DNA of 59,904 bases from Erysipelotrichaceae bacterium (lineage in GTDB: Bacteria > Bacillota_I > Bacilli_A > Erysipelotrichales > Erysipelotrichaceae), in NCBI GenBank assembly GCA_009773735.1, contig WSYG01000004.1, positions 65,932 through 125,835 on the forward strand, written 5' to 3'. Numbering within the stretch: position 1 is the stretch's first letter; the number at the start of each line of letters is the position of its first letter. The translations under genes and the position numbers were made by a program. Positions 1 to 59,904 of the stretch are shown piece by piece. The notes below the pieces were generated by a model, which did not search any database, was not told the origin of the DNA, and saw only the letters and a program-made list of their open reading frames with translations.

Positions 1-206
1 GGGATATATTGAATCAGTACAAAGCTTAAGGCCGCGGTCAATGTTAAAATAATCATGATTCCACAGATAATACCCAGCATCATTCTTAAGCTTTTCTTCA
101 AACCAAAACGACTGACTGTGTTTAAGGTCAGAAAATTATTGGGTCCTGGGGTAATGGCCGTCGAGAATGCATACAGCATAAACGAGATAAAAATTGAATT
201 TGGCAT
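1..206 (-). CDS. LysE/RhtB-family amino-acid exporter, N-terminal part (runs off the window)
   Basis: The reverse strand encodes 68 residues beginning MPNSIF with the motif A-I-T-P-G-P-N-N-F, which is the conserved start of LysE/RhtB translocators. A second hydrophobic stretch rich in I, M and L follows. The rest lies before base 1. An in-frame ATG three codons upstream (213-215) is an alternative start; neither has a clear ribosome binding site. By family this would be an inner-membrane exporter of amino acids or similar metabolites; the substrate cannot be told. It is divergent from rpmH, where many Bacillota have dnaA and oriC instead. Confidence 0.75.
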   Translation of the reverse strand, partial: MPNSIFISFMLYAFSTAITPGPNNFLTLNTVSRFGLKKSLRMMLGIICGIMIILTLTAALSFVLIQYI

Positions 207-287
207 TGTGTGCATTGTACATCTGAGCTTAAAAAGAAACAAGAACTTATGTAAAATTTGACCTCAAAAAGGTCGCATAAACTTTAT

Positions 288-316
288 TTGACATTACATA
301 GTATTTTGTTTATAAT
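288..316 (+). promoter_or_regulatory. rpmH promoter
   Basis: TTGACA (288-293) and TATAAT (311-316) are separated by 17 bp, a consensus vegetative promoter. It lies about 50 bp before the rpmH start and would drive rpmH-rnpA-yidC-jag. Confidence 0.9.
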
Positions 317-365
317 CTATAAGCATTGCTCAATCGTATCAAATAAGAAGTGGAGGTGGCTCACT

Positions 366-500
366 ATGAAGAGAACTTATCAACCGAGCAAAAGAAAACA
401 TCAGAAAATGGCCGGTTTCAGAGCGAGAATGAAGACTGCGGGTGGCCGCAAAGTGCTGGCTCGTCGTCGTGCCAAAGGCAGAGAAGTTTTGTCGGCTTAA
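366..500 (+). CDS. rpmH: 50S ribosomal protein L34
   Basis: The 44-residue protein has the standard L34 length. It starts [11 protein letters not shown] and has the basic segment [11 protein letters not shown], both typical of L34. The start ATG follows GGAGGTGG at 352-359. A longer reading from 258 is ignored because it lacks a binding site and adds non-conserved sequence. It heads the conserved rpmH-rnpA-yidC-jag cluster behind a consensus promoter. A terminator-like hairpin directly after its stop separates it from rnpA. Confidence 0.97.
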
Positions 501-523
501 AAGTCACCCTAGGTGACTTTTTT
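499..523 (+). terminator. Intercistronic attenuator or terminator between rpmH and rnpA
   Basis: A 10-bp perfect stem (AAAAGTCACC / GGTGACTTTT, loop CTA) is followed by a T run. It ends nine bases before the rnpA start, so part of the rpmH transcript should stop here. This would lower rnpA expression relative to L34. Confidence 0.8.
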
Positions 524-531
524 ATTCATCT

Positions 532-888
532 ATGAAAAAATTGTACCGCGTTAAAAAGAACCAAGAATTCCAGCGCATCATGAGCGTGAAGCGTTTTGTG
601 AGTTGTCCGGTTTTAACGCTGTATTATTCGCCGAAAAGAGAAGACATCAGTCGTGTCGGACTATCGGTCTCAAAAAAAATGGGCGGTGCCGTCCAGCGTA
701 ACCTCGTCAAACGTCAAGTACGGATGATGGTTCAAGATCTTACTGATTTTCATGAGAATTTCGATTGTATCATTTTGGTCAGAGGTGCATACTTGAAATA
801 TTCCTTTGACCTTAATAAAAAAGAATTGGAAAAATGTCTTAATACAGTTAGAATAAAGATGCAACACCCTAAAAAGGAGATTCTATGA
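532..888 (+). CDS. rnpA: Ribonuclease P protein component
   Basis: 118 residues, the usual RnpA size. The protein cofactor of the RNase P ribozyme helps mature the 5' ends of tRNAs. The diagnostic R-N-L-V-K-R-Q-V-R motif (the RNR signature) lies near residues 56-64, after a V-G-L-S-V-S-K-K strand. There is no obvious Shine-Dalgarno between the preceding hairpin and the ATG. The stop TGA overlaps the yidC ATG, which indicates translational coupling. Confidence 0.95.
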   Translation: MKKLYRVKKNQEFQRIMSVKRFVSCPVLTLYYSPKREDISRVGLSVSKKMGGAVQRNLVKRQVRMMVQDLTDFHENFDCIILVRGAYLKYSFDLNKKELEKCLNTVRIKMQHPKKEIL

Positions 889-1739
889 CACGTTTATTTA
901 AAAACAAAAAAATCTTTCTGTCCTTAATTGTCTTATTGGGGCTGAGCGGATGTATGGCTACGGATTTGATCATATCCTTAGATACACCGTTTAGTGACAT
1001 GTGGATTGGATCCAACAGCTGGTTTGAAGCCCTGTTTGTTTACCCGTTAGCACAAGCTTTAAACTGGTTGACACCGTTTGTTACAGTCACATTTGCGATT
1101 GTTTTGGTGACATTGTTGGTTAAACTGCTTACTTTTGGATTGACTGTCAAATCAACAGTTGCTTCACAAAAGATGCAGACCTTACAACCTGAACTCAACA
1201 AGATCCAAGAAAAATACAAAGGCAAGACTGACAACGAATCTAAAATGAAGATGTCACAGGAAATGAATGGCTTATATGCCAAACACAAGATCAATCCTTT
1301 TGGTGCCATTGGAACGATGTTTATCCAGTTCCCAGTCATCATTGCGATGTATCAAGCTGTTCAGCATGCTGATGCCGTTAAAAACAGCTCCTTATTTGGA
1401 TATGCACTGTCAAATTCTCCGCAAAATGCCATCGCAGATGGTCAATGGTTATTTATTGTGATCTTCTTATTGATGGGTATTTCTCAGTTTGTTTCGATGA
1501 AGCTTCCAACATGGTTGGCTAAAGCGAAAGCGAAGAAACAACCTGTTCGTTTAGGTGAAAAGGCAGCCACCAAAGGTCCCAATACCGATATGATGATGTA
1601 TACCTCAATGGGGATGATTTTATTCTTTGCCTTCACATGGCCAACAGCGATGAGTCTTTACTGGTTTGTTAGTTCAATGGCACAGATTGCGCAAACCTAC
1701 TACATCCAGAAAGTTTACATCGAGAAAGAGGCGGTTTAA
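885..1739 (+). CDS. yidC: Membrane protein insertase YidC (SpoIIIJ type)
   Basis: 284 residues, the Gram-positive YidC length without the large periplasmic domain of proteobacterial YidC. It inserts proteins into the membrane alone or with SecYEG. A signal peptide ends in a lipobox L-S-G-C (Cys23), so it should be a lipoprotein. About five transmembrane segments follow, with the charged hairpin loop E-L-N-K-I-Q-E-K-Y and the segment N-P-F-G. It overlaps rnpA by four bases and jag by one base, which indicates coupled translation. Confidence 0.95.
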   Translation: MTRLFKNKKIFLSLIVLLGLSGCMATDLIISLDTPFSDMWIGSNSWFEALFVYPLAQALNWLTPFVTVTFAIVLVTLLVKLLTFGLTVKSTVASQKMQTLQPELNKIQEKYKGKTDNESKMKMSQEMNGLYAKHKINPFGAIGTMFIQFPVIIAMYQAVQHADAVKNSSLFGYALSNSPQNAIADGQWLFIVIFLLMGISQFVSMKLPTWLAKAKAKKQPVRLGEKAATKGPNTDMMMYTSMGMILFFAFTWPTAMSLYWFVSSMAQIAQTYYIQKVYIEKEAV

Positions 1740-2353
1740 TGAAACGCTACAGCGGAAAAACGTTAGACGACTGCATAGCCCAAGCCACTAAAGATTTGGG
1801 TGTTGAAGCATCGACTTTACGTTATACCAAAACTGAAGAAAAAATAGGATTCTTAGGAATGGGAACCTTAGTGACCATCGAAGTAACCGGACCAGAAGAC
1901 ATCATGGCATTTGTCCAAGAGTATCTAGAAACGTATTTTAGAAACATCGAACTTGAAGTCAATGTCTTGGTTAAACAAGAAGCAGAAGGCTTCAGTGTCA
2001 TGTTGGATGCGGAAAACAATGCGATTTTGATCGGTAAAGCAGGGCAAACCTTACAATCGATCAATACGGTTGTTAGAGGCGCTGTTAATTCTCACTTTAA
2101 GGGAAAATATAGTGTCTTGATCGACATCAATAATTACAAACAAGATCGTTATGAAAAGGTCAAAGCTTTAGCAGACAGAGTCGCAAGATCTGTCCTGCGT
2201 TCAAAGACCAACGCAACTTTAGACCCTTTGCCTAATGATGAACGTAAGGTCATTCACCAATACTTAAGTGAAATGCCCAACATCAAAACAGAATCTGTTG
2301 GAGAAGGTAATCAACGTCGTCTCAAAATCGTCTACGATAAAAACAAAAACTAA
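1739..2353 (+). CDS. jag: RNA-binding protein Jag (KhpB)
   Basis: 204 residues with three recognisable parts: an N-terminal Jag_N domain (G-K-T-L-D-D-C at 6-12), a KH domain with I-G-K-A-G-Q-T-L near residue 100, and a C-terminal R3H domain (residues about 140-204). Jag/KhpB binds RNA with KhpA and affects cell elongation and division in Gram-positives. The start codon shares a base with the yidC stop. A strong terminator follows at once, so it ends the operon. The usual next gene, mnmE, is not here but at 47.7 kb. Confidence 0.93.
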   Translation: MKRYSGKTLDDCIAQATKDLGVEASTLRYTKTEEKIGFLGMGTLVTIEVTGPEDIMAFVQEYLETYFRNIELEVNVLVKQEAEGFSVMLDAENNAILIGKAGQTLQSINTVVRGAVNSHFKGKYSVLIDINNYKQDRYEKVKALADRVARSVLRSKTNATLDPLPNDERKVIHQYLSEMPNIKTESVGEGNQRRLKIVYDKNKN

Positions 2354-2381
2354 AGCGAAACCTCCTGTGTTTCGCTTTTTT
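2352..2381 (+). terminator. Terminator of the rpmH-rnpA-yidC-jag operon
   Basis: AAGCGAAAC / GTTTCGCTT stem with loop CTCCTGT, then a T-rich tail. It begins in the jag stop codon. Confidence 0.9.
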
Positions 2382-2384
2382 CTT

Positions 2385-2399
2385 TATAATAGAGGTGTG
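2385..2399 (+). promoter_or_regulatory. -10 box directly before the GTG start of the esterase (leaderless arrangement)
   Basis: TATAAT at 2385-2390 is followed by six bases and then GTG at 2397. With normal discriminator length, transcription starts at the start codon. No clear -35 is visible. Confidence 0.6.
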
Positions 2400-3326
2400 A
2401 AGCACAGTAAATTTTTGCATCAGTTCTGGAATTCACTCAATGACATGGAAGATAAGCTCTCTTTACTGGATACTTATCAAAGCGATGTCTCAGTGATCAG
2501 AAATCTTACCTACACAAATTACTCCAAGGACAATCAAAGCTTGGATCTTTTATATCCACCCGATGAAAAAGAAATGTATCCAGTGATCTTGCTGGTTCAT
2601 GGGGGTGGCTTTGTCAGTGGGAATCATACTCGATTCTACATTGATTATGCTTCACGATTGGCAAAGCGCGGTTTTTTAGTTGCGAACATCAGTTATCGCT
2701 TATCAGGAGACTTTGCTTTTCCGGCATCTCTAGAAGATTTATTTATGGCTCTAAAATTTCTGATCGATCAAGCAGCGACCTATCATTGCGATCTCAACAA
2801 TGTCTTTTTGGTTGGGGAATCTGCAGGGGCAACATTATCAAGTTTAATGGCTGCAATCTTTACAAATCCAGAACTAAAGAAGAAGTATCCTTTTGCGTTT
2901 GATTTCAAGTTAAGGGGTTGTGGACTAAGTTGTGGGATCTATGATGTTGAAACCACCCTCAAAGAACTTTATTGGGTACCCATGAAAAAAGCCACCATGG
3001 CTGAAGTATTCATGCGTCAAGATTTTAAGAATGCACCTTTGTATGTTCAAGCTTCAGCGCTTCATTTTGTCACATCCGATTTCCCCCCTACTTACCTAAT
3101 GACCTCAGCTTTGGATTTCTTAATGCCACAAACACAACACATGCGTCGTAAGTTTATTGAAAAGAAAGTCTTATATGTGTATGATTTCTATCCACTAAAA
3201 GCGATGCTCCCCCATAGTTTTCATACAAAATTCTTTTATCCCCAAAGTAAGACTGCGATGGATAGAATGGTTATCTTTTTTGAGTCGCTCATGAAGTCAG
3301 CCACCAAGGTCAACTTTCGGTTATAA
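2397..3326 (+). CDS. Alpha/beta-hydrolase (HGGG carboxylesterase/lipase-like)
   Basis: 309 residues from the GTG start. The fold and catalytic set of the hormone-sensitive-lipase-like or BD-FAE-like esterases are visible: oxyanion motif H-G-G-G-F (about 68-72), nucleophile elbow G-E-S-A-G (Ser132), acid Asp230 in S-A-L-D-F, and a His at about 263 or 266. No signal peptide, so it is cytoplasmic. An upstream ATG at 2268 is rejected because it lies inside jag and the jag terminator would fall within the gene. The GTG sits six bases after TATAAT, so the mRNA is probably leaderless. The substrate is unknown. Confidence 0.8.
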   Translation: MKHSKFLHQFWNSLNDMEDKLSLLDTYQSDVSVIRNLTYTNYSKDNQSLDLLYPPDEKEMYPVILLVHGGGFVSGNHTRFYIDYASRLAKRGFLVANISYRLSGDFAFPASLEDLFMALKFLIDQAATYHCDLNNVFLVGESAGATLSSLMAAIFTNPELKKKYPFAFDFKLRGCGLSCGIYDVETTLKELYWVPMKKATMAEVFMRQDFKNAPLYVQASALHFVTSDFPPTYLMTSALDFLMPQTQHMRRKFIEKKVLYVYDFYPLKAMLPHSFHTKFFYPQSKTAMDRMVIFFESLMKSATKVNFRL

Positions 3327-3339
3327 TAATAAGCGTATG
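3322..3339 (+). promoter_or_regulatory. -10 box close to the pth start
   Basis: TATAAT at 3322-3327 overlaps the end of the esterase gene; the pth ATG follows after nine bases. No Shine-Dalgarno fits in between, implying a leader of at most about three bases. Confidence 0.55.
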
Positions 3340-3894
3340 AAACTGATTGTAGGACTGGGAAACCCAGGAAAAGAGTATGCCTTAACGCGACATAATGTCG
3401 GTTTTATGGTTGTCAATGCGATGATCCTTGATTTAGGCTTAAAAACACAAGCTAAATTCAAAGGCGAAATTGCGCAAACCAACATCAACGCTGAAGCGGT
3501 GATTCTTTTTAAACCGCATACTTATATGAACGCATCAGGCGAAGCAGTAAGATTGGTCCTTGATTTCTATAAGATCGATCCTAAAGACATCTTGGTCATC
3601 TATGATGATTTAGATCTGCCTGTAGGTAAGATCAGATTGCGTGAAAAGGGCAGTGCTGGCGGACACAATGGGATGAAGTCTTTGATTCAACATTGTGGAA
3701 CCGATTTGTTTCCTAGATTAAGAATTGGGATCGATAAGAATCCAATGTATGACACAAAAGACTATGTTTTAGGAAGATTTAATAAACAAGAAGAAGAAAC
3801 CATCGTTCAAGTCATACTGAAATCCAAGAAAGCGGCACTGGATTTCCCGATGATGAACTTTGTGGAACTCATGAACCGCTACAACAAAGAATGA
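3337..3894 (+). CDS. pth: Peptidyl-tRNA hydrolase
   Basis: 185 residues, the normal Pth length. It recycles tRNA by cutting peptidyl-tRNA released from stalled ribosomes. The N-terminal K-L-I-V-G-L-G-N-P-G-K-E-Y signature, R-H-N-V-G-F with the catalytic His, K-P-x-T-Y-M-N-x-S-G, and D-D-L-D-L-P are all present. The stop TGA overlaps the mfd ATG. The order pth-mfd-rqcP-divIC matches B. subtilis with the sporulation genes removed. Confidence 0.96.
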   Translation: MKLIVGLGNPGKEYALTRHNVGFMVVNAMILDLGLKTQAKFKGEIAQTNINAEAVILFKPHTYMNASGEAVRLVLDFYKIDPKDILVIYDDLDLPVGKIRLREKGSAGGHNGMKSLIQHCGTDLFPRLRIGIDKNPMYDTKDYVLGRFNKQEEETIVQVILKSKKAALDFPMMNFVELMNRYNKE

Positions 3895-6800
3895 AAGCTC
3901 TACTTGAACGACTAGAAAATGAACCTCTAATCCGTGACTTTTCTCAAAGGAAAGTCACTTTTTCGCATCTCAGTTTAGTTCAGGAGTCTTTATTGATTGC
4001 GGCATCCTTTAAGCTTTATCCGCAAAACATGATCATCGTTAAGCCCAATCTGTATCAAGCTCAACATTTGGTTGAGAAATTACAGTTGTGGTTAGGTGAT
4101 GATGTGTATCTGTATGCGGCAGAAGAATCGCTTAGAGTAGAAGCTATTGCAGCCTCTCCAGAACTCAATGTTGGAAGAATCGATGTCTTATCGAAAGTTC
4201 AAAATGATAAAGCGAAGGTCATCATCACCCATCTTGGCGCATTATTAAGGTATTTGCCCCCATTAAAAACTTTCAAAGCCTTAACGATCGACATCAAAGT
4301 CAATCAGATCATTCAACCTAAAATTCTTTTTGAACAACTAAGAAGAATGGGATATACAGAAACCAATCGAGTCGATCAACCATGTACCAGTGCCCATCGT
4401 GGAGGCATCATCGATGTGTTCCCTGTCAACAGTGAAGAGCCCATCAGAATTGAATTCTTCGACAATGAGATCGAAAGTATCCGTTCTTTTGATTTATCAA
4501 CACAACGCTCTGTTGAATCTTTAACGTCGATTACAGTTCAACCTGCCAGTGATCTCTTGTTTACAGATGAAGAAATCACAATCTTAGAAACAAAACTAAG
4601 AGGCATGCTGAATGAAAGACAAACCAAAGAAGGATATTCCCTTTTAGAAGAAACTGTTGAAAATGATCTTGAATTGATGCGTCTGAAACTAAAAGAGAAC
4701 CATTTATATCGATATAGAGCATTCATGGATGATAGTCAGACTCTTTTGGATTATGTCCAAGATCCTTTGGTCATCGCTTCTAGTGCAGAAGACATCAAAG
4801 AACACCATAAGATCCTTCATGAGGAAACTTTGGATTACCTCTTGGAAATGGTTACAGATCATAAATCTTTACCGATCTTTGAAGTTTTTGCGGATTATGG
4901 AAAGATTGTTACCAAAGTTAGGACCAATGATTTACGTCGCTTTGAGACAACTCATAATTTACACCTACCGTTTAGAGAACTGGATATCCCATCCCAATCT
5001 CTGTTGAATCACGTCAAAATGATAGTTGAAGAACTAAAGACAAAGACGGTGGTATGTTGTTTAAAAGAAGCTGAAATTAAGCAATTGATCCCCATCCTAC
5101 AGGATCAACATGTCACGTATTCTTTGAAACTTAAAGATCTTGATCAGCCTCATTTGATTCTATTACTTCAAGATTTGGATGAAGGTTTTGAATTGATCTC
5201 ACAGGATATTGTGGTCTATAGTTCAAAAGAATTGTTCAATCATAAAGTCTTTATTGGACGATACAACACAAAATTTAAAGAAGCAGAAACTTTGCATTCC
5301 TATCAAGATCTACAACCCGGAGATTTTGTGGTTCATCATCAACATGGGGTAGGTAAATACATCGGAATCATCACCAAAGAAATGGAAGGTCAACATCGAG
5401 ATTATCTGCATATCGTTTATCGTCACGATGCGACCCTTTATGTGCCTTTGGAACAATTTCAACTCGTACGTAAATTCGTTTCTAAAGAAGGCGTAGTACC
5501 TAAATTACATACTTTAGGTTCCAATGAATGGAAGAAAACAAAAGCCAGGATCAGAGAAAATGTCTTGGATCTGGCAGAACGCTTGATCAACCTTTACGGT
5601 CAACGAGAACACGATATTGCGCATGCGTTTGGCCCAGATATACAGATGCAGATCGATTTTGAATCTGAGTTTGAGTATCCTCTGACCCATGATCAAGCAA
5701 CTGCCATAAGCGATATCAAACGAGATATGATGAGCACTGTCCCTATGGATCGCTTATTGTGTGGTGATGTTGGCTTTGGAAAGACAGAAGTAGCCATTCG
5801 AGCTGCCTTCAAAGCTGTCGTCGAACATAAACAAGTGGCTTTCTTGTGTCCTACGACCGTTTTATCAGCTCAGCATTTTCATACTTATCCAATTTCAGTA
5901 GCGTTATTGAATCGCTTTGTCCCAGATCATCAAGTTAAACTGATCTTGCATGCCTTAAAAGAAGGCAAGATCGATGTATTGATTGGGACACATCGCTTAT
6001 TGTCTAAAAATGTCCAATTCAAAGATCTAGGTCTTTTGGTTATCGATGAGGAACAACGCTTTGGGGTTGAACATAAAGAAAAAATCAAGGAAATTAAAAC
6101 GGGTGTGCATGTCTTATCGTTAAGTGCGACACCTATTCCTCGTACTTTACAGATGTCTTTGGTTGGGGTAAGATCTTTATCACAACTGGATTCTCCACCT
6201 TTGAATCGACTTCCTATTTTGACCTATGTCATTGAGAAAAACAGAGCCGTCATCAAAGACATCATTCAAAGAGAATTGGCTCGTAAAGGGCAGGTATTCT
6301 ATCTCTACAACAAAGTTGAAGACATCCTACAGGTTGCCTTTAAGCTGAAACAAGACTTACCTGATGCGGAAATCGCTGTTGCGCATGGGCAGATGCATCG
6401 TGATGAGATCGAAGATGTGATGATGCGTTTTACCAGTAATGAAGTCAATGTTTTGGTGTGTACGACCATCGTTGAGACTGGAATCGATATTCCAAATGCC
6501 AATACGATGATCATTGATCAAGCCGATACCTTTGGTTTATCACAGCTTTATCAAATCAAGGGACGAGTTGGACGATCAGATCGCCTTGCCTATGCCTATT
6601 TGATGTATAACCCTAAGAAACAACTCTCAGAACTTGCCGCTAAACGTCTGCAATCCATTAAAGAGTTCACTGAACTTGGATCAGGCTATAAAATCGCGAT
6701 GCGAGATTTGACCATTCGCGGGGCTGGTGAAATGTTGGGCGATATGCAAAGTGGCTTTATCGATACGGTTGGGATCGACATGTATATTGAAATGTTGGAA

Positions 6801-7304
6801 CAAGCCATCAAAGATAAACGAGCTGGAATCATCACTGAGGAACAAGAACCTCAAATCAAAACACCTATGGGCATCGACGGATATATCCCATCTGCCTTTG
6901 AACACAAAGATTTCGAAAAACTAAGTCTATATCAAACCATTGAAAAAGCAGATACTGAAAGTGCTTTACGTAAACTACAAGAAGAAACAGCCGATCTTTA
7001 TGGAAAACTGCCTAAATCTGTTCAACTTTTGTTTGAAAAGAAGCGTTGGGAACTCTTATTGAGTTCTCCTATCATCGATAGTGCGAAAGAATTGAAACAT
7101 CAAATGACCTTAACCTATACTAAACACTGGTCATCTACCATCGATGGGGTCAAACTTTTCGAAAGGATCAATTCGATCTCACCTTCAATTACTTTAAAGT
7201 ATCTTCATGAACAAATCGTCTTAATCATCCCTAAACAAGACGATTGGCTCTTCTTAGCCACATCTGTCTTAGTTGCTTCATCGAAAGTGCCCCAAAGGAG
7301 TTAA
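3891..7304 (+). CDS. mfd: Transcription-repair coupling factor
   Basis: 1137 residues, full Mfd length. It removes RNA polymerase stalled at DNA damage and recruits UvrA. In order: a UvrB-homology region (R-G-G-I-I-D-V-F-P near 165), the RNA-polymerase interaction domain (D-F-V-V-H-x-x-H-G-V-G-K-Y near 480), helicase motifs with Walker A G-D-V-G-F-G-K-T (about 624) and D-E-E-Q (about 718), motif VI near 890, and the C-terminal TRCF domain. It overlaps pth by four bases and leads into rqcP. Confidence 0.97.
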   Translation: MKALLERLENEPLIRDFSQRKVTFSHLSLVQESLLIAASFKLYPQNMIIVKPNLYQAQHLVEKLQLWLGDDVYLYAAEESLRVEAIAASPELNVGRIDVLSKVQNDKAKVIITHLGALLRYLPPLKTFKALTIDIKVNQIIQPKILFEQLRRMGYTETNRVDQPCTSAHRGGIIDVFPVNSEEPIRIEFFDNEIESIRSFDLSTQRSVESLTSITVQPASDLLFTDEEITILETKLRGMLNERQTKEGYSLLEETVENDLELMRLKLKENHLYRYRAFMDDSQTLLDYVQDPLVIASSAEDIKEHHKILHEETLDYLLEMVTDHKSLPIFEVFADYGKIVTKVRTNDLRRFETTHNLHLPFRELDIPSQSLLNHVKMIVEELKTKTVVCCLKEAEIKQLIPILQDQHVTYSLKLKDLDQPHLILLLQDLDEGFELISQDIVVYSSKELFNHKVFIGRYNTKFKEAETLHSYQDLQPGDFVVHHQHGVGKYIGIITKEMEGQHRDYLHIVYRHDATLYVPLEQFQLVRKFVSKEGVVPKLHTLGSNEWKKTKARIRENVLDLAERLINLYGQREHDIAHAFGPDIQMQIDFESEFEYPLTHDQATAISDIKRDMMSTVPMDRLLCGDVGFGKTEVAIRAAFKAVVEHKQVAFLCPTTVLSAQHFHTYPISVALLNRFVPDHQVKLILHALKEGKIDVLIGTHRLLSKNVQFKDLGLLVIDEEQRFGVEHKEKIKEIKTGVHVLSLSATPIPRTLQMSLVGVRSLSQLDSPPLNRLPILTYVIEKNRAVIKDIIQRELARKGQVFYLYNKVEDILQVAFKLKQDLPDAEIAVAHGQMHRDEIEDVMMRFTSNEVNVLVCTTIVETGIDIPNANTMIIDQADTFGLSQLYQIKGRVGRSDRLAYAYLMYNPKKQLSELAAKRLQSIKEFTELGSGYKIAMRDLTIRGAGEMLGDMQSGFIDTVGIDMYIEMLEQAIKDKRAGIITEEQEPQIKTPMGIDGYIPSAFEHKDFEKLSLYQTIEKADTESALRKLQEETADLYGKLPKSVQLLFEKKRWELLLSSPIIDSAKELKHQMTLTYTKHWSSTIDGVKLFERINSISPSITLKYLHEQIVLIIPKQDDWLFLATSVLVASSKVPQRS

Positions 7305-7306
7305 AC

Positions 7307-7600
7307 ATGCGACTCGATCTCTATTTAAAAATTGCCCGTTTGGTTAAAAGAAGACCTATCTCAAAGGCTTTGGCCAATCAGGATCGCATCCTCATCAACA
7401 ATAAAATAGCGAAACCTTCAAAAGATGTTAAGATCGGGGACGAAATAGACCTGTATTTTGGTCATCGTCATTTGAAAATAAAAGTGCTGGAATTGGCCGA
7501 TTCGATTAAAAAAGCCCTGTCGATGACCCTATATGAGATCTTGATCGATGAGCGAATTTTTTCCCAAGTTGATGAAACTCAAGCTAAACCACTTGATTAA
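7307..7600 (+). CDS. rqcP: S4-domain RNA-binding protein RqcP (YabO/Hsp15-like)
   Basis: 97 residues. The S4 RNA-binding domain covers most of it: R-L-D-L-Y-L-K-x-x-R-L-V-K-R-R then a V-x-x-N-x-x-A-K-P-S strand pair. In Bacillus this protein works with RqcH to add C-terminal alanine tails to stalled nascent chains on the large subunit. The start is chosen at 7307 because it follows AAAGGAG at about nine bases and gives the family length; a longer frame from 7244 runs inside mfd. The position between mfd and divIC matches yabO. Confidence 0.9.
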   Translation: MRLDLYLKIARLVKRRPISKALANQDRILINNKIAKPSKDVKIGDEIDLYFGHRHLKIKVLELADSIKKALSMTLYEILIDERIFSQVDETQAKPLD

Positions 7601-7620
7601 GATGAACTGATAGGTATAAT
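7593..7620 (+). promoter_or_regulatory. divIC promoter (near-leaderless)
   Basis: TTGATT (7593-7598), 16-bp spacer, TATAAT (7615-7620). The divIC ATG is at 7630, only nine bases after the -10 box, and has no Shine-Dalgarno. Confidence 0.7.
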
Positions 7621-7629
7621 GAGTTTACT

Positions 7630-7932
7630 ATGACAAAAACTAAAAAGCGTTTTAAATACAAATCCCTATCGATTTTTTTGATCCTCATGACACTGTCTGC
7701 TTTTTTATTGGTTCCGATCATCGATGAGATCATGACCACCATATCCTTAAAAGAATCCTTGGATGAAGTGAATTCAAAGCTGGATGCTTTAATCAGCGAA
7801 AACGAAAAACTGACGGTACAAAGAGATAAACTCTTAGATACCGATTACGTGATCAGTTATGCTAGAGGGGTCTATATGTTGTCTAAGGATACCGAAAAAG
7901 TCTATTATTTCCAAGATGAAACAGCAAAATGA
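7630..7932 (+). CDS. divIC: Septum formation initiator DivIC/FtsB-like
   Basis: 100 residues, with a basic cytoplasmic start, one transmembrane helix (about 13-35) and an extracellular coiled coil (about 40-70, E-x-L-x-x-x-x-x-K-L pattern) ending in the R-G-V-Y-M-L segment typical of DivIC/FtsB (usually A-R-x-x-x-x-x). It would act in the FtsL-DivIC-DivIB complex of the division septum. It stands at the end of the pth-mfd-rqcP block, as in B. subtilis, and is followed by a strong terminator. Confidence 0.88.
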   Translation: MTKTKKRFKYKSLSIFLILMTLSAFLLVPIIDEIMTTISLKESLDEVNSKLDALISENEKLTVQRDKLLDTDYVISYARGVYMLSKDTEKVYYFQDETAK

Positions 7933-7957
7933 GTGAACTTCGGTTCACTCATTTTTT
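7929..7957 (+). terminator. Terminator after divIC
   Basis: ATGAGTGAAC / GTTCACTCAT stem with a TTCG tetraloop and six T. It overlaps the divIC stop codon. Confidence 0.92.
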
Positions 7958-8025
7958 AACATTGGCATCCCTCTGTAAATCAGTGGGTTAAAGTGATAAA
8001 ATGATAAAGCAACAAGGAGCGTACT

Positions 8026-9600
8026 ATGAAGAAACCAGTTGTATTGATTGTTATGGATGGAATTGGATATACAGACAACAGTTACGGAAATGCTGTTAAT
8101 AATGCTTATACCCCAACCTTGGATGAACTACAAAAAACCGCTGCATTTACCACCATCAAAGCCCATGGCTTAGCTGTAGGTTTGCCAAGTGATGAAGACA
8201 TGGGTAATTCTGAGGTAGGACATAATGCGATTGGCTGTGGTCAAATCTATGCCCAAGGCGCTAAACTTGTCAATGAATCGATGAGAACCAAAGACATCTA
8301 TCAATCAGAGACATGGCTTGCTTTAAGTGCTCAAGCCAGATCTCATACTTTACATTTTATTGGATTATTGTCTGATGGGAATGTTCACTCCCACATCGAT
8401 CAACTCTTAGATTTGATCACTCAAGCTAAAGCTGAAGGCATCAAAGAAGTAAGAGTTCATATCTTACTGGATGGACGAGATGTTCCTGAAACCAGTGCTT
8501 TACATTACGTTGAACTGTTAGAAACTTCCTTATATCGTCTCAATGGTTTAGATTTCAACGCCGTCATCGCTTCTGGTGGTGGTCGTATGAAAGTCACTAT
8601 GGATCGATATGAAGCAGAATGGGGCATGGTTGAACTGGGATGGAAGACACATGTGTTGGGTCAAGGCAGAGCGTTCAGCAGTGCCAAAGAAGCCATTGAA
8701 ACCTATCGTTTAGAAGGTCAATATACAGATCAATTCTTACCAGCATTCGTGATAACGAAAGAAGGATTGCCTGTTGGGACCATCCATGATGGAGATGCGG
8801 TCATCTTCTTCAACTTCAGAGGAGATAGAGCCATAGAAATCTCTAAAGCTTTTGAACAAGGTGAAGAATTCAAGTATTTCGATCGAGTTCGCGTTCCTAA
8901 TGTATTCTTTGCGGGGATGCTCCAATATGATGGAGATTTACAGATCCCTAAGAAATTCTTAGTCAATCCTCCAAAGATCACCAATACATTATCAGAATTG
9001 TTAGTAAGACATGGAATCAATCAATATGCCTTATCAGAAACACAAAAGTATGGTCATGTGACCTATTTCTGGAATGGTAACAGAACTGAAAAGTTCAATG
9101 ATCAATTAGAGACCTATGTTGAGATCAGGTCAGATTTGGTTCCTTTTGAACAACGTCCATGGATGAAAGCAGCTGATATTACGGATGCCTTAATTCAAGC
9201 CATTGAATCACAAAAATATGACTTCTTAAGGGTTAATTATCCCAATGGAGATATGGTTGGCCATACCGGTTCTTATCCAGCTACCATCGTTGCGGTAGAA
9301 GCAGTTGATCTACAAATCGCAAGAATCTTACCTGTCATTAGAAAATATGATGGTATCTTGATCATTACTGCAGATCATGGCAATGCGGATGAAATGTATG
9401 AAAAATCAAAGGATCCTAACGCAAAACCAAAAGCCAAGACATCTCATACCTTAAGTCCGGTCCCGTTCTTTGTGGTTGGGGCAGATGTTAAATTGAAGTT
9501 TGGTAACTTTGGTTTAGCCAACATCGCTTCGACTGTAACAGATCTTCTAGAATTACCAAAAGATCCAATCTGGTTAGAAAGCTTGATTGAACAAAAATAG
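8026..9600 (+). CDS. gpmI: 2,3-bisphosphoglycerate-independent phosphoglycerate mutase
   Basis: 524 residues, close to the family's usual 510-515. It interconverts 3- and 2-phosphoglycerate in glycolysis, using two Mn ions. The N-terminal V-M-D-G-I-G metal motif, the phosphoserine site G-N-S-E-V-G-H (Ser about 62), D-G-R-D-V, and the C-terminal T-A-D-H-G-N-A-D-E-M metal motif are present. AAGGAG lies nine bases before the ATG. It is a lone transcription unit between two terminators; no gap, pgk or eno is nearby. Confidence 0.96.
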   Translation: MKKPVVLIVMDGIGYTDNSYGNAVNNAYTPTLDELQKTAAFTTIKAHGLAVGLPSDEDMGNSEVGHNAIGCGQIYAQGAKLVNESMRTKDIYQSETWLALSAQARSHTLHFIGLLSDGNVHSHIDQLLDLITQAKAEGIKEVRVHILLDGRDVPETSALHYVELLETSLYRLNGLDFNAVIASGGGRMKVTMDRYEAEWGMVELGWKTHVLGQGRAFSSAKEAIETYRLEGQYTDQFLPAFVITKEGLPVGTIHDGDAVIFFNFRGDRAIEISKAFEQGEEFKYFDRVRVPNVFFAGMLQYDGDLQIPKKFLVNPPKITNTLSELLVRHGINQYALSETQKYGHVTYFWNGNRTEKFNDQLETYVEIRSDLVPFEQRPWMKAADITDALIQAIESQKYDFLRVNYPNGDMVGHTGSYPATIVAVEAVDLQIARILPVIRKYDGILIITADHGNADEMYEKSKDPNAKPKAKTSHTLSPVPFFVVGADVKLKFGNFGLANIASTVTDLLELPKDPIWLESLIEQK

Positions 9601-9634
9601 AATCTATTCATCATAAATTGTTTAATGACTGATA

Positions 9635-9664
9635 AAAAGTACACCTAATTGAAGGTGTACTTTT
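9635..9664. terminator. Bidirectional terminator between gpmI and the PepSY gene
   Basis: A 12-bp perfect stem (AAAAGTACACCT / AGGTGTACTTTT, loop AATTGA) has A/T tails on both sides. It lies between convergent genes. Confidence 0.88.
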
Positions 9665-9686
9665 CTTTAGAAACAAGATTTAATGT

Positions 9687-10265
9687 TTAGTCTCTGTCTG
9701 ATTCCTGATCATCATCGTTATCGTCATCTTCATCTTCATCATCATCCATATCGTTATCTTCATAATCGTTGTCTGCATCATCATATTCTTCATCATCATC
9801 CATTTCGCTTTCGCTTTTTAGGATAACGCCAGTTGAACTGATCTTGTATTCATATTCAGTTCCGTTGTATTTGAATTCAACTTCATACACAACAAGACCA
9901 TCTTCATCATCAGCCTCTAGTTCTTCAAAAGTGACATCGGCCTCAACCAAACCAGCATCCGCTAATGCGGCAGCTTTGGCCATTTCTAGTCCTGACAAAT
10001 CAGCACTAGGTGTTGGTGTCGGAGTAAGAGTAAGCGTTGGGGTAGGTGTAGGATTTGGCTTAGGCGTAGGCGTTGGAGTAGGAGTAGGCGTTGGAGTAGG
10101 CTTTGGTGTTGGAGTTGGGGTTGGTTTAGGGGCAGGTGCTGTTGATCCAGCACTTGTATCTGAAGTTAAGGCATTAACGCCAATGTTGCCTAATAGCACA
10201 AGGGTGGAAATCCCGACGATTGCTAAACCTGTTAATCGAGTCATATCTTTTTTGTTTTTATTCAT
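9687..10265 (-). CDS. Secreted or anchored PepSY-domain protein with Pro-Thr linker and acidic tail
   Basis: 192 residues from the ATG at 10265, chosen because AAAGGA precedes it; an upstream ATG at 10298 has no site and precedes the likely transcription start. In order: one N-terminal membrane helix (about 11-33), a linker of about 45 residues of repeated P-T/P-K, a PepSY-like domain (A-A-A-L-A-D-A-G and [16 protein letters not shown]), and a C-terminal tail of about 45 residues that is mostly Asp and Glu. PepSY domains are found in secreted regulators and inhibitors. The acidic tail could bind cations. It has its own promoter with the same operator as the adjacent regulator gene, so it is probably the main target of that two-component system. 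Confidence 0.8.
10011..10135. repeat. Pro-Thr repeat-encoding low-complexity tract
   Basis: Reverse-strand codons for P-T and P-K repeat about 20 times with period six. Such a tract is prone to slippage, so linker length may vary between strains. The plus-strand open frame across it is an artefact of the repeat. Confidence 0.8.
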
Positions 10266-10296
10266 CACATGAGTTCCTTTCTCTATGTTAGGTCCC

Positions 10297-10329
10297 ATTA
10301 TGACGAGTTAAGATTAAAACCACATTAGA
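10297..10329 (-). promoter_or_regulatory. PepSY-gene promoter with response-regulator operator
   Basis: On the reverse strand two hexamers, TCTAAT (10329-10324) and TTTAAT (10318-10313), are 11 bp apart, followed after 10 bp by a -10 box CATAAT (10302-10297). The same arrangement is found before the response regulator gene. Confidence 0.7.
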
Positions 10330-10334
10330 ATTGC

Positions 10335-11702
10335 TCAATATAGTGTAAATTTAACAATAAACTTACTACCTTCATTTATTTCACTCATAACGCTGATGTC
10401 TCCACCATGGATCATGGTAATCTTTTTAACCATAGCTAAGCCTAAACCCATTGAACCACGATCATTTGCTGTTCTTGAAGAATCTGTCTGATAGAAGCGA
10501 TTAAAAATCTTAGCTTGATCAGATTTAGGGATTCCTATCCCGTTATCTTCAACGATGAAGGTAAGTGAATCTGATTGTTTCTTGAGAGAGACTTTTATGA
10601 TTCCATTTTCTTTTCCATATTGATAAGCATTATCGATCAGGTTATTCATAAGACGTCCTAATAAGAGAGAATCGCCTTTCATATGGACATTGTCTTCAAT
10701 ATCGGTGATTAGTTTGATGGTGGATTTCCATGCTTCAACCTGCTCACTACAAATGGCAATGGCTAATTCTGACAGATCAATATCTGAGAATTTAGATACG
10801 TCTGGTGATTGATCTAAACGGCTAAAAGACAACAATTGTGTAATCAGATGAGAAATCTTGGTAGCTTGACGATGGATCACACTAAGTGCTTCTTGGTGTT
10901 CTTTAACGGTTTTTGCGCTCTTTTGAGCCAATTCACTTTGAGCTAGGATAACTGTTATGGGTGTTCTTAATTCATGAGAGGCATCTGATGTAAATTGCTT
11001 TTCAGCTTCAAAAGCATTTTCTAAACGGCTCAACATCAAATCAAAATTTGAGGCTAATTTTCCAATTTCATCATGATTATCTTGCAGAACTATGCGTTTT
11101 GATAGATCTCCTCCATTTTTGATTTCATTAGAGGCTTTCATAAGCTTATCAATGGGTTTAAATGCTTGTCTGGAGATAAGGTAGCCACCAATTGCTGCGA
11201 CAAGTACCATAAAAGGTAGTGCGAAAAGGGCAGTCTCAAACAGAGATTGCATAAGATTAGGTGCTGTATCTGCTTCAATTACACCTCTGACCCATACTTT
11301 AACAGAGCCTTCTTCACCTGTGACATTAAAAAGACGATCATAGACATAGTATGTCAATTCTCCATTTGTAATGGTTCTGGTTGACTCACTTACAAACGTC
11401 AATCCTTCACTGACAAATGCATCAGGATAGTTTCCCTTCAATAAAACTTTCTTATCATTATACAAAAGGTTGTACACTTGATTTTGAAATAAGTTGAATT
11501 CTAAATCCAGATCAAGTCTCTCATCATCCATAGACAATGCATTCCCAATCGAATTAACGGTGGCTGAAAGTTGAGCTTTGACATCACGAGTAACAATTGA
11601 ACGACTGATCAGCATCATAAAAATCAAAACTGAGCCTACTACCAGGATCATCAAGAAGGTATACCATAACGTTACTTTAAGTTTAATGGACATATGTTTC
11701 AT
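10335..11702 (-). CDS. Sensor histidine kinase
   Basis: 455 residues. Transmembrane helices at about 8-33 and 156-176 enclose an extracellular sensor of about 120 residues. A HAMP domain (about 177-230) follows, then HisKA with the phospho-acceptor His243 in S-H-E-L-R-T-P, and a HATPase domain with the N box N-N-L-I-D-N-A (353-359), G1 box D-N-G-I-G-I-P and G2 box G-L-G-L. All catalytic motifs are intact. Its ATG overlaps the stop of the response regulator gene (ATGA). The signal is unknown; envelope stress or cations would fit a PepSY target. Confidence 0.93.
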   Translation of the reverse strand: MKHMSIKLKVTLWYTFLMILVVGSVLIFMMLISRSIVTRDVKAQLSATVNSIGNALSMDDERLDLDLEFNLFQNQVYNLLYNDKKVLLKGNYPDAFVSEGLTFVSESTRTITNGELTYYVYDRLFNVTGEEGSVKVWVRGVIEADTAPNLMQSLFETALFALPFMVLVAAIGGYLISRQAFKPIDKLMKASNEIKNGGDLSKRIVLQDNHDEIGKLASNFDLMLSRLENAFEAEKQFTSDASHELRTPITVILAQSELAQKSAKTVKEHQEALSVIHRQATKISHLITQLLSFSRLDQSPDVSKFSDIDLSELAIAICSEQVEAWKSTIKLITDIEDNVHMKGDSLLLGRLMNNLIDNAYQYGKENGIIKVSLKKQSDSLTFIVEDNGIGIPKSDQAKIFNRFYQTDSSRTANDRGSMGLGLAMVKKITMIHGGDISVMSEINEGSKFIVKFTLY

Positions 11703-12376
11703 GTTTCATCTCTTAGGACATAACCACTGCCCCTGACGGTATGGATCAGTTTAATCTCAAAATCATCATCGATTTTCTTTCTTAAATAACGAATGTAAAC
11801 ATCGATGACGTTAGAGTTAGATTCTTTCTCAATGGATGTGATTCGATCTTCAATGTGTTCTCGTGATAAAACGATCCCTTTATTACGAATCATCACTTCA
11901 AGAACAGCGAATTCTTTAGCAGATAAATTAATTCGTTGGCCATTACGTGATACTTCTTTGGTTAAGATATCCATGCTTAAATCAGCGATCGTAAAGATGT
12001 TGGTTTTAACTCCACTGCTTTTACGAGTGATCAATCTTAAACGAGCCATCAATTCTTCAAAAGCGAATGGTTTGATTAAGTAGTCATCTGCCCCAAGATC
12101 TAAGCCAGTAACACGATCGGATATGGCATCTTTTGCGGTAAGCAATAATACTGGAACATTTATTCCGCGACTTCGCAAACGTCTTAAGACTTCAAAACCA
12201 TTAATTCTTGGGATCATGACATCCAAAATGACCGCATCAAAAACAAGCTCACTTTCTAAAAAAGCTAAAGCCTGTTCACCATCAAAGCAGGATTCACATA
12301 TCCAACCTTCTAGGGTCAATTTTTTAGTGATAATACGGTTTAAGTCTTTTTCATCTTCTACGATCAGGATACGCAT
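11699..12376 (-). CDS. OmpR-family response regulator
   Basis: 225 residues: a receiver domain (1-115) with acidic pocket E7-D8, phospho-acceptor Asp52 in V-I-L-D-V-M-I-P, switch Thr in L-L-L-T-A-K and Lys in Y-L-I-K-P-F, then a winged-helix DNA-binding domain (about 125-225) ending H-T-V-R-G-S-G-Y-V. OmpR-type regulators bind direct repeats 10-11 bp apart. Such a repeat lies just before its own -10 box and before the PepSY gene, so it probably controls itself and that gene. AGAGGTT precedes the ATG. Confidence 0.94.
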   Translation of the reverse strand: MRILIVEDEKDLNRIITKKLTLEGWICESCFDGEQALAFLESELVFDAVILDVMIPRINGFEVLRRLRSRGINVPVLLLTAKDAISDRVTGLDLGADDYLIKPFAFEELMARLRLITRKSSGVKTNIFTIADLSMDILTKEVSRNGQRINLSAKEFAVLEVMIRNKGIVLSREHIEDRITSIEKESNSNVIDVYIRYLRKKIDDDFEIKLIHTVRGSGYVLRDET

Positions 12377-12393
12377 GGATAACCTCTACATAT

Positions 12394-12426
12394 AGTATAC
12401 GTTGAGAGGATTAAAATTACATTAAA
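12394..12426 (-). promoter_or_regulatory. Response-regulator promoter with autoregulatory operator
   Basis: Reverse strand: TTTAAT (12426-12421) and TTTAAT (12415-12410) are 11 bp apart, then 10 bp to a -10 box TATACT (12399-12394). The repeats cover the -35 region, which has no good -35 hexamer, as expected for an activated promoter. Confidence 0.75.
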
Positions 12427-12471
12427 CGATTGTTGAAGTGATATTTTAGCTGTGTTATGTGTTCAAAACAC

Positions 12472-12502
12472 AAAAAAAACAGTCAACATAGTGTCAACTG
12501 TT
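12472..12502 (-). terminator. Terminator of cysK
   Basis: On the reverse strand an 8-bp stem (CAGTTGAC / GTTGACTG, two G-T pairs, loop ACTAT) is followed by a long T run. Confidence 0.8.
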
Positions 12503-12538
12503 CTAATAATTAATTTAAGAGAAACTTTATGTATAAAA

Positions 12539-13474
12539 CTATTCAGTTTCGTAAAGTAGGGTCGACAGATAGCGTTCACCACCATCCGGAAAGATCACTA
12601 CGATCGATTTACCTTTGTTTTCTGGACGTTTTGAGACTTCTAGGGCTGAATGTAAAGCAGCACCAGAGGATATCCCAACTAGGATACCTTCGTTTTTAGC
12701 CAATTCGCGAGCTCTATCAAACGCTTGTTGAGTGGTAACGGTTAACACCTCATCATAAATCGATGTATTTAGTGTGTTAGGGACAAAACCTGGACCCCAA
12801 CCTGCGATCTTATGTGGACCTGTACGGCCTTCAGACAACATTGGTGAATCAAACGGTTCAGAAGCGATGACTTTAACAGTAGGGAGTTTGTCTTTTAAAT
12901 AAGCACCTGCTCCACTTATGGTCCCGCCAGTACCAATTCCAGCAACCAAGATATCAATTCTCCCATCAAGCGCATCATAGATCTCTGGACCAGTTGTGGC
13001 AAAGTGGACAGCAGGATTGGCTGGGTTTTCAAACTGAGAAGGCATAAAGGCGTTGGGTGTTTCGGCCAAAAGTTCTTCTGCTTTCGCAATTGAACCCTTC
13101 ATTCCTTTAGCACCCTCAGTTAAGATCACTTCTGCGCCATACGCTTTTAGTAGTTTTCTGCGTTCAATGCTCATGGTTTCGGGCATGGTCAAAATAATGC
13201 GATATCCTTTGGATGCTGCAATGGCTGCCAATCCAATCCCTGTATTGCCACTGGTTGGTTCAATGATGACAGAATCCGGTTTTAACTGGCCTGATTTTTC
13301 AGCTGTTGTGATCATAGCTAAAGCGATACGATCTTTAACTGATCCAGCAGGATTCAATCCTTCGATCTTTCCATACAACTGGACGTCTAGTCCATGCAGT
13401 TTCTCGAATCTGTGTAAACGAACCAGAGGGGTATTTCCAATCAGTTCGGTCATGTTGTGTGTTACTTTTGTCAT
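12539..13474 (-). CDS. cysK: Cysteine synthase (O-acetylserine sulfhydrylase)
   Basis: 311 residues, typical CysK. It makes cysteine from O-acetylserine and sulfide with pyridoxal phosphate. Seen: I-G-N-T-P-L-V near residue 12, cofactor Lys47 in N-P-A-G-S-V-K-D-R, substrate loop P-T-S-G-N-T-G, phosphate-binding G-T-G-G-T, and S-S-G-A-A near the end. AGGAG precedes the ATG. It is transcribed away from an Rrf2 regulator that resembles CymR. In Bacillus and Staphylococcus CymR needs CysK as partner, so the pair is probably one regulatory unit. No cysE is in the window. Confidence 0.95.
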   Translation of the reverse strand: MTKVTHNMTELIGNTPLVRLHRFEKLHGLDVQLYGKIEGLNPAGSVKDRIALAMITTAEKSGQLKPDSVIIEPTSGNTGIGLAAIAASKGYRIILTMPETMSIERRKLLKAYGAEVILTEGAKGMKGSIAKAEELLAETPNAFMPSQFENPANPAVHFATTGPEIYDALDGRIDILVAGIGTGGTISGAGAYLKDKLPTVKVIASEPFDSPMLSEGRTGPHKIAGWGPGFVPNTLNTSIYDEVLTVTTQQAFDRARELAKNEGILVGISSGAALHSALEVSKRPENKGKSIVVIFPDGGERYLSTLLYETE

Positions 13475-13487
13475 CGTTTCTCCTATA

Positions 13488-13504
13488 CATAGTAAAATAC
13501 TATG
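13488..13504. promoter_or_regulatory. Palindromic operator between cysK and the Rrf2 gene
   Basis: CATAGTA-AAA-TACTATG is a perfect 7-3-7 inverted repeat. It lies next to the cysK start and about 10 bp before the extended -10 box TGTTATAAT (13512-13520) of the regulator gene, so one bound dimer could control both directions. Confidence 0.65.
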
Positions 13505-13531
13505 TTATATATGTTATAATAGCATTATACA

Positions 13532-13547
13532 GAAGGGTAGACCCTTC
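13532..13547 (+). other. 5'-leader hairpin before the Rrf2 gene
   Basis: GAAGGG-TAGA-CCCTTC is a perfect stem-loop in the leader, four bases before the AAGGAAG ribosome binding site. It could protect the mRNA or modulate initiation. Confidence 0.5.
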
Positions 13548-13563
13548 GTCAAGGAAGACACAT

Positions 13564-13980
13564 ATGAAATTAACCACCAAAGGACGTTATGGTTTAGCCG
13601 TCGTTGTAACGCTTAATAAAAACAAAGGCAAAACATTCTCATTGATTTCCATTTCTGAAAGCCTGGGTTTATCGAAACTCTATCTTGAACAGATCTTGGC
13701 TGTACTAAAATCTCATCAAATCGTCGTCTCTATCAAAGGACCTAGTGGTGGATATTCGATTAAAACCGGAACTGATTTATCGGTATATGATGTCTTGTCT
13801 GTACTTGAACCCAGTTTAGCGGCACATGAAACAACAGGCAAAACGCAAAAGTCATTGGGTTTGATTTTGGATGAACAAGTATATCAACCGTTGAGCCAAG
13901 TTGTGATTCAAAAGCTGACATCGATCAAAATTGACGATCTAAGCAGCTTACTCTTAGAAGAACCAATGTACTATATTTAA
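13564..13980 (+). CDS. cymR: Rrf2-family regulator, CymR-like
   Basis: 138 residues. The N-terminal M-K-L-T-T-K-G-R-Y-G-L is the standard Rrf2 start, followed by a winged helix (S-I-S-E-S-L-G-L-S-K-L-Y-L-E-Q) and the wing K-G-P-S-G-G-Y. The three-cysteine cluster of IscR-type members is absent, which favours a CymR-type regulator responding to cysteine metabolism through CysK. A longer frame from 13459 is rejected; the ATG at 13564 follows AAGGAAG. The symbol rests on family and on divergence from cysK, not on proven function. Confidence 0.8.
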   Translation: MKLTTKGRYGLAVVVTLNKNKGKTFSLISISESLGLSKLYLEQILAVLKSHQIVVSIKGPSGGYSIKTGTDLSVYDVLSVLEPSLAAHETTGKTQKSLGLILDEQVYQPLSQVVIQKLTSIKIDDLSSLLLEEPMYYI

Positions 13981-13990
13981 CTTTAACCAA

Positions 13991-14016
13991 AAAAACCAAG
14001 CAATGGCTTGGTTTTT
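13991..14016 (+). terminator. Terminator after the Rrf2 gene
   Basis: AAAACCAAGC / GCTTGGTTTT stem with loop AATG and a T tail. Confidence 0.85.
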
Positions 14017-14149
14017 AGTTTCCAATTCCTATGGTGGTCTTGTCTTCGCGAATCTGATGAAGGGTATCAAACATTGAATCTAAGATTTCTTTGTAGCTTA
14101 ATGGACCCGTGGGAATCGTATTGATGGCGATCCTTTCTAAACCCATCAT
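14015..14149 (-). CDS. Short unidentified ORF or gene remnant
   Basis: A 44-codon reverse-strand frame starts M-M-G-L-E-R-I-A-I and ends D-K-T-T-I-G-I-G-N. Its composition looks protein-like, and the frame stays open about 45 bases further upstream without an ATG. No Shine-Dalgarno fits the ATG; AGGAG lies about 40 bases upstream. It sits alone between two terminators. I do not recognise it. It may be the C-terminal remnant of a decayed gene or a real small protein with a non-ATG start. Confidence 0.35.
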   Translation of the reverse strand: MMGLERIAINTIPTGPLSYKEILDSMFDTLHQIREDKTTIGIGN

Positions 14150-14216
14150 AAGCAATACATTGCTTGATTTCTTGATGATTTGTGTAAAAAAACTCCTGAA
14201 TTTACTGTATCACAAA

Positions 14217-14251
14217 ATAAAAACCGTTCAATGACTGAACGGTTTTTATTC
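14217..14251 (-). terminator. Terminator of the first MFS gene
   Basis: AATAAAAACCGTTCA / TGAACGGTTTTTATT stem, loop of four bases, with T-rich sequence following on the reverse strand. It can also act on the forward strand. Confidence 0.82.
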
Positions 14252-14275
14252 ACATGACCCAATTAGAAAGGGAGA

Positions 14276-15538
14276 TTACTGTTTTTTCTTGGTGACTTTA
14301 GCAAAGACCAACACCAACACGACACCAATGAAACCAAATATACCACTGGCGATAAAGTATGCATTGTATCCACCTTGTGCTCCAAATGTGTTCCACAAGA
14401 AGGTATTGAAGATCGGAATCAAAACATCTGGTAGATAACCAATGAAGGAAACCACACCGATGGCAGTCCCTAAGATGAAAGCTTCTAGTTTATAGTCACC
14501 CAACAAGGACCAATAGGTTCCGCGGATGGTGTAGAAGAAGATTGCTAAGATGACCACTAATGGGAAGAAGACGGCTTTACCTAAACTCACTGGCAATAAA
14601 GCAGCAACGATAAGACACGTACTGGCAACAACCAATGCCACCATCTGAATCTTTGTTCGCCCAAATTTATCGGCTAAAAGTCCGCCTAAGAATCCACCAA
14701 TGGGTCTCATCCATAACACAACGACCATAATTGAGGCAACGGTTACTGAATCTAAGCCAACATTGGATTCTAAGAAACCACCAATGTAGTAAACTGTCCA
14801 GAATACGATATAACCCATGAATATGATGCCACCATGCAGATAAACATTGATATCTTTAAACAGCATTTTGACATATGACCATTGAAATTTATCAGATTTA
14901 GCACCCAGTGCTGCATTTGATTTAATAAGTTTTTTATCATCTTGAACAAAGATCATAACTAAGGCTGAAACAACCAACAACATGATCGAATACATATAGA
15001 TGACAGCGATCAAAGCTTCACGTTTATCAACTAAGTTTAAACTGTCTCCTAAGATACCAGAGAAGATAAAGAGCGCGACACTGGCCAATAAAGCTTCAAC
15101 CAAACCGCGACCTCCATCCAAAATCCCAAAGAATTTGCCTTGCTCATTGTCGCTACCCAACAAACGAACGATTTTCATATGAGCACTCCAGAATGTAAAG
15201 ACAGAGAAGATACCCCATAATCCAAAGATCATAACTACATTTTCATAATTGGGAATCTGAGCAAACCATAAGCCCCCGATACCAGTAAAAAACAAAGACA
15301 CAGCCAAGAGTTTCTTAGCTGAGAAGACATCACTGAGATAACCACTAGGAGCATATCCAAATACAAACACTAAACCAATGACCGAATACATGGTGTTCAG
15401 TTGCGGTAAGGTCATATTAAAGACCTGGAGGATGGTTTCTTGATAACCTTGCTTCAAGAAGATCAGAGGATAAATCGACCCAGCAGCTAAAACAACCAAA
15501 AACAATTGAAAATACTTTTTAATCTGAGTTTGGCTCAT
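14276..15538 (-). CDS. MFS transporter, YqcE/YihN-like (paralogue 1)
   Basis: 420 residues, about 12 transmembrane helices. It is a close paralogue of the transporter at 18366: shared stretches include the start K-K-Y-F-Q-L-F-L-V, Y-Q-E-T-I-L-Q-V-F-N-M, F-T-F-W-S-A-H-M-K-I-V and R-G-T-Y-W-S-L-L-G-D. The start is taken at 15538, after AAAGGG; an upstream in-frame ATG at 15571 has no site. It has its own promoter carrying the RpiR-type operators, so it belongs to the adjacent catabolic regulon although separately transcribed. By resemblance to E. coli YqcE it may carry a sugar, sugar acid or phosphorylated substrate; the substrate is unknown. Confidence 0.85.
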   Translation of the reverse strand: MSQTQIKKYFQLFLVVLAAGSIYPLIFLKQGYQETILQVFNMTLPQLNTMYSVIGLVFVFGYAPSGYLSDVFSAKKLLAVSLFFTGIGGLWFAQIPNYENVVMIFGLWGIFSVFTFWSAHMKIVRLLGSDNEQGKFFGILDGGRGLVEALLASVALFIFSGILGDSLNLVDKREALIAVIYMYSIMLLVVSALVMIFVQDDKKLIKSNAALGAKSDKFQWSYVKMLFKDINVYLHGGIIFMGYIVFWTVYYIGGFLESNVGLDSVTVASIMVVVLWMRPIGGFLGGLLADKFGRTKIQMVALVVASTCLIVAALLPVSLGKAVFFPLVVILAIFFYTIRGTYWSLLGDYKLEAFILGTAIGVVSFIGYLPDVLIPIFNTFLWNTFGAQGGYNAYFIASGIFGFIGVVLVLVFAKVTKKKQ

Positions 15539-15649
15539 AGGAACCCTTTCTTTGTGAGCGCGACGAATCATATTTCAGAATATGTTCGTAACTAGTGTGC
15601 ACTACGTCTCATGAAATGATACATCCAAGAATTAAGCACTAATGTCTTC

Positions 15650-15678
15650 ATCGTAAACGCTTACTTTTTGATTGTCAA
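15650..15678 (-). promoter_or_regulatory. Promoter of the first MFS gene
   Basis: Reverse strand TTGACA (15678-15673), 17-bp spacer, TACGAT (15655-15650). The leader of about 105 bases carries a perfect inverted repeat CATATT-TCAG-AATATG at 15569-15584. Confidence 0.8.
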
Positions 15679-15730
15679 GATAATTTTCTTTATAAATAAC
15701 AAACAATGCTTATTATTGGAAAGTTTTCTA
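15679..15730. promoter_or_regulatory. Paired RpiR-type operators of the first MFS gene
   Basis: Two sites with centres 40 bp apart: GATAATTTTCT (15679-15689) directly next to the -35 box, and TGGAAAGTTTTCTA (15717-15730) upstream. The same pair with the same 40-bp distance precedes the divergent operon. Confidence 0.7.
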
Positions 15731-15792
15731 TTAATCAAGGAAATCGCTTTAGATAAAATCCTTTGAGTTGTTATCATATCACAGCATTAAAA

Positions 15793-15818
15793 AAGCTCCT
15801 TCTTGGGAGCTTGATAAA
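15793..15818 (-). terminator. Terminator of rpiR
   Basis: Reverse strand AAGCTCC / GGAGCTT stem followed by a T run. It separates rpiR from the first MFS gene, so the two are different transcription units. Confidence 0.82.
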
Positions 15819-15824
15819 GCAAGG

Positions 15825-16529
15825 TTATGTTGCAGATCTTAATCGTTGAATGACCTCTTCAATAAAAATCATAAAGACAGTTCTTGATTTTTCGTGAGGT
15901 TGAAGGTCAGAAGACTGTGGAAATTTTGATAACCAGAACATTTTATCGCAAGTACTGATCAGTGAAGGATTATATTCTTCAGCAACCACCAGAACTTCTC
16001 CGCCTTTAGATTTCGAAAGTTCAAAGATGCTTTGGAATGATTTAAAAGAACCAGTGGTCGTTAAGACAACCAATAAGGTCTTATTATCGACCATAGATCT
16101 TACTGACAGTTCATCTGAAAGTGCGATGACGGTTTTGTTGGTACATACGCGCAATTTATATTCGAAGTACTGTGCCATCAGAAAAGAAGGACCATATCCA
16201 AACAAAATGACTTTCTCATATTCATTGAGGATTTCAATAAAATCGTCAACAAGTTTCAAGTCGAAATCTTCAATGAATTGTATTAAGCGATCAAGTTCAC
16301 TGGAACACTTTTTCTTTGCTGGAGTACGCCCATACACAAAATCCATATATTGCTTAAAATTAGTAAAACCAAGTTTCTTGGATAGTTTAGAGACTTTTGA
16401 GATGGAGCATTGGCTGATTTCTGCAGCTTCACGTATTTTTAGATCAGAGTGATCTTTAGAGTATGTGTGGATTGCTTGATAGACATTTAGCTCTAATGGA
16501 TTCAAACGACTTAAGTCAAGGTTAATCAT
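15825..16529 (-). CDS. RpiR/MurR-family transcriptional regulator
   Basis: 234 residues: an N-terminal helix-turn-helix of the RpiR type (about 1-75; I-R-E-A-A-E-I-S-Q-C-S-I-S-K-V-S-K-L-S-K-K-L-G split across two helices) and a C-terminal SIS sugar-phosphate-binding domain (about 90-220; L-F-G-Y-G-P-S, then T-T-T-G-S). RpiR proteins sense phosphosugars. AGGAGGTAAT precedes the ATG. A near-perfect TGGAAAATTTTCTA lies at its own transcription start, which suggests autorepression. It sits between the two transporters and controls, by inference, both. Confidence 0.92.
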   Translation of the reverse strand: MINLDLSRLNPLELNVYQAIHTYSKDHSDLKIREAAEISQCSISKVSKLSKKLGFTNFKQYMDFVYGRTPAKKKCSSELDRLIQFIEDFDLKLVDDFIEILNEYEKVILFGYGPSFLMAQYFEYKLRVCTNKTVIALSDELSVRSMVDNKTLLVVLTTTGSFKSFQSIFELSKSKGGEVLVVAEEYNPSLISTCDKMFWLSKFPQSSDLQPHEKSRTVFMIFIEEVIQRLRSAT

Positions 16530-16557
16530 TAAATTACCTCCTAAAGGAATTAAAAAG

Positions 16558-16604
16558 TGGAAAATTTTCTACTACTATCTTAACATTCTATGGTTCAAGC
16601 GTAA
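16558..16604 (-). promoter_or_regulatory. rpiR promoter with operator at +1
   Basis: Reverse strand TTTACG (about 16605-16600), 17-bp spacer, TAAGAT (16582-16577), then TGGAAAATTTTCTA at 16558-16571 over the predicted transcription start. Confidence 0.6.
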
Positions 16605-16634
16605 ACATAATATGAAGAATTATAACACTAATAA

Positions 16635-16686
16635 TGGAAAATATTCCATAATTATATAAAATATGTAATAAATATAGAAAATTATC
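16635..16686. promoter_or_regulatory. Paired RpiR-type operators of the catabolic operon
   Basis: TGGAAAATATTCCA (16635-16648, perfect TGGAA arms) and AGAAAATTATC (16676-16686) have centres 40 bp apart. The second abuts the -35 box. Relative to the predicted start their centres are near -41 and -81. Confidence 0.72.
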
Positions 16687-16715
16687 TTGACAAGGTTTTG
16701 GGGTCGTTCTATGAT
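16687..16715 (+). promoter_or_regulatory. Promoter of the ygc-like catabolic operon
   Basis: TTGACA (16687-16692), 17-bp spacer, TATGAT (16710-16715). A leader of about 57 bases leads to AGGAGGA before the first gene. Confidence 0.85.
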
Positions 16716-16778
16716 GTAAGCGTATTCACCAAAAATGTGTTTCGCTCAACAAACAGGTCGACCAGGAGGAACTAGAAC

Positions 16779-18251
16779 ATGAACCACGATACATTACTAC
16801 TTGAATTATCTAAGATACTACAAAAAAACCAAATCAATACCAACTCAGATGAGTTGTATGATGCGTCGGCAGATCGCTACAAGAAGTATGCGAAAGCAAG
16901 AAAAGTACTTAATGTACCAGCTCCAGTCGCCATTGTTTATCCAAAATCAACCCGTGAAGTCAGCACATTGCTGAAGTTTTGTAACGACAATGACATCAAT
17001 GTTATAGCTCGTGGTGGAAAGACAGCTACTGAAGGCGGACTTGAAAACTGGAAAGAAACAACGTTAGTCATTGATGCATTATATTTAGACAAAATCATCA
17101 AAGTTGATTACTACAACATGCAGGCAACCGTTCAAGCGGGTGTTGCCTTACAAACCTTAGAAGATGTCGTTCGTCCAATGGGCTTTACAACAGGTCATTC
17201 TCCACAATCAAAACCAGTCGCGAAATTTGGCGGCTTGGTCGCAACCAGAAGTATCGGTCAATTCTCAACATTATATGGTGGAATCGAAGATATGGTCGTT
17301 GGTTTAGAATGTGTGTTCCCTGATGGTCACATTTCACTGATTAAAAACGTTTCTCGCAGAGCTGGCGGGCCTGATATCCGTCATATCGCTATCGGTAATG
17401 AAGGAACTCTATGCTACATCACTGAAGTGACTGTAAAACTGTTCAAACACTTCCCTCAAAACAATCAATTCTTTGGGTATCTGATCAAAGATGTCGATAC
17501 AGGCATCAGTATCTTACGTGAAGTCATGGTCAATGGTTATCGTCCTTCGGTTGCTAGAACCTATTCTGAAGGTGATGCTGGTCAACATTTCTACCACTTC
17601 CATAAAGGCCATTGTGTTTTGATCTTCATGGCTGAAGGTAACCAAGACATCGTAGATGCAACCGCAAAAGGCATCTTACGTGCCGTTGATAAATTCAGTG
17701 AAGGCATCATCGAAAAAGTCGACAGTCAACTCATCGAAGATTGGTTCAATCATCTCAATTGGTCTCAAAAAGACATCGATGATGAATTTGAAGGGATGCT
17801 AGAAAAAGATTATCATGCTGGATTCACCACAGAAGTCTCTGCCGATTGGGAAACCATCGTTCAGATCTATAAAAACGTCATGCGTCGTATCACCAATGAA
17901 TTTCCTAGAGCCAGTGATCTAACCTTGTTGGGTGGCCATTCATCCCACAGTTACATCAATGGGACCAATATGTACTTCGTCTACAACTACAAGATCAACT
18001 GTAATCCAGAAGATGAGCTACGCATTTATCATCATCCTCTACAAACCATCGTCGTTGAAGAAACGCTGAAACTGGGTGGTTCGATGTGTCATCATCACGG
18101 TATTGGTAAATATCGCAATGAGTGGACCAAAGAAGAACACGGATCTGCTTACTACATGCTTGAAAAGCTAAAAGAAGCTTTTGATCCTAAAGGCATCATG
18201 AATTTTGGAACCATATTTCCACAAGAAGACGGGAAGAAGTATCAGAAGTAA
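16779..18251 (+). CDS. FAD-linked oxidoreductase, YgcU/alkyl-DHAP-synthase-like
   Basis: 490 residues. An N-terminal FAD-binding PCMH domain (about 45-230; V-A-I-V-Y-P-K-S and I-A-R-G-G-K-T-A-T-E-G-G) is followed by a C-terminal FAD-oxidase domain with the active-site motif C-H-H-H-G-I-G-K (about 438-445) and the closing D-P-K-G-I-M-N. The HHHGIG form resembles alkyl-DHAP synthase and E. coli YgcU rather than simple glycolate oxidase. With EtfBA encoded in the same operon, it probably hands electrons from a hydroxyacid- or polyol-type substrate to the electron-transfer flavoprotein. First gene of the RpiR-controlled operon. Confidence 0.88.
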   Translation: MNHDTLLLELSKILQKNQINTNSDELYDASADRYKKYAKARKVLNVPAPVAIVYPKSTREVSTLLKFCNDNDINVIARGGKTATEGGLENWKETTLVIDALYLDKIIKVDYYNMQATVQAGVALQTLEDVVRPMGFTTGHSPQSKPVAKFGGLVATRSIGQFSTLYGGIEDMVVGLECVFPDGHISLIKNVSRRAGGPDIRHIAIGNEGTLCYITEVTVKLFKHFPQNNQFFGYLIKDVDTGISILREVMVNGYRPSVARTYSEGDAGQHFYHFHKGHCVLIFMAEGNQDIVDATAKGILRAVDKFSEGIIEKVDSQLIEDWFNHLNWSQKDIDDEFEGMLEKDYHAGFTTEVSADWETIVQIYKNVMRRITNEFPRASDLTLLGGHSSHSYINGTNMYFVYNYKINCNPEDELRIYHHPLQTIVVEETLKLGGSMCHHHGIGKYRNEWTKEEHGSAYYMLEKLKEAFDPKGIMNFGTIFPQEDGKKYQK

Positions 18252-18286
18252 AATTTGTATTATCATTCGCTGAATTGGGCAGGGTA

Positions 18287-18326
18287 TCGTACTTGATCTA
18301 GATTCCGGGGGAATTTACAGGTACGA
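18287..18326 (+). other. Structured intercistronic RNA between the oxidase and the second MFS gene
   Basis: Nested inverted repeats TCGTAC...GTACGA (18287-18292 / 18321-18326) enclose ATTCC-GGG-GGAAT (18302-18314). There is no T tract. It may protect or process the mRNA, or be a small regulatory element. Confidence 0.5.
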
Positions 18327-18365
18327 AGAGGCCTTTGGCGAGTAAATAATAAACAAGGAGGGCCT

Positions 18366-19646
18366 ATGAGCCAGGAAAAGTTCAAACGATATTTTCAGTT
18401 CTTTTTGGTTATTTTAGCAGCGGGTTCGATTTATCCATTGGTGTATTTGAAGAGTAACTACCAAGAAACAATCTTGCAAGTCTTCAATATGTCTAATGCA
18501 CAACTCAATACGATGTATACAATTTTGGGTTGGGTATTCGTATTCGGTTATATTCCGAGTGGAATCTTAAGCGACCGTTTCTCAGCGAAGAAACTGTTGG
18601 CGATCTCACTATTCTTCACCGGTCTTGGTGGTTTGTGGTTCGCGCAAGTTCCTAATTACGAATATGTTATGGTTATCTTCGGTATCTGGGGGATCTTCTC
18701 TGTATTTACGTTCTGGAGTGCCCACATGAAAATCGTCAAATTGTTGGCGACTGAAAATGAACAAGGCACATTCTTTGGAATCTTGGATGGTGGTCGTGGG
18801 GTTGTTGAAGCTCTGTTGGCCAGTTTAGCGCTCTTTATTTTCTCTGGTATCTTAGGCGATAGCTTGAATATTGTTGACAAACGTGCTGCACTTATTGCGG
18901 TCATCTACATGTATTCTGCAGTCTTGATCATCACATCCGTTATGATTTGGTTCTTTGTTCAAGATGACAAAAAAGTATTGGCTCTTGATGCGAATAAGAA
19001 AGAAGCTGTTAAGTCACCTGCTTTCAAATTCTCTGAATTAGGCAGTTTATTCAAAAACAAAAAAGTATATCTCTTAGGTGGTATTATCTTTATGGGCTAT
19101 GCTGTATTCTGGACTGTTTATTACCTGAGCTGGTTCTTAGAAACCTACGTCGGTATTGATCCTGTTTCAGTTGCTGGTACCATGGTCGTTGTCTTGTGGA
19201 TGCGTCCAGTTGGCGGCTTCATTGGTGGATTCTTGGCTGACAAAATTGGCAGAACCACAGTTCAAATCGGTGCTTTAACCGGTGCTGCAGCTTGCTTAGT
19301 CGCCATATCTGTTCTTCCAGTTGCTGGCAATGAGGGTTTATTCCCAACATTGATCATTGTCTTGGGTATCTTCTTATATGCCATCCGCGGTACTTACTGG
19401 TCACTGTTGGGCGATCTTAAATTAGATGCTATTATTCTTGGAACCGCCATTGGAGCCGTCTCCTTTATCGGTTATATGCCAGACATCATCCTTCCTGAAT
19501 TCAACACATTCTTGTGGAAAACATTCGGAGATATGGGTGGCTTCAATGCTTACTTCATCTCAAGTGCAATTCTAGGCATGATCGGGGTTGTCTTGGTCAT
19601 CGTCTTTGGAATCATGGTTAAAAAGGAAAACAAAGCCGTCAAATAA
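18366..19646 (+). CDS. MFS transporter, YqcE/YihN-like (paralogue 2)
   Basis: 426 residues, about 12 transmembrane helices, the length of E. coli YqcE. It shares long blocks with the transporter at 14276 (for example W-G-I-F-S-V-F-T-F-W-S-A-H-M-K and R-G-T-Y-W-S-L-L-G-D). AAGGAGG precedes the ATG. It lies two bases before etfB. Two such paralogues under one regulator may import two related substrates or act as importer and exporter. Confidence 0.88.
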   Translation: MSQEKFKRYFQFFLVILAAGSIYPLVYLKSNYQETILQVFNMSNAQLNTMYTILGWVFVFGYIPSGILSDRFSAKKLLAISLFFTGLGGLWFAQVPNYEYVMVIFGIWGIFSVFTFWSAHMKIVKLLATENEQGTFFGILDGGRGVVEALLASLALFIFSGILGDSLNIVDKRAALIAVIYMYSAVLIITSVMIWFFVQDDKKVLALDANKKEAVKSPAFKFSELGSLFKNKKVYLLGGIIFMGYAVFWTVYYLSWFLETYVGIDPVSVAGTMVVVLWMRPVGGFIGGFLADKIGRTTVQIGALTGAAACLVAISVLPVAGNEGLFPTLIIVLGIFLYAIRGTYWSLLGDLKLDAIILGTAIGAVSFIGYMPDIILPEFNTFLWKTFGDMGGFNAYFISSAILGMIGVVLVIVFGIMVKKENKAVK

Positions 19647-19648
19647 AT

Positions 19649-20446
19649 ATGAAAATCATCTGTCTCATTAAATTTATTCCAGATGTGGAAGACTTCAAGT
19701 ATGACTATGAACGCAATGTGCTGATTCGAGAGAATATGAAACAAATTCTTAATCCCGAAGATGCCTGTGCTGTTGCATTTGCCCTTACAGTAAAAAGGTT
19801 TTATCCTAGTACTGTGATCGAAGTCTTGACGATGGGACCACAAAGCGTCTCGTCAAAAATGGAAGAGATCTTGAGACTAGATGTTGATCATGCGACCTTG
19901 ATTACGGACAAAGCTTTTATTGGAAGCGATACTTATGCAACCAGCCGTGTCTTGGCCACCTATTTGAAAAGTAGTTCAGTAGATTTAATCTTAAGTGGAA
20001 CGCATACCTTGGATGGCGATACTTCGCATGTCCCTGCACAAATCGCAGAATGGTTAGAGCTTCCCCATGTATCAAACATCATCAGTATCAATATGAATTC
20101 GATGGACTCAGGACGGTTGGTACTCAGCGTCGATCATGATCAAACGATCATGACCTTCGCTGTCCCTTATCCTTCCGTCCTTAGTCTCTCCAAAGATTCA
20201 GCTTTCAAGATGCCTTATGTTCGATATGATGATCTCAATAAAGAGGTATCACATCGTCTAAAGGTCATAGATTGTGCTCAATTGGGTTTAAGAAAAGAAG
20301 AAGTAGGTTTTGATGGATCTAAAACACAAGTCGTTTCGACTTTCGTTAAGACCATGACCAAAAAAGATAAGACCGAAGTTAAAATCGATGAGGCTGGACT
20401 TCAAAGTGTAATCGATCTCCTAAAAGAAAAAGGGGTCCTCGCATGA
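19649..20446 (+). CDS. Electron transfer flavoprotein beta subunit (YgcR-like)
   Basis: 265 residues, the usual EtfB length. Start M-K-I-I-C-L-I-K-F-I-P-D-V, the N-P-E-D-A-C-A-V segment, G-x-D-T-Y-A-T-S-R-V-L and L-S-G-T-H-T-L-D-G-D-T are EtfB landmarks. EtfBA accepts electrons from flavin dehydrogenases; some Firmicute EtfBA bifurcate. Whether this one does cannot be told by eye. It overlaps etfA by four bases (ATGA). Within this operon the donor is presumably the FAD oxidase at 16779. Confidence 0.92.
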   Translation: MKIICLIKFIPDVEDFKYDYERNVLIRENMKQILNPEDACAVAFALTVKRFYPSTVIEVLTMGPQSVSSKMEEILRLDVDHATLITDKAFIGSDTYATSRVLATYLKSSSVDLILSGTHTLDGDTSHVPAQIAEWLELPHVSNIISINMNSMDSGRLVLSVDHDQTIMTFAVPYPSVLSLSKDSAFKMPYVRYDDLNKEVSHRLKVIDCAQLGLRKEEVGFDGSKTQVVSTFVKTMTKKDKTEVKIDEAGLQSVIDLLKEKGVLA

Positions 20447-21405
20447 AGAAGGTCTTGCTTTATCTGGATAAAAATAGACCACAAGATCTCAGTCTTTTCG
20501 CCGCATCAAAAATGTTGGTTAAAGATGAAGCTTGTATCATCAGTGCGATTGGCTATCAAGAAGATTTACCTTTAGGTAACAGTGTTTATGATGAGGTTAT
20601 GATCATCGATGAAAAGCATGTGATGGCTTATGACACCATGAATCTAACAGCTCTACTTAAACAGATTCAGCATGTTCATCATTTCGACATCATACTCTTT
20701 CCATCTACGCCTTTAGGAAGAATCCTAGCCCCACGCTTAGCCATAGCCCTACATGTTGGTTTAGTCGCTGATGTGACAGGGATCGATGCTCATGACGGAA
20801 TCGTTGAATTGATACGTCCTGCGTATAGCGGTAAGCTTATGGCGAAGATTTTAATCAAAGGTGAAGGACCATTGATGATGACCCTGAGACCCAATATCTT
20901 TACCTATCACAGTGAAGATGTGAAACAAACTGTTTATCAAACGTTGAAAAAACATGAGCCAAAAGCATCTGGAATCATCTTACTGGAAACCAAACAAAAA
21001 GTTGCGGGCAAAGATATTCGTGACAGTAAAGTGCTGATTTCTGGTGGAGGTGGGGTTCTTCATCAATTCAATCGACTTGAAGACTTAGCGCGTGTACTTA
21101 ATGCGGTAGTATCGGCCAGTCGAAGGGTTGTGGACTCTGGTGTTGCCCATCGTAAGATCCAAGTGGGTCAATCTGGTAAAACAGTCAGTCCTAAGTTATA
21201 CATCGCGTTAGGCATTTCTGGTTCTGTTCAACACATCGAAGGCCTTAAAAACGTAGAAACAATCATAGCGGTCAATACCAATAAGAATGCACCGATCTGC
21301 AGCTTGGCGACCCTTGTGGTTGAAGGCGATGCAATCGAATTTATAGAAAAACTCTTAGTTAAGATTAAAGAAAACAATTTGAATTTCAAGGAGGAAACAC
21401 AATGA
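20443..21405 (+). CDS. Electron transfer flavoprotein alpha subunit (YgcQ-like)
   Basis: 320 residues. The C-terminal FAD-binding domain is clear: V-G-Q-S-G-K-T-V-S-P-K-L-Y-I-A (about 243-257), G-I-S-G-S-V-Q-H and A-V-N-T-N-K-N-A-P-I, where most EtfA have N-T-D-x-N-A-P-I. It forms the heterodimer with the overlapping etfB product. Its end overlaps the next gene by four bases, so etfB-etfA-SDR form one coupled unit. Confidence 0.93.
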   Translation: MKKVLLYLDKNRPQDLSLFAASKMLVKDEACIISAIGYQEDLPLGNSVYDEVMIIDEKHVMAYDTMNLTALLKQIQHVHHFDIILFPSTPLGRILAPRLAIALHVGLVADVTGIDAHDGIVELIRPAYSGKLMAKILIKGEGPLMMTLRPNIFTYHSEDVKQTVYQTLKKHEPKASGIILLETKQKVAGKDIRDSKVLISGGGGVLHQFNRLEDLARVLNAVVSASRRVVDSGVAHRKIQVGQSGKTVSPKLYIALGISGSVQHIEGLKNVETIIAVNTNKNAPICSLATLVVEGDAIEFIEKLLVKIKENNLNFKEETQ

Positions 21406-22181
21406 ACATTCAAGACGTCAATATGGACTTCTTTTCCCTAAAAGGAAAAAATGCTTTGGTTACAGGCGGTAACAGCGGATTAGGTCAAGCCTTCGCAACA
21501 GCTTTAGCAAAAGGTGGAGCCAACGTTATGGCAGTCAGTATCATGGATGATGGTGGAGAAACCAAAGAAATGATCGAAGCTTGCGGCGTACAGTATAAGC
21601 ATGTTTTTGCGGACATTACAGCCGATGGCGAATGTAGACGTGTCGTTGAAGATTGCGTCAATACTTGGGGCAGTATCGATATTTTAGTCAACTGTGCCGG
21701 TATCTGTATCAATATTGAAGATGTTACTCAATTCGATCGTAAGCCATGGGATAAGATGGTTGCGGTCAATTTAACGGCAGCCTTCGAAATGATCCACGAA
21801 TCATGCAAGTTCATGATCAAACAAAAATCAGGTAAGATCATCAACATCGCTTCCTTGTTTGCCTTCTTGGGTGGACAATGGTCACCTGCTTATGCAGCAA
21901 CCAAACACGGTATCGTTGGTTTAACCAAATCCATGTGTGATGAATTGGCTCAATTCAACATTCAAGTCAATGCGATCGCTCCTGGTTACTTCGCAACCAA
22001 ATTAACAGAAAAAACACGTTCTAATCCAGAACGTAATGCCACGATCTTGTCTCACATTCCAGCGAATCGTTGGGGTTGGTTGGCAGATTTGATGGGAACT
22101 TGTGTCTTTTTATCCAGTGATGCTTCCAATTATGTAAATGGAACAACTGTGACTGTAGATGGCGGTTATTTAATGAGATAA
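21402..22181 (+). CDS. Short-chain dehydrogenase, KduD/YgcW-like
   Basis: 259 residues. Rossmann motif T-G-G-N-S-G-L-G-Q (about 21-29), N-C-A-G, catalytic Ser in N-I-A-S, and Y-A-A-T-K with the Tyr and Lys of the active site. F-S-L-K-G-K near the start and V-N-G-T-T-V-T-V-D-G-G-Y at the end resemble 2-deoxy-D-gluconate 3-dehydrogenase (KduD) and E. coli YgcW. It probably interconverts a hydroxyl and a keto group on a sugar or sugar acid with NAD(P). AAGGAGG precedes the ATG within the end of etfA. Confidence 0.88.
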   Translation: MNIQDVNMDFFSLKGKNALVTGGNSGLGQAFATALAKGGANVMAVSIMDDGGETKEMIEACGVQYKHVFADITADGECRRVVEDCVNTWGSIDILVNCAGICINIEDVTQFDRKPWDKMVAVNLTAAFEMIHESCKFMIKQKSGKIINIASLFAFLGGQWSPAYAATKHGIVGLTKSMCDELAQFNIQVNAIAPGYFATKLTEKTRSNPERNATILSHIPANRWGWLADLMGTCVFLSSDASNYVNGTTVTVDGGYLMR

Positions 22182-22203
22182 TGATGCGCAAGCATCATTT
22201 TCT
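22181..22203 (+). other. Intercistronic GNRA hairpin between the SDR and kinase genes
   Basis: ATGATGC-GCAA-GCATCAT is a 7-bp stem with a GCAA tetraloop and four T. It could be a weak terminator that lowers kinase expression, or an mRNA-stabilising end. Confidence 0.6.
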
Positions 22204-22217
22204 TCTCGAGGTGAACT

Positions 22218-23657
22218 ATGAAAGACAAATATTTAATTGGTGTTGATAGCGGTTCGCAAAGTACCAAAGTCATCATCTTCAATCAAAAAGGACAAATCGT
22301 TACGACTGCCAGCGAAGGTCTAAAACCGATGGTGACCAATAAACTGGGTCATGTTGAACATCCGGATGATGATCTTTGGGATTCATTGAAGGTCGTTTTA
22401 CGTAAAGTCATGAAGGAATTCAAAGGCGATCCAAAAGATATCTTAGGGGTTGGTTTGTGTTCGATTCGTTGTTGCAGAGTTTTCATGAAACATGATGGTA
22501 CTTTAGCAGCCCCCATCATGAGTTGGATGGATGTTAGAGCTTATCAGAAATATGAAGACAAACCGGAAATCGGCTATACTTGTTCAACATCAGGTTACCT
22601 AACATTTAGACTGACTGGATCTTTTAAAGAAATGACGGCCAATGCTTATCAGTGGCAGTTTCCAGTCGATATGGATTCCTGGGATTGGTCAAAAGACGAG
22701 ACCTATTTTAACGGTTTTGGAATTCCTAGAGAAAAACTCATGGACATTCAAGTTCCTGGAACCATATTAGGATATGTCAACGAATGGGCTTCTAAAGAAA
22801 CAGGTTTGCCTGTAGGATTACCAGTCGTTTCAACAGCCAATGATAAAGCTGTTGAAGCTTTAGGTTCAGGTTTGATTCAACCCAATGTTGGATTATTGTC
22901 TTTGGGTACCTATATTGCCTCTATGGTTCATGGTCATAAAAACATCACCACAGGCCAAAGCTTCTTTACCAATCTTTCTTGCATTCCTCATCAATACCTC
23001 TACGAAAGTGGTGGGATCAGACGTGGTATGTGGTTGGTATCTTGGTATAAAAACATCATCGGGGATGAATATGCCTTAAAAGCCAAACTCGATGGATTAA
23101 TCCCTGAAGATGCTTTAGCACGAGAAGCCTTTAATGTTCCTCCTGGATCAGATGGTTTATTGACCATTCCTGACTGGTTGGCTCCGGCATCTCAACTCTA
23201 CCGTAAAGGCGTTATGATCGGTTTTGATGAACGTCATACGCGTGGTCATATCTATCGTTCACTGTTGGAAGGGATCGCCTTGACCCTTAAAAACAGCTAT
23301 GATGCGATGAATGCTGAACTGGGTTCTACTCCAGAAAAGATCATCGTTTCCGGTGGCGGATCAAACAGTGATCTGTATATGCAGATGATTTCTGATATCT
23401 ACGGTGTCAAAGCCATTCGTAATAAAGTTAACGGAGCTGCTGCGATGGGTTCTGCAATCTGTGTGGCTGTTGCGACAGGTTTGTATGATGGCTATACTGA
23501 AGCAGTTGCAAACATGATCGAAGTCAAAGATGAGTTCACGCCTAATATGGAAAACCATAAAGTGTATGAACGTTTCAACACAAGAGCCTATAAAGACTTG
23601 CCGAAATTGATGGAATCTACCCTCAAGGCAGTCTATGCTGGCCTAAACGAAGAATAA
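22218..23657 (+). CDS. FGGY-family carbohydrate kinase (YgcE/xylulokinase-like)
   Basis: 479 residues. N-terminal ATP phosphate motif G-V-D-S-G-S-Q-S-T-K (8-17), second phosphate loop L-S-L-G-T-Y, and the FGGY C-terminal signature V-S-G-G-G-S-N-S-D-L-Y-M-Q-M are present. It would phosphorylate the sugar or sugar-acid substrate after SDR action. The phosphosugar could then be the signal for the RpiR regulator. Last gene of the operon, followed by a hairpin terminator. Closest functional parallel from memory is E. coli YgcE, of unknown substrate. Confidence 0.9.
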   Translation: MKDKYLIGVDSGSQSTKVIIFNQKGQIVTTASEGLKPMVTNKLGHVEHPDDDLWDSLKVVLRKVMKEFKGDPKDILGVGLCSIRCCRVFMKHDGTLAAPIMSWMDVRAYQKYEDKPEIGYTCSTSGYLTFRLTGSFKEMTANAYQWQFPVDMDSWDWSKDETYFNGFGIPREKLMDIQVPGTILGYVNEWASKETGLPVGLPVVSTANDKAVEALGSGLIQPNVGLLSLGTYIASMVHGHKNITTGQSFFTNLSCIPHQYLYESGGIRRGMWLVSWYKNIIGDEYALKAKLDGLIPEDALAREAFNVPPGSDGLLTIPDWLAPASQLYRKGVMIGFDERHTRGHIYRSLLEGIALTLKNSYDAMNAELGSTPEKIIVSGGGSNSDLYMQMISDIYGVKAIRNKVNGAAAMGSAICVAVATGLYDGYTEAVANMIEVKDEFTPNMENHKVYERFNTRAYKDLPKLMESTLKAVYAGLNEE

Positions 23658-23667
23658 ACAAAAAGAG

Positions 23668-23699
23668 AATGAAGCAGGCAAAAAGCCTGCTTCATTTTA
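23668..23699 (+). terminator. Terminator of the catabolic operon
   Basis: AATGAAGCAGGC / GCCTGCTTCATT 12-bp stem with an AAAAA loop and a short T tail (TTTTAG). Some read-through into surE is possible. Confidence 0.82.
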
Positions 23700-23712
23700 G
23701 AAAAGGGACCTT

Positions 23713-24504
23713 ATGAAACCACTAATCCTAATCACCAATGATGATGGGATTCATTCGCCTGGTCTTTTGGCTTTAGCCGAAGCCATCAGTGACATTGCGG
23801 ACATCCTCATCGCAGCCCCAATTGCCCAGCAGACTGGTATGGGAAGATCTTTTCCACATATGCCAGATACAGGGATCATCGAAGAAGTACGACTCTTAGT
23901 CAATGATAAAATCACCAAAGGTTATGGGATCCATGGATCTCCAGCTCAAGTTGTGGCGTATGCTATCCTAGAATTGGCCGATCGTAAACCAGACTTTGTG
24001 TTCTGTGGGGTCAATTATGGAGAAAACCTAGGTTTATCTGTGACTTGTAGCGGTACATTAGGTGCAGCTTTTGAAGCCAACAGCCATCGTATCAAAGCCA
24101 TTGCTTATTCCCGTCCAACTGCCTTATCTAAACAACACTCCGAAGTGTTTGATCCAGTGGATTGGACGCCTTTGAAAGCTGTCATTAAAACACTTACTGA
24201 AATTGTCTTAACTAAAGGCTTTCCCGCAAACACAGATATCCTCAATGTTAACTTTCCTAAGCACGTTGACGCATCAACTCCCATTCGCATTACTCGTCAG
24301 AGTCCACAGAATTATTCTGATTTTGTGAAACCTGAACCCAGAGATTTCTCGTTGGCTTATGCGTTGAGTGCCGCAAAGAACGTCAAAGAAGAAGAAACAC
24401 CAAGAAACAGTGATGTCTATGCGGTCATTTATGAACATGCGATCTCAGTTACTCCGTTGACTTGGGATTCATCACTAGACGCCGATCAAAATTGGTTGAA
24501 GTAA
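23713..24504 (+). CDS. surE: 5'/3'-nucleotidase SurE
   Basis: 263 residues, usual SurE size. The N-terminal I-T-N-D-D-G-I-H-S-P-G-L carries the metal-binding Asp pair; Q-Q-T-G-M-G-R-S contains the metal-ligand Ser region; G-V-N-Y-G-E-N-L-G carries the conserved Asn. SurE removes phosphate from nucleoside monophosphates and polyphosphates. AAAAGGGA precedes the ATG. No separate promoter was recognised; it may be read through the preceding terminator. Confidence 0.93.
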   Translation: MKPLILITNDDGIHSPGLLALAEAISDIADILIAAPIAQQTGMGRSFPHMPDTGIIEEVRLLVNDKITKGYGIHGSPAQVVAYAILELADRKPDFVFCGVNYGENLGLSVTCSGTLGAAFEANSHRIKAIAYSRPTALSKQHSEVFDPVDWTPLKAVIKTLTEIVLTKGFPANTDILNVNFPKHVDASTPIRITRQSPQNYSDFVKPEPRDFSLAYALSAAKNVKEEETPRNSDVYAVIYEHAISVTPLTWDSSLDADQNWLK

Positions 24505-24510
24505 TAAGTT

Positions 24511-24534
24511 AAAGGAATCCGTTTGGATTCCTTT
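24511..24534. terminator. Bidirectional terminator between surE and nudF
   Basis: AAAGGAATCC-GTTT-GGATTCCTTT, a perfect 10-bp stem between convergent genes. Confidence 0.85.
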
Positions 24535-24537
24535 GTT

Positions 24538-25071
24538 TTATGGATTGAGTTGAGAGATTTTCATGATGAGGGCGATGGTTTTTGCATCCCTTAATTCATC
24601 TTTCATAACCAGATCGATCAATTGATCAAGTGTGTAAGTTTTAACGTTGAGAAACTCATGAAAATCGAGTTTTTGACCGACGAATTTTGTTTTTGGGGCA
24701 TAATAGAGATGGATGATTTCACCTAAATATCCTGGTGAAGGATAAAGTAAGCCCATGGAAGTTAACTCGATAGCTTCATAGCCTGTCTCTTCGATCAGTT
24801 CACGATTGGCTGCATCGATCGGGTTTTCATTGATTTCGAGTTTACCTGCGGCAAATTCAAGCAAAACCTCATCAAACGTATATCTAAACTGTTCTACCAA
24901 TAAGAACTCACCATTTTCATTGATTGCGGCAATACAAACACCACCAGGATGTTTGACAACTTCTCGCATTGACATTTCTCCATTAGGCAAAAGAATATCA
25001 TCATGATGGACCTCGATGATCTTTCCTTTAAATTTTAGATTGCCAGACAATTTCTTTTCGATTAAGTTCAT
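24538..25071 (-). CDS. nudF: Nudix hydrolase, ADP-ribose pyrophosphatase type
   Basis: 177 residues. The Nudix box G-(5)-E-(7)-R-E-L-x-E-E-T-G is complete (G-K-L-E-I-N-E-N-P ... R-E-L-I-E-E-T-G-Y-E). Overall layout matches ADP-ribose pyrophosphatases, which split ADP-ribose into AMP and ribose 5-phosphate. No Shine-Dalgarno is present. An extended -10 box TGTTATACT ends exactly six bases before the ATG, so the mRNA should be leaderless. Confidence 0.87.
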   Translation of the reverse strand: MNLIEKKLSGNLKFKGKIIEVHHDDILLPNGEMSMREVVKHPGGVCIAAINENGEFLLVEQFRYTFDEVLLEFAAGKLEINENPIDAANRELIEETGYEAIELTSMGLLYPSPGYLGEIIHLYYAPKTKFVGQKLDFHEFLNVKTYTLDQLIDLVMKDELRDAKTIALIMKISQLNP

Positions 25072-25086
25072 GGGGATAGTATAACA
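25072..25086 (-). promoter_or_regulatory. nudF extended -10 promoter (leaderless)
   Basis: Reverse strand TG-T-TATACT with TATACT at 25083-25078, six bases before the ATG at 25071. Confidence 0.65.
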
Positions 25087-25102
25087 TGACCTTTATGTTT
25101 GT

Positions 25103-25131
25103 TTGAAGGGGGCACTGAGTTTTGGTATAAT
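25103..25131 (+). promoter_or_regulatory. tmk promoter
   Basis: TTGAAG (25103-25108), 17-bp spacer, TATAAT (25126-25131). A normal leader with GGAG at 25140-25143 follows, in contrast to the leaderless genes. It drives tmk-holB-ricT-rsmI. Confidence 0.82.
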
Positions 25132-25151
25132 GAAAACACGGAGTAAGTTCG

Positions 25152-25784
25152 ATGAAAAAAGGTCTATTTATCACATTTGAAGGTCCCGACGGTAGCGGAA
25201 AGACCACAGTCAGCAGTTATGTGGTCCAACAGTTACTTGGCTTGGGTTATGATATCATCCACACCAGAGAACCTGGGGGTGTCGACATCGCTGAACAAAT
25301 TCGCCATGTCATTTTGGATCCACAAAATACCAAGATGGATGTTAAAACAGAAGTGCTTTTATATGCAGCCAGTCGTAGACAACATCTCATTGAAAAAATA
25401 CTCCCTGCTTTAGAAGAAGGCAAGATCGTTATCTGTGATCGCTTTGTGGATAGTTCTTTGGCATATCAAGGTGTTGGAAGAGGCGTTGGTTTTGAAGAAG
25501 TCTATATGATCAATCGCTTTGCGATCGATGACTATATGCCTGATATGACCGTATACCTTGACTTATCCGCTCAAGCAGGACTTGATCGTATCGCAGGACG
25601 CAAATTCTTAGATCGCTTAGACCAAGAGAAAATCAATTTTCATGAATTGGTCGTTGAAGGCTATCAAGAAGTAAAACGTCGCTTTAGCGATAGGATCTTT
25701 GTTGTAAATGCGGATCAGGAGATCGAAACCGTTCAGAAAGAAGCCTATGAGGCTGTCTTGAAGAAGGTTAAAGCCTATGTTTAA
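25152..25784 (+). CDS. tmk: Thymidylate kinase
   Basis: 210 residues. P-loop F-E-G-P-D-G-S-G-K-T-T (9-19), the D-R-x motif in C-D-R-F-V-D-S-S-L-A-Y-Q-G, and the T-R-E-P-G-G substrate motif are present. It makes dTDP from dTMP. It overlaps holB by eight bases; tmk-holB-ricT-rsmI is the B. subtilis order with yaaQ, yaaR, yabA, trmN and yazA missing. Confidence 0.96.
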   Translation: MKKGLFITFEGPDGSGKTTVSSYVVQQLLGLGYDIIHTREPGGVDIAEQIRHVILDPQNTKMDVKTEVLLYAASRRQHLIEKILPALEEGKIVICDRFVDSSLAYQGVGRGVGFEEVYMINRFAIDDYMPDMTVYLDLSAQAGLDRIAGRKFLDRLDQEKINFHELVVEGYQEVKRRFSDRIFVVNADQEIETVQKEAYEAVLKKVKAYV

Positions 25785-26835
25785 AGAAGTACTCAAAGCG
25801 CGTCAACCCATCGTCGAAAGGGTATTATTTAATGCCCTAAAACACAAACAAGCCTCACATGCTTATCTCTTTATCGGACCCAAAGGCACAAAAATGTTGG
25901 AAACAGCGCTTCTTTTTGCGCAATCCTTGGTGTGTCCTCATCGTAATCCTTGGGCCTGCGAAACTTGTGAAATCTGTGTTAGAATACAAGAGAATCATTT
26001 TACTGATTTGATCATCTTGGATGGAAGCTTGACTTCCATTAAAAAAGATCAAGTTCTAGACATGCAGGAGAAGTTTTCTAAGACGGCTCTAGAAGTCTAC
26101 GGTAAAAAGATTTATATCGTCAATGCGGCTGAAAATGCCACGACAGAAGCTTTGAACAGTTTGCTTAAATTTTTGGAAGAACCCAGCGGATCAGATACCT
26201 ATGCGATCATGATCTCTCAACATCCAGAGCAGTTACTAGAAACCATCATATCGCGCTGTCAAACCTTGAGTTTCAAAGCCCAAAACAGACAAGAACTGAT
26301 GGCTCAGATCGATCTAGAAAACAATGATCCTTATGAGATCGAACTCTTGAGTCAATTGGTCAACAACGTTGAAGGGATGATGGATCTTCAGGTCAATGAT
26401 GATTTCAAACATGCCTTGAATATGTTTGGACTTTTCGTGGATGAATATGTCAAAGCACCTTTCTTAGGTGAGATGTTTGTTCAAAACCAATTATTGGGTA
26501 AACGTAAAGAAGTTGAAAAACCCGATATGGGAGATCCAGGGACAAACGAAAAGAAGAAGCCTAAAGAACCGGTTGAAAAAGGACCGGTCGTAGATCGAAG
26601 AAGACTCTCGTTTTTCTTTAAGATCGGGATGCTGTTTTTTAAAGACATGATGTTTAATACACCGATTCATTCTCCGATATGGAAAACAAGAATGAATCAT
26701 ATTGGGTCTATCTTGGATCCAATGACGGCGTTTAATTTGTTTAATGATGCGGAGGATAAGATCAATACGAATGCTAATCTGGCATTATTGATTGATTCTG
26801 TTCTCTATAAACTGAAGGAGGCCAATGATGACTGA
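25777..26835 (+). CDS. holB: DNA polymerase III delta' subunit
   Basis: 352 residues. AAA+ clamp-loader fold with a degenerate P-loop (G-P-K-G-T-K-M), as expected for non-hydrolysing delta', a zinc module with four Cys (C-P-H-x5-C-E-x-C-E-I-C, about 54-67), N-A-A-E-N-A-T-T-E-A-L-N-S-L-L-K and the S-R-C motif near residue 155. A charged, Lys/Glu/Pro-rich segment (about 245-275) looks like an unstructured insertion. The end overlaps ricT. Confidence 0.9.
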   Translation: MFKEVLKARQPIVERVLFNALKHKQASHAYLFIGPKGTKMLETALLFAQSLVCPHRNPWACETCEICVRIQENHFTDLIILDGSLTSIKKDQVLDMQEKFSKTALEVYGKKIYIVNAAENATTEALNSLLKFLEEPSGSDTYAIMISQHPEQLLETIISRCQTLSFKAQNRQELMAQIDLENNDPYEIELLSQLVNNVEGMMDLQVNDDFKHALNMFGLFVDEYVKAPFLGEMFVQNQLLGKRKEVEKPDMGDPGTNEKKKPKEPVEKGPVVDRRRLSFFFKIGMLFFKDMMFNTPIHSPIWKTRMNHIGSILDPMTAFNLFNDAEDKINTNANLALLIDSVLYKLKEANDD

Positions 26836-27688
26836 ACAAAGTCAGGTCTATAAATATGTGTATTCTGTCAGGTTTGAAGGCAATAAGAAAGCTTATTCTT
26901 TTGGGACAAACGACAATTTCTACAAAGCAGAAGATAAGGTAGTTGTAGAGACTTCGCGCGGATTAGAGTTAGGACAAGTCATTACTGATTTTCACTTGAC
27001 TGAAAACGTCAATATTCACTCTGAACTTAAACCTATTCTAAGAAAAGCAAGTCAAAACGATTTAGATCATCATATACAAAATCAATTCAGTGCGAGCGAA
27101 GCCCTTAAGATATGCGAAAGAGATGTTAAACATCTCGATTTGAACATGCAACTGATTTCTGCTGAATATACTCTAGATAAATCAAAGATCATCATCGTTT
27201 ATGTTGCGGATGAACGCGTTGATTTCAGAGAACTTTTAAAGGAATTGGCATCTCATCTACACTGTCGAATTGAACTGAGACAAATTGGTCCTCGCGATAA
27301 AGCAAAGATCATTGGTGGACTAGGAACTTGCGGTATGGAGACCTGTTGTTCACGCTACATGAATGATTTCGATGTGATCTCGATCAATATGGCTAAGAAT
27401 CAAAATCTCGCTCTAAACATACAGAAACTCTCTGGACAGTGTGGTAAACTCTTGTGTTGTCTGAAATATGAAGATGAAAACTATAAGTGTATGAAGAAAG
27501 ATTGTCCTAAACAAAATGAATTGATCGATTATAATGGTAAGAAATATCGTGTTACAGCGATGAATCTTTTAACCAAACAATGTAAGTTAGAAAACAGAGA
27601 AGAAGCCCTATACTTAGGCTTCGATGATGCCTTTAAGGACTATGTAAAAAAAGAACCCAATGAAACGACAGAAAAGCTTTCAAAATGA
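26825..27688 (+). CDS. ricT: RicT (YaaT), PSP1-domain iron-sulfur protein
   Basis: 287 residues. PSP1 fold with the cysteine-rich core: G-G-L-G-T-C-G-M-E-T-C-C and later C-G-K-L-L-C-C-L-K-Y-E, then C-x5-C. In Bacillus, RicT with RicA and RicF carries FeS clusters and promotes RNase Y-dependent mRNA maturation. Two ATGs in tandem follow AAGGAGG; the second (26828) has better spacing. It overlaps both holB and rsmI. Confidence 0.9.
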   Translation: MMTEQSQVYKYVYSVRFEGNKKAYSFGTNDNFYKAEDKVVVETSRGLELGQVITDFHLTENVNIHSELKPILRKASQNDLDHHIQNQFSASEALKICERDVKHLDLNMQLISAEYTLDKSKIIIVYVADERVDFRELLKELASHLHCRIELRQIGPRDKAKIIGGLGTCGMETCCSRYMNDFDVISINMAKNQNLALNIQKLSGQCGKLLCCLKYEDENYKCMKKDCPKQNELIDYNGKKYRVTAMNLLTKQCKLENREEALYLGFDDAFKDYVKKEPNETTEKLSK

Positions 27689-28520
27689 TTTGACCAGTCT
27701 ATATTTGGTCGCAACCCCAATCGGTAACCTCAATGAGATGACCCCTAGAGCCATTGAGGTTTTAAAGCAGGTCGCAGTCATCGCATGTGAAGATACTCGT
27801 ACGACTTATGTCTTGTTGAAACACTTTGGAATCGAAACTAAGGTTATTTCTCATCATGCGTATAACGAGAAAGAATCAGCCAATGGGATCGTTAAACTCT
27901 TAGAGTCAGGTCAAGATGTGGCTTTGGTCACTGATGCGGGCTATCCTTTGATTTCAGATCCTGGATACATCGTTGTCCAAGAAGTGTTATCAGCTGGTTT
28001 CAATGTCATTCCGATATCAGGATCCAGTGCTGTGCTCAATGCGTTGGTGGCTTCAGGTCTAGTCACTCAACCATTCTTGTTTTATGGATTTTTACCCAGC
28101 ACGGATAAAGATTTTACTCAAATCGTCAATCAACTTAAAGCGTATCCATATACATTGATCTTCTATGAAGCACCCCATCGAATCCAAAAAACCATTGCGA
28201 GATTATTACCCATATTGGGTGATCGTAAAGCAGTGATCGCACGTGAACTCACTAAGAAATTTGAAGAATTCTTGCGTGGAAAACTTAGTGAACTGGGCGA
28301 TATCGAAGATGAACTTAAAGGTGAAATGGTCTTGGTGATCGAAGGTAATATTGAAGAAAAACCTGAAATTGTCGATCTGGCTGAAATCAATGAACGTATA
28401 CAAGCTTATGTCGATGGTGGAATAACAGCTTCCGAAGCCATCAAACAAGTCGCTAAAGAAGCAGGGCTCAATAAACACGAACTCTATAATGCATATCATA
28501 ATAAAGGCGAAGTCTCATAA
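27660..28520 (+). CDS. rsmI: 16S rRNA (cytidine-1402-2'-O)-methyltransferase
   Basis: 286 residues. Tetrapyrrole-methylase fold with the N-terminal L-V-A-T-P-I-G-N-L, C-E-D-T-R-T-T, T-D-A-G-Y-P-L-I-S-D-P-G, and I-S-G-S-S-A-V-L; Y-E-A-P-H-R follows. It modifies C1402 in the ribosomal decoding centre. Its start lies 29 bases inside ricT, so translation is coupled. Last gene of the tmk operon. Confidence 0.95.
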   Translation: MKRQKSFQNDLTSLYLVATPIGNLNEMTPRAIEVLKQVAVIACEDTRTTYVLLKHFGIETKVISHHAYNEKESANGIVKLLESGQDVALVTDAGYPLISDPGYIVVQEVLSAGFNVIPISGSSAVLNALVASGLVTQPFLFYGFLPSTDKDFTQIVNQLKAYPYTLIFYEAPHRIQKTIARLLPILGDRKAVIARELTKKFEEFLRGKLSELGDIEDELKGEMVLVIEGNIEEKPEIVDLAEINERIQAYVDGGITASEAIKQVAKEAGLNKHELYNAYHNKGEVS

Positions 28521-28534
28521 GACTTGCCTTTTTT
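28503..28534 (+). terminator. Terminator after rsmI
   Basis: AAAGGC(G)AAGTCT / AGACTTGCCTTT stem with one bulged base, loop CATA and six T. Confidence 0.85.
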
Positions 28535-28621
28535 AATGGATTAATCACAAGTGTAAATTATATCTTATAAATCAAGCCTGTTTATGCGTATAATAGACTT
28601 AGTACTTAAAGGAGAAACTCT

Positions 28622-29161
28622 ATGGATTTAAAAGGATCAAAAACTGAAAAGAATTTAGAAGCTGCATTTGCCGGTGAATCAATGGCTCGCAATAAGTATA
28701 CCTACTATGCTGCTAAAGCCCGTCAAGAAGGCTATAGACAACTGGAAGACTTCTTCCTTGAAACAGCCCGTAATGAACAAGAACACGCGTTCTTGTGGTT
28801 TAAAGCGCTCCACAATGGAGAAGTAGCCACCTCTGCAGTCAATTTAGTCGATGCAGCTGCTGGTGAACACTATGAATGGACAACCATGTATAGAGAATTT
28901 GCCGAAACAGCTAAAGCTGAAGGCTTCAATAAGATTGCTTTCCAGATGGAACAAGTTGCCATCATTGAAAAACGCCATGAAGAACGCTATAACGATCTAC
29001 TCGCAAACATCAAAGAAGGCAAAGTCTTCAAAAAAGACGAAAAAGTTATTTGGGAATGCAGTGTGTGTGGATATCAATCCGAAAGCACTGAAGCACCTAA
29101 GGTTTGCCCAGTCTGTGGAGAACCACAATCGCATTTCTCAATGGATGTCAAAAACTACTAA
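28622..29161 (+). CDS. Rubrerythrin
   Basis: 179 residues. A four-helix ferritin-like domain with two E-x-x-x diiron motifs ([10 protein letters not shown] near 17 and A-R-N-E-Q-E-H-A near 49; I-I-E-K-R-H-E-E near 115) precedes a C-terminal rubredoxin-like zinc/iron site (W-E-C-S-V-C-G-Y and C-P-V-C-G-E). It reduces hydrogen peroxide in anaerobes and suggests an anaerobic host. TATAAT at 28589-28594 and AAAGGAGA before the ATG give a conventional leader. Confidence 0.95.
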
Positions 29162-29170
29162 TCAAAGCTT

Positions 29171-29198
29171 AAAGACAGGATAAAACCTGTCTTTTATT
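29171..29198 (+). terminator. Terminator after rubrerythrin
   Basis: AAAGACAGG-ATAAAA-CCTGTCTTT followed by a T-rich tail. Confidence 0.87.
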
Positions 29199-29253
29199 TA
29201 ATCTGTTTACTTTCATAAAGATAAGATTTAAACTTAAACTACGAGGAGTTCTT

Positions 29254-30225
29254 ATGAAAGCGATTAGGTTGTGCTTATGCTTGGTCATGTTACTGAACAC
29301 AAGCGCATGTGGTCCAACAGAAACTGAAACAAAGATCCCTGATTTAAGAGACGAAACGATAAGAGCAGCTGTGCTTAGATTTTTTGATGACCAATATGAG
29401 ATCGAAACCATCGATAAAAACACCTATGACATCGAGAAGACTACGGAAACTCATTGGATCATCAATGGATCCTTGACCCTAACCAATGAAGAATGTACCT
29501 TAAGTGGGAAATATACCTTACTTTATGATTATCAAGTTGATAAATGGATTTTAGGCAATCACTATTTTTCCGTAACCAACGTAACAGCGGTCACCAAAGT
29601 ACCCACAAGTACGGATGCTTTATTTCAAACAGCACGCTGGTTCGAAGGCATCAATAAGAATCCTTATCCAATCGAAGAAGTGGTGTTTGTAGATCAAACA
29701 TTAGATTTACCCCACGGCTTATCAAGTTTTACGTATACTTATACTTTAGTCGATGGACCTTATATCAGTAATCGAAGTATCAAGGTCGTTGGATCGTATG
29801 AATATCCTCAAGGTTGGGTTTTTGATGTAGCGGAAAGGAAGTATGATACGACCTATAATTTTAGTGGGGTTTTTAATCTGACATGGGATATCCTGGATGG
29901 AGAAACCTATTACATAAATAATGAAACTGCTACACTTGAACTTACTGGACAAATCAGAGCCACTGGCAGTTTGGATTCAAGTCCAAAAATTGAATCAAAT
30001 ACCTTAAGTGCTAAAGTGACTTTCAGAGGCGAAAGCGCCACCATTATTCCTACCTTGGTTCTGGGTCAATTCATCAACCAGATCAACATACAGTTTGGGG
30101 ATGAAGGAAAAGAGAGCTTTGTCTTCGTTTTTGGACAAGAAGAATACCGAGGCATTACATCACCCAATGCATTATTCTATGCGATAAGCATCGATAATAG
30201 TCATGCAAAAGTAACTCAACCATAA
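29254..30225 (+). CDS. Lipoprotein, family LP (member 1)
   Basis: 323 residues. Signal peptide with lipobox-like T-S-A-C (Cys19). The mature part is beta-rich. Near residues 185-215 it has a G-S-Y-E-Y-P-Q-G-W-V-F segment followed by F-S-G-V-F-N-L-T-W, matching the corresponding segments of the lipoproteins at 32632, 33748 and 52206; a later L-T-G-Q-I-R-A-T is also shared. I do not recognise the family. It is presumably anchored outside the membrane. GAGGAG precedes the ATG. Confidence 0.8.
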   Translation: MKAIRLCLCLVMLLNTSACGPTETETKIPDLRDETIRAAVLRFFDDQYEIETIDKNTYDIEKTTETHWIINGSLTLTNEECTLSGKYTLLYDYQVDKWILGNHYFSVTNVTAVTKVPTSTDALFQTARWFEGINKNPYPIEEVVFVDQTLDLPHGLSSFTYTYTLVDGPYISNRSIKVVGSYEYPQGWVFDVAERKYDTTYNFSGVFNLTWDILDGETYYINNETATLELTGQIRATGSLDSSPKIESNTLSAKVTFRGESATIIPTLVLGQFINQINIQFGDEGKESFVFVFGQEEYRGITSPNALFYAISIDNSHAKVTQP

Positions 30226-30248
30226 CCTAAAAATCAGTTTAATTGGCT

Positions 30249-30275
30249 AAGGACAGATAATATCTGTCCTTTTTA
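30249..30275 (+). terminator. Terminator after lipoprotein 1
   Basis: AAGGACAGAT / ATCTGTCCTT stem followed by TTTTTATT. Confidence 0.82.
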
Positions 30276-30343
30276 TTGGACACATAAAAATATGGACTTG
30301 TGGTTTATTTATACTGAGATTACACATAAAAGGGGAAAAAGCC

Positions 30344-31150
30344 ATGATCGGAACCATCTTAGGAGACATCATTGGAAGTGCTTATGAACATAAGCCAATT
30401 AAGACAACTATTTTTGATTTGATGAGTGAAGCTTCTCGTTTTACAGATGACAGTGTTTTGACGGTTGCGACCATGGATGTTTATCTGAGTGGTTTATCCT
30501 TTACACAAGCTTATCAACAGTACACTTTGAATTATCCTCATCGCGGGTATGGATCAAGCTTTAATCTTTGGGTTCATCATCGTGAGTCCAAGCCCTACAA
30601 CAGTTTTGGGAATGGTTCTGCGATGCGAGTATCTCCCATTGGTTGGTTGTTTGATACTGTAGAAGAAGTGCTTTCTGAAGCCAAAAGATCCTCTGAAGTA
30701 ACACACAATCATCCCGAGGGCATCAAAGGAGCCCAAGCCGTAGCACTATCGATTTTTATGGCTAGAAAAGGTTCAACGAAAGACGAGATTCGCCAAGTGA
30801 TTACCAAAACTTTCGGTTATGACTTGAATCACACGATCGATCAAATCAGACCTTATGTGGGATTTGATGTAAGTTGCCAAGGATCTGTTCCGCCTGCCAT
30901 CATTGCTTTCTTAGATTCAACAAGCGTTATCGATGCGATTAGAAAAGCAGTCTCGCTTGGCGGAGATTGTGATACTCAAGCTGCCATTGCGGGAGGTATA
31001 GCGGAAGCATTCTATGGTCCAGTTCCTAAACAACTCTATGATCAGATCATCATGACGACCTTAGCTCCAGCTTTACACCAAAAAGTCCTAGCATTTTATG
31101 ATCGCATCAAACAACCGCTTTACATTCAACCAACAAAGGAAAAACAATGA
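30344..31150 (+). CDS. ADP-ribosylglycohydrolase-family protein (ARH/DraG)
   Basis: 268 residues. Metal and substrate motifs of the ARH family are in order: G-D-I-I-G-S-A-Y-E (7-15), F-T-D-D-S-V-L-T (about 33-40), G-N-G-S-A-M-R-V-S-P-I-G, T-H-N-H-P-E-G, and near the end G-G-D-C-D-T-Q-A-A-I-A-G-G. All catalytic acidic residues look intact. Members remove ADP-ribose from proteins, DNA or small molecules. It overlaps the VWA gene by four bases (ATGA), so the two are co-translated. AAAAGGGG precedes the ATG. Confidence 0.92.
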   Translation: MIGTILGDIIGSAYEHKPIKTTIFDLMSEASRFTDDSVLTVATMDVYLSGLSFTQAYQQYTLNYPHRGYGSSFNLWVHHRESKPYNSFGNGSAMRVSPIGWLFDTVEEVLSEAKRSSEVTHNHPEGIKGAQAVALSIFMARKGSTKDEIRQVITKTFGYDLNHTIDQIRPYVGFDVSCQGSVPPAIIAFLDSTSVIDAIRKAVSLGGDCDTQAAIAGGIAEAFYGPVPKQLYDQIIMTTLAPALHQKVLAFYDRIKQPLYIQPTKEKQ

Positions 31151-32496
31151 CCAAAAAAACAGAAGATCACATGATTAAGCACCACGACCAGATGACCGAT
31201 ATCGTCTTTATCCTAGATCGTTCAGGCAGTATGGGCGGCAGAGAAAGCGATACGATCGGAGGCTACAACAGCTTCTTGATGAAACAAAAAGCTGAACCTG
31301 GCTACGCTCGAGTCTCTACAATCATATTTGACAGTGAATATGAAACCATTCATGAACGTCTAGATATCCGTGAAGTGATGCCGATTACGAAAAATGAATA
31401 CTATGTACGTGGTTCTACTGCACTGTTGGATGCGATTGGAAAAGCAGTTTATGATCTTCAAGATGTCCATATGGTAGAAGGCAAAACAAAAGACAATGCA
31501 GGGGCAATCTTTGTCATCATTACCGATGGGATGGAAAATGCCAGCCATCATTATAGTTATGCTCAGATCCGTGAATTGATTCATCACAAGCATACAGTTG
31601 ATGGATGGGAATTCATCTATCTTGGCGCAGATCTTAGTAAAGGGGAAGATGCAGACAGAATGGGTTTCTCCCGAGATCGCCAAGCCAATTATGATAAATC
31701 TAAAACATACAGTGCCTTTGAAAATGTATCCGACAGTGTAAAATCATATCGGTCTTCAAAAAGCATATCCAACAATTGGCGAGAAAAATTCTCAGTCATG
31801 GATGAAATGCGTGTTGTTTATCAAAAATTGCCCATCGTTGATTTGCCTGAAGGACGTTTCTTGATCGCAACAGATCTCCCAATTTCGATCGGGGATGTTT
31901 CTCAAGTAACCATACTCAACAAAACATACCCGCTGATTGGTAGTCCAATGCTTCAAAGATATCGCAGTTTCTCTGGTTTACCAATTGATGGGATGATTGG
32001 TCAAGACATCTTATCTGAAGTCAAGGTTATGTTTAGTTGTAGGGTCGATCGCATACAAACAAAATTCTACTTACACTCTGACGACATAGAAATGGCACTC
32101 ATGACTAAAATGAAACATAATAGTGTGCCATTAAAAATGATCAACAGTCATCTGGGGATGATGGCTGAAGTCTATGGTAAGAAAGTGAACTTTATCTTTG
32201 ATACAAGATCACACATGACCACATTACGTGAAGCCTTAAGGGAAGAGCCAATAAAGATGTTCATTCAAGATTTCCATCCTGATTTAGGATTACTCAAAGT
32301 TGGAATTATTGATCTACTATTGAAGCTTAAACTCACTAAAGGATATACACAACTATCAGAAACTGTCGCTGTTTATCCAGAAGATGCTTTTATAGGACTC
32401 GATGAATTTGCTGGAAACCTATGTATCGACAGTTTTAAATCCTATGAAATCAGTATCTTGAATCTATCAAAATTGTCTTATATAGTCTACGAATAA
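31147..32496 (+). CDS. VWA-domain protein with unusual C-terminal half
   Basis: 449 residues. Residues about 15-210 form a von Willebrand A domain with an intact MIDAS: D-R-S-G-S-M, the Thr in R-G-S-T-A-L-L-D-A, and I-T-D-G-M-E-N-A-S. No signal peptide, so it is cytoplasmic. The second half (about 225-449) contains D-G-M-I-G-Q-D-I-L and G-L-D-E-F-A-G-N-L-C-I-D, which resemble the second half of retropepsin-like aspartyl protease folds, and F-I-F-D-T-R-S, where proteases have D-T-G/S. It may be a degenerate, non-catalytic protease-like module. Coupled to the ARH gene; function unknown. Confidence 0.78.
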   Translation: MTKKTEDHMIKHHDQMTDIVFILDRSGSMGGRESDTIGGYNSFLMKQKAEPGYARVSTIIFDSEYETIHERLDIREVMPITKNEYYVRGSTALLDAIGKAVYDLQDVHMVEGKTKDNAGAIFVIITDGMENASHHYSYAQIRELIHHKHTVDGWEFIYLGADLSKGEDADRMGFSRDRQANYDKSKTYSAFENVSDSVKSYRSSKSISNNWREKFSVMDEMRVVYQKLPIVDLPEGRFLIATDLPISIGDVSQVTILNKTYPLIGSPMLQRYRSFSGLPIDGMIGQDILSEVKVMFSCRVDRIQTKFYLHSDDIEMALMTKMKHNSVPLKMINSHLGMMAEVYGKKVNFIFDTRSHMTTLREALREEPIKMFIQDFHPDLGLLKVGIIDLLLKLKLTKGYTQLSETVAVYPEDAFIGLDEFAGNLCIDSFKSYEISILNLSKLSYIVYE

Positions 32497-32500
32497 GCGA

Positions 32501-32526
32501 CCTGCACCACAATGGTGCAGGTTTTT
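32501..32526 (+). terminator. Terminator after the VWA gene
   Basis: CCTGCACCA-CAA-TGGTGCAGG followed by TTTTT. Confidence 0.9.
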
Positions 32527-32631
32527 ATATGTCCCTTAATGTAAAAAAATGTGAGAAGATACGCTTAGATTGTGTTAAAATAGATTCGCAATTGATTTTA
32601 TATATCGTATAAAACCATTTAAGGAAACAAA

Positions 32632-33618
32632 TTGAACTCCAAAATCATCAAAGTTGGAATCATCGCCATCCTGATCATGAGTATGGCAGCTTGTACCAAT
32701 TCCACAAAACCAACAGCAAAAGTAGCCATTGAGCAAATTCAACAAGACGCAGTCGCCATGGATTTTATTAAGGCGAAATTTGAAAATGTGGTCTCTTTAA
32801 AAGTAAATACCCAACCTATTCAAGGCAATCAAGCCTTGGTGGTCGCAGATATGACATATGATAACGGAGATGCGCTTGTGAGCGGTGAGGTCGTCATCAA
32901 TTATGAGTGGAATAAAAAAGAATGGAAGGCAGTTAATGCTCAATTCAGCTATAAGTCAGTCAAAGTAAAAAATGAAGCCAAAGAAAAAGATGTGCTTGAT
33001 GCTGCAGTTGAGATCGAAACGATAAACACAAGATATCAGGCTAATGCCTATAGTCAATCAGCAGTCTTGATTTCAAAAGAACTTGATTTAGATAATGGGA
33101 TAGCCAATTACTTTGTCAGTAAGAAATCTAGTGAAGATGGTTGGAATGCTGAGACGACTTATAAGATTAGTGCAAAATATGATTATGTAAAAGGCTGGGA
33201 ATTTAGAATCGTGGATTGGTCCTATTGGGAAACAATGGACTGGACTGGTACTTGGCAAATCGTTTGGGGTAATGAAGCAAATGAAACCCAATACACTCCC
33301 AAAGAAGAAATGATTGTGACTATTACCGGGGAAATAGGTATTACCAACAATATGGCAGATGTGGAAAACGAAAAGCGAACCATCAATGTTTCATTTAAAA
33401 GGGATAAGAGTCCATACGAGATTCCAGTCACCATCAGTAACGATTATAAAAAAGACAAGCTTTACTCTACACGATTCATAAATGTTAAATATGGCAATCA
33501 AGCCAACGATATGTTTAATCTAGAATTACGATTTGAAGAATCTAGTTCTAATACGACATCAAAAATCGTAGCAAAAAGCTTTGATGGGAATTTCGGAGTC
33601 GTAACCAAAATTAAATAG
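32632..33618 (+). CDS. Lipoprotein, family LP (member 2)
   Basis: 328 residues from a TTG start, which AAGGAAA precedes by about five bases. Lipobox M-A-A-C (Cys21). Near residues 185-220 the family signature is clear: K-Y-D-Y-V-K-G-W-E-F then D-W-T-G-T-W-Q-I-V-W. It also has I-T-G-E-I-G-I-T-N and a final Y-G-N-Q-A-N-D-M-F. It lies next to member 3 in the same direction. Surface-anchored, function unknown. Confidence 0.78.
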   Translation: MNSKIIKVGIIAILIMSMAACTNSTKPTAKVAIEQIQQDAVAMDFIKAKFENVVSLKVNTQPIQGNQALVVADMTYDNGDALVSGEVVINYEWNKKEWKAVNAQFSYKSVKVKNEAKEKDVLDAAVEIETINTRYQANAYSQSAVLISKELDLDNGIANYFVSKKSSEDGWNAETTYKISAKYDYVKGWEFRIVDWSYWETMDWTGTWQIVWGNEANETQYTPKEEMIVTITGEIGITNNMADVENEKRTINVSFKRDKSPYEIPVTISNDYKKDKLYSTRFINVKYGNQANDMFNLELRFEESSSNTTSKIVAKSFDGNFGVVTKIK

Positions 33619-33747
33619 AAGTGATCAGAATAATTGTTTAAAATGATTTATAATAACAACATGAGCGATGCTCAGGTTGTTTTTATTGAACACTGCATTC
33701 ATGGGTATATTTATCGATATACGAAGCATTTAAAAGGGGGATGCATA

Positions 33748-34701
33748 ATGAAAAAGCACATTTTAATAGGTATTTCACTAATAGTTATATTTGTGATCAC
33801 AGGTTGTACTGGATCGACTTATCCTAGAACAGATCAACAAATCGAAGGCGATTGTCTTAAAATTCAACCCATACAAAGCAACTTGGTCGAGTTAAGAGAT
33901 TTTGAAATCAACTCTAAGTACATTGGGGAAGAAATATTTGTTGTAAAGGCAACGATTACTTTAAAAACTGATCTAGAAGTGGTAAAAGCCGAAGTTATTA
34001 TGAACTATAAAAAACATGATAAGGTTTGGTATGTAGATACTTCCGATATAAAAATAAACGAAGTTGTTACCACTCAAATTCCTAACATAGATCTCGTTAA
34101 ACAAAAACTCGCAACTTTTAAGTTATTACTTGAGGAATATGACGCACACAGTTTACTTATACCAGTCACTGTGACTGATCAGCCTTATGACAATAGTGGT
34201 AAAATTATCTTTTCCTTTTTCCAAGAAGGCGATAAAGAAAACTGGATATACAAAACTGAAGGTAAGGTTACAGCAATCTATGACCTCAATAAACGTTGGC
34301 AATTATCGATTAACAATGATGTTTATTCTGAAGCTACAATTTGGGAAGGAAATTATGAACTGTTGAGATGGAACACACCGAATCAAATAGGTGTTCCGGA
34401 TATTCGTGTTCCTTTAACACTTTTTGGTGAATGCAAAATGACAAGAAATGGAACCAATGTAATAACAGATTGTCAAGTCGCAGGTAAATTTACAATCGAT
34501 GGGACAGTTTATGAGATCGCAGGAATCATGAATCCTAAGTTGGATAAACCTAATACACGCAATATAGTATTTAAATATGGTGTTGCGGAAAATCAATATA
34601 TCGGGATAAGTATTGACTTTTTCGAAGAGAATGGGCAAATGTACCATAACCTAAATGGATTGATAGGTAATGAGTATGCATTCGTGTTAAGGATAAACTA
34701 G
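33748..34701 (+). CDS. Lipoprotein, family LP (member 3)
   Basis: 317 residues from the ATG at 33748, which follows AAAAGGGGG; an in-frame ATG at 33634 is rejected because it lacks a site and the signal peptide begins here. Lipobox V-I-T-G-C (Cys20). Family segments A-I-Y-D-L-N-K-R-W, I-W-E-G-N-Y-E-L-L and L-F-G-E-C-K-M-T-R-N are present, with F-K-Y-G-V-A-E-N-Q-Y near the end. More AT-rich than its neighbours. Function unknown. Confidence 0.78.
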   Translation: MKKHILIGISLIVIFVITGCTGSTYPRTDQQIEGDCLKIQPIQSNLVELRDFEINSKYIGEEIFVVKATITLKTDLEVVKAEVIMNYKKHDKVWYVDTSDIKINEVVTTQIPNIDLVKQKLATFKLLLEEYDAHSLLIPVTVTDQPYDNSGKIIFSFFQEGDKENWIYKTEGKVTAIYDLNKRWQLSINNDVYSEATIWEGNYELLRWNTPNQIGVPDIRVPLTLFGECKMTRNGTNVITDCQVAGKFTIDGTVYEIAGIMNPKLDKPNTRNIVFKYGVAENQYIGISIDFFEENGQMYHNLNGLIGNEYAFVLRIN

Positions 34702-34743
34702 TCCTACCTTTACAAAACAACGATAAACTCTTATAATTGACCT

Positions 34744-34936
34744 ATCTTGATGAGAGCATGAATGTGTGGTGATTGTGTAGAGAACCGGTGGTTGGTGAAA
34801 ACTGGTCATGAACCTTACAGGTATGGGCTTATTAACCATCAGCGCGACCCGGCGATATGGGATCGAGTGCACTGTTTTCTGACAGTGAACTAAGGTGGAA
34901 CCACGTGAAAGCGTCCTTAGCGGGCGCTTTTCTTTT
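34744..34936 (+). promoter_or_regulatory. T-box riboswitch of metG
   Basis: A 190-base leader follows TATAAT (34732-34737). It contains the Stem I landmark AGAGAACC, the T-box AAGGTGGAACCACG (34892-34905), an antiterminator closed by AAGG / CCTT, and a competing terminator AAAGCGTCC / GGGCGCTTT (34908-34930) with a T tail. Candidate Met specifiers are ATG at 34823-34825 or 34808-34810. Uncharged tRNA-Met should switch on metG. Confidence 0.93.
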
Positions 34937-34950
34937 ACACAGGAGGAAAA

Positions 34951-36858
34951 ATGAAAACAAAACAAGATTTCTACATGACGACAGCGATTGCATATACCTC
35001 AGGTAAACCTCATATTGGGAATATCTATGAGATTGTTTTGGCGGATTCGATTGCCAGATACAAACGTCAAGAAGGCTATAATGTCTTCTTTATGACGGGA
35101 ACCGATGAACATGGCCAAAAGATCGAAGACAAGGCTAAAGAAGCCGGTAAGACCCCTAAAGTCTATGTTGATGAGGTTGCCTCAGTCATCAGAGGTTTAT
35201 TTGATCTGATGAATACATCGTATGATAAATTTATTCGTACGACAGATGCAGATCATGAACAACAGATTCAAAAAATCTTCAAGAAACTTTATGATCAAGG
35301 AGATATTTATAAAGGCGAGTATGAAGGTTGGTATTGTAAAGCGTGCGAATCCTTTTATACGGAAACACAGTTAAAAGAGTCCAAGTGTCCAGATTGTGGT
35401 GGCCCTGTTGAGAAAGCCAAAGAGGAGTCTTATTTCTTTAAACTCAGTAAATATACAGATCGTTTGATCAAACACATCGAAGATCATCCTGAATTCATAC
35501 AGCCAGAAAGCCGTAAGAATGAAATGATCAATAATTTCTTGAAGCCTGGACTACAAGATCTGGCTGTCTCAAGAACTTCGTTTAAATGGGGTGTACCTGT
35601 ATCATTTGATTCAAGACATGTGGTTTACGTTTGGATCGACGCCTTAAGCAACTACATTACCGGTATTGGATATGATGCGGATGGTCAACACAGCGAAAAT
35701 TTCTTGCGCTTTTGGCCAGCTGATCTTCATTTGATCGGTAAAGATATTTTGCGTTTCCATACGATTTATTGGCCAATCATGTTGATGGCTTTGGATATTC
35801 CTTTACCTAAACAAGTCTTTGGTCATCCTTGGTTGTTGGTTGGTGAAGGGAAGATGAGCAAATCTAAAGGCAATGTAATCTATGCGGATGATTTGGTAGA
35901 GCTGTTTGGAGTCGATGCGGTAAGATACTTGATGTTACATGAAATGCCTTTTGCTCAAGATGGAACGTTGACCTATGAAATCATGATCGAACGGATCAAT
36001 TCTGATTTAGCCAATATCTTAGGTAATCTTGTTAATCGTACTTTAACGATGGCCAATAAGTACTTTGGAGGCGTTTTAGAAAATCCTGAAGTTTCAGGTC
36101 CTTTTGATTCGGAACTCATCTCATTGGCTTTAGAAACACCTATGAAAGTCAATGAACATATGGCTCACTTAAGAGTCCAAGATGCGATCGATGATGTTTT
36201 TGAACTGTTAAGAAGATCTAATAAATACATCGATGAAACCTTACCTTGGAATCTTGCGAAGGATCCAGTAGACTTACCACGATTAAAAACCGTCATCTAT
36301 AACTTATGTGAAGCCATACGAGTGTCCGCAGTATTACTACATTCGTTCATTCCTGAAACGGCAGATTCGATCTTAAAACAACTTAATACTCAAGCCAGAG
36401 ACTTGGCTTCATTGAAGAGTTTTAACGGAATCGTCAATGAGACAAAGGTCACAGAAACACCCACAATACTCTTTCAAAGATTGGATGCGAAAGTCATATT
36501 AGAAAAGCTTCAACCTGCTCAAATTAAATTAGAGGTCAAATCTGAGATCAGCATCGACGACTTCAACAAACTCGATTTAAGAATAGGAACTGTTTTAAGT
36601 TGCGAAAATCATCCAGACTCTGATAAACTCTTGGTTTCTCAAGTTAAGATCGGACCAGAGACTCGCCAAATCGTCAGTGGTTTACGTCCTCAATTTGAAG
36701 CCAAAGATTTGATTGGCCAACATGTCGTGGTCGTGGTCAATTTGAAACCAGTTAAATTAAGAGGCGTCTTATCTAGTGGGATGTTATTGGTGGGAGAAGA
36801 CAAAGATCAACTCGAGCTCCTTCATTTACATACCCTTAAAAACGGAATCGTTCGATGA
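34951..36858 (+). CDS. metG: Methionyl-tRNA synthetase
   Basis: 635 residues. Class I synthetase with K-P-H-I-G-N (HIGH) near 20, a zinc knuckle C-K-A-C ... C-P-D-C (about 129-149), K-M-S-K-S (about 303-307), an anticodon-binding domain, and a C-terminal tRNA-binding (EMAP-like) domain from about 530. AGGAGGA precedes the ATG. The T-box leader controls it. It overlaps alkA by four bases. Confidence 0.97.
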   Translation: MKTKQDFYMTTAIAYTSGKPHIGNIYEIVLADSIARYKRQEGYNVFFMTGTDEHGQKIEDKAKEAGKTPKVYVDEVASVIRGLFDLMNTSYDKFIRTTDADHEQQIQKIFKKLYDQGDIYKGEYEGWYCKACESFYTETQLKESKCPDCGGPVEKAKEESYFFKLSKYTDRLIKHIEDHPEFIQPESRKNEMINNFLKPGLQDLAVSRTSFKWGVPVSFDSRHVVYVWIDALSNYITGIGYDADGQHSENFLRFWPADLHLIGKDILRFHTIYWPIMLMALDIPLPKQVFGHPWLLVGEGKMSKSKGNVIYADDLVELFGVDAVRYLMLHEMPFAQDGTLTYEIMIERINSDLANILGNLVNRTLTMANKYFGGVLENPEVSGPFDSELISLALETPMKVNEHMAHLRVQDAIDDVFELLRRSNKYIDETLPWNLAKDPVDLPRLKTVIYNLCEAIRVSAVLLHSFIPETADSILKQLNTQARDLASLKSFNGIVNETKVTETPTILFQRLDAKVILEKLQPAQIKLEVKSEISIDDFNKLDLRIGTVLSCENHPDSDKLLVSQVKIGPETRQIVSGLRPQFEAKDLIGQHVVVVVNLKPVKLRGVLSSGMLLVGEDKDQLELLHLHTLKNGIVR

Positions 36859-37490
36859 GTGAAGATAAGATCACAGTTAGTCAAGAAGCCATTGATTATC
36901 TGTGTAAACAAGATGGTATTTTAGGTGCATTCATTAAAAAAACAGGTCCTTTAAGTCGTGGTACTCTTGAAGATCCCTATTTATCAACATTAGATTGTAT
37001 CCTAGCCCAACAAGTCTCTGGTAAAGCTGCTCAATCCATCGGAAAGAAAGTCTTTGCGAGATTTCCTAATGGTGATCCACAAGCCATCCTAGACGCACAA
37101 ATCGAAGATATGAGAACTTTAGGTCTATCTGGATCTAAAGCTGCCTATTTAAAAAACGTCGCTCAAACTAAACTGGATGGGTCTGTAAAGTGGGATCAAC
37201 TTCAATCGATGGACACACAAGACATCATCGATGCCTTATTACCAATCAAAGGTGTAGGGTTGTGGACTGTACAAATGGTACTTATTTTTAGTTTGAAGAA
37301 GATGGATGTGATGAGTTATGATGATTTGGCCATAAGAAGAGGCATCATGCGTCTATATCATCTAGAGAAAGTATCTAAAGATTTCTTCGCAGAGCTTTAT
37401 CAAAAAACAGCGCCTTATCAAACCTATGCTTCTTTCTATCTATGGGAAGCCAGTCTTTCAAAAGAGAATATACCATTTCCTATAGTTTGA
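36855..37490 (+). CDS. DNA-3-methyladenine glycosylase II (AlkA-like)
   Basis: 211 residues. HhH-GPD superfamily: helix-hairpin-helix L-P-I-K-G-V-G-L-W-T-V-Q-M (about 129-141) and the catalytic Asp in Y-D-D-L-A-I-R-R-G. No C-terminal FeS cysteines, so it is AlkA-type and not a Nth/MutY enzyme. It removes alkylated bases. Its start overlaps the metG stop, so it is expressed with metG under T-box control, an unusual link. Confidence 0.88.
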   Translation: MSEDKITVSQEAIDYLCKQDGILGAFIKKTGPLSRGTLEDPYLSTLDCILAQQVSGKAAQSIGKKVFARFPNGDPQAILDAQIEDMRTLGLSGSKAAYLKNVAQTKLDGSVKWDQLQSMDTQDIIDALLPIKGVGLWTVQMVLIFSLKKMDVMSYDDLAIRRGIMRLYHLEKVSKDFFAELYQKTAPYQTYASFYLWEASLSKENIPFPIV

Positions 37491-37547
37491 TAAGGATTGA
37501 AGATTGATTAATAAATTCGTTCTTCAAGGAATAGTATCTAAATTAAA

Positions 37548-37574
37548 ACCCCTCACTTATGTAAAGTGAGGGGT
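37548..37574. terminator. Bidirectional terminator between alkA and the ABC permease
   Basis: ACCCCTCACTT / AAGTGAGGGGT 11-bp stem, loop ATGTA, between convergent genes. Confidence 0.87.
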
Positions 37575-37587
37575 ATCTTTATGATGA

Positions 37588-39834
37588 CTAATTTTTGATC
37601 ATGGCATCAAAGATGGTATAAATCTCTGTGCTTGTTTTGCGTTGATTTCCCGCAATGATCGCTAAGACCTCATCTGTATACTGGGCTTGAACCAAAAGGT
37701 TACCATAACCATTTTGTAGAGCCAAAGACATCAATGGGACATCCGAAATGCCTTTTTGAGACACATAAGGCAAGATCGCCACAAGTTGGTCATTGGTTAA
37801 TTCTACGTAAGTAACAGGTATTGGGGTAGAAACTTCATAGTTGTAATAAAACATTTCTTGGACTGATTTCATGGATGAGCCAGACATAGCAATCTTAAAG
37901 AGTGCACTGTCTTTAACTAAAGGATTTGTGCTTTCATTTGGTAATAATAGTGCTGCTTTAGGCCAAACATAGGTCGAATCAGGGGTAGGATTCAATACAA
38001 GTCCTGTAGATTCAAGTAGTCCAACTACTCTGGTAAAACGTGTATCGACATCCAAACTGGAATTCAGGCAACTTGCTCTTGTTTCACTTGCATCTTTACA
38101 GGTTTCCATTGATAGATAACCCAAAGCTTTGTATTCTGTTGAAATGATTTGCGCATCACTTAAAGAAGCTAAGTCTTCAAGATAAGCAGTTTTCAAAGCT
38201 TGTAGACTCAACGCACTCACATTGACGCTTGAACCATACAAGATCGAAGACCATTTCGCAACCTTCAACACAGGATAAATCTCTATATCAGATAAGTTTG
38301 GAGCTGTTAATTTAATGATCTCCGGAGAATTGTTAAGCGTTAAGAGAACACCAGTCCATTGGATAGGGACGACATATTCTCGTTTTTGAGTGCTTCCGCC
38401 TTTAAGATGGTAAGTAATTGTAAGATTAATTGAAGCATTATATTTATTGGATAAGAAGCTTAAGGGAACATATGATTTCTGATAACCAGGTTGGTCTTCA
38501 ATCATCTCGATGAGATTACTGCTATCTGAGAAGCCATAGTTATAGTCGATCCACTTAAATTCAGAAATGATGATCTTATGTAAATCATAAACAGCTTTGA
38601 TGTCAGAGTCAGATGTAAACTTTAAAAGATGTTCTACATCACGACCAAAATCGGTTGAATTATCAGGAGAAGGGATAATCAAATCTGTATAGTCTGTAAA
38701 AATCACATCTACCGATTCAATATTGGCAAGAGAAGGAATCTTAGAGGCATAACCAAAGCCCTTTGTCGCCAAACCTCCAATCAACAACGCAAAGGCAACT
38801 GCTGCGATGATCAGATAATTCAAGAAGGCTCTAAATAAGTGCTTAAATCCTCGTTCCGCAATCGCATCCATAACCAGATATAAAACCATACTGAAGAAAA
38901 TTGGGAAAAAGAAATTGATTGGGGCATAATACGAAGTATAGTAAGCCATAGAATTCAAACTATAAATGACACAATACAAGAAGATGATAAACAAGATGAT
39001 CAATAGACCACTAACCGTTGGGAAGAAGGTCTTGTTGGTGAATGGTTTCTCTGCTTTTTCTGATTTACGAATCAAATAAAATTGATTACTGATGATGATG
39101 ATCACACTGGCAACGATGAGCCAATATAAACCATTCACATAACCGCTCATCCACATCCTAGTGCTTGCCTCAAATCCACTTTCAAACAACGCATAGATCG
39201 GGAAGATGATCCCAATCACTTTTGTTAGATTGCCAATTGAGAAACCCAATAAGATGGTTTGAACAAATAGGATATATGCACCATAGGCTAAGATCGGCAA
39301 GAAATTTAAAACGACAGAATACAAGAAGGCATCTAGACTTGTTCCAGTGTTCATCATCGTAAACAAGACGATGCTTAAGATGGCAGTCGAAATCCCAATT
39401 AACGCAACGTATCGTTCAAGGATGACCAAGAAATCGATCTCTGATGTCAGGGTCAATATACCACCACTAAACCACCCAACCGTAAATGGTACGATAACAA
39501 TCAAAATCGCTGCGATCAAAGACGTCAACAATAAATCTGAACGTTTGATCGGCAATGCGTGATACACATCCAAATTCTTCTTAGAATTCATATAGTTCAT
39601 GATTTGAAGCGGAATCATAAAGGAAGTCAGCAACAATAAACCAATGTTGAAGAACATCCCTGTTTCACGTATCCCATCATATCCACTAGATCTGGATAGA
39701 ATATTTACCGTGATGGCCAATACAGGATATAGAGTCAGCATCGCAATACTCATGATCAGCATATATCGAGCATTACGTTTAAGTAAGAATCTTAAATATT
39801 CAATTTGAAGTCTTGGTTTAAACAAGTTGACCAT
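37588..39834 (-). CDS. ABC transporter permease with large extracellular domain
   Basis: 748 residues from the ATG at 39834 (AAAGG precedes it; an in-frame ATG at 39861 is possible). The N-terminal 370 residues hold about ten hydrophobic segments; residues about 370-748 form a mostly hydrophilic domain that is probably outside. The layout matches permeases of GntR-YtrA-linked ABC systems in Bacillota, which respond to cell-wall or membrane stress. The start lies inside the ATPase gene. Substrate unknown. Confidence 0.8.
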   Translation of the reverse strand: MVNLFKPRLQIEYLRFLLKRNARYMLIMSIAMLTLYPVLAITVNILSRSSGYDGIRETGMFFNIGLLLLTSFMIPLQIMNYMNSKKNLDVYHALPIKRSDLLLTSLIAAILIVIVPFTVGWFSGGILTLTSEIDFLVILERYVALIGISTAILSIVLFTMMNTGTSLDAFLYSVVLNFLPILAYGAYILFVQTILLGFSIGNLTKVIGIIFPIYALFESGFEASTRMWMSGYVNGLYWLIVASVIIIISNQFYLIRKSEKAEKPFTNKTFFPTVSGLLIILFIIFLYCVIYSLNSMAYYTSYYAPINFFFPIFFSMVLYLVMDAIAERGFKHLFRAFLNYLIIAAVAFALLIGGLATKGFGYASKIPSLANIESVDVIFTDYTDLIIPSPDNSTDFGRDVEHLLKFTSDSDIKAVYDLHKIIISEFKWIDYNYGFSDSSNLIEMIEDQPGYQKSYVPLSFLSNKYNASINLTITYHLKGGSTQKREYVVPIQWTGVLLTLNNSPEIIKLTAPNLSDIEIYPVLKVAKWSSILYGSSVNVSALSLQALKTAYLEDLASLSDAQIISTEYKALGYLSMETCKDASETRASCLNSSLDVDTRFTRVVGLLESTGLVLNPTPDSTYVWPKAALLLPNESTNPLVKDSALFKIAMSGSSMKSVQEMFYYNYEVSTPIPVTYVELTNDQLVAILPYVSQKGISDVPLMSLALQNGYGNLLVQAQYTDEVLAIIAGNQRKTSTEIYTIFDAMIKN

Positions 39835-40708
39835 AACCTTTAGCCTCCATTTCATAGACAAAGACCTCTTCCATCGTTATTGGGATTTCTTCCAATAAGA
39901 CAGGTTGAGTGCTTTCAATCAACGCTCTAATTGAGCTGATATCGCCTTTGGCGATCATCAGATAGACATGACCACGTTGTTCAAGATGCAAAGGTGCAAT
40001 TTCTTTAAATATGTCAGCGCCTTGTTCTTTAGTATATCCGATTTGTAACTTATGATAATTTGAACGAATGTTTTCAACTTCATCTTGGATGGAAATTGTA
40101 TGTTGGTCCAATAAAGCAATCGAATCACAGATGTCTTCTAATTCTCTTAAGTTGTGTGACGATATGACGACTGTAATCTGTCGATTCATCAACTCATCTG
40201 TGATCAAACGTTTGAACATCAAACGCATGACAGGATCCAACCCATCAAAAGCTTCATCCAGTAATAAAACTTCAGGATCGCAAGACAAGGCCAATATAAC
40301 ACTTGCTTGTCTTTTCATTCCTTTAGAATAATCATTGATCTTTTCATTCTCATTGAGTTTGAAATGACCTAACAGTTTTTGATACATCGTTTCGTTGAAC
40401 GAAGCATAGAAGATCTGATAGAATTTCTTCATTTCTTTCAAGGTAGATTGAGTTAAGAAGAAAGGATCATCAGGAACAAACATGATTTTCTGCTTCGCAG
40501 AAGGATTGTCATAAACAATCTCGCCTTCTAACGTTATTTGTCCTGCATCAGGGCTCAAAACCCCACTCATTAGTCGTAAAAGGGTACTTTTTCCAGCACC
40601 ATTGGGTCCTACTAGGCCATAAATGGAACCTTTAGGGATTTCCCAATCGATGTTTTCAAGGACAAGTTTGTTGTCAAAGGATTTCTTAATATTCTTTAAG
40701 GCAATCAT
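39818..40708 (-). CDS. ABC transporter ATP-binding protein (YtrB-like)
   Basis: 296 residues. Walker A G-P-N-G-A-G-K-S (about 34-41), a signature variant Y-S-K-G-M-K-R-Q, Walker B V-L-L-L-D-E-A and the D-loop G-L-D-P. The H-loop S-S-H-N-L-R-E is present. It pairs with the permease whose gene it overlaps by 17 or more bases, and it overlaps the GntR regulator gene by four bases. Confidence 0.92.
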   Translation of the reverse strand: MIALKNIKKSFDNKLVLENIDWEIPKGSIYGLVGPNGAGKSTLLRLMSGVLSPDAGQITLEGEIVYDNPSAKQKIMFVPDDPFFLTQSTLKEMKKFYQIFYASFNETMYQKLLGHFKLNENEKINDYSKGMKRQASVILALSCDPEVLLLDEAFDGLDPVMRLMFKRLITDELMNRQITVVISSHNLRELEDICDSIALLDQHTISIQDEVENIRSNYHKLQIGYTKEQGADIFKEIAPLHLEQRGHVYLMIAKGDISSIRALIESTQPVLLEEIPITMEEVFVYEMEAKGYGQLV

Positions 40709-41076
40709 TGTTTAATCTCCTTGTAGATGGTATTGACCAAGTCAATCAGCGTTGATTCACTCACCCCGAAATGTCTTACATATTCGATGCTTTTGCGAAT
40801 CTCACTAAGTTTTTGAGCCTTCAATTCACTGTGGTCCTGTTCAGTCGTAGATACATAATATCCTTTACCGGTCAAAGAATATACGAAGCCTTCTCTTTCC
40901 AGTTCGGTATACGCTTTGACCACCGTATTAGGGTTGATCCCTAAATCCTTGGCCATTGTTCGAATACCAGGCAACGGGTCATCATGAATCAAGATCCCAC
41001 TGGCAATCTGTGCGAGAACTTGTTCGATGATCTGTTGATAGATCGGTGTAATGCTTTGTCCGTTTACAACAATCAT
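40705..41076 (-). CDS. GntR-family regulator, YtrA subfamily
   Basis: 123 residues. An N-terminal winged helix (I-Y-Q-Q-I-I-E-Q-V ... L-P-G-I-R-T-M-A-K-D-L-G and N-P-N-T-V-V-K-A-Y-T-E-L-E-R-E-G) plus a short C-terminal dimer domain is the YtrA layout. First gene of the regulator-ATPase-permease operon. AAGGAGGTAA precedes the ATG. A nested palindrome just upstream is the likely operator, so it should repress its own operon. Confidence 0.9.
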   Translation of the reverse strand: MIVVNGQSITPIYQQIIEQVLAQIASGILIHDDPLPGIRTMAKDLGINPNTVVKAYTELEREGFVYSLTGKGYYVSTTEQDHSELKAQKLSEIRKSIEYVRHFGVSESTLIDLVNTIYKEIKQ

Positions 41077-41091
41077 AACTTACCTCCTTGC

Positions 41092-41129
41092 TGTATCACT
41101 GTATTACTATACTAATACAGTTGGATACA
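41092..41129. promoter_or_regulatory. Nested palindromic operator of the GntR/ABC operon
   Basis: CTGTATTA-CTATAC-TAATACAG (41099-41120) is a perfect 8-6-8 inverted repeat. It is flanked by TGTATC (41092-41097) and GATACA (41124-41129), a second inverted pair offset by one base. It starts 16 bp before the regulator's start codon. Confidence 0.72.
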
Positions 41130-41299
41130 ATTGTCAACCTTATCGCTATCATTGTTTAAAACTAGCGATAAAGGGTATTTTAGAAGGTATAATGAACATA
41201 AGAAAAATCACATATAAACATCATATAGATCCTGTTGATTCCATAATACAATGTACATAGGCTAAACAATGGTCTATATGACCAGAAAGGTGTTAACAA

Positions 41300-41734
41300 A
41301 TGACTTGGCTCAAGAAGAATTTTTGGCGCATTATAATCATTTCTATTGGGTCAGCCATGATACTGGTTGCGTGTACACAAGTCACGTTAGGACTTATTGG
41401 CGGACAAACGACAGGCGTCATCACAGAATATCGTCGAATCATGGGTGAACGCTCAGGACCGATCCCTAATCGTTATACTTACAGTTTGGGTTACAAATTT
41501 ACACTAAGGGATCAAACATATACTGGCACATCAACGGTCATCGGCTCACCTTTATTCATCAAACCTGATGGGACAACTCCAATCAAGATTCGCTATTTCG
41601 TTTTCCTTCCTTATATCAGTGCACCTCAAGGCGACACAAACGTCGATATCGGAAAATTTGCTTTGATTGGTTTTGGATCCTTATTGATCTATGTTATGAA
41701 TCCTAAACAAAAACGACGCAAAAAACGGAATTAG
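41300..41734 (+). CDS. Small membrane protein, DUF3592-like
   Basis: 144 residues. A transmembrane helix near 9-35 and another near 117-134 enclose a beta-rich segment (Y-S-L-G-Y-K-F-T-L-R-D-Q-T-Y-T-G-T-S-T) resembling DUF3592 proteins. The C-terminus is very basic (K-Q-K-R-R-K-K-R). The V-A-C at residues 23-25 is inside a hydrophobic stretch and could be a lipobox, but the second helix argues for an integral protein. GAAAGGTG precedes the ATG. Confidence 0.6.
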   Translation: MTWLKKNFWRIIIISIGSAMILVACTQVTLGLIGGQTTGVITEYRRIMGERSGPIPNRYTYSLGYKFTLRDQTYTGTSTVIGSPLFIKPDGTTPIKIRYFVFLPYISAPQGDTNVDIGKFALIGFGSLLIYVMNPKQKRRKKRN

Positions 41735-41747
41735 AGTCCCGTTTTTT
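41722..41747 (+). terminator. Terminator between the DUF3592 gene and mbfA
   Basis: AAAACGG / CCGTTTT stem with a nine- to ten-base loop and a T run; it overlaps the stop codon region. Confidence 0.72.
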
Positions 41748-41772
41748 TGATTTATAGTGTTAGTTAATGTCT

Positions 41773-42639
41773 CTATACTTCAATGCCTAAGAATTGTTTG
41801 ACGATGATCCCGATGATGAAGGCAACCAAGGCAACACTCATCGAAATCGAAACCATTTCTAGGAAACGTTTCTTAAATGGTAGATCTTTGGCGACAGATA
41901 CATAGTAAGTAAAGACTAGAATAATCAAAACTACCGTGATCAGTAAACAAGCTAAGGCGATTCTATAATCATCCAGTAATAGATAAGGTAAAGTCATTAG
42001 CACAACCGCCACAATATACATGATGCCTGTATATGACGCTGATTTGAAAGGATGAGGATTTCCATCTGATCTTGCGGATAAGTATTCAGAACTCATCATG
42101 GATAGAGTTGCGGAAATCCCTGTGATTAGTCCACTTAATGCGATCAGTTTTGTGTTTTGTAAGGCAAAAGATAAACCAGCTAAAGTACCTGTTAATTCGA
42201 CCAAGGCATCATTAAGACCTAATACCATGGATCCAACATATTGAAGCCGTTCTTCATCGAGTAAATCGATCAATGCTTTCTCGTGTTTGTCTTCATCCTC
42301 AGCGATTTTTGTGGCTTCAGGAATTTCTTTGGCGATTTCATGATAAGCAATGCTGGCATCGCCTTCACCATTTTCCATCAGCTTGATCGCAAACGTAAAG
42401 CCAAACACTTTACTTAAAAAGGCATACCACCTTACCTTACCCATCTTAGGTTTAACTTCAACATGTGTATATTTTTGCCATAGTTTAGCATGAGCTCTTT
42501 CTTCACTGCCAATTTGAGCAATAATCTGTGCATTCTTATCGTTTTTCATGCCTTTGGCGATGGCAGTATAAATATGATACTCTGTCAATTCACCTTCTTG
42601 CATCTTCAAAATATCATTTTTTATTTTATCGCTGATCAT
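41773..42639 (-). CDS. mbfA: Ferritin-like/VIT1 fusion iron exporter (MbfA-like)
   Basis: 288 residues. The N-terminal domain (about 1-130) is rubrerythrin-like with diiron-type motifs (E-L-T-E-Y-H near 17, G-S-E-E-R-A-H near 44, E-D-E-D-K-H-E near 113). The C-terminal domain (about 135-288) is VIT1/CCC1-like with about five transmembrane helices and G-L-N-D-A-L-V-E-L-T-G. Er-VIT1 proteins export iron and protect from peroxide. It is functionally related to the rubrerythrin at 28.6 kb. AGAGGTAA precedes the ATG, and a palindrome covers its -10 box. Confidence 0.9.
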   Translation of the reverse strand: MISDKIKNDILKMQEGELTEYHIYTAIAKGMKNDKNAQIIAQIGSEERAHAKLWQKYTHVEVKPKMGKVRWYAFLSKVFGFTFAIKLMENGEGDASIAYHEIAKEIPEATKIAEDEDKHEKALIDLLDEERLQYVGSMVLGLNDALVELTGTLAGLSFALQNTKLIALSGLITGISATLSMMSSEYLSARSDGNPHPFKSASYTGIMYIVAVVLMTLPYLLLDDYRIALACLLITVVLIILVFTYYVSVAKDLPFKKRFLEMVSISMSVALVAFIIGIIVKQFLGIEV

Positions 42640-42648
42640 AATTTACCT

Positions 42649-42664
42649 CTATAAAAAATTATAG
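42649..42664. promoter_or_regulatory. Palindrome over the mbfA -10 box
   Basis: CTATAA-AAAA-TTATAG is a 6-4-6 inverted repeat that includes the reverse-strand TATAAT (42663-42658). It could be a metal- or peroxide-regulator site. Confidence 0.45.
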
Positions 42665-42729
42665 CACCATAATGCGCCACTTGATTTGATTTGTCTGGTC
42701 TGTGTTAAAATAGTTAAGCGAGGACCAAT

Positions 42730-44598
42730 ATGAAGATCATCGTCATAGGTGCAGGTCATGCCGGTATAGAAGCGGCGCTATCTAGTGCTCGGATGGGAAT
42801 AGAAACCATCCTTTTAACCATTGATGAGCATCGAATCGGCATCATGAACTGTAATCCTTCGATCGGTGGACCCGCCAAAGGCATCGTTGTGCGTGAAATC
42901 GATGCGTTGGGTGGACAGATGGGCATCACTGCCGATCTCACTGCCATTCAGTTTAAAATGCTCAATACCAATAAAGGACCTGGTGTTCAATGCCTAAGAG
43001 TCCAATCTGATAAAGTAGCTTATTCAAAAATGATGGAAGATGTGGTTCATCATACAGAAAATCTTAGTGTCAAAGAAGGTCTTGCGATTAAGATCTTAAT
43101 TCAAAACAATCAAGCACAAGGTGTTTTATTGGAAAGCGGAGAAGAACTGTTATGTGATGCGGTTATTTTAACTTCAGGCACGTATATGTCATCTAAAATT
43201 CTAGTAGGCTCAACCGCAACTGTCAGTGGTCCTGAAGATCAACCTACCACCACTTTATTATCCCAATCTTTAAGAGATGCTGGACTTAAAACATTTAGAT
43301 TGAAGACAGGAACTCCACCTCGCATCAAAACCAACTCCATCGATTTTACCAAAGGTAGTATTCAGCCTGGTGACACACAATTCATCCACTTCTCCTTGGA
43401 TTTCCCAAAAGAAAAATTCCCAAAGGATCAAGTTCCGTGTTATTTGATTTATACTCAACCTAAAACCCATGAAGTAATCAAATTGAATCTAAAGCGATCT
43501 GCGATGTATTCAGGTCTTGTTGAAGGGGTTGGACCACGATATTGTCCTTCCATTGAAGATAAACTCGTTCGATTTGCGGATAAAGATCGCCATCAAATCT
43601 TTTTAGAACCGGAATCCAGATCACTAGATACAACGTATATCCAAGGTTTTTCAACATCTATGCCTCATGAGGTTCAAGATGAGATGATTCATTCACTTCC
43701 AGGTCTTGAAAACTGTGTCATTGATAAGTATGCTTATGCGATTGAATACGATGCGATCGAACCAACCCAACTTTATCCAACCCTTGAAGTCAAAACCATC
43801 AAGCATCTTTTCTGTGCAGGTCAAATCAATGGGACCAGTGGTTATGAAGAAGCGGCTGGCCAAGGTTTAATGGCTGGCATCAATGCGGCACTTCAACTTC
43901 AAGGCAAGGATCCTTTCATATTAGGACGAGATGAAGCCTATATTGGAGTCATGATCGATGATTTGGTCACCAAAGGAACACAAGAACCATATCGTTTGTT
44001 GACATCACGTGCTGAACATCGACTCTTGCTTAGACATGATAATGCAGAAAGTCGTTTGTCTGAAAAAGGATATGCGATTGGTTTGTTGCCTCTTCATCGC
44101 ATCCAAAAAGTTCGCGAGCGAGCCACATCAACCCATCAACTCATTTCTTCGCTTAAACAAGTTCGATATACCATTAAAGATCAAGTCAATGATTTGATGA
44201 AAGAAAAGGGCTATACCGACATGACAGAAGGCTTAAGTGCTTATGAATGTCTCAAACGACCTCACATTACCAATCATGATCTAAAACCTTTCTTTGACTT
44301 TACACCGTTTGAACAAGAAGTCGTTGATCAAGCTGAAATCGAAATCAAATACGAAGGTTACATCGTAAAAGCCATCAAAGAAGCGAAGCGTCACGAGACG
44401 CTTAACAGTTATAAACTTGATCCTGAATTTGATTATGCTCAAGTTCCTCATCTATCGATAGAAGGTCGTCAGAAACTAACAAAAATTCGTCCCCTGACTT
44501 TAGGTCAGGCGTCAAGGATTTCTGGAGTGAATCCTGCAGACATCACTGTGCTGGTCAATTTTTTGGCCATCAGGAAAAACAAATCAGACAAAGACTAA
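42730..44598 (+). CDS. mnmG: tRNA uridine-5-carboxymethylaminomethyl enzyme MnmG (GidA)
   Basis: 622 residues, usual MnmG length. N-terminal FAD motif G-A-G-H-A-G-I-E-A-A (8-17), N-C-N-P-S-I-G-G-P-A-K-G, T-G-T-P-P-R, and R-A-E-H-R-L-L-L-R are all typical. With MnmE it modifies the wobble uridine of several tRNAs. GAGG lies eight bases before the ATG. It heads the mnmG-rsmG-noc-parA-parB-mnmE block. Confidence 0.97.
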   Translation: MKIIVIGAGHAGIEAALSSARMGIETILLTIDEHRIGIMNCNPSIGGPAKGIVVREIDALGGQMGITADLTAIQFKMLNTNKGPGVQCLRVQSDKVAYSKMMEDVVHHTENLSVKEGLAIKILIQNNQAQGVLLESGEELLCDAVILTSGTYMSSKILVGSTATVSGPEDQPTTTLLSQSLRDAGLKTFRLKTGTPPRIKTNSIDFTKGSIQPGDTQFIHFSLDFPKEKFPKDQVPCYLIYTQPKTHEVIKLNLKRSAMYSGLVEGVGPRYCPSIEDKLVRFADKDRHQIFLEPESRSLDTTYIQGFSTSMPHEVQDEMIHSLPGLENCVIDKYAYAIEYDAIEPTQLYPTLEVKTIKHLFCAGQINGTSGYEEAAGQGLMAGINAALQLQGKDPFILGRDEAYIGVMIDDLVTKGTQEPYRLLTSRAEHRLLLRHDNAESRLSEKGYAIGLLPLHRIQKVRERATSTHQLISSLKQVRYTIKDQVNDLMKEKGYTDMTEGLSAYECLKRPHITNHDLKPFFDFTPFEQEVVDQAEIEIKYEGYIVKAIKEAKRHETLNSYKLDPEFDYAQVPHLSIEGRQKLTKIRPLTLGQASRISGVNPADITVLVNFLAIRKNKSDKD

Positions 44599-44615
44599 AA
44601 AAGCAGGGTGGAATT

Positions 44616-44633
44616 TGTTATAATTCTTATATG
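44616..44633 (+). promoter_or_regulatory. rsmG extended -10 promoter (leaderless)
   Basis: TG-T-TATAAT with TATAAT at 44619-44624; six bases later is the rsmG ATG (44631). Confidence 0.65.
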
Positions 44634-45326
44634 AATCAGGAAACTTTCAAACACCAACTCAGCGTGTTCACTACCCGCGATTTAAACGTCGTTATAGCTC
44701 AGTTTGAGACCTATCTAGCACGTTTGATCGAAGTCAACAAGGTGATGAACTTAACCGCCATCACCGATCCTCAAGAAGTGTTTGAGAAACATTTCTTAGA
44801 CAGTTGTCTGATCGCTAATCATCTTAAAACAGGTGATAAAGTTGCTGATGTGGGCTCTGGAGCTGGTTTTCCTGGATTATGTTTGGCCATTATCCGTGAT
44901 GATTTACACATTACTTTGATTGAACCAACAACGAAGCGATGTGTGTTTCTACAAGATGTCATCAAAGAATTGGGCTTAAATAACGTAGAAGTGCTCAACA
45001 AACGTGCCGAAGAACTCGGTCAACTTAGAGAAAGTTATGATGTGGTGACAGCTCGAGCTGTGGCCCCACTTTCAATCTTACTTGAACTTTGTGTGCCTTT
45101 GGTCAAAGTCGGTGGACTCATGATCGCAATGAAAGGTCAAAAGGCCTTAGAAGAGTTGAGTGGTGCTCAAGAAGCTGCTAAGTTGTTGACGCTTGAAGTG
45201 GTGGAGGCAACGCCAGTAACTTTACCTACTGCCGGATTAAGGGTTAACCTTGTCTTTAAAAAAAACAAGGAAACAAAAATTTTATATCCTAGAGCATACA
45301 ACCAAATCAAAAAGAACCCCCTATAG
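44631..45326 (+). CDS. rsmG: 16S rRNA (guanine-527-N7)-methyltransferase
   Basis: 231 residues. SAM motif V-A-D-V-G-S-G-A-G-F-P-G-L (about 70-82), preceded by the family segment N-L-T-A-I-T and H-F-L-D-S, and a later T-A-R-A-V-A. No Shine-Dalgarno; the extended -10 box six bases upstream implies a leaderless mRNA, although it can also be read from mnmG. The gene order rsmG-noc-parA-parB is as in B. subtilis. Confidence 0.95.
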   Translation: MNQETFKHQLSVFTTRDLNVVIAQFETYLARLIEVNKVMNLTAITDPQEVFEKHFLDSCLIANHLKTGDKVADVGSGAGFPGLCLAIIRDDLHITLIEPTTKRCVFLQDVIKELGLNNVEVLNKRAEELGQLRESYDVVTARAVAPLSILLELCVPLVKVGGLMIAMKGQKALEELSGAQEAAKLLTLEVVEATPVTLPTAGLRVNLVFKKNKETKILYPRAYNQIKKNPL

Positions 45327-45334
45327 GAGAAGTT

Positions 45335-46093
45335 ATGCAGGAAACCCGTGAAATCGCAGTCCATTTGATCCAGTCAAATCGTTATCAACCTCGTCTAAAT
45401 TTTGACGACACTTCATTAAAAGAACTGGCCACATCCATAAAAGAAAACGGGTTGATCCAACCGATCTCCGTCAGGCCGATCGAAAGAGGTTTTGAAATCA
45501 TCGCTGGTGAACGTCGCTTTAGAGCCATGGTCATACTAGGTTATACGGCCATACCTTGTATCATTTCTAAAGTAGATGACACTCAGTTGGCAGAAATGGC
45601 TTTGGTTGAAAACATTCAACGTGAAGATCTTTCTGCGATCGAAGAAGCCAAAGCATTCTTAGTCATGATTGAAAATCAAGCCTTGACTCAAGATAAGATT
45701 GCCCAAAAAATGGGAAAATCTCAATCTTCTGTCGCCAACAAAATTCGTTTGCTTCAATTACCTCAAGAAATACAAGATGCAGTTTCGACTCATCAAATTA
45801 CAGAGCGACATGCGAGAGCTTTATTGGCTGCTGATCCTGCAGAAAGACTAGGCATCTTCAATAAAGTCGTCGGTCAAAATCTTAATGTCAGACAAACCGA
45901 AGCTCTGATTGAACATCATGCGACTGAACCTAAGAGAAAACCGATCACCAAAGGCATCACTCGTAACTTACAGATTGCTGTAAACACAATCATTGCTTCT
46001 ATTAAAATGATTGAAAAAACAGGAATCAAATTAGATTATAAACAAACCGATAAAGAGGATGCGATCGAATTCGTGATCCGATTCAAGAAGTAG
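45335..46093 (+). CDS. noc: Nucleoid occlusion protein Noc (ParB family)
   Basis: 252 residues. ParB/Noc core: R-Y-Q-P-R near 20, the CTP-binding motif G-E-R-R-F-R-A (about 65-71), E-N-I-Q-R-E-D-L (about 92-99), and a helix-turn-helix (I-A-Q-K-M-G-K-S-Q-S-S-V-A-N-K). It is the shorter of two ParB paralogues and sits between rsmG and parA, the Noc position. AGGAG precedes the ATG. Confidence 0.88.
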   Translation: MQETREIAVHLIQSNRYQPRLNFDDTSLKELATSIKENGLIQPISVRPIERGFEIIAGERRFRAMVILGYTAIPCIISKVDDTQLAEMALVENIQREDLSAIEEAKAFLVMIENQALTQDKIAQKMGKSQSSVANKIRLLQLPQEIQDAVSTHQITERHARALLAADPAERLGIFNKVVGQNLNVRQTEALIEHHATEPKRKPITKGITRNLQIAVNTIIASIKMIEKTGIKLDYKQTDKEDAIEFVIRFKK

Positions 46094-46105
46094 AAAGAGA
46101 GACGT

Positions 46106-46882
46106 ATGGGTAAAATCATTGCGGTTGCGAATCAAAAAGGCGGCGTTGGTAAAACAACGACAGCCATTAATTTAGCTGCTGGCTTATCTTACTTTAACCA
46201 GAAAGTACTTTTGGTTGATTTTGATCCGCAAGGCAATACCACCCAAGGCGTTGGGACTCCTAGAGAAAGCATCAAATTCAGTGTTTATAATGTCTTGATG
46301 GAAAATCATTCTGTCAAAGAAGTGGCACTAAAACTGGTTCATCCACCATTGACACTGATTCCTGCCACCATCGACTTGGCAGGAGCCGACCTTGAGATGG
46401 CTGACTATAAAGTCGGCAGAGAACGTTTGCTTAAGAATAAGCTTGATGTCATCAAACACGAATATGACTACATCATCATCGATTGTCCACCATCACTGGG
46501 TTTGTTGAATACAAATGCACTGACAGCTGCGGATTCTGTCCTTATTCCAGTTCAATGTGAGTACTATGCTTTGGAAGGGTTAACGCAATTGCTGTCTACG
46601 ATCAGATTGGTTCAACGTTTATTCAACGACAAACTCATCATCGAAGGTCTTTTGTTGACCATGTTTGATGCGAGAACAAAGTTAAGTGTTGAGGTCCAAC
46701 AAGAAGTGCGTAAGTACTTTAAAGAAAGAGTGTATCGCTCATTTATCCCTAGAAACATTAAGTTGTCTGAAGCCCCATCACGTGGCCAAAGTATATTTGA
46801 ATATGATGTTCGATCAGAGGGCGCCAAAGCTTATGCTGCTTTAGCTAAAGAAGTCTTGGCTGCCAACACGAAGGAGGTTTAA
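46106..46882 (+). CDS. parA: Chromosome-partitioning ATPase ParA (Soj)
   Basis: 258 residues. Deviant Walker A K-G-G-V-G-K-T-T-T (11-19), A' motif D-F-D-P-Q-G-N-T-T (about 40-48) and Walker B I-I-D-C-P-P-S-L-G. The Soj/ParA ATPase works with ParB to segregate origins and regulate DnaA. Co-directional with noc and parB. Confidence 0.96.
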   Translation: MGKIIAVANQKGGVGKTTTAINLAAGLSYFNQKVLLVDFDPQGNTTQGVGTPRESIKFSVYNVLMENHSVKEVALKLVHPPLTLIPATIDLAGADLEMADYKVGRERLLKNKLDVIKHEYDYIIIDCPPSLGLLNTNALTAADSVLIPVQCEYYALEGLTQLLSTIRLVQRLFNDKLIIEGLLLTMFDARTKLSVEVQQEVRKYFKERVYRSFIPRNIKLSEAPSRGQSIFEYDVRSEGAKAYAALAKEVLAANTKEV

Positions 46883-46884
46883 GT

Positions 46885-47739
46885 ATGGCTGATGAAAAAC
46901 CCCGTCTAGGCAGAGGTCTAGAAGCCATTTTTGGAGAAAATGTCAGTACGGTATTGGATGAAATCCAACGTTCTCATGCGAATAACTCTGAAGAAGTGGC
47001 ACTAGAATTGATTCATCCTAATCCTTATCAACCCAGAATTCATTTTGATGAAGTTAAGATCGAAGAATTGGCTCAATCGATCCGTGAACACGGAGTTTTT
47101 ACACCTATTTTAATCAGGAAAGCTGTGAGTGGTTATCAGTTGATTGCCGGAGAAAGACGTTTAAGAGCTGCTAAAGTAGCCCAACTTAAGTCCATTCCTT
47201 CGATCATTTTAGAATTTACAGAATCAGAAATGATGGAAATCTCACTGATTGAAAACATTCAGCGAGAAGACCTCAACATCATCGAAGAAGCAAAAGCTTA
47301 CGATAATCTTCTAACACGCATGAATATGACCCAAGAAACTTTGGCGAAAAAAGTAGGCAAAAGCAGAGTTCATATAACCAATACCTTGCGTCTTTTACAA
47401 TTGCCTAAGTCTGTCCAAGACTTAGTATTGAATAAAGTTTTAACGATGGGCCAAGTCAAACCTTTGATTACCTTAGATGACCCACATAAGATCAAAACAC
47501 TAGCGGATAAGATCGCTAAAGAAGGTTTAAGTGCCAGAGATGTAGAAAAGCTTGTCAAAGATAAAAAGGCATCAAAAAAACCTGAAGTTAAACAAACTGA
47601 CTATAGCTATGCGGAAAGATTACTGACCAATAAATTTCAAACTAAAGTTAAGATCGATCATAGAACGGTAACCATTAATTACCAAGATGAAGATGATCTT
47701 AATAGACTATTAGAACTTATGGGAGTCATTGAAGACTGA
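46885..47739 (+). CDS. parB: Chromosome-partitioning protein ParB (Spo0J)
   Basis: 284 residues. N-terminal L-G-R-G-L-E-A-I-F (ParA-stimulating segment), N-P-Y-Q-P-R, the CTPase motif G-E-R-R-L-R-A-A, E-N-I-Q-R-E-D-L-N, and the helix-turn-helix K-V-G-K-S-R-V-H-I-T-N-T. It binds parS as a CTP-dependent clamp. It starts two bases after parA. No consensus parS was seen by eye in this window. Confidence 0.95.
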   Translation: MADEKPRLGRGLEAIFGENVSTVLDEIQRSHANNSEEVALELIHPNPYQPRIHFDEVKIEELAQSIREHGVFTPILIRKAVSGYQLIAGERRLRAAKVAQLKSIPSIILEFTESEMMEISLIENIQREDLNIIEEAKAYDNLLTRMNMTQETLAKKVGKSRVHITNTLRLLQLPKSVQDLVLNKVLTMGQVKPLITLDDPHKIKTLADKIAKEGLSARDVEKLVKDKKASKKPEVKQTDYSYAERLLTNKFQTKVKIDHRTVTINYQDEDDLNRLLELMGVIED

Positions 47740-47740
47740 T

Positions 47741-49066
47741 ATGAAATTAGACCCCATTGTGGCTTTGGCGACGTCTTTACAAACGCAAGCCATATCCATT
47801 TGTCGAATTAGCGGAGATGATTCCATCGATATCGCTGAAAGACTGACGCATCTAGATCTTAAAAATCAAGACCATCGCATCTGCTATGGTTTTATTCATG
47901 ATCCATTGACTGATGAAGAAATCGATGAAGTCCTTATTTTAGTCATGAAGGGACCTAAGTCTTATACTCGAGAAGATGTGGTTGAGATCCATACGCATGG
48001 TGGTGTTTACGTCACGCAAAAAATCTTGTCGTTGATCATTGGCGCTGGGGCAAGACTTGCACGTCCCGGTGAATTTACCCAAAGGGCAGTTCTTCATGGC
48101 AGAATCGATTTGGCTCAAGCTGAAGGCGTTAATGCGTTGATTGAAGCGGATAGTGAACAAAGCGCAAAACTAGCACTTAATCAACTTAAGGGTTCCTTAT
48201 CACAATTGAGTGAACCTTTAAAAGAAGAACTCTTAACGATCATCGCCCACATTGAAGTCAATATCGATTATCCCGAGTACGACATTGAACAAGTTACGCG
48301 CAAACAACTTCTTCCATTATGTATTGACTTTAGAAACAAATTGATTCAGATCCTTAAGGAAGCTCAAAGTGGTCAACGTATGCGAGAAGGGGTTAAGACA
48401 GCCATCATTGGGAAACCCAATGTAGGGAAATCATCTTTACTCAATGCGTTACTTAATGAAGACAAAGCAATTGTTACAGAAATTCCAGGAACCACCAGAG
48501 ATGTGGTCGAAGGAACCATTAGACTAGATAAAGTGACATTACATCTTATGGATACGGCAGGTCTACGTGAAAGTGAAGATCGAATCGAAAAACTCGGTAT
48601 CGAAAAAACATACCAAATCATCAAAGATGCACAGCTTATCTTGTTTGTGGCAGATGGCTCACAACCTTTAGATCAAGATGAACAACTTGTTTTATCAAAA
48701 CTAGATCCAGATAAAACCATCCTCATCTACAATAAAAAAGACTTAGATTCAAAATCTAATCGATTGGAAGTCAGTGCCCTTCATAAAGACATCAAAGCGT
48801 TGATCGATCAATTGAATGAACGTTATGAAGCTGATCAATTTGTCTTTACCAAGCCTGTTTTAAACAATGAAAGAATGGTTGGATTGGTTAGACAAGCCCT
48901 ACAATCGATGGATTCAGCCCTTACCGCAATCAAAGATGACATCGCAGTCGATCTTATTAACATCGACCTTACCGCTGCTTATGAATCCATATGCGCATTG
49001 ACCGATCCCGAAAACAACACATCGATCGCCGATGAACTTTTCGCTCGTTTCTGCTTAGGTAAATAA
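47741..49066 (+). CDS. mnmE: tRNA modification GTPase MnmE (TrmE)
   Basis: 441 residues from the ATG at 47741, which gives the standard M-x-x-D-P-I-V-A-L-A-T start; an in-frame TTG at 47729 is an alternative. N-terminal tetrahydrofolate-binding domain, then a G domain with G-K-P-N-V-G-K-S-S (about 225), D-T-A-G (about 275), N-K-K-D, and the C-terminal C-L-G-K with the catalytic-site Cys. It works with MnmG. In most Bacillota mnmE precedes mnmG; here it follows parB. Confidence 0.96.
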   Translation: MKLDPIVALATSLQTQAISICRISGDDSIDIAERLTHLDLKNQDHRICYGFIHDPLTDEEIDEVLILVMKGPKSYTREDVVEIHTHGGVYVTQKILSLIIGAGARLARPGEFTQRAVLHGRIDLAQAEGVNALIEADSEQSAKLALNQLKGSLSQLSEPLKEELLTIIAHIEVNIDYPEYDIEQVTRKQLLPLCIDFRNKLIQILKEAQSGQRMREGVKTAIIGKPNVGKSSLLNALLNEDKAIVTEIPGTTRDVVEGTIRLDKVTLHLMDTAGLRESEDRIEKLGIEKTYQIIKDAQLILFVADGSQPLDQDEQLVLSKLDPDKTILIYNKKDLDSKSNRLEVSALHKDIKALIDQLNERYEADQFVFTKPVLNNERMVGLVRQALQSMDSALTAIKDDIAVDLINIDLTAAYESICALTDPENNTSIADELFARFCLGK

Positions 49067-49067
49067 T

Positions 49068-49835
49068 ATGAGTTGGAGTGATACCCATGCCCATTTGGCA
49101 GAATCAGAATTTGAAAAAGACATACAAGTAGTTATAGACAGAGCGAAAGCCAATGATGTTAAAAGGATCATATTGATTGGATGTCAAATCGAAGGCGCTA
49201 AACGTGCCTTGGCTTTAGCGAAAAGAGATCCCATCTTTAAAGTCGCGGTTGGTTTTCATCCTGAAGATGTTTTGAGTTTGACTCAAACAGAATGGGATGA
49301 AATGGAAATCATGATGAAGGATCCTTTAACGATCGCCATTGGCGAAATAGGACTTGATTTCTATTGGGATAAAGATCCACTTCATCATCAAATCCAAGAA
49401 GCTGTCTTCATTCGTCAAATAGAACTGGCCAATGCCTTAAACAAGCCCATTCTTGTTCATTCACGTGATTGTATACAAAGGACCTATGATTTACTTAAAG
49501 CTCATCCTGTGACACGCAAAGGAATCATGCATTGCTTCTCAAGTTCACTTGAAATGGCCAAAGAATTCAGTAAATTAGGATACATGATTTCACTCGCAGG
49601 ACCTGTTACATTTAAGAATGCTCATGTTCCTGTAGAGGTCGCAAAAGGCATCGATCTAGATCATTTATTGATCGAAACAGACAGTCCTTATCTTACACCT
49701 CATCCTTTCAGAGGTCACAGAAATGAGAGTGCCTATGTTAAGCATACAGGAGAAAAAATCGCTGAACTTCGTGGAATGACTTCAACAGAACTACAAGAAG
49801 CCCTAGAAAGAAATTATGTGATACTATTTGAGTAA
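49068..49835 (+). CDS. tatD: TatD-family metal-dependent DNase
   Basis: 255 residues. TIM-barrel metal residues are visible: D-T-H-A-H-L (6-11), G-F-H-P-E, I-G-E-I-G-L-D-F-Y-W, V-H-S-R-D, M-H-C-F-S and I-E-T-D-S-P-Y-L. It starts one base after the mnmE stop. The next gene is YabE-like, as in the metG-tatD-yabE-rnmV order of B. subtilis. Confidence 0.94.
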   Translation: MSWSDTHAHLAESEFEKDIQVVIDRAKANDVKRIILIGCQIEGAKRALALAKRDPIFKVAVGFHPEDVLSLTQTEWDEMEIMMKDPLTIAIGEIGLDFYWDKDPLHHQIQEAVFIRQIELANALNKPILVHSRDCIQRTYDLLKAHPVTRKGIMHCFSSSLEMAKEFSKLGYMISLAGPVTFKNAHVPVEVAKGIDLDHLLIETDSPYLTPHPFRGHRNESAYVKHTGEKIAELRGMTSTELQEALERNYVILFE

Positions 49836-49877
49836 ATCCCACAAATTTCACAAAATCCTGAGTTTGGACTCCAAAAG

Positions 49878-49906
49878 TTGACAAAAATAAAAACTTATGT
49901 AAGAAT
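49878..49906 (+). promoter_or_regulatory. Promoter of the YabE-like gene
   Basis: TTGACA (49878-49883) is followed after 16-17 bp by TAAGAAT. A short leader with AAGGAGG follows. Confidence 0.6.
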
Positions 49907-49931
49907 ACACCCGTTATCAAGGAGGAATTGT

Positions 49932-50774
49932 TTGTACCCTTTGAAAAGACTCATTGGACTTTCAATGTTCGTGATGCTGGCTTCGTGCTCAACATTGGAA
50001 TCTAAAAACATCGTATTACAGAAGTCTCAGGAAAATGTTTTCCTGACTGTCAATGATACGGTGCCCTACAAGATTGTGGAAGTTACCGAATATGAATTTG
50101 TGTCAAAACAAAAAGTAGTTGAACTGCCTTACGCTTCCAGTAGAACAGGTTATGCATGGTTAGTATCCAAAGTGAATGCAGGTAGCCCTTCGCAACTTGA
50201 AGTCACCTATAGAATTACCTATGACCTTAATGGAAATATTCTATCTAAAGTCAAAATCCCGGGGTCAGAAAGGCTTATCCAAGCCATACCGGTAACCTAT
50301 CAATTTGGTGCTAAAGTCGCCAAAGGCGCCTACTTCTACGCTAGGACCATCTCCCGTTATGGGTTTGATTGTGTTGGTTGTGGAGGACAAAAGGCTGCTA
50401 CAGCCACAATGGCCAGTCTTATTACAGTCTCTGGCACATCGGTCAGACAAAGTAACGGAACATGGAAAGACGGGATCACTTATGACGGCTACTATATGGT
50501 AGCTGCTGATAAGGCCTTCCCTCTATGTACAGTTCTGGAAATCTCAAATCATCATTTTTCAGGAAGCGGTATTAAAGAAGGTGTTCCCTTCAAAGTACTG
50601 GTTGCTGATCGAGGCGGTGTGATAACCACCAATCGATTAGATTTCTTCATTGGAACTGAGCGTAATTTGAAAACCGTCATCCATAAGGCTAATTCTAACG
50701 GCACTATAGTTACGGTTGTTGGATTCTTGAAGTGGAAGCGAAACAGTTTGGGTCAAAAGACCTGTGTAAAGTAA
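49932..50774 (+). CDS. YabE-like lipoprotein with C-terminal 3D domain
   Basis: 280 residues from a TTG start at 49932, chosen because AAGGAGG lies six bases before it; a TTG at 49878 is really part of a -35 box. Lipobox L-A-S-C (Cys19). Residues about 48-125 resemble a G5-like module. The C-terminal 3D domain (about 188-270) keeps its Asp trio: D193 in A-A-D-K, D226 in V-A-D-R-G-G, and D237 in N-R-L-D-F-F. 3D domains occur in cell-wall-acting proteins such as RpfB and YabE. Its place between tatD and rnmV fits yabE. Confidence 0.75.
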   Translation: MYPLKRLIGLSMFVMLASCSTLESKNIVLQKSQENVFLTVNDTVPYKIVEVTEYEFVSKQKVVELPYASSRTGYAWLVSKVNAGSPSQLEVTYRITYDLNGNILSKVKIPGSERLIQAIPVTYQFGAKVAKGAYFYARTISRYGFDCVGCGGQKAATATMASLITVSGTSVRQSNGTWKDGITYDGYYMVAADKAFPLCTVLEISNHHFSGSGIKEGVPFKVLVADRGGVITTNRLDFFIGTERNLKTVIHKANSNGTIVTVVGFLKWKRNSLGQKTCVK

Positions 50775-50795
50775 GCCAGACAGCTTACTTTTCTT
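50768..50795 (+). terminator. Terminator after the YabE-like gene
   Basis: AAAGTAAGC-CAGACA-GCTTACTTT followed by TCTTTT; it overlaps the stop codon. Confidence 0.85.
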
Positions 50796-50814
50796 TTGTG
50801 TTGATCCATAGAGT

Positions 50815-50870
50815 GTTTACGATTCTGTTTACAATAATCCTTTACTTTGTTTACAATAGTGTTTACAATA
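50815..50870. repeat. Direct repeats of GTTTACAATA before the fic gene
   Basis: GTTTACGATT at 50815 and GTTTACAATA at 50827, 50849 and 50861 form two pairs. Within each pair the offset is 12 bp, and the inner copies are 22 bp apart. An extra TTTAC lies at 50841. This looks like a multi-site operator for the promoter of fic. Confidence 0.75.
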
Positions 50871-50891
50871 AAGACATGAGGAGGATAATAC

Positions 50892-52088
50892 ATGATTGAA
50901 GATTATCTTGCTTTAACAGCACTCGGACTTTATCCATCAAAAAAAGAATGGTTTTTTAAATATGGAAAGCAGGGGAATGAATATGAGGCATTACTTAAGC
51001 ATAAAAAATCAAATTTAACCAAGATTGATTTAAAGACCAGTGAAGGTTCTCTTTACTATAACGAAAAATACATTTCAACCATCATGAAGGATTTTTATCA
51101 GACCCAAGATATAGGATTTGAATCCATTAATCACTTCGCAGAAAACTTTATAGAAATCATGATATTTAGTGAAGTTGAAGGAACACTTGAGATAGAAGGC
51201 ATCAAAACTTCCAAACGAAAAATAGAAGAAGTCCTAAAAATTAAATCAGACCTAAGTTCTAAAGAGCAGATCATCGTTAATATGAAAAAAGGAATAGATT
51301 ACATTTTTGAACATGATATTACTGAAGCTAACCTGTATGAACTTTACATGATTTTATCTGAACATAGTTTAACTGAAGATGAGAAGATCGAATCTGGATA
51401 TTATCGTCAAAACGGTGTTGACATCATTGGAAAATATGGCGAAGTAAGTGATCGAGGTGTTGATGCGAAGCATCTGACACAGTGGATGAATGAATTCATA
51501 TCATTTATTCAAAAACAATTAGAGTCATTAAATTCTTTGACCTATTTGATGCCTCAACTCATCCATTACTATATGATCACACTTCACCCTTATTATGATT
51601 TTAATGGAAGAATGGCGAGAATGTTGGCCTACTGGTACATCCTCAAATGTCCCTTTATAAAAAACAAGATGCCTATTTTTAGTGAAGCCATCAACTATAA
51701 TGCTAAAACCAAAGCGCTTTACTATAAAGCCATTGAAGACGCTAGAGAAGATGATAATGACCTAACCTTTTTCTTTGATACGATGTTTGACTTAGGTAAA
51801 AAGTTCTTAAATGTGTATTTGAAACTCGATGCGTTAGAGTCAAAAACAAGAAGAACCATGAATCCTTTGACAAAAAGCGAATTGAATACATTGAAATCAA
51901 TTCTTTTGTACATCAATGAAAAGGATTTTTTCACCTGGGAAGATGTTTCTTTTGTTGATAAAGAACAATATACCAAACAGTATTATCTAAAACTACTAAA
52001 TTCACTGGTAGATAAAGATGTTCTACTGAAGAATATCAAAGGTAAAATCTACTATTTCCAAGTTAAGGAACAAGTTGAAACTTTTTAA
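50892..52088 (+). CDS. Fic-family protein with C-terminal winged-helix region
   Basis: 398 residues. The Fic active-site motif reads H-P-Y-Y-D-F-N-G-R-M-A-R near residue 232, with Phe where the usual motif H-x-F-x-D-G-N-G-R has the first Gly. The catalytic His and the N-G-R are kept. An upstream S-E-V-E-G-T-L (about residue 94) resembles the inhibitory helix. The C-terminal 85 residues look like a winged helix, so it may bind the repeats before its own gene. By family it would AMPylate a protein. GAGGAG precedes the ATG. Accessory insert between yabE and rnmV; AT-rich. Confidence 0.85.
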   Translation: MIEDYLALTALGLYPSKKEWFFKYGKQGNEYEALLKHKKSNLTKIDLKTSEGSLYYNEKYISTIMKDFYQTQDIGFESINHFAENFIEIMIFSEVEGTLEIEGIKTSKRKIEEVLKIKSDLSSKEQIIVNMKKGIDYIFEHDITEANLYELYMILSEHSLTEDEKIESGYYRQNGVDIIGKYGEVSDRGVDAKHLTQWMNEFISFIQKQLESLNSLTYLMPQLIHYYMITLHPYYDFNGRMARMLAYWYILKCPFIKNKMPIFSEAINYNAKTKALYYKAIEDAREDDNDLTFFFDTMFDLGKKFLNVYLKLDALESKTRRTMNPLTKSELNTLKSILLYINEKDFFTWEDVSFVDKEQYTKQYYLKLLNSLVDKDVLLKNIKGKIYYFQVKEQVETF

Positions 52089-52095
52089 ACGATCC

Positions 52096-52209
52096 ATGAT
52101 AATAAAAGAACTGATCGTTGTGGAAGGAATCCATGACCTTAATAAACTAAACACCAGGGTTGTCAAGCGACTTGATTTGTCAGAAGAACTCAAAAAGGAC
52201 AACATATGA
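52096..52209 (+). pseudogene. Truncated copy of rnmV
   Basis: A 37-codon frame begins M-I-I-K-E-L-I-V-V-E-G-I-H-D-L-N-K-L, nearly identical to the first 18 residues of RnmV at 53250, then continues with a different tail that contains L-D-L-S-E-E-L (compare M-H-L-S-E-D-V-L in RnmV). Bases 52105-52151 repeat 53259-53305 exactly (47 of 47). The frame ends overlapping the lipoprotein start. The Toprim domain is missing, so it cannot be functional. Confidence 0.8.
52105..52151 (+). repeat. 47-bp direct repeat, copy 1 (in the rnmV fragment)
   Basis: Identical to 53259-53305, 1154 bp downstream. The two copies flank the lipoprotein gene. Confidence 0.95.
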
Positions 52210-53192
52210 GAAAATCACTCTTAGTCTTGTTGATGACTGGTTTAACATTGATCGTTTTAGGGGGTTGCAGTGTAAGCATCAGCAATGAACAACTTGAAAA
52301 AGACATCTTGTCTTTAGCTAGTCTAGACCATATTTCTAAAGTTAATAACATGACCATCATTGATAAAACCAGTGATAATGATAGTCTCACCTATACACTG
52401 AGCACCTCCCTTGAATCGATCAACTTTACAACGACTGCAAACATAAAATTGGTGTATGTTAAAACCAAAGGCAAATGGGGTGTGTTGAACTATAATGTTG
52501 ATTTTGTTAACGTATCTCCAAAAGCTAAATTAAATTTGGACAGCAAGATGGAAAAAGCAATCCATGATGTTAGTACTGGTTTTTTTGAATATGTTGAAGG
52601 GAAGTCTAAATCAACCATTTCTTTGGTTTCAATGACTTTATCCTCTAGCACTCTGTTTGGAACGGGAATAATAGTTATTGGGGAGAATTATGAAGATGAG
52701 TTCCTAACAATGGATGCCCAATACACATTGAAAGCAACTTACATGACCCCTAATGGATGGACATATGAACTTGTGGATTGGATTTACCATGATTCTATGA
52801 AGTGGACGGGTACTTATGACATTCACTGGACCAAAGAGGTACCAGGTTTTCCAGAAGAAGGATTGAATACTTTTTACAAATTGGGGACGGATCTTATCAA
52901 CCTTCAACTTTCAGGGGAATGTCGTATTACGCGTAGAATGGGTCAATCAGACAATGATATCCAAGAAAACACGCTTCAGATCAGCTTCGATTATGAAGGA
53001 ACTCATCTATCGGGGCAACCAACCTTTGAAAGAATAACGAATCGGTTATTCTTTCAAGACCCCATTAATCATGACTCTCTGTTGGTACTGGTATATAATC
53101 CTTTTCATGTCATTGTTGAAGGTTACGATCCAACGAATTACTTCTATGGTTCCTCGCCTTCTTTGGAATCAGTCATGACAAGAAGACCTTAA
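52206..53192 (+). CDS. Lipoprotein, family LP (member 4)
   Basis: 328 residues. Lipobox L-G-G-C (Cys21). Family signature A-T-Y-M-T-P-N-G-W-T-Y-E-L-V-D-W then W-T-G-T-Y-D-I-H-W (about residues 180-215) and L-S-G-E-C-R-I-T-R. It resembles members 2 and 3 most. AAAAAGGA precedes the ATG. It is bracketed by a truncated and an intact rnmV, which suggests it entered by a duplication-insertion event. Function unknown. Confidence 0.78.
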   Translation: MRKSLLVLLMTGLTLIVLGGCSVSISNEQLEKDILSLASLDHISKVNNMTIIDKTSDNDSLTYTLSTSLESINFTTTANIKLVYVKTKGKWGVLNYNVDFVNVSPKAKLNLDSKMEKAIHDVSTGFFEYVEGKSKSTISLVSMTLSSSTLFGTGIIVIGENYEDEFLTMDAQYTLKATYMTPNGWTYELVDWIYHDSMKWTGTYDIHWTKEVPGFPEEGLNTFYKLGTDLINLQLSGECRITRRMGQSDNDIQENTLQISFDYEGTHLSGQPTFERITNRLFFQDPINHDSLLVLVYNPFHVIVEGYDPTNYFYGSSPSLESVMTRRP

Positions 53193-53208
53193 CTGACATA
53201 TTATTACC

Positions 53209-53240
53209 AAAGGTAACCAAAAGGGTCGCCTTTATTTTAT
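53209..53240 (+). terminator. Weak terminator between lipoprotein 4 and rnmV
   Basis: AAAGG ... ACC / GGT ... CCTTT interrupted stem followed by a T-rich tail that runs into the rnmV -10 box. Confidence 0.6.
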
Positions 53241-53252
53241 AATGAACCTATG
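53238..53252 (+). promoter_or_regulatory. rnmV -10 box (leaderless arrangement)
   Basis: TATAAT at 53238-53243 is followed by six bases and the rnmV ATG at 53250. Confidence 0.6.
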
Positions 53253-53789
53253 AAAATCAAAGAACTGATCGTTGTGGAAGGAATCCATGACCTTAATAAA
53301 CTAAAGACTGTGATTGATGCTGAAATCATCATTACTCATGGAATGCATTTATCAGAAGATGTTTTAAACGCGATCAAAGAAAACAGTGAGACAAGAGGGG
53401 TCATCGTTTTTACAGACCCAGATACACCAGGTGATTTGATTCGTCAAAAGATCTCAGAAGCATGTCCATTGGTCAAACATGCTCATCTTAAAAGTAAAGA
53501 TGCTCGTTATAAACACAAGGTTGGGATTGAACATGCTTCCTCAGAAACTATTCTGCACGCTTTGAACAATCTTTATACCCTCAATGAATTTACCAGTGAT
53601 CTTACCTTCAGTGATTTATATGAACTTGGATTAAGTGGTCATCCAAATTCTTCAGCACTTAGAAATAAAGTTGCGCAGCACTTTCACTTAAGCGATGTCA
53701 ACACTAAAAAGCTCTATGCACGTCTTTGCGCATTAGGGATCCAAAAAGTCCAACTTAAAGACATCATTATCTCTAAAAGGATTGACTAA
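53250..53789 (+). CDS. rnmV: Ribonuclease M5
   Basis: 179 residues, usual RNase M5 length. Toprim domain with V-V-E-G-I-H-D (8-14) and the metal motif F-T-D-P-D-T-P-G-D (about 53-61). It matures 5S rRNA. No Shine-Dalgarno; the -10 box ends six bases before the ATG. In B. subtilis rsmA follows directly; here a purine permease lies between. Its last codons overlap the -35 box of the permease promoter. Confidence 0.94.
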   Translation: MKIKELIVVEGIHDLNKLKTVIDAEIIITHGMHLSEDVLNAIKENSETRGVIVFTDPDTPGDLIRQKISEACPLVKHAHLKSKDARYKHKVGIEHASSETILHALNNLYTLNEFTSDLTFSDLYELGLSGHPNSSALRNKVAQHFHLSDVNTKKLYARLCALGIQKVQLKDIIISKRID

Positions 53790-53810
53790 AAGGTCATCAT
53801 TTTATATACT
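53782..53810 (+). promoter_or_regulatory. Promoter of the riboswitch-permease unit
   Basis: TTGACT (53782-53787), 17-bp spacer, TATACT (53805-53810). Confidence 0.82.
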
Positions 53811-53828
53811 GAAACAGTATTAATATTG

Positions 53829-53965
53829 ACCAACGATATAATCTCTCTAATATGGTGAGGGAGTCTCTACAGGGTTACCGTAAACGACCCTACTACTGTG
53901 GTTAGAAAAACGATCAATAAAGACACTTTTAGTGTTCATTGAGTCGGTTTCTCCCGACTTTTTTT
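53829..53965 (+). promoter_or_regulatory. Purine riboswitch (guanine/hypoxanthine type) with terminator
   Basis: The aptamer at 53829-53901 has the conserved ATATAATC, TAATATGG, GGGAGTCTCTAC core, a P3 arm around CCGTAAACG, and the closing ACTAC. The base at the specificity position reads C (ACT as in the xpt aptamer), pointing to guanine rather than adenine. The terminator AGTCGG-TTTCTC-CCGACT plus T run is at 53942-53965. It should switch off the permease when purine is abundant. Confidence 0.93.
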
Positions 53966-54010
53966 ATTTGTTAGTTAATATTAAATACGGAAAGAAAAAA
54001 GGAGAAAGAA

Positions 54011-55390
54011 ATGGAAAAGTTTTTCAAGCTTAAGCATTATGGTACCAATGTCCGCACTGAAATCATCGCTGGTTTTACAACCTTCTTTACGATGGCGTAC
54101 ATTCTGATCGTCAACCCGAATATCTTAGGTAATACTGGTTTGGACAAAGGCGCATTATTCTTGGCTACCGTCTTCGCATCTGCGATCGGAACCTTGGTTA
54201 TGGGATTATTCGCAAATGTTCCTTACGCTTTGGCGCCGGGGATGGGCCTCAATGCCTTCTTTACGTTCGTTGTTGTATTTGGCTTAGGGTTTACTCCGTA
54301 TGAAGCCCTGGCTATGGTTTTTGTATGTGGTTTGATCAATATTTTGATTACAGTTACCCGCATTCGTAAACACATCGTTAAATCGATTCCTGTGTCTTTA
54401 CAGCATGCGATTGGTGGCGGTATTGGTTTATTCATTGCCTTCATTGGTTTCAATGATGCCAAAATGTTATTACTAGCTCCTTTCAATGAATTTGGAACAG
54501 GCTATACTGAACTCTTAGCGTTCAAATCAGCTCCACAAGTATTGTTCATTATCGGTTTGATCCTTTGTGTTGTATTGATGGCTAAAAAAGTCAAAGGTGC
54601 TATGTTGATTGCTATTGTCTTAACGACATTGATTGGTATTCCTTTAAAAGTCGTTAATATTTCAGCTGCTAGTTTGGATACCTCATCCATCGGGGCTGCA
54701 TTCACCGCATTAGGCGGTATCTTTGGTAAAGCTGTTACAGAAGGCTTACCTTCATTATTCGCCAATACTGCACGCATACCGGTTGTCTTGACCACTATTT
54801 TTGCGTTTAGCTTATCAGATACTTTTGATACCATCGGAACCTTCATTGGGACTGGTCGTCGTTCAGGTATCTTCAGTAAAGAAGATGAATATGCGTTAGA
54901 AAACGGTAAAGGCTTCTCAAGCCGTATGGATAAAGCGTTGTTTGCGGATTCCATCGCGACTTCAGTTGGGGCATTACTGGGTACTTCTAATACAACGACT
55001 TATATCGAATCTGCAGCTGGGATCGAAGAAGGCGGACGTACTGGTTTAACAGCTGTTACTGTCGCAGTCTTATTCTTGGTTTCGATCGTTGCCGCACCGT
55101 TTGTTGGTTTGGTTCCTGCTTCCGCAACTGGACCTGTTCTAGTCATCATTGGGGTCTTAATGGCTTCATCGTTTGCGGATATCAACTGGTCTGATTTCTC
55201 AGAAGCTGTTCCTGCTTTCTTTGCGGCAGTTATGATGGCTTTTGCTTATAACATTACTGTTGGGATCGCCTTTGCCTTTATCTCTTACACCATCATTAAA
55301 TTGGTCCAAGGCAAGATCAAAGAAGTTCATCCAATTCTATTGGTTGCGACTTTACTCTTCATCTTGAATTTCGTTCTCTCAGCAATCTAG
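54011..55390 (+). CDS. pbuG: Purine permease, AzgA/PbuG type (NCS2)
   Basis: 459 residues, about 12-13 transmembrane helices. A-G-F-T-T-F-F-T-M-A-Y-I-L near residue 21 and A-P-G-M-G-L-N-A-F-F (about 75-84), with D-T-x-G-T-x-I-G and T-T-Y-I-E-S-A-A-G-I later, are the AzgA-like signature for hypoxanthine/guanine/adenine uptake. The guanine-type riboswitch in front supports hypoxanthine/guanine. AAAGGAGA precedes the ATG. Confidence 0.92.
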   Translation: MEKFFKLKHYGTNVRTEIIAGFTTFFTMAYILIVNPNILGNTGLDKGALFLATVFASAIGTLVMGLFANVPYALAPGMGLNAFFTFVVVFGLGFTPYEALAMVFVCGLINILITVTRIRKHIVKSIPVSLQHAIGGGIGLFIAFIGFNDAKMLLLAPFNEFGTGYTELLAFKSAPQVLFIIGLILCVVLMAKKVKGAMLIAIVLTTLIGIPLKVVNISAASLDTSSIGAAFTALGGIFGKAVTEGLPSLFANTARIPVVLTTIFAFSLSDTFDTIGTFIGTGRRSGIFSKEDEYALENGKGFSSRMDKALFADSIATSVGALLGTSNTTTYIESAAGIEEGGRTGLTAVTVAVLFLVSIVAAPFVGLVPASATGPVLVIIGVLMASSFADINWSDFSEAVPAFFAAVMMAFAYNITVGIAFAFISYTIIKLVQGKIKEVHPILLVATLLFILNFVLSAI

Positions 55391-55407
55391 TACAATTATA
55401 TTCAACT

Positions 55408-55435
55408 AAAACGGAAACTTCGGTTTCCGTTTTTT
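55408..55435 (+). terminator. Terminator after pbuG
   Basis: AAAACGGAAAC-TTCG-GTTTCCGTTTT followed by T. Confidence 0.92.
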
Positions 55436-55449
55436 AATGCCTTAAATGG

Positions 55450-55468
55450 TATAATAAATGTGCTTATG
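55450..55468 (+). promoter_or_regulatory. rsmA -10 box (near-leaderless)
   Basis: TATAAT at 55450-55455; the rsmA ATG is ten bases further at 55466, with GTG at 55460 also in frame. No Shine-Dalgarno. Confidence 0.55.
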
Positions 55469-56281
55469 ACCAAAAACATCAGTACACATCGTGAAACATC
55501 ACGTCAACTTAAAGAAAACAACCTACATGCCAAGAAGAAATTCGGGCAGAATTTTATCATCGATACTTCTGTGGTAGAAAAAATCGCACGTTTAAGTCAA
55601 GCTGAACATCAAATCGTCATCGAAGTAGGTCCAGGACTTGGCGCATTGACCCAGCAATTGGCTTTGGTAGCGGATAAAGTGATCGCCTATGAGATAGATA
55701 GAGACTGTGTAAAACTGCTTCATGAGAGCTTTAGTGACGCCAATGTCGAAATCATTCAGCAAGATTTCTTAACGGTCACATCAGAAGACGTACTAAAAAC
55801 AGGGGCGAAGGTCTTGGTTGGTAACTTACCTTACTACATCACCACGCCCATTCTTTTTCATGTGTTAGAAGAACTGACTTCCATCAAAATCATCACCATC
55901 ATGGTTCAAAAAGAAGTGGCTGATCGTTTCAATGCGAAACCTTCAACCAAAGACTACAATGCCTTATCTGTCATCATCCAAACCTTATGTGACGTTAAAA
56001 CCATCATGAAGGTCAAACCACATTGCTTTCTACCTCAACCCAATGTTGATTCTTCGGTGGTTCAATTGATCAGAAAAGAATCCAGCCAAAATCTTAAACC
56101 GTTCTTTGATTTCGTTAAACTGGCTTTTACTCAACGTCGTAAAACCTTAACCAACAACTTAAAATCGATCCCGAATATCGAAGATCACCTATTGGCGCTT
56201 AACCATCGCATCGATATACGCGCAGAAGCCATTGATCCATCTCAATGGTGGGAACTTTATACGAGGATCTATGAAAATTAA
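55466..56281 (+). CDS. rsmA: 16S rRNA dimethyladenosine transferase RsmA (KsgA)
   Basis: 271 residues from ATG 55466 (an in-frame GTG at 55460 adds two). K-K-x-F-G-Q-N-F-I-I-D near 28, SAM motif E-V-G-P-G-L-G-A-L-T, and the catalytic N-L-P-Y-Y-I. It dimethylates A1518 and A1519 of 16S rRNA. The ispE start lies within its last codons. Confidence 0.95.
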   Translation: MTKNISTHRETSRQLKENNLHAKKKFGQNFIIDTSVVEKIARLSQAEHQIVIEVGPGLGALTQQLALVADKVIAYEIDRDCVKLLHESFSDANVEIIQQDFLTVTSEDVLKTGAKVLVGNLPYYITTPILFHVLEELTSIKIITIMVQKEVADRFNAKPSTKDYNALSVIIQTLCDVKTIMKVKPHCFLPQPNVDSSVVQLIRKESSQNLKPFFDFVKLAFTQRRKTLTNNLKSIPNIEDHLLALNHRIDIRAEAIDPSQWWELYTRIYEN

Positions 56282-57110
56282 AGCGTACGCAAAAATAAAT
56301 CTAGGATTGGATGTTTTAAGCAAACGAGAAGATGGTTATCATGAACTGCTTATGGTCATGCTTCCCATTGAACTCTATGATTTGATCGATATCGAACCTT
56401 CAACGCATGCTTTTTTTAGATGTATCCCGCCTTATCGTATCTTACCTGAAAAGAATACTTTACTTAAAGCGGTTGAAGTATGTCGAGAAGCCAGACCATT
56501 TAGTGAACAATTCAGGATCCATCTGCATAAGACGATTCCTTCTCAAGCAGGCTTAGGTGGAGGTAGCAGTGATGCGGCAGCAGTGATCAATTATCTTAAC
56601 GACTACTTTAAATGGAACTTATCGATTCAAGAAAAGATCGAATTGGGACTTAAGGTAGGCGCAGATGTTCCGTTTTGTCTCTTTAATAAACCAGCGATCG
56701 TCAGTGGGATCGGAGAAAAGCTTAGCTTCTTCACAGTTAAAAATCCCATGAGTTTGATTTTGGTTCAACCGCACAAAGGCGTTTCTACAAAGCTTGCCTT
56801 TAAAGATCTGCAGCTCGATAAATGTGATCACCCAGACATCTTAAAGATTGCCAGAGCCTTGGAAACAGGCAATGAGCTACAACTCTATGAACACATGGGC
56901 AACGCTTTAGAAAAAAGAGCCGTAGAAATGGTACCAGAGATCGATATGATCAAAAAAGAACTCTTAGATTATGGTTGTGATCATTCAATGATGACTGGAA
57001 GTGGATCTGTCGTAATGGGTTTCTCACAAGATGAAGCAATCCTACAACGCATCGCTAAAGACTTAAAAGGCCACTATCGTTTCGTTAAGATCACAAAAGT
57101 TCTAGATTGA
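56271..57110 (+). CDS. ispE: 4-diphosphocytidyl-2-C-methyl-D-erythritol kinase
   Basis: 279 residues from ATG 56271 (AGGA precedes; an upstream ATG at 56232 is inside rsmA and adds non-family residues). GHMP kinase: A-Y-A-K-I-N-L-G-L-D-V (N-terminus), ATP loop S-Q-A-G-L-G-G-G-S-S-D-A-A (about 97-109), and M-M-T-G-S-G-S near the end. It shows that isoprenoids are made by the MEP pathway. Overlaps rsmA by 11 bases. Confidence 0.95.
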   Translation: MKIKAYAKINLGLDVLSKREDGYHELLMVMLPIELYDLIDIEPSTHAFFRCIPPYRILPEKNTLLKAVEVCREARPFSEQFRIHLHKTIPSQAGLGGGSSDAAAVINYLNDYFKWNLSIQEKIELGLKVGADVPFCLFNKPAIVSGIGEKLSFFTVKNPMSLILVQPHKGVSTKLAFKDLQLDKCDHPDILKIARALETGNELQLYEHMGNALEKRAVEMVPEIDMIKKELLDYGCDHSMMTGSGSVVMGFSQDEAILQRIAKDLKGHYRFVKITKVLD

Positions 57111-57156
57111 CTTTATTTAAGGTCTGATTTTAGTTAAAATAGAAACGAGGAACCAC

Positions 57157-58515
57157 ATGAGAAATGCGATCGTATTAGCTGCCGGTAAAGGCACACGAAT
57201 GAAGTCGACTTTACCAAAGGTCATGCATAAGATTTTGGGTCAACCGATGATCGGACACGTCATTACCCATTTAAAAGAAGTCAATACCGATAAAAACATC
57301 ATGGTTGTTGGACATGGCGCTGAAATGATCCAAGAATATCTGAAAGATCAGGTTTCTTTTGCGTTACAGTTGGAACAAAAAGGAACGGGTCATGCGGTTA
57401 TGCAGGCCATTGATCAACTGGATCCTAATGGTGATACTGTTTTATTATATGGAGATTGTCCTTGTGTACAAAGTGAAACCATAGAATGGCTCTTTGAATC
57501 CAACAAGGATTTTGATTTGACCGTGCTTACTGCTTTCTTCTTTGATCCTGCCAAATATGGACGTATCGTCAGAGATAAAAAACAACGCGTCAAAAAAATC
57601 GTTGAATTTAAAGACTGCAGTAAAAGCGAGCTCAACATCAAAGAAATCAATACAGGTATCTATTGTTTCAAAAATGAAAAACTGATCAAACACATCAAAG
57701 AATTGAATGACAACAACGCTCAAAATGAATACTACATCACAGACCTCGTTGAGATTTTTATCAACAATGAACTTAAAGTACAAGCCATATCCGTTAAAGA
57801 CAATGATGAAGTCATGGGCATCAATGATCGTCAAGATTTATTGAACGCTCAACGTTGGATCCAAAAACGCATCAACAATGCCTGGATCGATCAAGGCGTG
57901 ACCTTCATCAATCCTTTAGGAACCTATATTTCACTAGAAACAACCTTTGAGGAAGACGTGGTGCTTTATCCCAACATTTATTTAGAAGGTAAAAATCACA
58001 TTAAGCGTGGGACAACCATCTTGCCTGGATCTTTTATCATCAATTCCACGATTGGTGAAAATGTCAAAGTTGACAGTTCACGCATCACAGACAGTATTGT
58101 AGGGAATAATGTTAATATCGGTCCATATTCACATTTAAGAGGACATACTGAAATCGGGGATGGAACCCGTATTGGTAACTTTGTTGAGATGAAAAATGCC
58201 AAGATCGGCAAGAATACGCGCTGTGCCCACTTAACGTATGTTGGTGACGCTGAGGTTGGAGAAGACGTTAACTTTGGTTGTGGTGTGGTTACAGTCAACT
58301 ATGATGGTAAAAATAAATTCCTGACTAAGATTGGTGACCATGCCTTCATTGGTTCCAATGTCAATATGATCGCACCTGTCACCATTGGCACAAACGCTGT
58401 TTTGGCTGCAGGCAGTACGATCGATCATGATGTACCTGATAACGATATGGGTATCGCTCGTGAAAGACAAGTGAATAAACCCGGTTTAGGGTTGAAATAC
58501 ATTCAAAAGAAATAG
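57157..58515 (+). CDS. glmU: Bifunctional N-acetylglucosamine-1-phosphate uridyltransferase/acetyltransferase
   Basis: 452 residues. N-terminal pyrophosphorylase with L-A-A-G-K-G-T-R-M (7-15) and Y-G-D-C-P, then a left-handed beta-helix of hexapeptide repeats (from about 250) with the acetyltransferase His in the Y-S-H-L-R segment. It makes UDP-GlcNAc, evidence for a peptidoglycan wall. GAGGA precedes the ATG. glmU-prs order is as in B. subtilis. Confidence 0.96.
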   Translation: MRNAIVLAAGKGTRMKSTLPKVMHKILGQPMIGHVITHLKEVNTDKNIMVVGHGAEMIQEYLKDQVSFALQLEQKGTGHAVMQAIDQLDPNGDTVLLYGDCPCVQSETIEWLFESNKDFDLTVLTAFFFDPAKYGRIVRDKKQRVKKIVEFKDCSKSELNIKEINTGIYCFKNEKLIKHIKELNDNNAQNEYYITDLVEIFINNELKVQAISVKDNDEVMGINDRQDLLNAQRWIQKRINNAWIDQGVTFINPLGTYISLETTFEEDVVLYPNIYLEGKNHIKRGTTILPGSFIINSTIGENVKVDSSRITDSIVGNNVNIGPYSHLRGHTEIGDGTRIGNFVEMKNAKIGKNTRCAHLTYVGDAEVGEDVNFGCGVVTVNYDGKNKFLTKIGDHAFIGSNVNMIAPVTIGTNAVLAAGSTIDHDVPDNDMGIARERQVNKPGLGLKYIQKK

Positions 58516-58524
58516 GGGAACAAC

Positions 58525-59484
58525 ATGAATAACACGATCATCTTTGCACTATCATCTTCTGTCGATCTCGCTGATGAAATTTGTGTCCATTTAGGCGTTA
58601 AGCGAGGTAAATGTTCGGTTAAGCATTTCTCTGATGGAGAAATCATCGTTGAACCAGAGGAAACCGTACGCGGTAAACATGTCTTCTTGATTCAATCGAC
58701 TTGTGCTCCAGTTTCTGAGACATTAATGGAAGTACTGGTTGCATTAGATGCCCTTAAAAGAGCTTCAGCAGAATATATTACCGTAGTTATGCCATATTAT
58801 GGTTATGCCAGACAAGACCGTAAGGCAAGACCTAGACAGCCTATTACAGCCAAATTGGTTGCGGACTTATTACAAGTTGCTGGAGCTGATCGTATCATCA
58901 CACTTGATCTACATGCCCCACAGATCCAAGGATTCTTCAATATCCCTATTGATGATTTAACTGCTGTAGCCATGATTGGTCAATACTTTAGAACAAAGAA
59001 ATTCAACGAAGAAGTGGTTATCGTATCACCAGATCACGGTGGTGCAACACGTGCTAGAAATCTCTCAGAATACATCGACAACAGTACCATCGCCATCATC
59101 GATAAGAGAAGGACCTCACCTAATGTTGCGGAAGCTCTCAACTTGATTGGGGATGTCAATGGAAAGATTGCGATCATCATCGATGATATCGTAGATACAG
59201 GCGGATCATTATTAGGCGGAGTCGATATGTTGTATAAGAATGGTGCCAAAGATGTATATTGTGCCTGTTCGCACGGAATTCTCTCTGGTGCAGCGCTTCA
59301 ACGCATCCGTGAATCCAGGATCAGAGAATTGGTGGTCACCAACTCGATACCTTTAGATGATCTCAAAAAAGCTGAACCTAAGATCAAACAAATCTCTATT
59401 GCTTATATGTTGGCCAAAACCATTCAAGCCATTCAACACCACACCTCTGTTTCAGAGATCTATAACCTCTTTAACGACAAATAA
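58525..59484 (+). CDS. prs: Ribose-phosphate pyrophosphokinase
   Basis: 319 residues. F-S-D-G-E-I (about 33-38), Y-G-Y-A-R-Q-D-R-K, D-L-H-A-P-Q-I-Q-G-F-F and the PRPP loop I-I-D-D-I-V-D-T-G-G-S are intact. It makes PRPP for purine, pyrimidine and NAD synthesis. It begins nine bases after glmU with GGGGA as binding site. In B. subtilis ctc and pth come next; here a SemiSWEET gene follows. Confidence 0.97.
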   Translation: MNNTIIFALSSSVDLADEICVHLGVKRGKCSVKHFSDGEIIVEPEETVRGKHVFLIQSTCAPVSETLMEVLVALDALKRASAEYITVVMPYYGYARQDRKARPRQPITAKLVADLLQVAGADRIITLDLHAPQIQGFFNIPIDDLTAVAMIGQYFRTKKFNEEVVIVSPDHGGATRARNLSEYIDNSTIAIIDKRRTSPNVAEALNLIGDVNGKIAIIIDDIVDTGGSLLGGVDMLYKNGAKDVYCACSHGILSGAALQRIRESRIRELVVTNSIPLDDLKKAEPKIKQISIAYMLAKTIQAIQHHTSVSEIYNLFNDK

Positions 59485-59485
59485 G

Positions 59486-59734
59486 ATGGATCAATACATT
59501 GGCTTAATCGCAGCCTTTTTAACAACTGTATCGTTCATTCCTCAAGTCATACAAGTCATCAGAACTAAAGATACATCAGGAATTTCATTGATTATGTATT
59601 CCATGTTTGTGGTAGGTGTATTCTTATGGGCGATCCATGGGATCATCAATCGCGATGGTGCAGTCATCATAGCCAACTGTTTTACCTTAGTTTTATCATC
59701 AACTGTATTGGCTTATAAAATCAAATACAAGTAA
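59486..59734 (+). CDS. SemiSWEET (PQ-loop) sugar transporter
   Basis: 82 residues, three transmembrane helices, the size of bacterial SemiSWEETs. PQ motif in S-F-I-P-Q-V-I-Q-V (about 17-25) followed by K-D-T-S-G-I-S-L. SemiSWEETs work as dimers and carry sugars downhill. It starts one base after the prs stop, so it is co-transcribed with prs. No strong Shine-Dalgarno; translational coupling is likely. Confidence 0.88.
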   Translation: MDQYIGLIAAFLTTVSFIPQVIQVIRTKDTSGISLIMYSMFVVGVFLWAIHGIINRDGAVIIANCFTLVLSSTVLAYKIKYK

Positions 59735-59757
59735 AAGAGCGTAAGCTCTTTTCTTTA
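59733..59757 (+). terminator. Terminator after the SemiSWEET gene
   Basis: AAAAGAGC-GTAA-GCTCTTTT followed by CTTT. Confidence 0.87.
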
Positions 59758-59832
59758 TCCGTAATCTTGGACAGTTCAAATTGATCACTCGCTTCATCAC
59801 GTAAATCCTATATAATAAAATCAGGTGAAACC

Positions 59833-59904
59833 ATGAGTACAACGAATAAAACGGTCATTTTAGAAAAGCAGACCCGACAAAGCATCTTAATGGGTCTTTT
59901 AGAA
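59833..59904 (+). CDS. Unidentified gene, N-terminal part (runs off the window)
   Basis: 24 codons, M-S-T-T-N-K-T-V-I-L-E-K-Q-T-R-Q-S-I, open to the end of the window. TATAAT at 59811-59816 and AGGTGAAA before the ATG support a real start. Too short to identify. Confidence 0.6.
   Translation, partial: MSTTNKTVILEKQTRQSILMGLLE

Follow-up and report, generated by a model that had tools for sequence, protein, structure and literature searches.

Results

A ygc-type operon in an Erysipelotrichaceae-like bacterium

The locus lies in a 59.9 kb stretch of DNA from an Erysipelotrichaceae-like bacterium (the window) and carries eight intact open reading frames, together with promoter-like sites, putative operators and hairpins (Table 1). 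An earlier note on this DNA had described the gene set at 14276-23657, with its overlaps and the CHHHGIG motif of the oxidase, and all eight genes are where it placed them. Pfam searches assign two MFS transporters (MFS_1), a regulator of the RpiR type (SIS), an FAD-linked oxidase (FAD_binding_4 and FAD-oxidase_C), EtfB (ETF), EtfA (ETF and ETF_alpha), a short-chain dehydrogenase or SDR (adh_short) and a kinase (FGGY_N/FGGY_C). The EtfB and EtfA genes overlap by 4 bp, as do those of EtfA and the SDR. The transporters are paralogues, as the note had said, with 68% identity to each other. A gene that it overlooked, encoding a SurE-family phosphatase, follows the kinase; this is the sole SurE in the genome, and 13 of the 51 related clusters keep SurE as the kinase neighbour. 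The operon is real, and we propose that it is inducible and catabolic.

Table 1 Coordinates of genes and regulatory features at the locus, numbered from the first nucleotide of the window
Feature	Position	Strand	Evidence
YqcE-type MFS transporter 1, a paralogue of MFS 2 and probable importer	14276..15571	-	MFS_1 3.5e-21; 25% to YqcE, E 5e-38; 68% to MFS 2
MFS 1 promoter-like site, TTGACA-17-TACGAT	15650..15678	-	consensus match only
Putative RpiR-type operator upstream of MFS 1, TGGAAAGTTTTCTA	15717..15730	.	
RpiR/SIS-family regulator, divergent from operon	15825..16529	-	SIS domain 1.5e-8
Putative RpiR-type operator in divergent promoter region, TGGAAAATTTTCTA	16558..16571	.	kept in relatives
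Putative RpiR-type operator, TGGAAAATATTCCA	16635..16648	.	
Operon promoter-like site, TTGACA-17-TATGAT, adjoining operators	16687..16715	+	11/12 consensus matches
YgcU-type FAD enzyme, AGPS-like (R260, Y399, H438-H440)	16779..18251	+	blastp, motif, profile and structure comparisons
MFS transporter 2 (YqcE type)	18366..19646	+	Pfam, blastp
EtfB	19649..20446	+	ETF 2.7e-19
EtfA, 320 aa, without ferredoxin domain	20443..21405	+	ETF_alpha 1.7e-26
YgcW-type SDR (KduD-like)	21402..22181	+	62% to YgcW; NF005390 308 bits, cut-off 369
YgcE-type FGGY kinase	22218..23657	+	47% to YgcE; R84, W103, D209, K210 invariant in 79/79
Hairpin (12 bp) in the kinase-surE gap; may be an attenuator or bidirectional terminator	23668..23696	.	
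SurE-family phosphatase gene, downstream of kinase	23713..24504	+	PF01975 5.2e-42
Terminator-like hairpin 3' of surE	24510..24535	+	

To our knowledge, no substrate has been assigned to the ygc cluster of E. coli K-12, and a search of the literature outside subscription journals returned no described substrate for YgcE or YgcU. We compared the window's proteins by blastp with the ygc proteins of strain MG1655, judging best-hit status against these proteins only. Full-length matches link the oxidase to YgcU (55% identity), the SDR to YgcW (62%) and the kinase to YgcE (47%), and both MFS proteins match YqcE over most of their length (25%; E about 5e-38 to 3e-41). The Etf subunits are remote relatives of their counterparts: EtfA is 27% identical to YgcQ (1e-15) and EtfB 18% identical to YgcR (1e-7). 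Judged from these alignments, the cluster is ygc-type, with relatives of YgcU, YgcW and YgcE together and a YqcE-type MFS protein and an Etf pair all present. The note's reading of the cluster as ygc-like thus holds, and the core that it expected to recur in other genomes does co-occur across phyla.

The window's cluster resembles ygcNOP-QRSUW-yqcE-ygcE of E. coli K-12 in its oxidase, SDR, kinase, YqcE-type MFS and Etf pair. It differs in having two YqcE-type MFS genes, SurE downstream, and an RpiR regulator with an operator instead of the YgcP antiterminator. None of the cluster genes is an orthologue of YgcS (MFS 1 matches it at E 0.012) or of the FixCX-like YgcN and YgcO. The presence of Etf and a kinase in a single operon was put forward as new, but E. 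coli has the same combination, as do 37 of the 51 related clusters; Etf is absent from clusters of Bacillales, actinomycetes and Vibrio, 14 of the 51 being without it.

A conserved palindrome at both promoters

The earlier note had also proposed shared operators, and the same palindrome indeed stands in both promoter regions. In the 59.9 kb window, TGGAAAATTTTCYA with at most two mismatches is matched only at the three operator sites in Table 1, all within these two regions; a weaker copy lies at 16670-16687, near the third. On both strands there are 6 matches where 3.4 are expected, a count that is not significant alone. We assign the operator because the palindrome is conserved across relatives, not because of the match count: upstream of RpiR-type clusters in Erysipelotrichia, Clostridia, Enterococcus, Priestia, Vibrio and Ilyobacter, we find the same palindrome, which is probably the RpiR operator in these several phyla. 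The regulator thus pairs a SIS domain with a conserved palindrome as its probable operator. It stands in the place of YgcP, as had been suggested, and a tree of the oxidases has one mostly RpiR clade and one mostly YgcP clade; the two regulators occur together in Enterococcus and in one further cluster (L057). In sister clusters, the annotation given to YgcP is that of a glycerol-3-phosphate responsive antiterminator.

The FAD enzyme carries the catalytic residues of alkyl-DHAP synthase

The note had the oxidase act on a hydroxyacid-type carbon. In contrast, we find the catalytic set of alkyl-DHAP synthase (AGPS), the peroxisomal ether-lipid enzyme, and not that of GlcD or LctD. R260, Y399 and H438-H440 (the His residues of CHHHGIG) correspond to AGPS R419, Y578 and HHH and are invariant in 89/89 members; the second catalytic Arg (R447 in Dictyostelium, R515 in guinea pig) falls in a stretch outside the HMMER alignments. 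In eight GlcD-type paralogues the AGPS Arg, Tyr and HHH are not kept, except for the last His in six, and the Y399 segment has no counterpart. Conversely, the xEHGIG motif found near the C-terminus of GlcD and LctD is absent from the oxidase, which reads HHHGIG. Having failed this GlcD-type motif test, a plain hydroxyacid dehydrogenase was set aside.

Profile comparison, which set AGPS beside D-lactate, glycolate and 2-hydroxyglutarate dehydrogenases, places AGPS best at 3.6e-66, with the next family at 5.4e-40, and Foldseek also ranks AGPS first. By overall fold (VIA Z), D-lactate dehydrogenases score slightly better than AGPS, 34.6 vs 32.2. Since the fold does not separate the two families, the AGPS case rests on residues and sequence, and on these the enzyme is of the AGPS type. 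Although AGPS is the nearest solved family by sequence and Foldseek, the oxidase shares only 24-25% identity with it, is shorter (490 vs 658 aa), is linked to Etf and would be expected to take a small polar substrate. AGPS makes an ether, whereas we propose that the oxidase breaks one. AGPS chemistry involves no net redox change (PMC3509576), so it does not by itself explain the Etf pair.

Betaine-type importers and enzymes accompany the core in related clusters

Importers of the BCCT (24) or OpuC (12) class are encoded in 36 of 51 non-enteric clusters, compared with none of 20 control FGGY-kinase loci. These controls, rather than the rate of BCCT and OpuC in the same genomes, are the baseline; because most of them come from rumen Clostridia MAGs, and because the clusters themselves are related, the Fisher p of 1.4e-8 is nominal. 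Parsimony on the oxidase tree requires at least 10 exchanges of BCCT and OpuC, the same number as label shuffling gives, and the linked BCCTs are as little as 30% alike; the two importer classes, which are unrelated, thus substitute for one another freely. Among the linked BCCTs with a distinct, readable sequence, 17 of 20 have W-[SCTA]-N-W-x-[AS]-W where BetP, DddT and CaiT read WAWW. In the window's nearest relatives the same core stands beside a BCCT (L013, L121, L122) or OpuC (L014). The window's cluster itself has MFS importers only; its genome encodes no BCCT and a single OpuAC protein, on another contig.

Other betaine-related genes also occur beside the core. MttB is found at four loci. 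An aldehyde dehydrogenase resembling betaine aldehyde dehydrogenase (BADH), with 532 bits to TIGR01804 (cut-off 668.6) and 41% identity to BetB, is present in only four clusters and an aspartase-family lyase in only three, neither being in the window. We noticed no lipase gene in the clusters. The CaiT-FixABCX, betTIBA and MttB/MtgB loci share with the window's relatives a BCCT or OpuC importer, an Etf pair, and a BADH-like aldehyde dehydrogenase or MttB, but we know of no such locus in which an FGGY kinase occurs together with both a KduD-like SDR and an AGPS-like enzyme. The relatives suggest that the operon breaks down a betaine-bearing glycerol compound, for example the head of an algal betaine lipid, and not an ordinary sugar acid.

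Discussion

A proposed route for a glycerol ether of a betaine

From the gene content, homology, catalytic residues, conserved operator and importer association, we infer a substrate, an order of steps, a redox outcome and an effector. We propose that this ygc-type operon acts on a small quaternary-ammonium compound bearing a glycerol part, which is most likely ether-joined as in the deacylated betaine-lipid head, glyceryl-N,N,N-trimethylhomoserine; we put the probability of this reading at roughly 0.48. We propose a glycerol part because the kinase resembles glycerol, xylulose and AI-2 kinases, because of the glycerol-3-phosphate annotation of YgcP, and because one related cluster has an iron alcohol dehydrogenase in place of the SDR. 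Ether chemistry is proposed because the oxidase best matches AGPS in sequence and keeps its catalytic residues.

The compound would be imported by the MFS proteins in the window and by BCCT or OpuC in relatives. The FGGY kinase would phosphorylate the glycerol part, and the KduD-like SDR would oxidise the middle hydroxyl to a ketone, yielding an analogue of alkyl-DHAP. The AGPS-like enzyme would then abstract a proton from C1, form an adduct at flavin N5 and expel the betaine alcohol; water would free the C3 phosphate, with Etf taking the flavin electrons if the step is oxidative. SurE may strip phosphate from misphosphorylated or dead-end intermediates, and RpiR may act as a repressor that is relieved when its SIS domain binds a phosphorylated intermediate. 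Alcohol and aldehyde dehydrogenases of some Bacilli and Vibrio would convert the betaine alcohol to aspartate betaine, which the aspartase-like lyase would split into fumarate and trimethylamine. Several observations weigh against this reading: the window and the enterobacterial clusters have MFS importers only, AGPS chemistry alone does not account for the Etf pair and other clusters do without Etf, the BADH-like enzyme and the lyase occur in few clusters, and we noticed no lipase gene. The kinase substrate could instead be another hydroxylated quaternary amine.

It is a more doubtful proposition, though still a tenable one, that ygc-type clusters, including that of E. coli, dismantle the glycerol-ether head of the betaine lipid DGTS independently of O2, the AGPS homologue breaking the ether and, in some bacteria, the aspartase-like lyase freeing trimethylamine and fumarate.

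Alternative substrates

A quaternary-ammonium or sulfonium substrate that has no glycerol ether, such as a hydroxylated betaine, carnitine derivative or choline conjugate, is the strongest competitor, and we consider it rather unlikely. The kinase and SDR would act on hydroxyls, and the FAD enzyme would dehydrogenate a carbon and pass electrons to Etf as LctD does. The importers, MttB, BADH-like enzyme and lyase require only a betaine, and Etf linkage suits a true dehydrogenase: a complex of a same-fold FAD oxidase with EtfAB has been solved (7qh2). The electron-confurcating lactate dehydrogenase LctBCD (Ldh-EtfAB), whose same-fold oxidase is encoded with EtfBA, has a copy on another contig (C17) of this genome. 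In LctD-type enzymes, however, the motif is xEHGIG and the AGPS Arg and Tyr are missing, whereas the oxidase keeps the AGPS residues and lacks those of the GlcD type; the window's EtfA also differs in having no ferredoxin domain. Moreover, the groups on which FGGY kinases act are polyol or sugar-like, and an antiterminator of the glycerol-3-phosphate type suggests a C3 phosphate. In 12 of 51 clusters, none of them from the window's clade, there is a further GlcD-like oxidase with an EtfBA of its own; we set this aside as a core part.

The earlier note favoured a sugar acid or polyol: the SDR would oxidise the imported compound and the kinase phosphorylate it, while the FAD enzyme would oxidise a hydroxyacid carbon and pass electrons to Etf. 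FGGY kinases commonly act on sugars, the SDR resembles KduD and the MFS proteins weakly resemble a D-galactonate transporter model (50-60 bits, cut-off 395); BCCT and OpuC are absent from the flanks of all 30 enterobacterial clusters, which have MFS importers only. But the SDR falls under every curated cut-off among the matches listed (308 bits vs 369 and 276 vs 339 for KduD), the GlcD-type motif is missing, and related clusters pair the core with BCCT or OpuC, MttB, the BADH-like dehydrogenase and the aspartase-like lyase. The importers that recur in neighbour clustering are BCCT, OpuC and YqcE-type MFS, none of sugar type, and on this evidence we hold the sugar-acid proposal to be improbable. 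KduI, KduD and TRAP genes beside the Ilyobacter cluster, considered as a sugar clue, were set aside: they lie on the opposite strand with their own GntR, at one locus only.

That BCCT and OpuC are osmoprotection genes that hitch-hike near a core acting on an unrelated compound is very improbable: such genes are common in many genomes, but the ten independent exchanges of one importer class for the other at the same position, the absence of both from all control loci, the N-for-W change common to linked BCCTs in the pocket helix and the further betaine enzymes beside the importers all argue against chance.

Significance

The enzymes that break the ether of DGTS are stated to be unidentified (PMC9892843), and our search, again outside subscription journals, found no account of bacterial breakdown of the DGTS head group. 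AGMO is called the only enzyme known to cleave alkylglycerol ethers (PMC3617469, PMC7911779). It cleaves glyceryl ethers (PMC3617469), as we propose for the window's route, but it is an unrelated protein that needs O2 and tetrahydrobiopterin, whereas the window's route would run without O2. For the E. coli K-12 cluster, the comparison of ygc clusters yields one narrow, testable substrate class. Should the glycerol-ether reading be true, these clusters would supply the missing enzyme for cleavage of the DGTS ether and would provide for glyceryl-ether cleavage without oxygen, and algal and plant lipids would perhaps emerge as a new trimethylamine source in guts and lakes.

A conserved ygc-type cluster

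We found the cluster to be real and conserved. The earlier note had read eight genes here and assigned them to the ygc type; all eight are intact, and membership is supported by identities to E. coli K-12 MG1655 of 55% for oxidase and YgcU, 62% for SDR and YgcW, and 47% for kinase and YgcE. There are differences: the MFS proteins share 25% identity with YqcE, and EtfA and EtfB have only remote likeness to YgcQ and YgcR. We count a ninth gene, surE, as belonging to the system because it is the sole surE in the genome (1.94 Mb, 82 contigs, 99% complete) and because surE is present in 13 of 51 related clusters, mostly directly 3' of the kinase; the intervening hairpin may lower its transcription. 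Judged by the kinase (91%), the genome is closest, among named relatives, to an Erysipelotrichaceae MAG and to a bacterium from a 'Loclat' sample. Elsewhere in the window, a predicted protein that combines a long linker of Pro-Thr repeats with an acidic tail adjoins a two-component system.

Coordinates of features in the window and at loci compared with it (L-numbers)
Feature	Locus	Coordinates	Strand	Basis or remark
MFS1, RpiR-type regulator	window	within 14276-23657	minus	Pfam
FAD oxidase, MFS2, EtfB, EtfA, SDR, FGGY kinase	window	within 14276-23657	plus	Pfam
surE, after kinase	window	23713-24504		separated from kinase by 12-bp hairpin
Palindrome	window	15717, 16558, 16635
Inverted repeat	window	15672-15733, 16632-16693		62 nt, 73%
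Pro-Thr linker protein	window	9687-10298
Two-component system	window	10335-12376
Second YgcE-type kinase	L057 (Claveliimonas bilis)	5479-6744		62% to YgcE
MttB-family genes, actinomycete	L115; L116	5513-7012; 12954-14453		590 bits
DUF89/ARMT1-type damage-control phosphatase	L020; L022	8048-8932; 8041-8925
DUF5698/DUF2179 membrane protein	L016; L111; L113	13219-13731; 18235-18738; 2589-3251		L113 call by sequence resemblance
LctBCD-like genes	L126 (contig C17, own genome)	6713-16128

Distribution is patchy, with the oxidase in 11/273 genomes of the window's family and in 6/399, 4/297 and 5/341 genomes of three other groups. On the oxidase tree a deep split separates a mostly RpiR-bearing side, which includes the window, from a mostly YgcP-bearing side, which includes E. 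coli, so the RpiR version is an ancient lineage rather than a local replacement. The combination of Etf and kinase in one operon, which the earlier note held would be new, is not: Etf is in 37 of the 51 related clusters. At L057, a second, N-terminally shortened YgcE-type kinase adjoins an RpiR gene.

A palindrome resembling TGGAAAATTTTCCA is confined, in a scan of the window, to the cluster's two promoter regions, where strong promoter-like sites adjoin it. Because it also lies upstream of RpiR-type clusters in related Erysipelotrichia, Clostridia, Enterococcus, Priestia, Vibrio and Ilyobacter, it is a probable RpiR operator. A longer inverted repeat links the MFS1 and oxidase promoter regions, and MFS1 may have arisen by duplication along with its own promoter.

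The oxidase resembles alkyl-DHAP synthase

When PDB was searched with the oxidase, alkyl-DHAP synthase (AGPS) ranked first by a wide margin in phmmer (5.7e-44) and in a profile search (3.6e-66; the family ranked second reached 5.4e-40). In Foldseek, the structure predicted for the oxidase (pLDDT 86.5) has AGPS as its best match (TM 0.81); by VIA-align, Z is slightly higher for D-lactate dehydrogenases than for AGPS. R260 and Y399 occupy columns mutated in AGPS structures 4bc7 (R419H) and 4bca (Y578F), and both are invariant, with H438-440, in 89 family members. In contrast, eight GlcD-type paralogues lack these residues, except for the last His, kept in six. AGPS abstracts the C1 proton of a DHAP ester, forms a flavin N5 adduct and exchanges the C1 substituent with no net redox (PMC3509576).

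Betaine-type importers in many related clusters

Gene content was mapped with reference genes in 51 clusters that encode a YgcE-type kinase and come from outside the enterobacteria; 20 loci whose FGGY kinases are distant served as controls. BCCT importers occur in 24 of the 51 and OpuC-type ABC importers in 12, compared with none at the control loci (nominal p 1.4e-8, the loci not being independent); Pfam and NCBIfam back these identities. Neither class was found in the 30 enterobacterial clusters, where transporters are MFS only. BCCT and OpuC exchanged at least ten times on the oxidase tree, the same frequency as with shuffled labels. In 17 of 20 distinct readable linked BCCTs, Asn replaces a Trp of the WAWW motif of BetP, CaiT and DddT. 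Because this Asn aligns, in our alignment, with DddT W320, which is required in DMSP transport (PMC13270143), the substrate pocket is probably altered. In three Bacilli clusters, a DUF5698/DUF2179 membrane protein adjoins BCCT or OpuC genes.

Other genes vary among the clusters. MttB-family genes occur at four; the actinomycete copies lie directly 5' of a ygcW-type SDR. Four carry an ALDH whose nearest family, scoring below cut-off, is betaine-aldehyde dehydrogenase, and three of these have an aspartase-family lyase. In the two complete lyases (36% identity), aspartase signatures GTS and STND become GI[GS] and STSD, while GSSxxPGKVNP is kept; in aspartase structures the changed Asn and Thr sit close to the substrate's amino group side, a hint rather than a test. 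Several YgcP-clade clusters (L015-L018, L020, L022-L025, L029, L032, L120) encode a further oxidase, of GlcD type and frequently accompanied by a separate EtfBA pair, which suggests that a 2-hydroxyacid arises later in the pathway. Two clusters encode a damage-control phosphatase and SurE, giving two phosphatases and one kinase. Elsewhere in the window's genome, LctBCD-like genes (GntR-type regulator, EtfB, EtfA with ferredoxin domain, GlcD-type oxidase) are followed by HydE-, HydG-, aspartase- and HydF-looking genes.

A proposed pathway

The papers searched describe no substrate for the ygc cluster. The kinase is of the glycerol-kinase superfamily (R84, W103, D209 and K210 invariant) and the sister group's antiterminator is annotated as glycerol-3-phosphate responsive; combined with a secondary-alcohol SDR and an AGPS-like enzyme, these suggest that the substrate bears a glycerol part. 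With the betaine importers taken into account, a simple natural compound that fits is a glyceryl-ether betaine, which DGTS and other betaine lipids carry as their head group. Kinase and SDR would turn it into an alkyl-DHAP analogue, and the betaine alcohol would be expelled from this by the AGPS-like enzyme. Once the flavin adduct is hydrolysed, the product could be DHAP, without redox change, or else a C3 compound in oxidised form together with reduced flavin, which would pass its electrons to Etf; these two outcomes would explain why Etf is frequent but not universal.

Judged from the sequences, a betaine-class substrate is likely (about 0.75), and the sugar acid proposed earlier is the weaker reading. 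Ether cleavage by the oxidase is an evenly balanced proposal; that the substrate is the DGTS head group itself is rather doubtful. A review states that no enzyme breaking the DGTS ether has been identified (PMC9892843), and AGMO, called the sole known enzyme breaking alkylglycerol ethers, depends on tetrahydrobiopterin and O2 (PMC3617469, PMC7911779). With the betaine reading, an orphan E. coli cluster gains a specific, directly testable substrate class.
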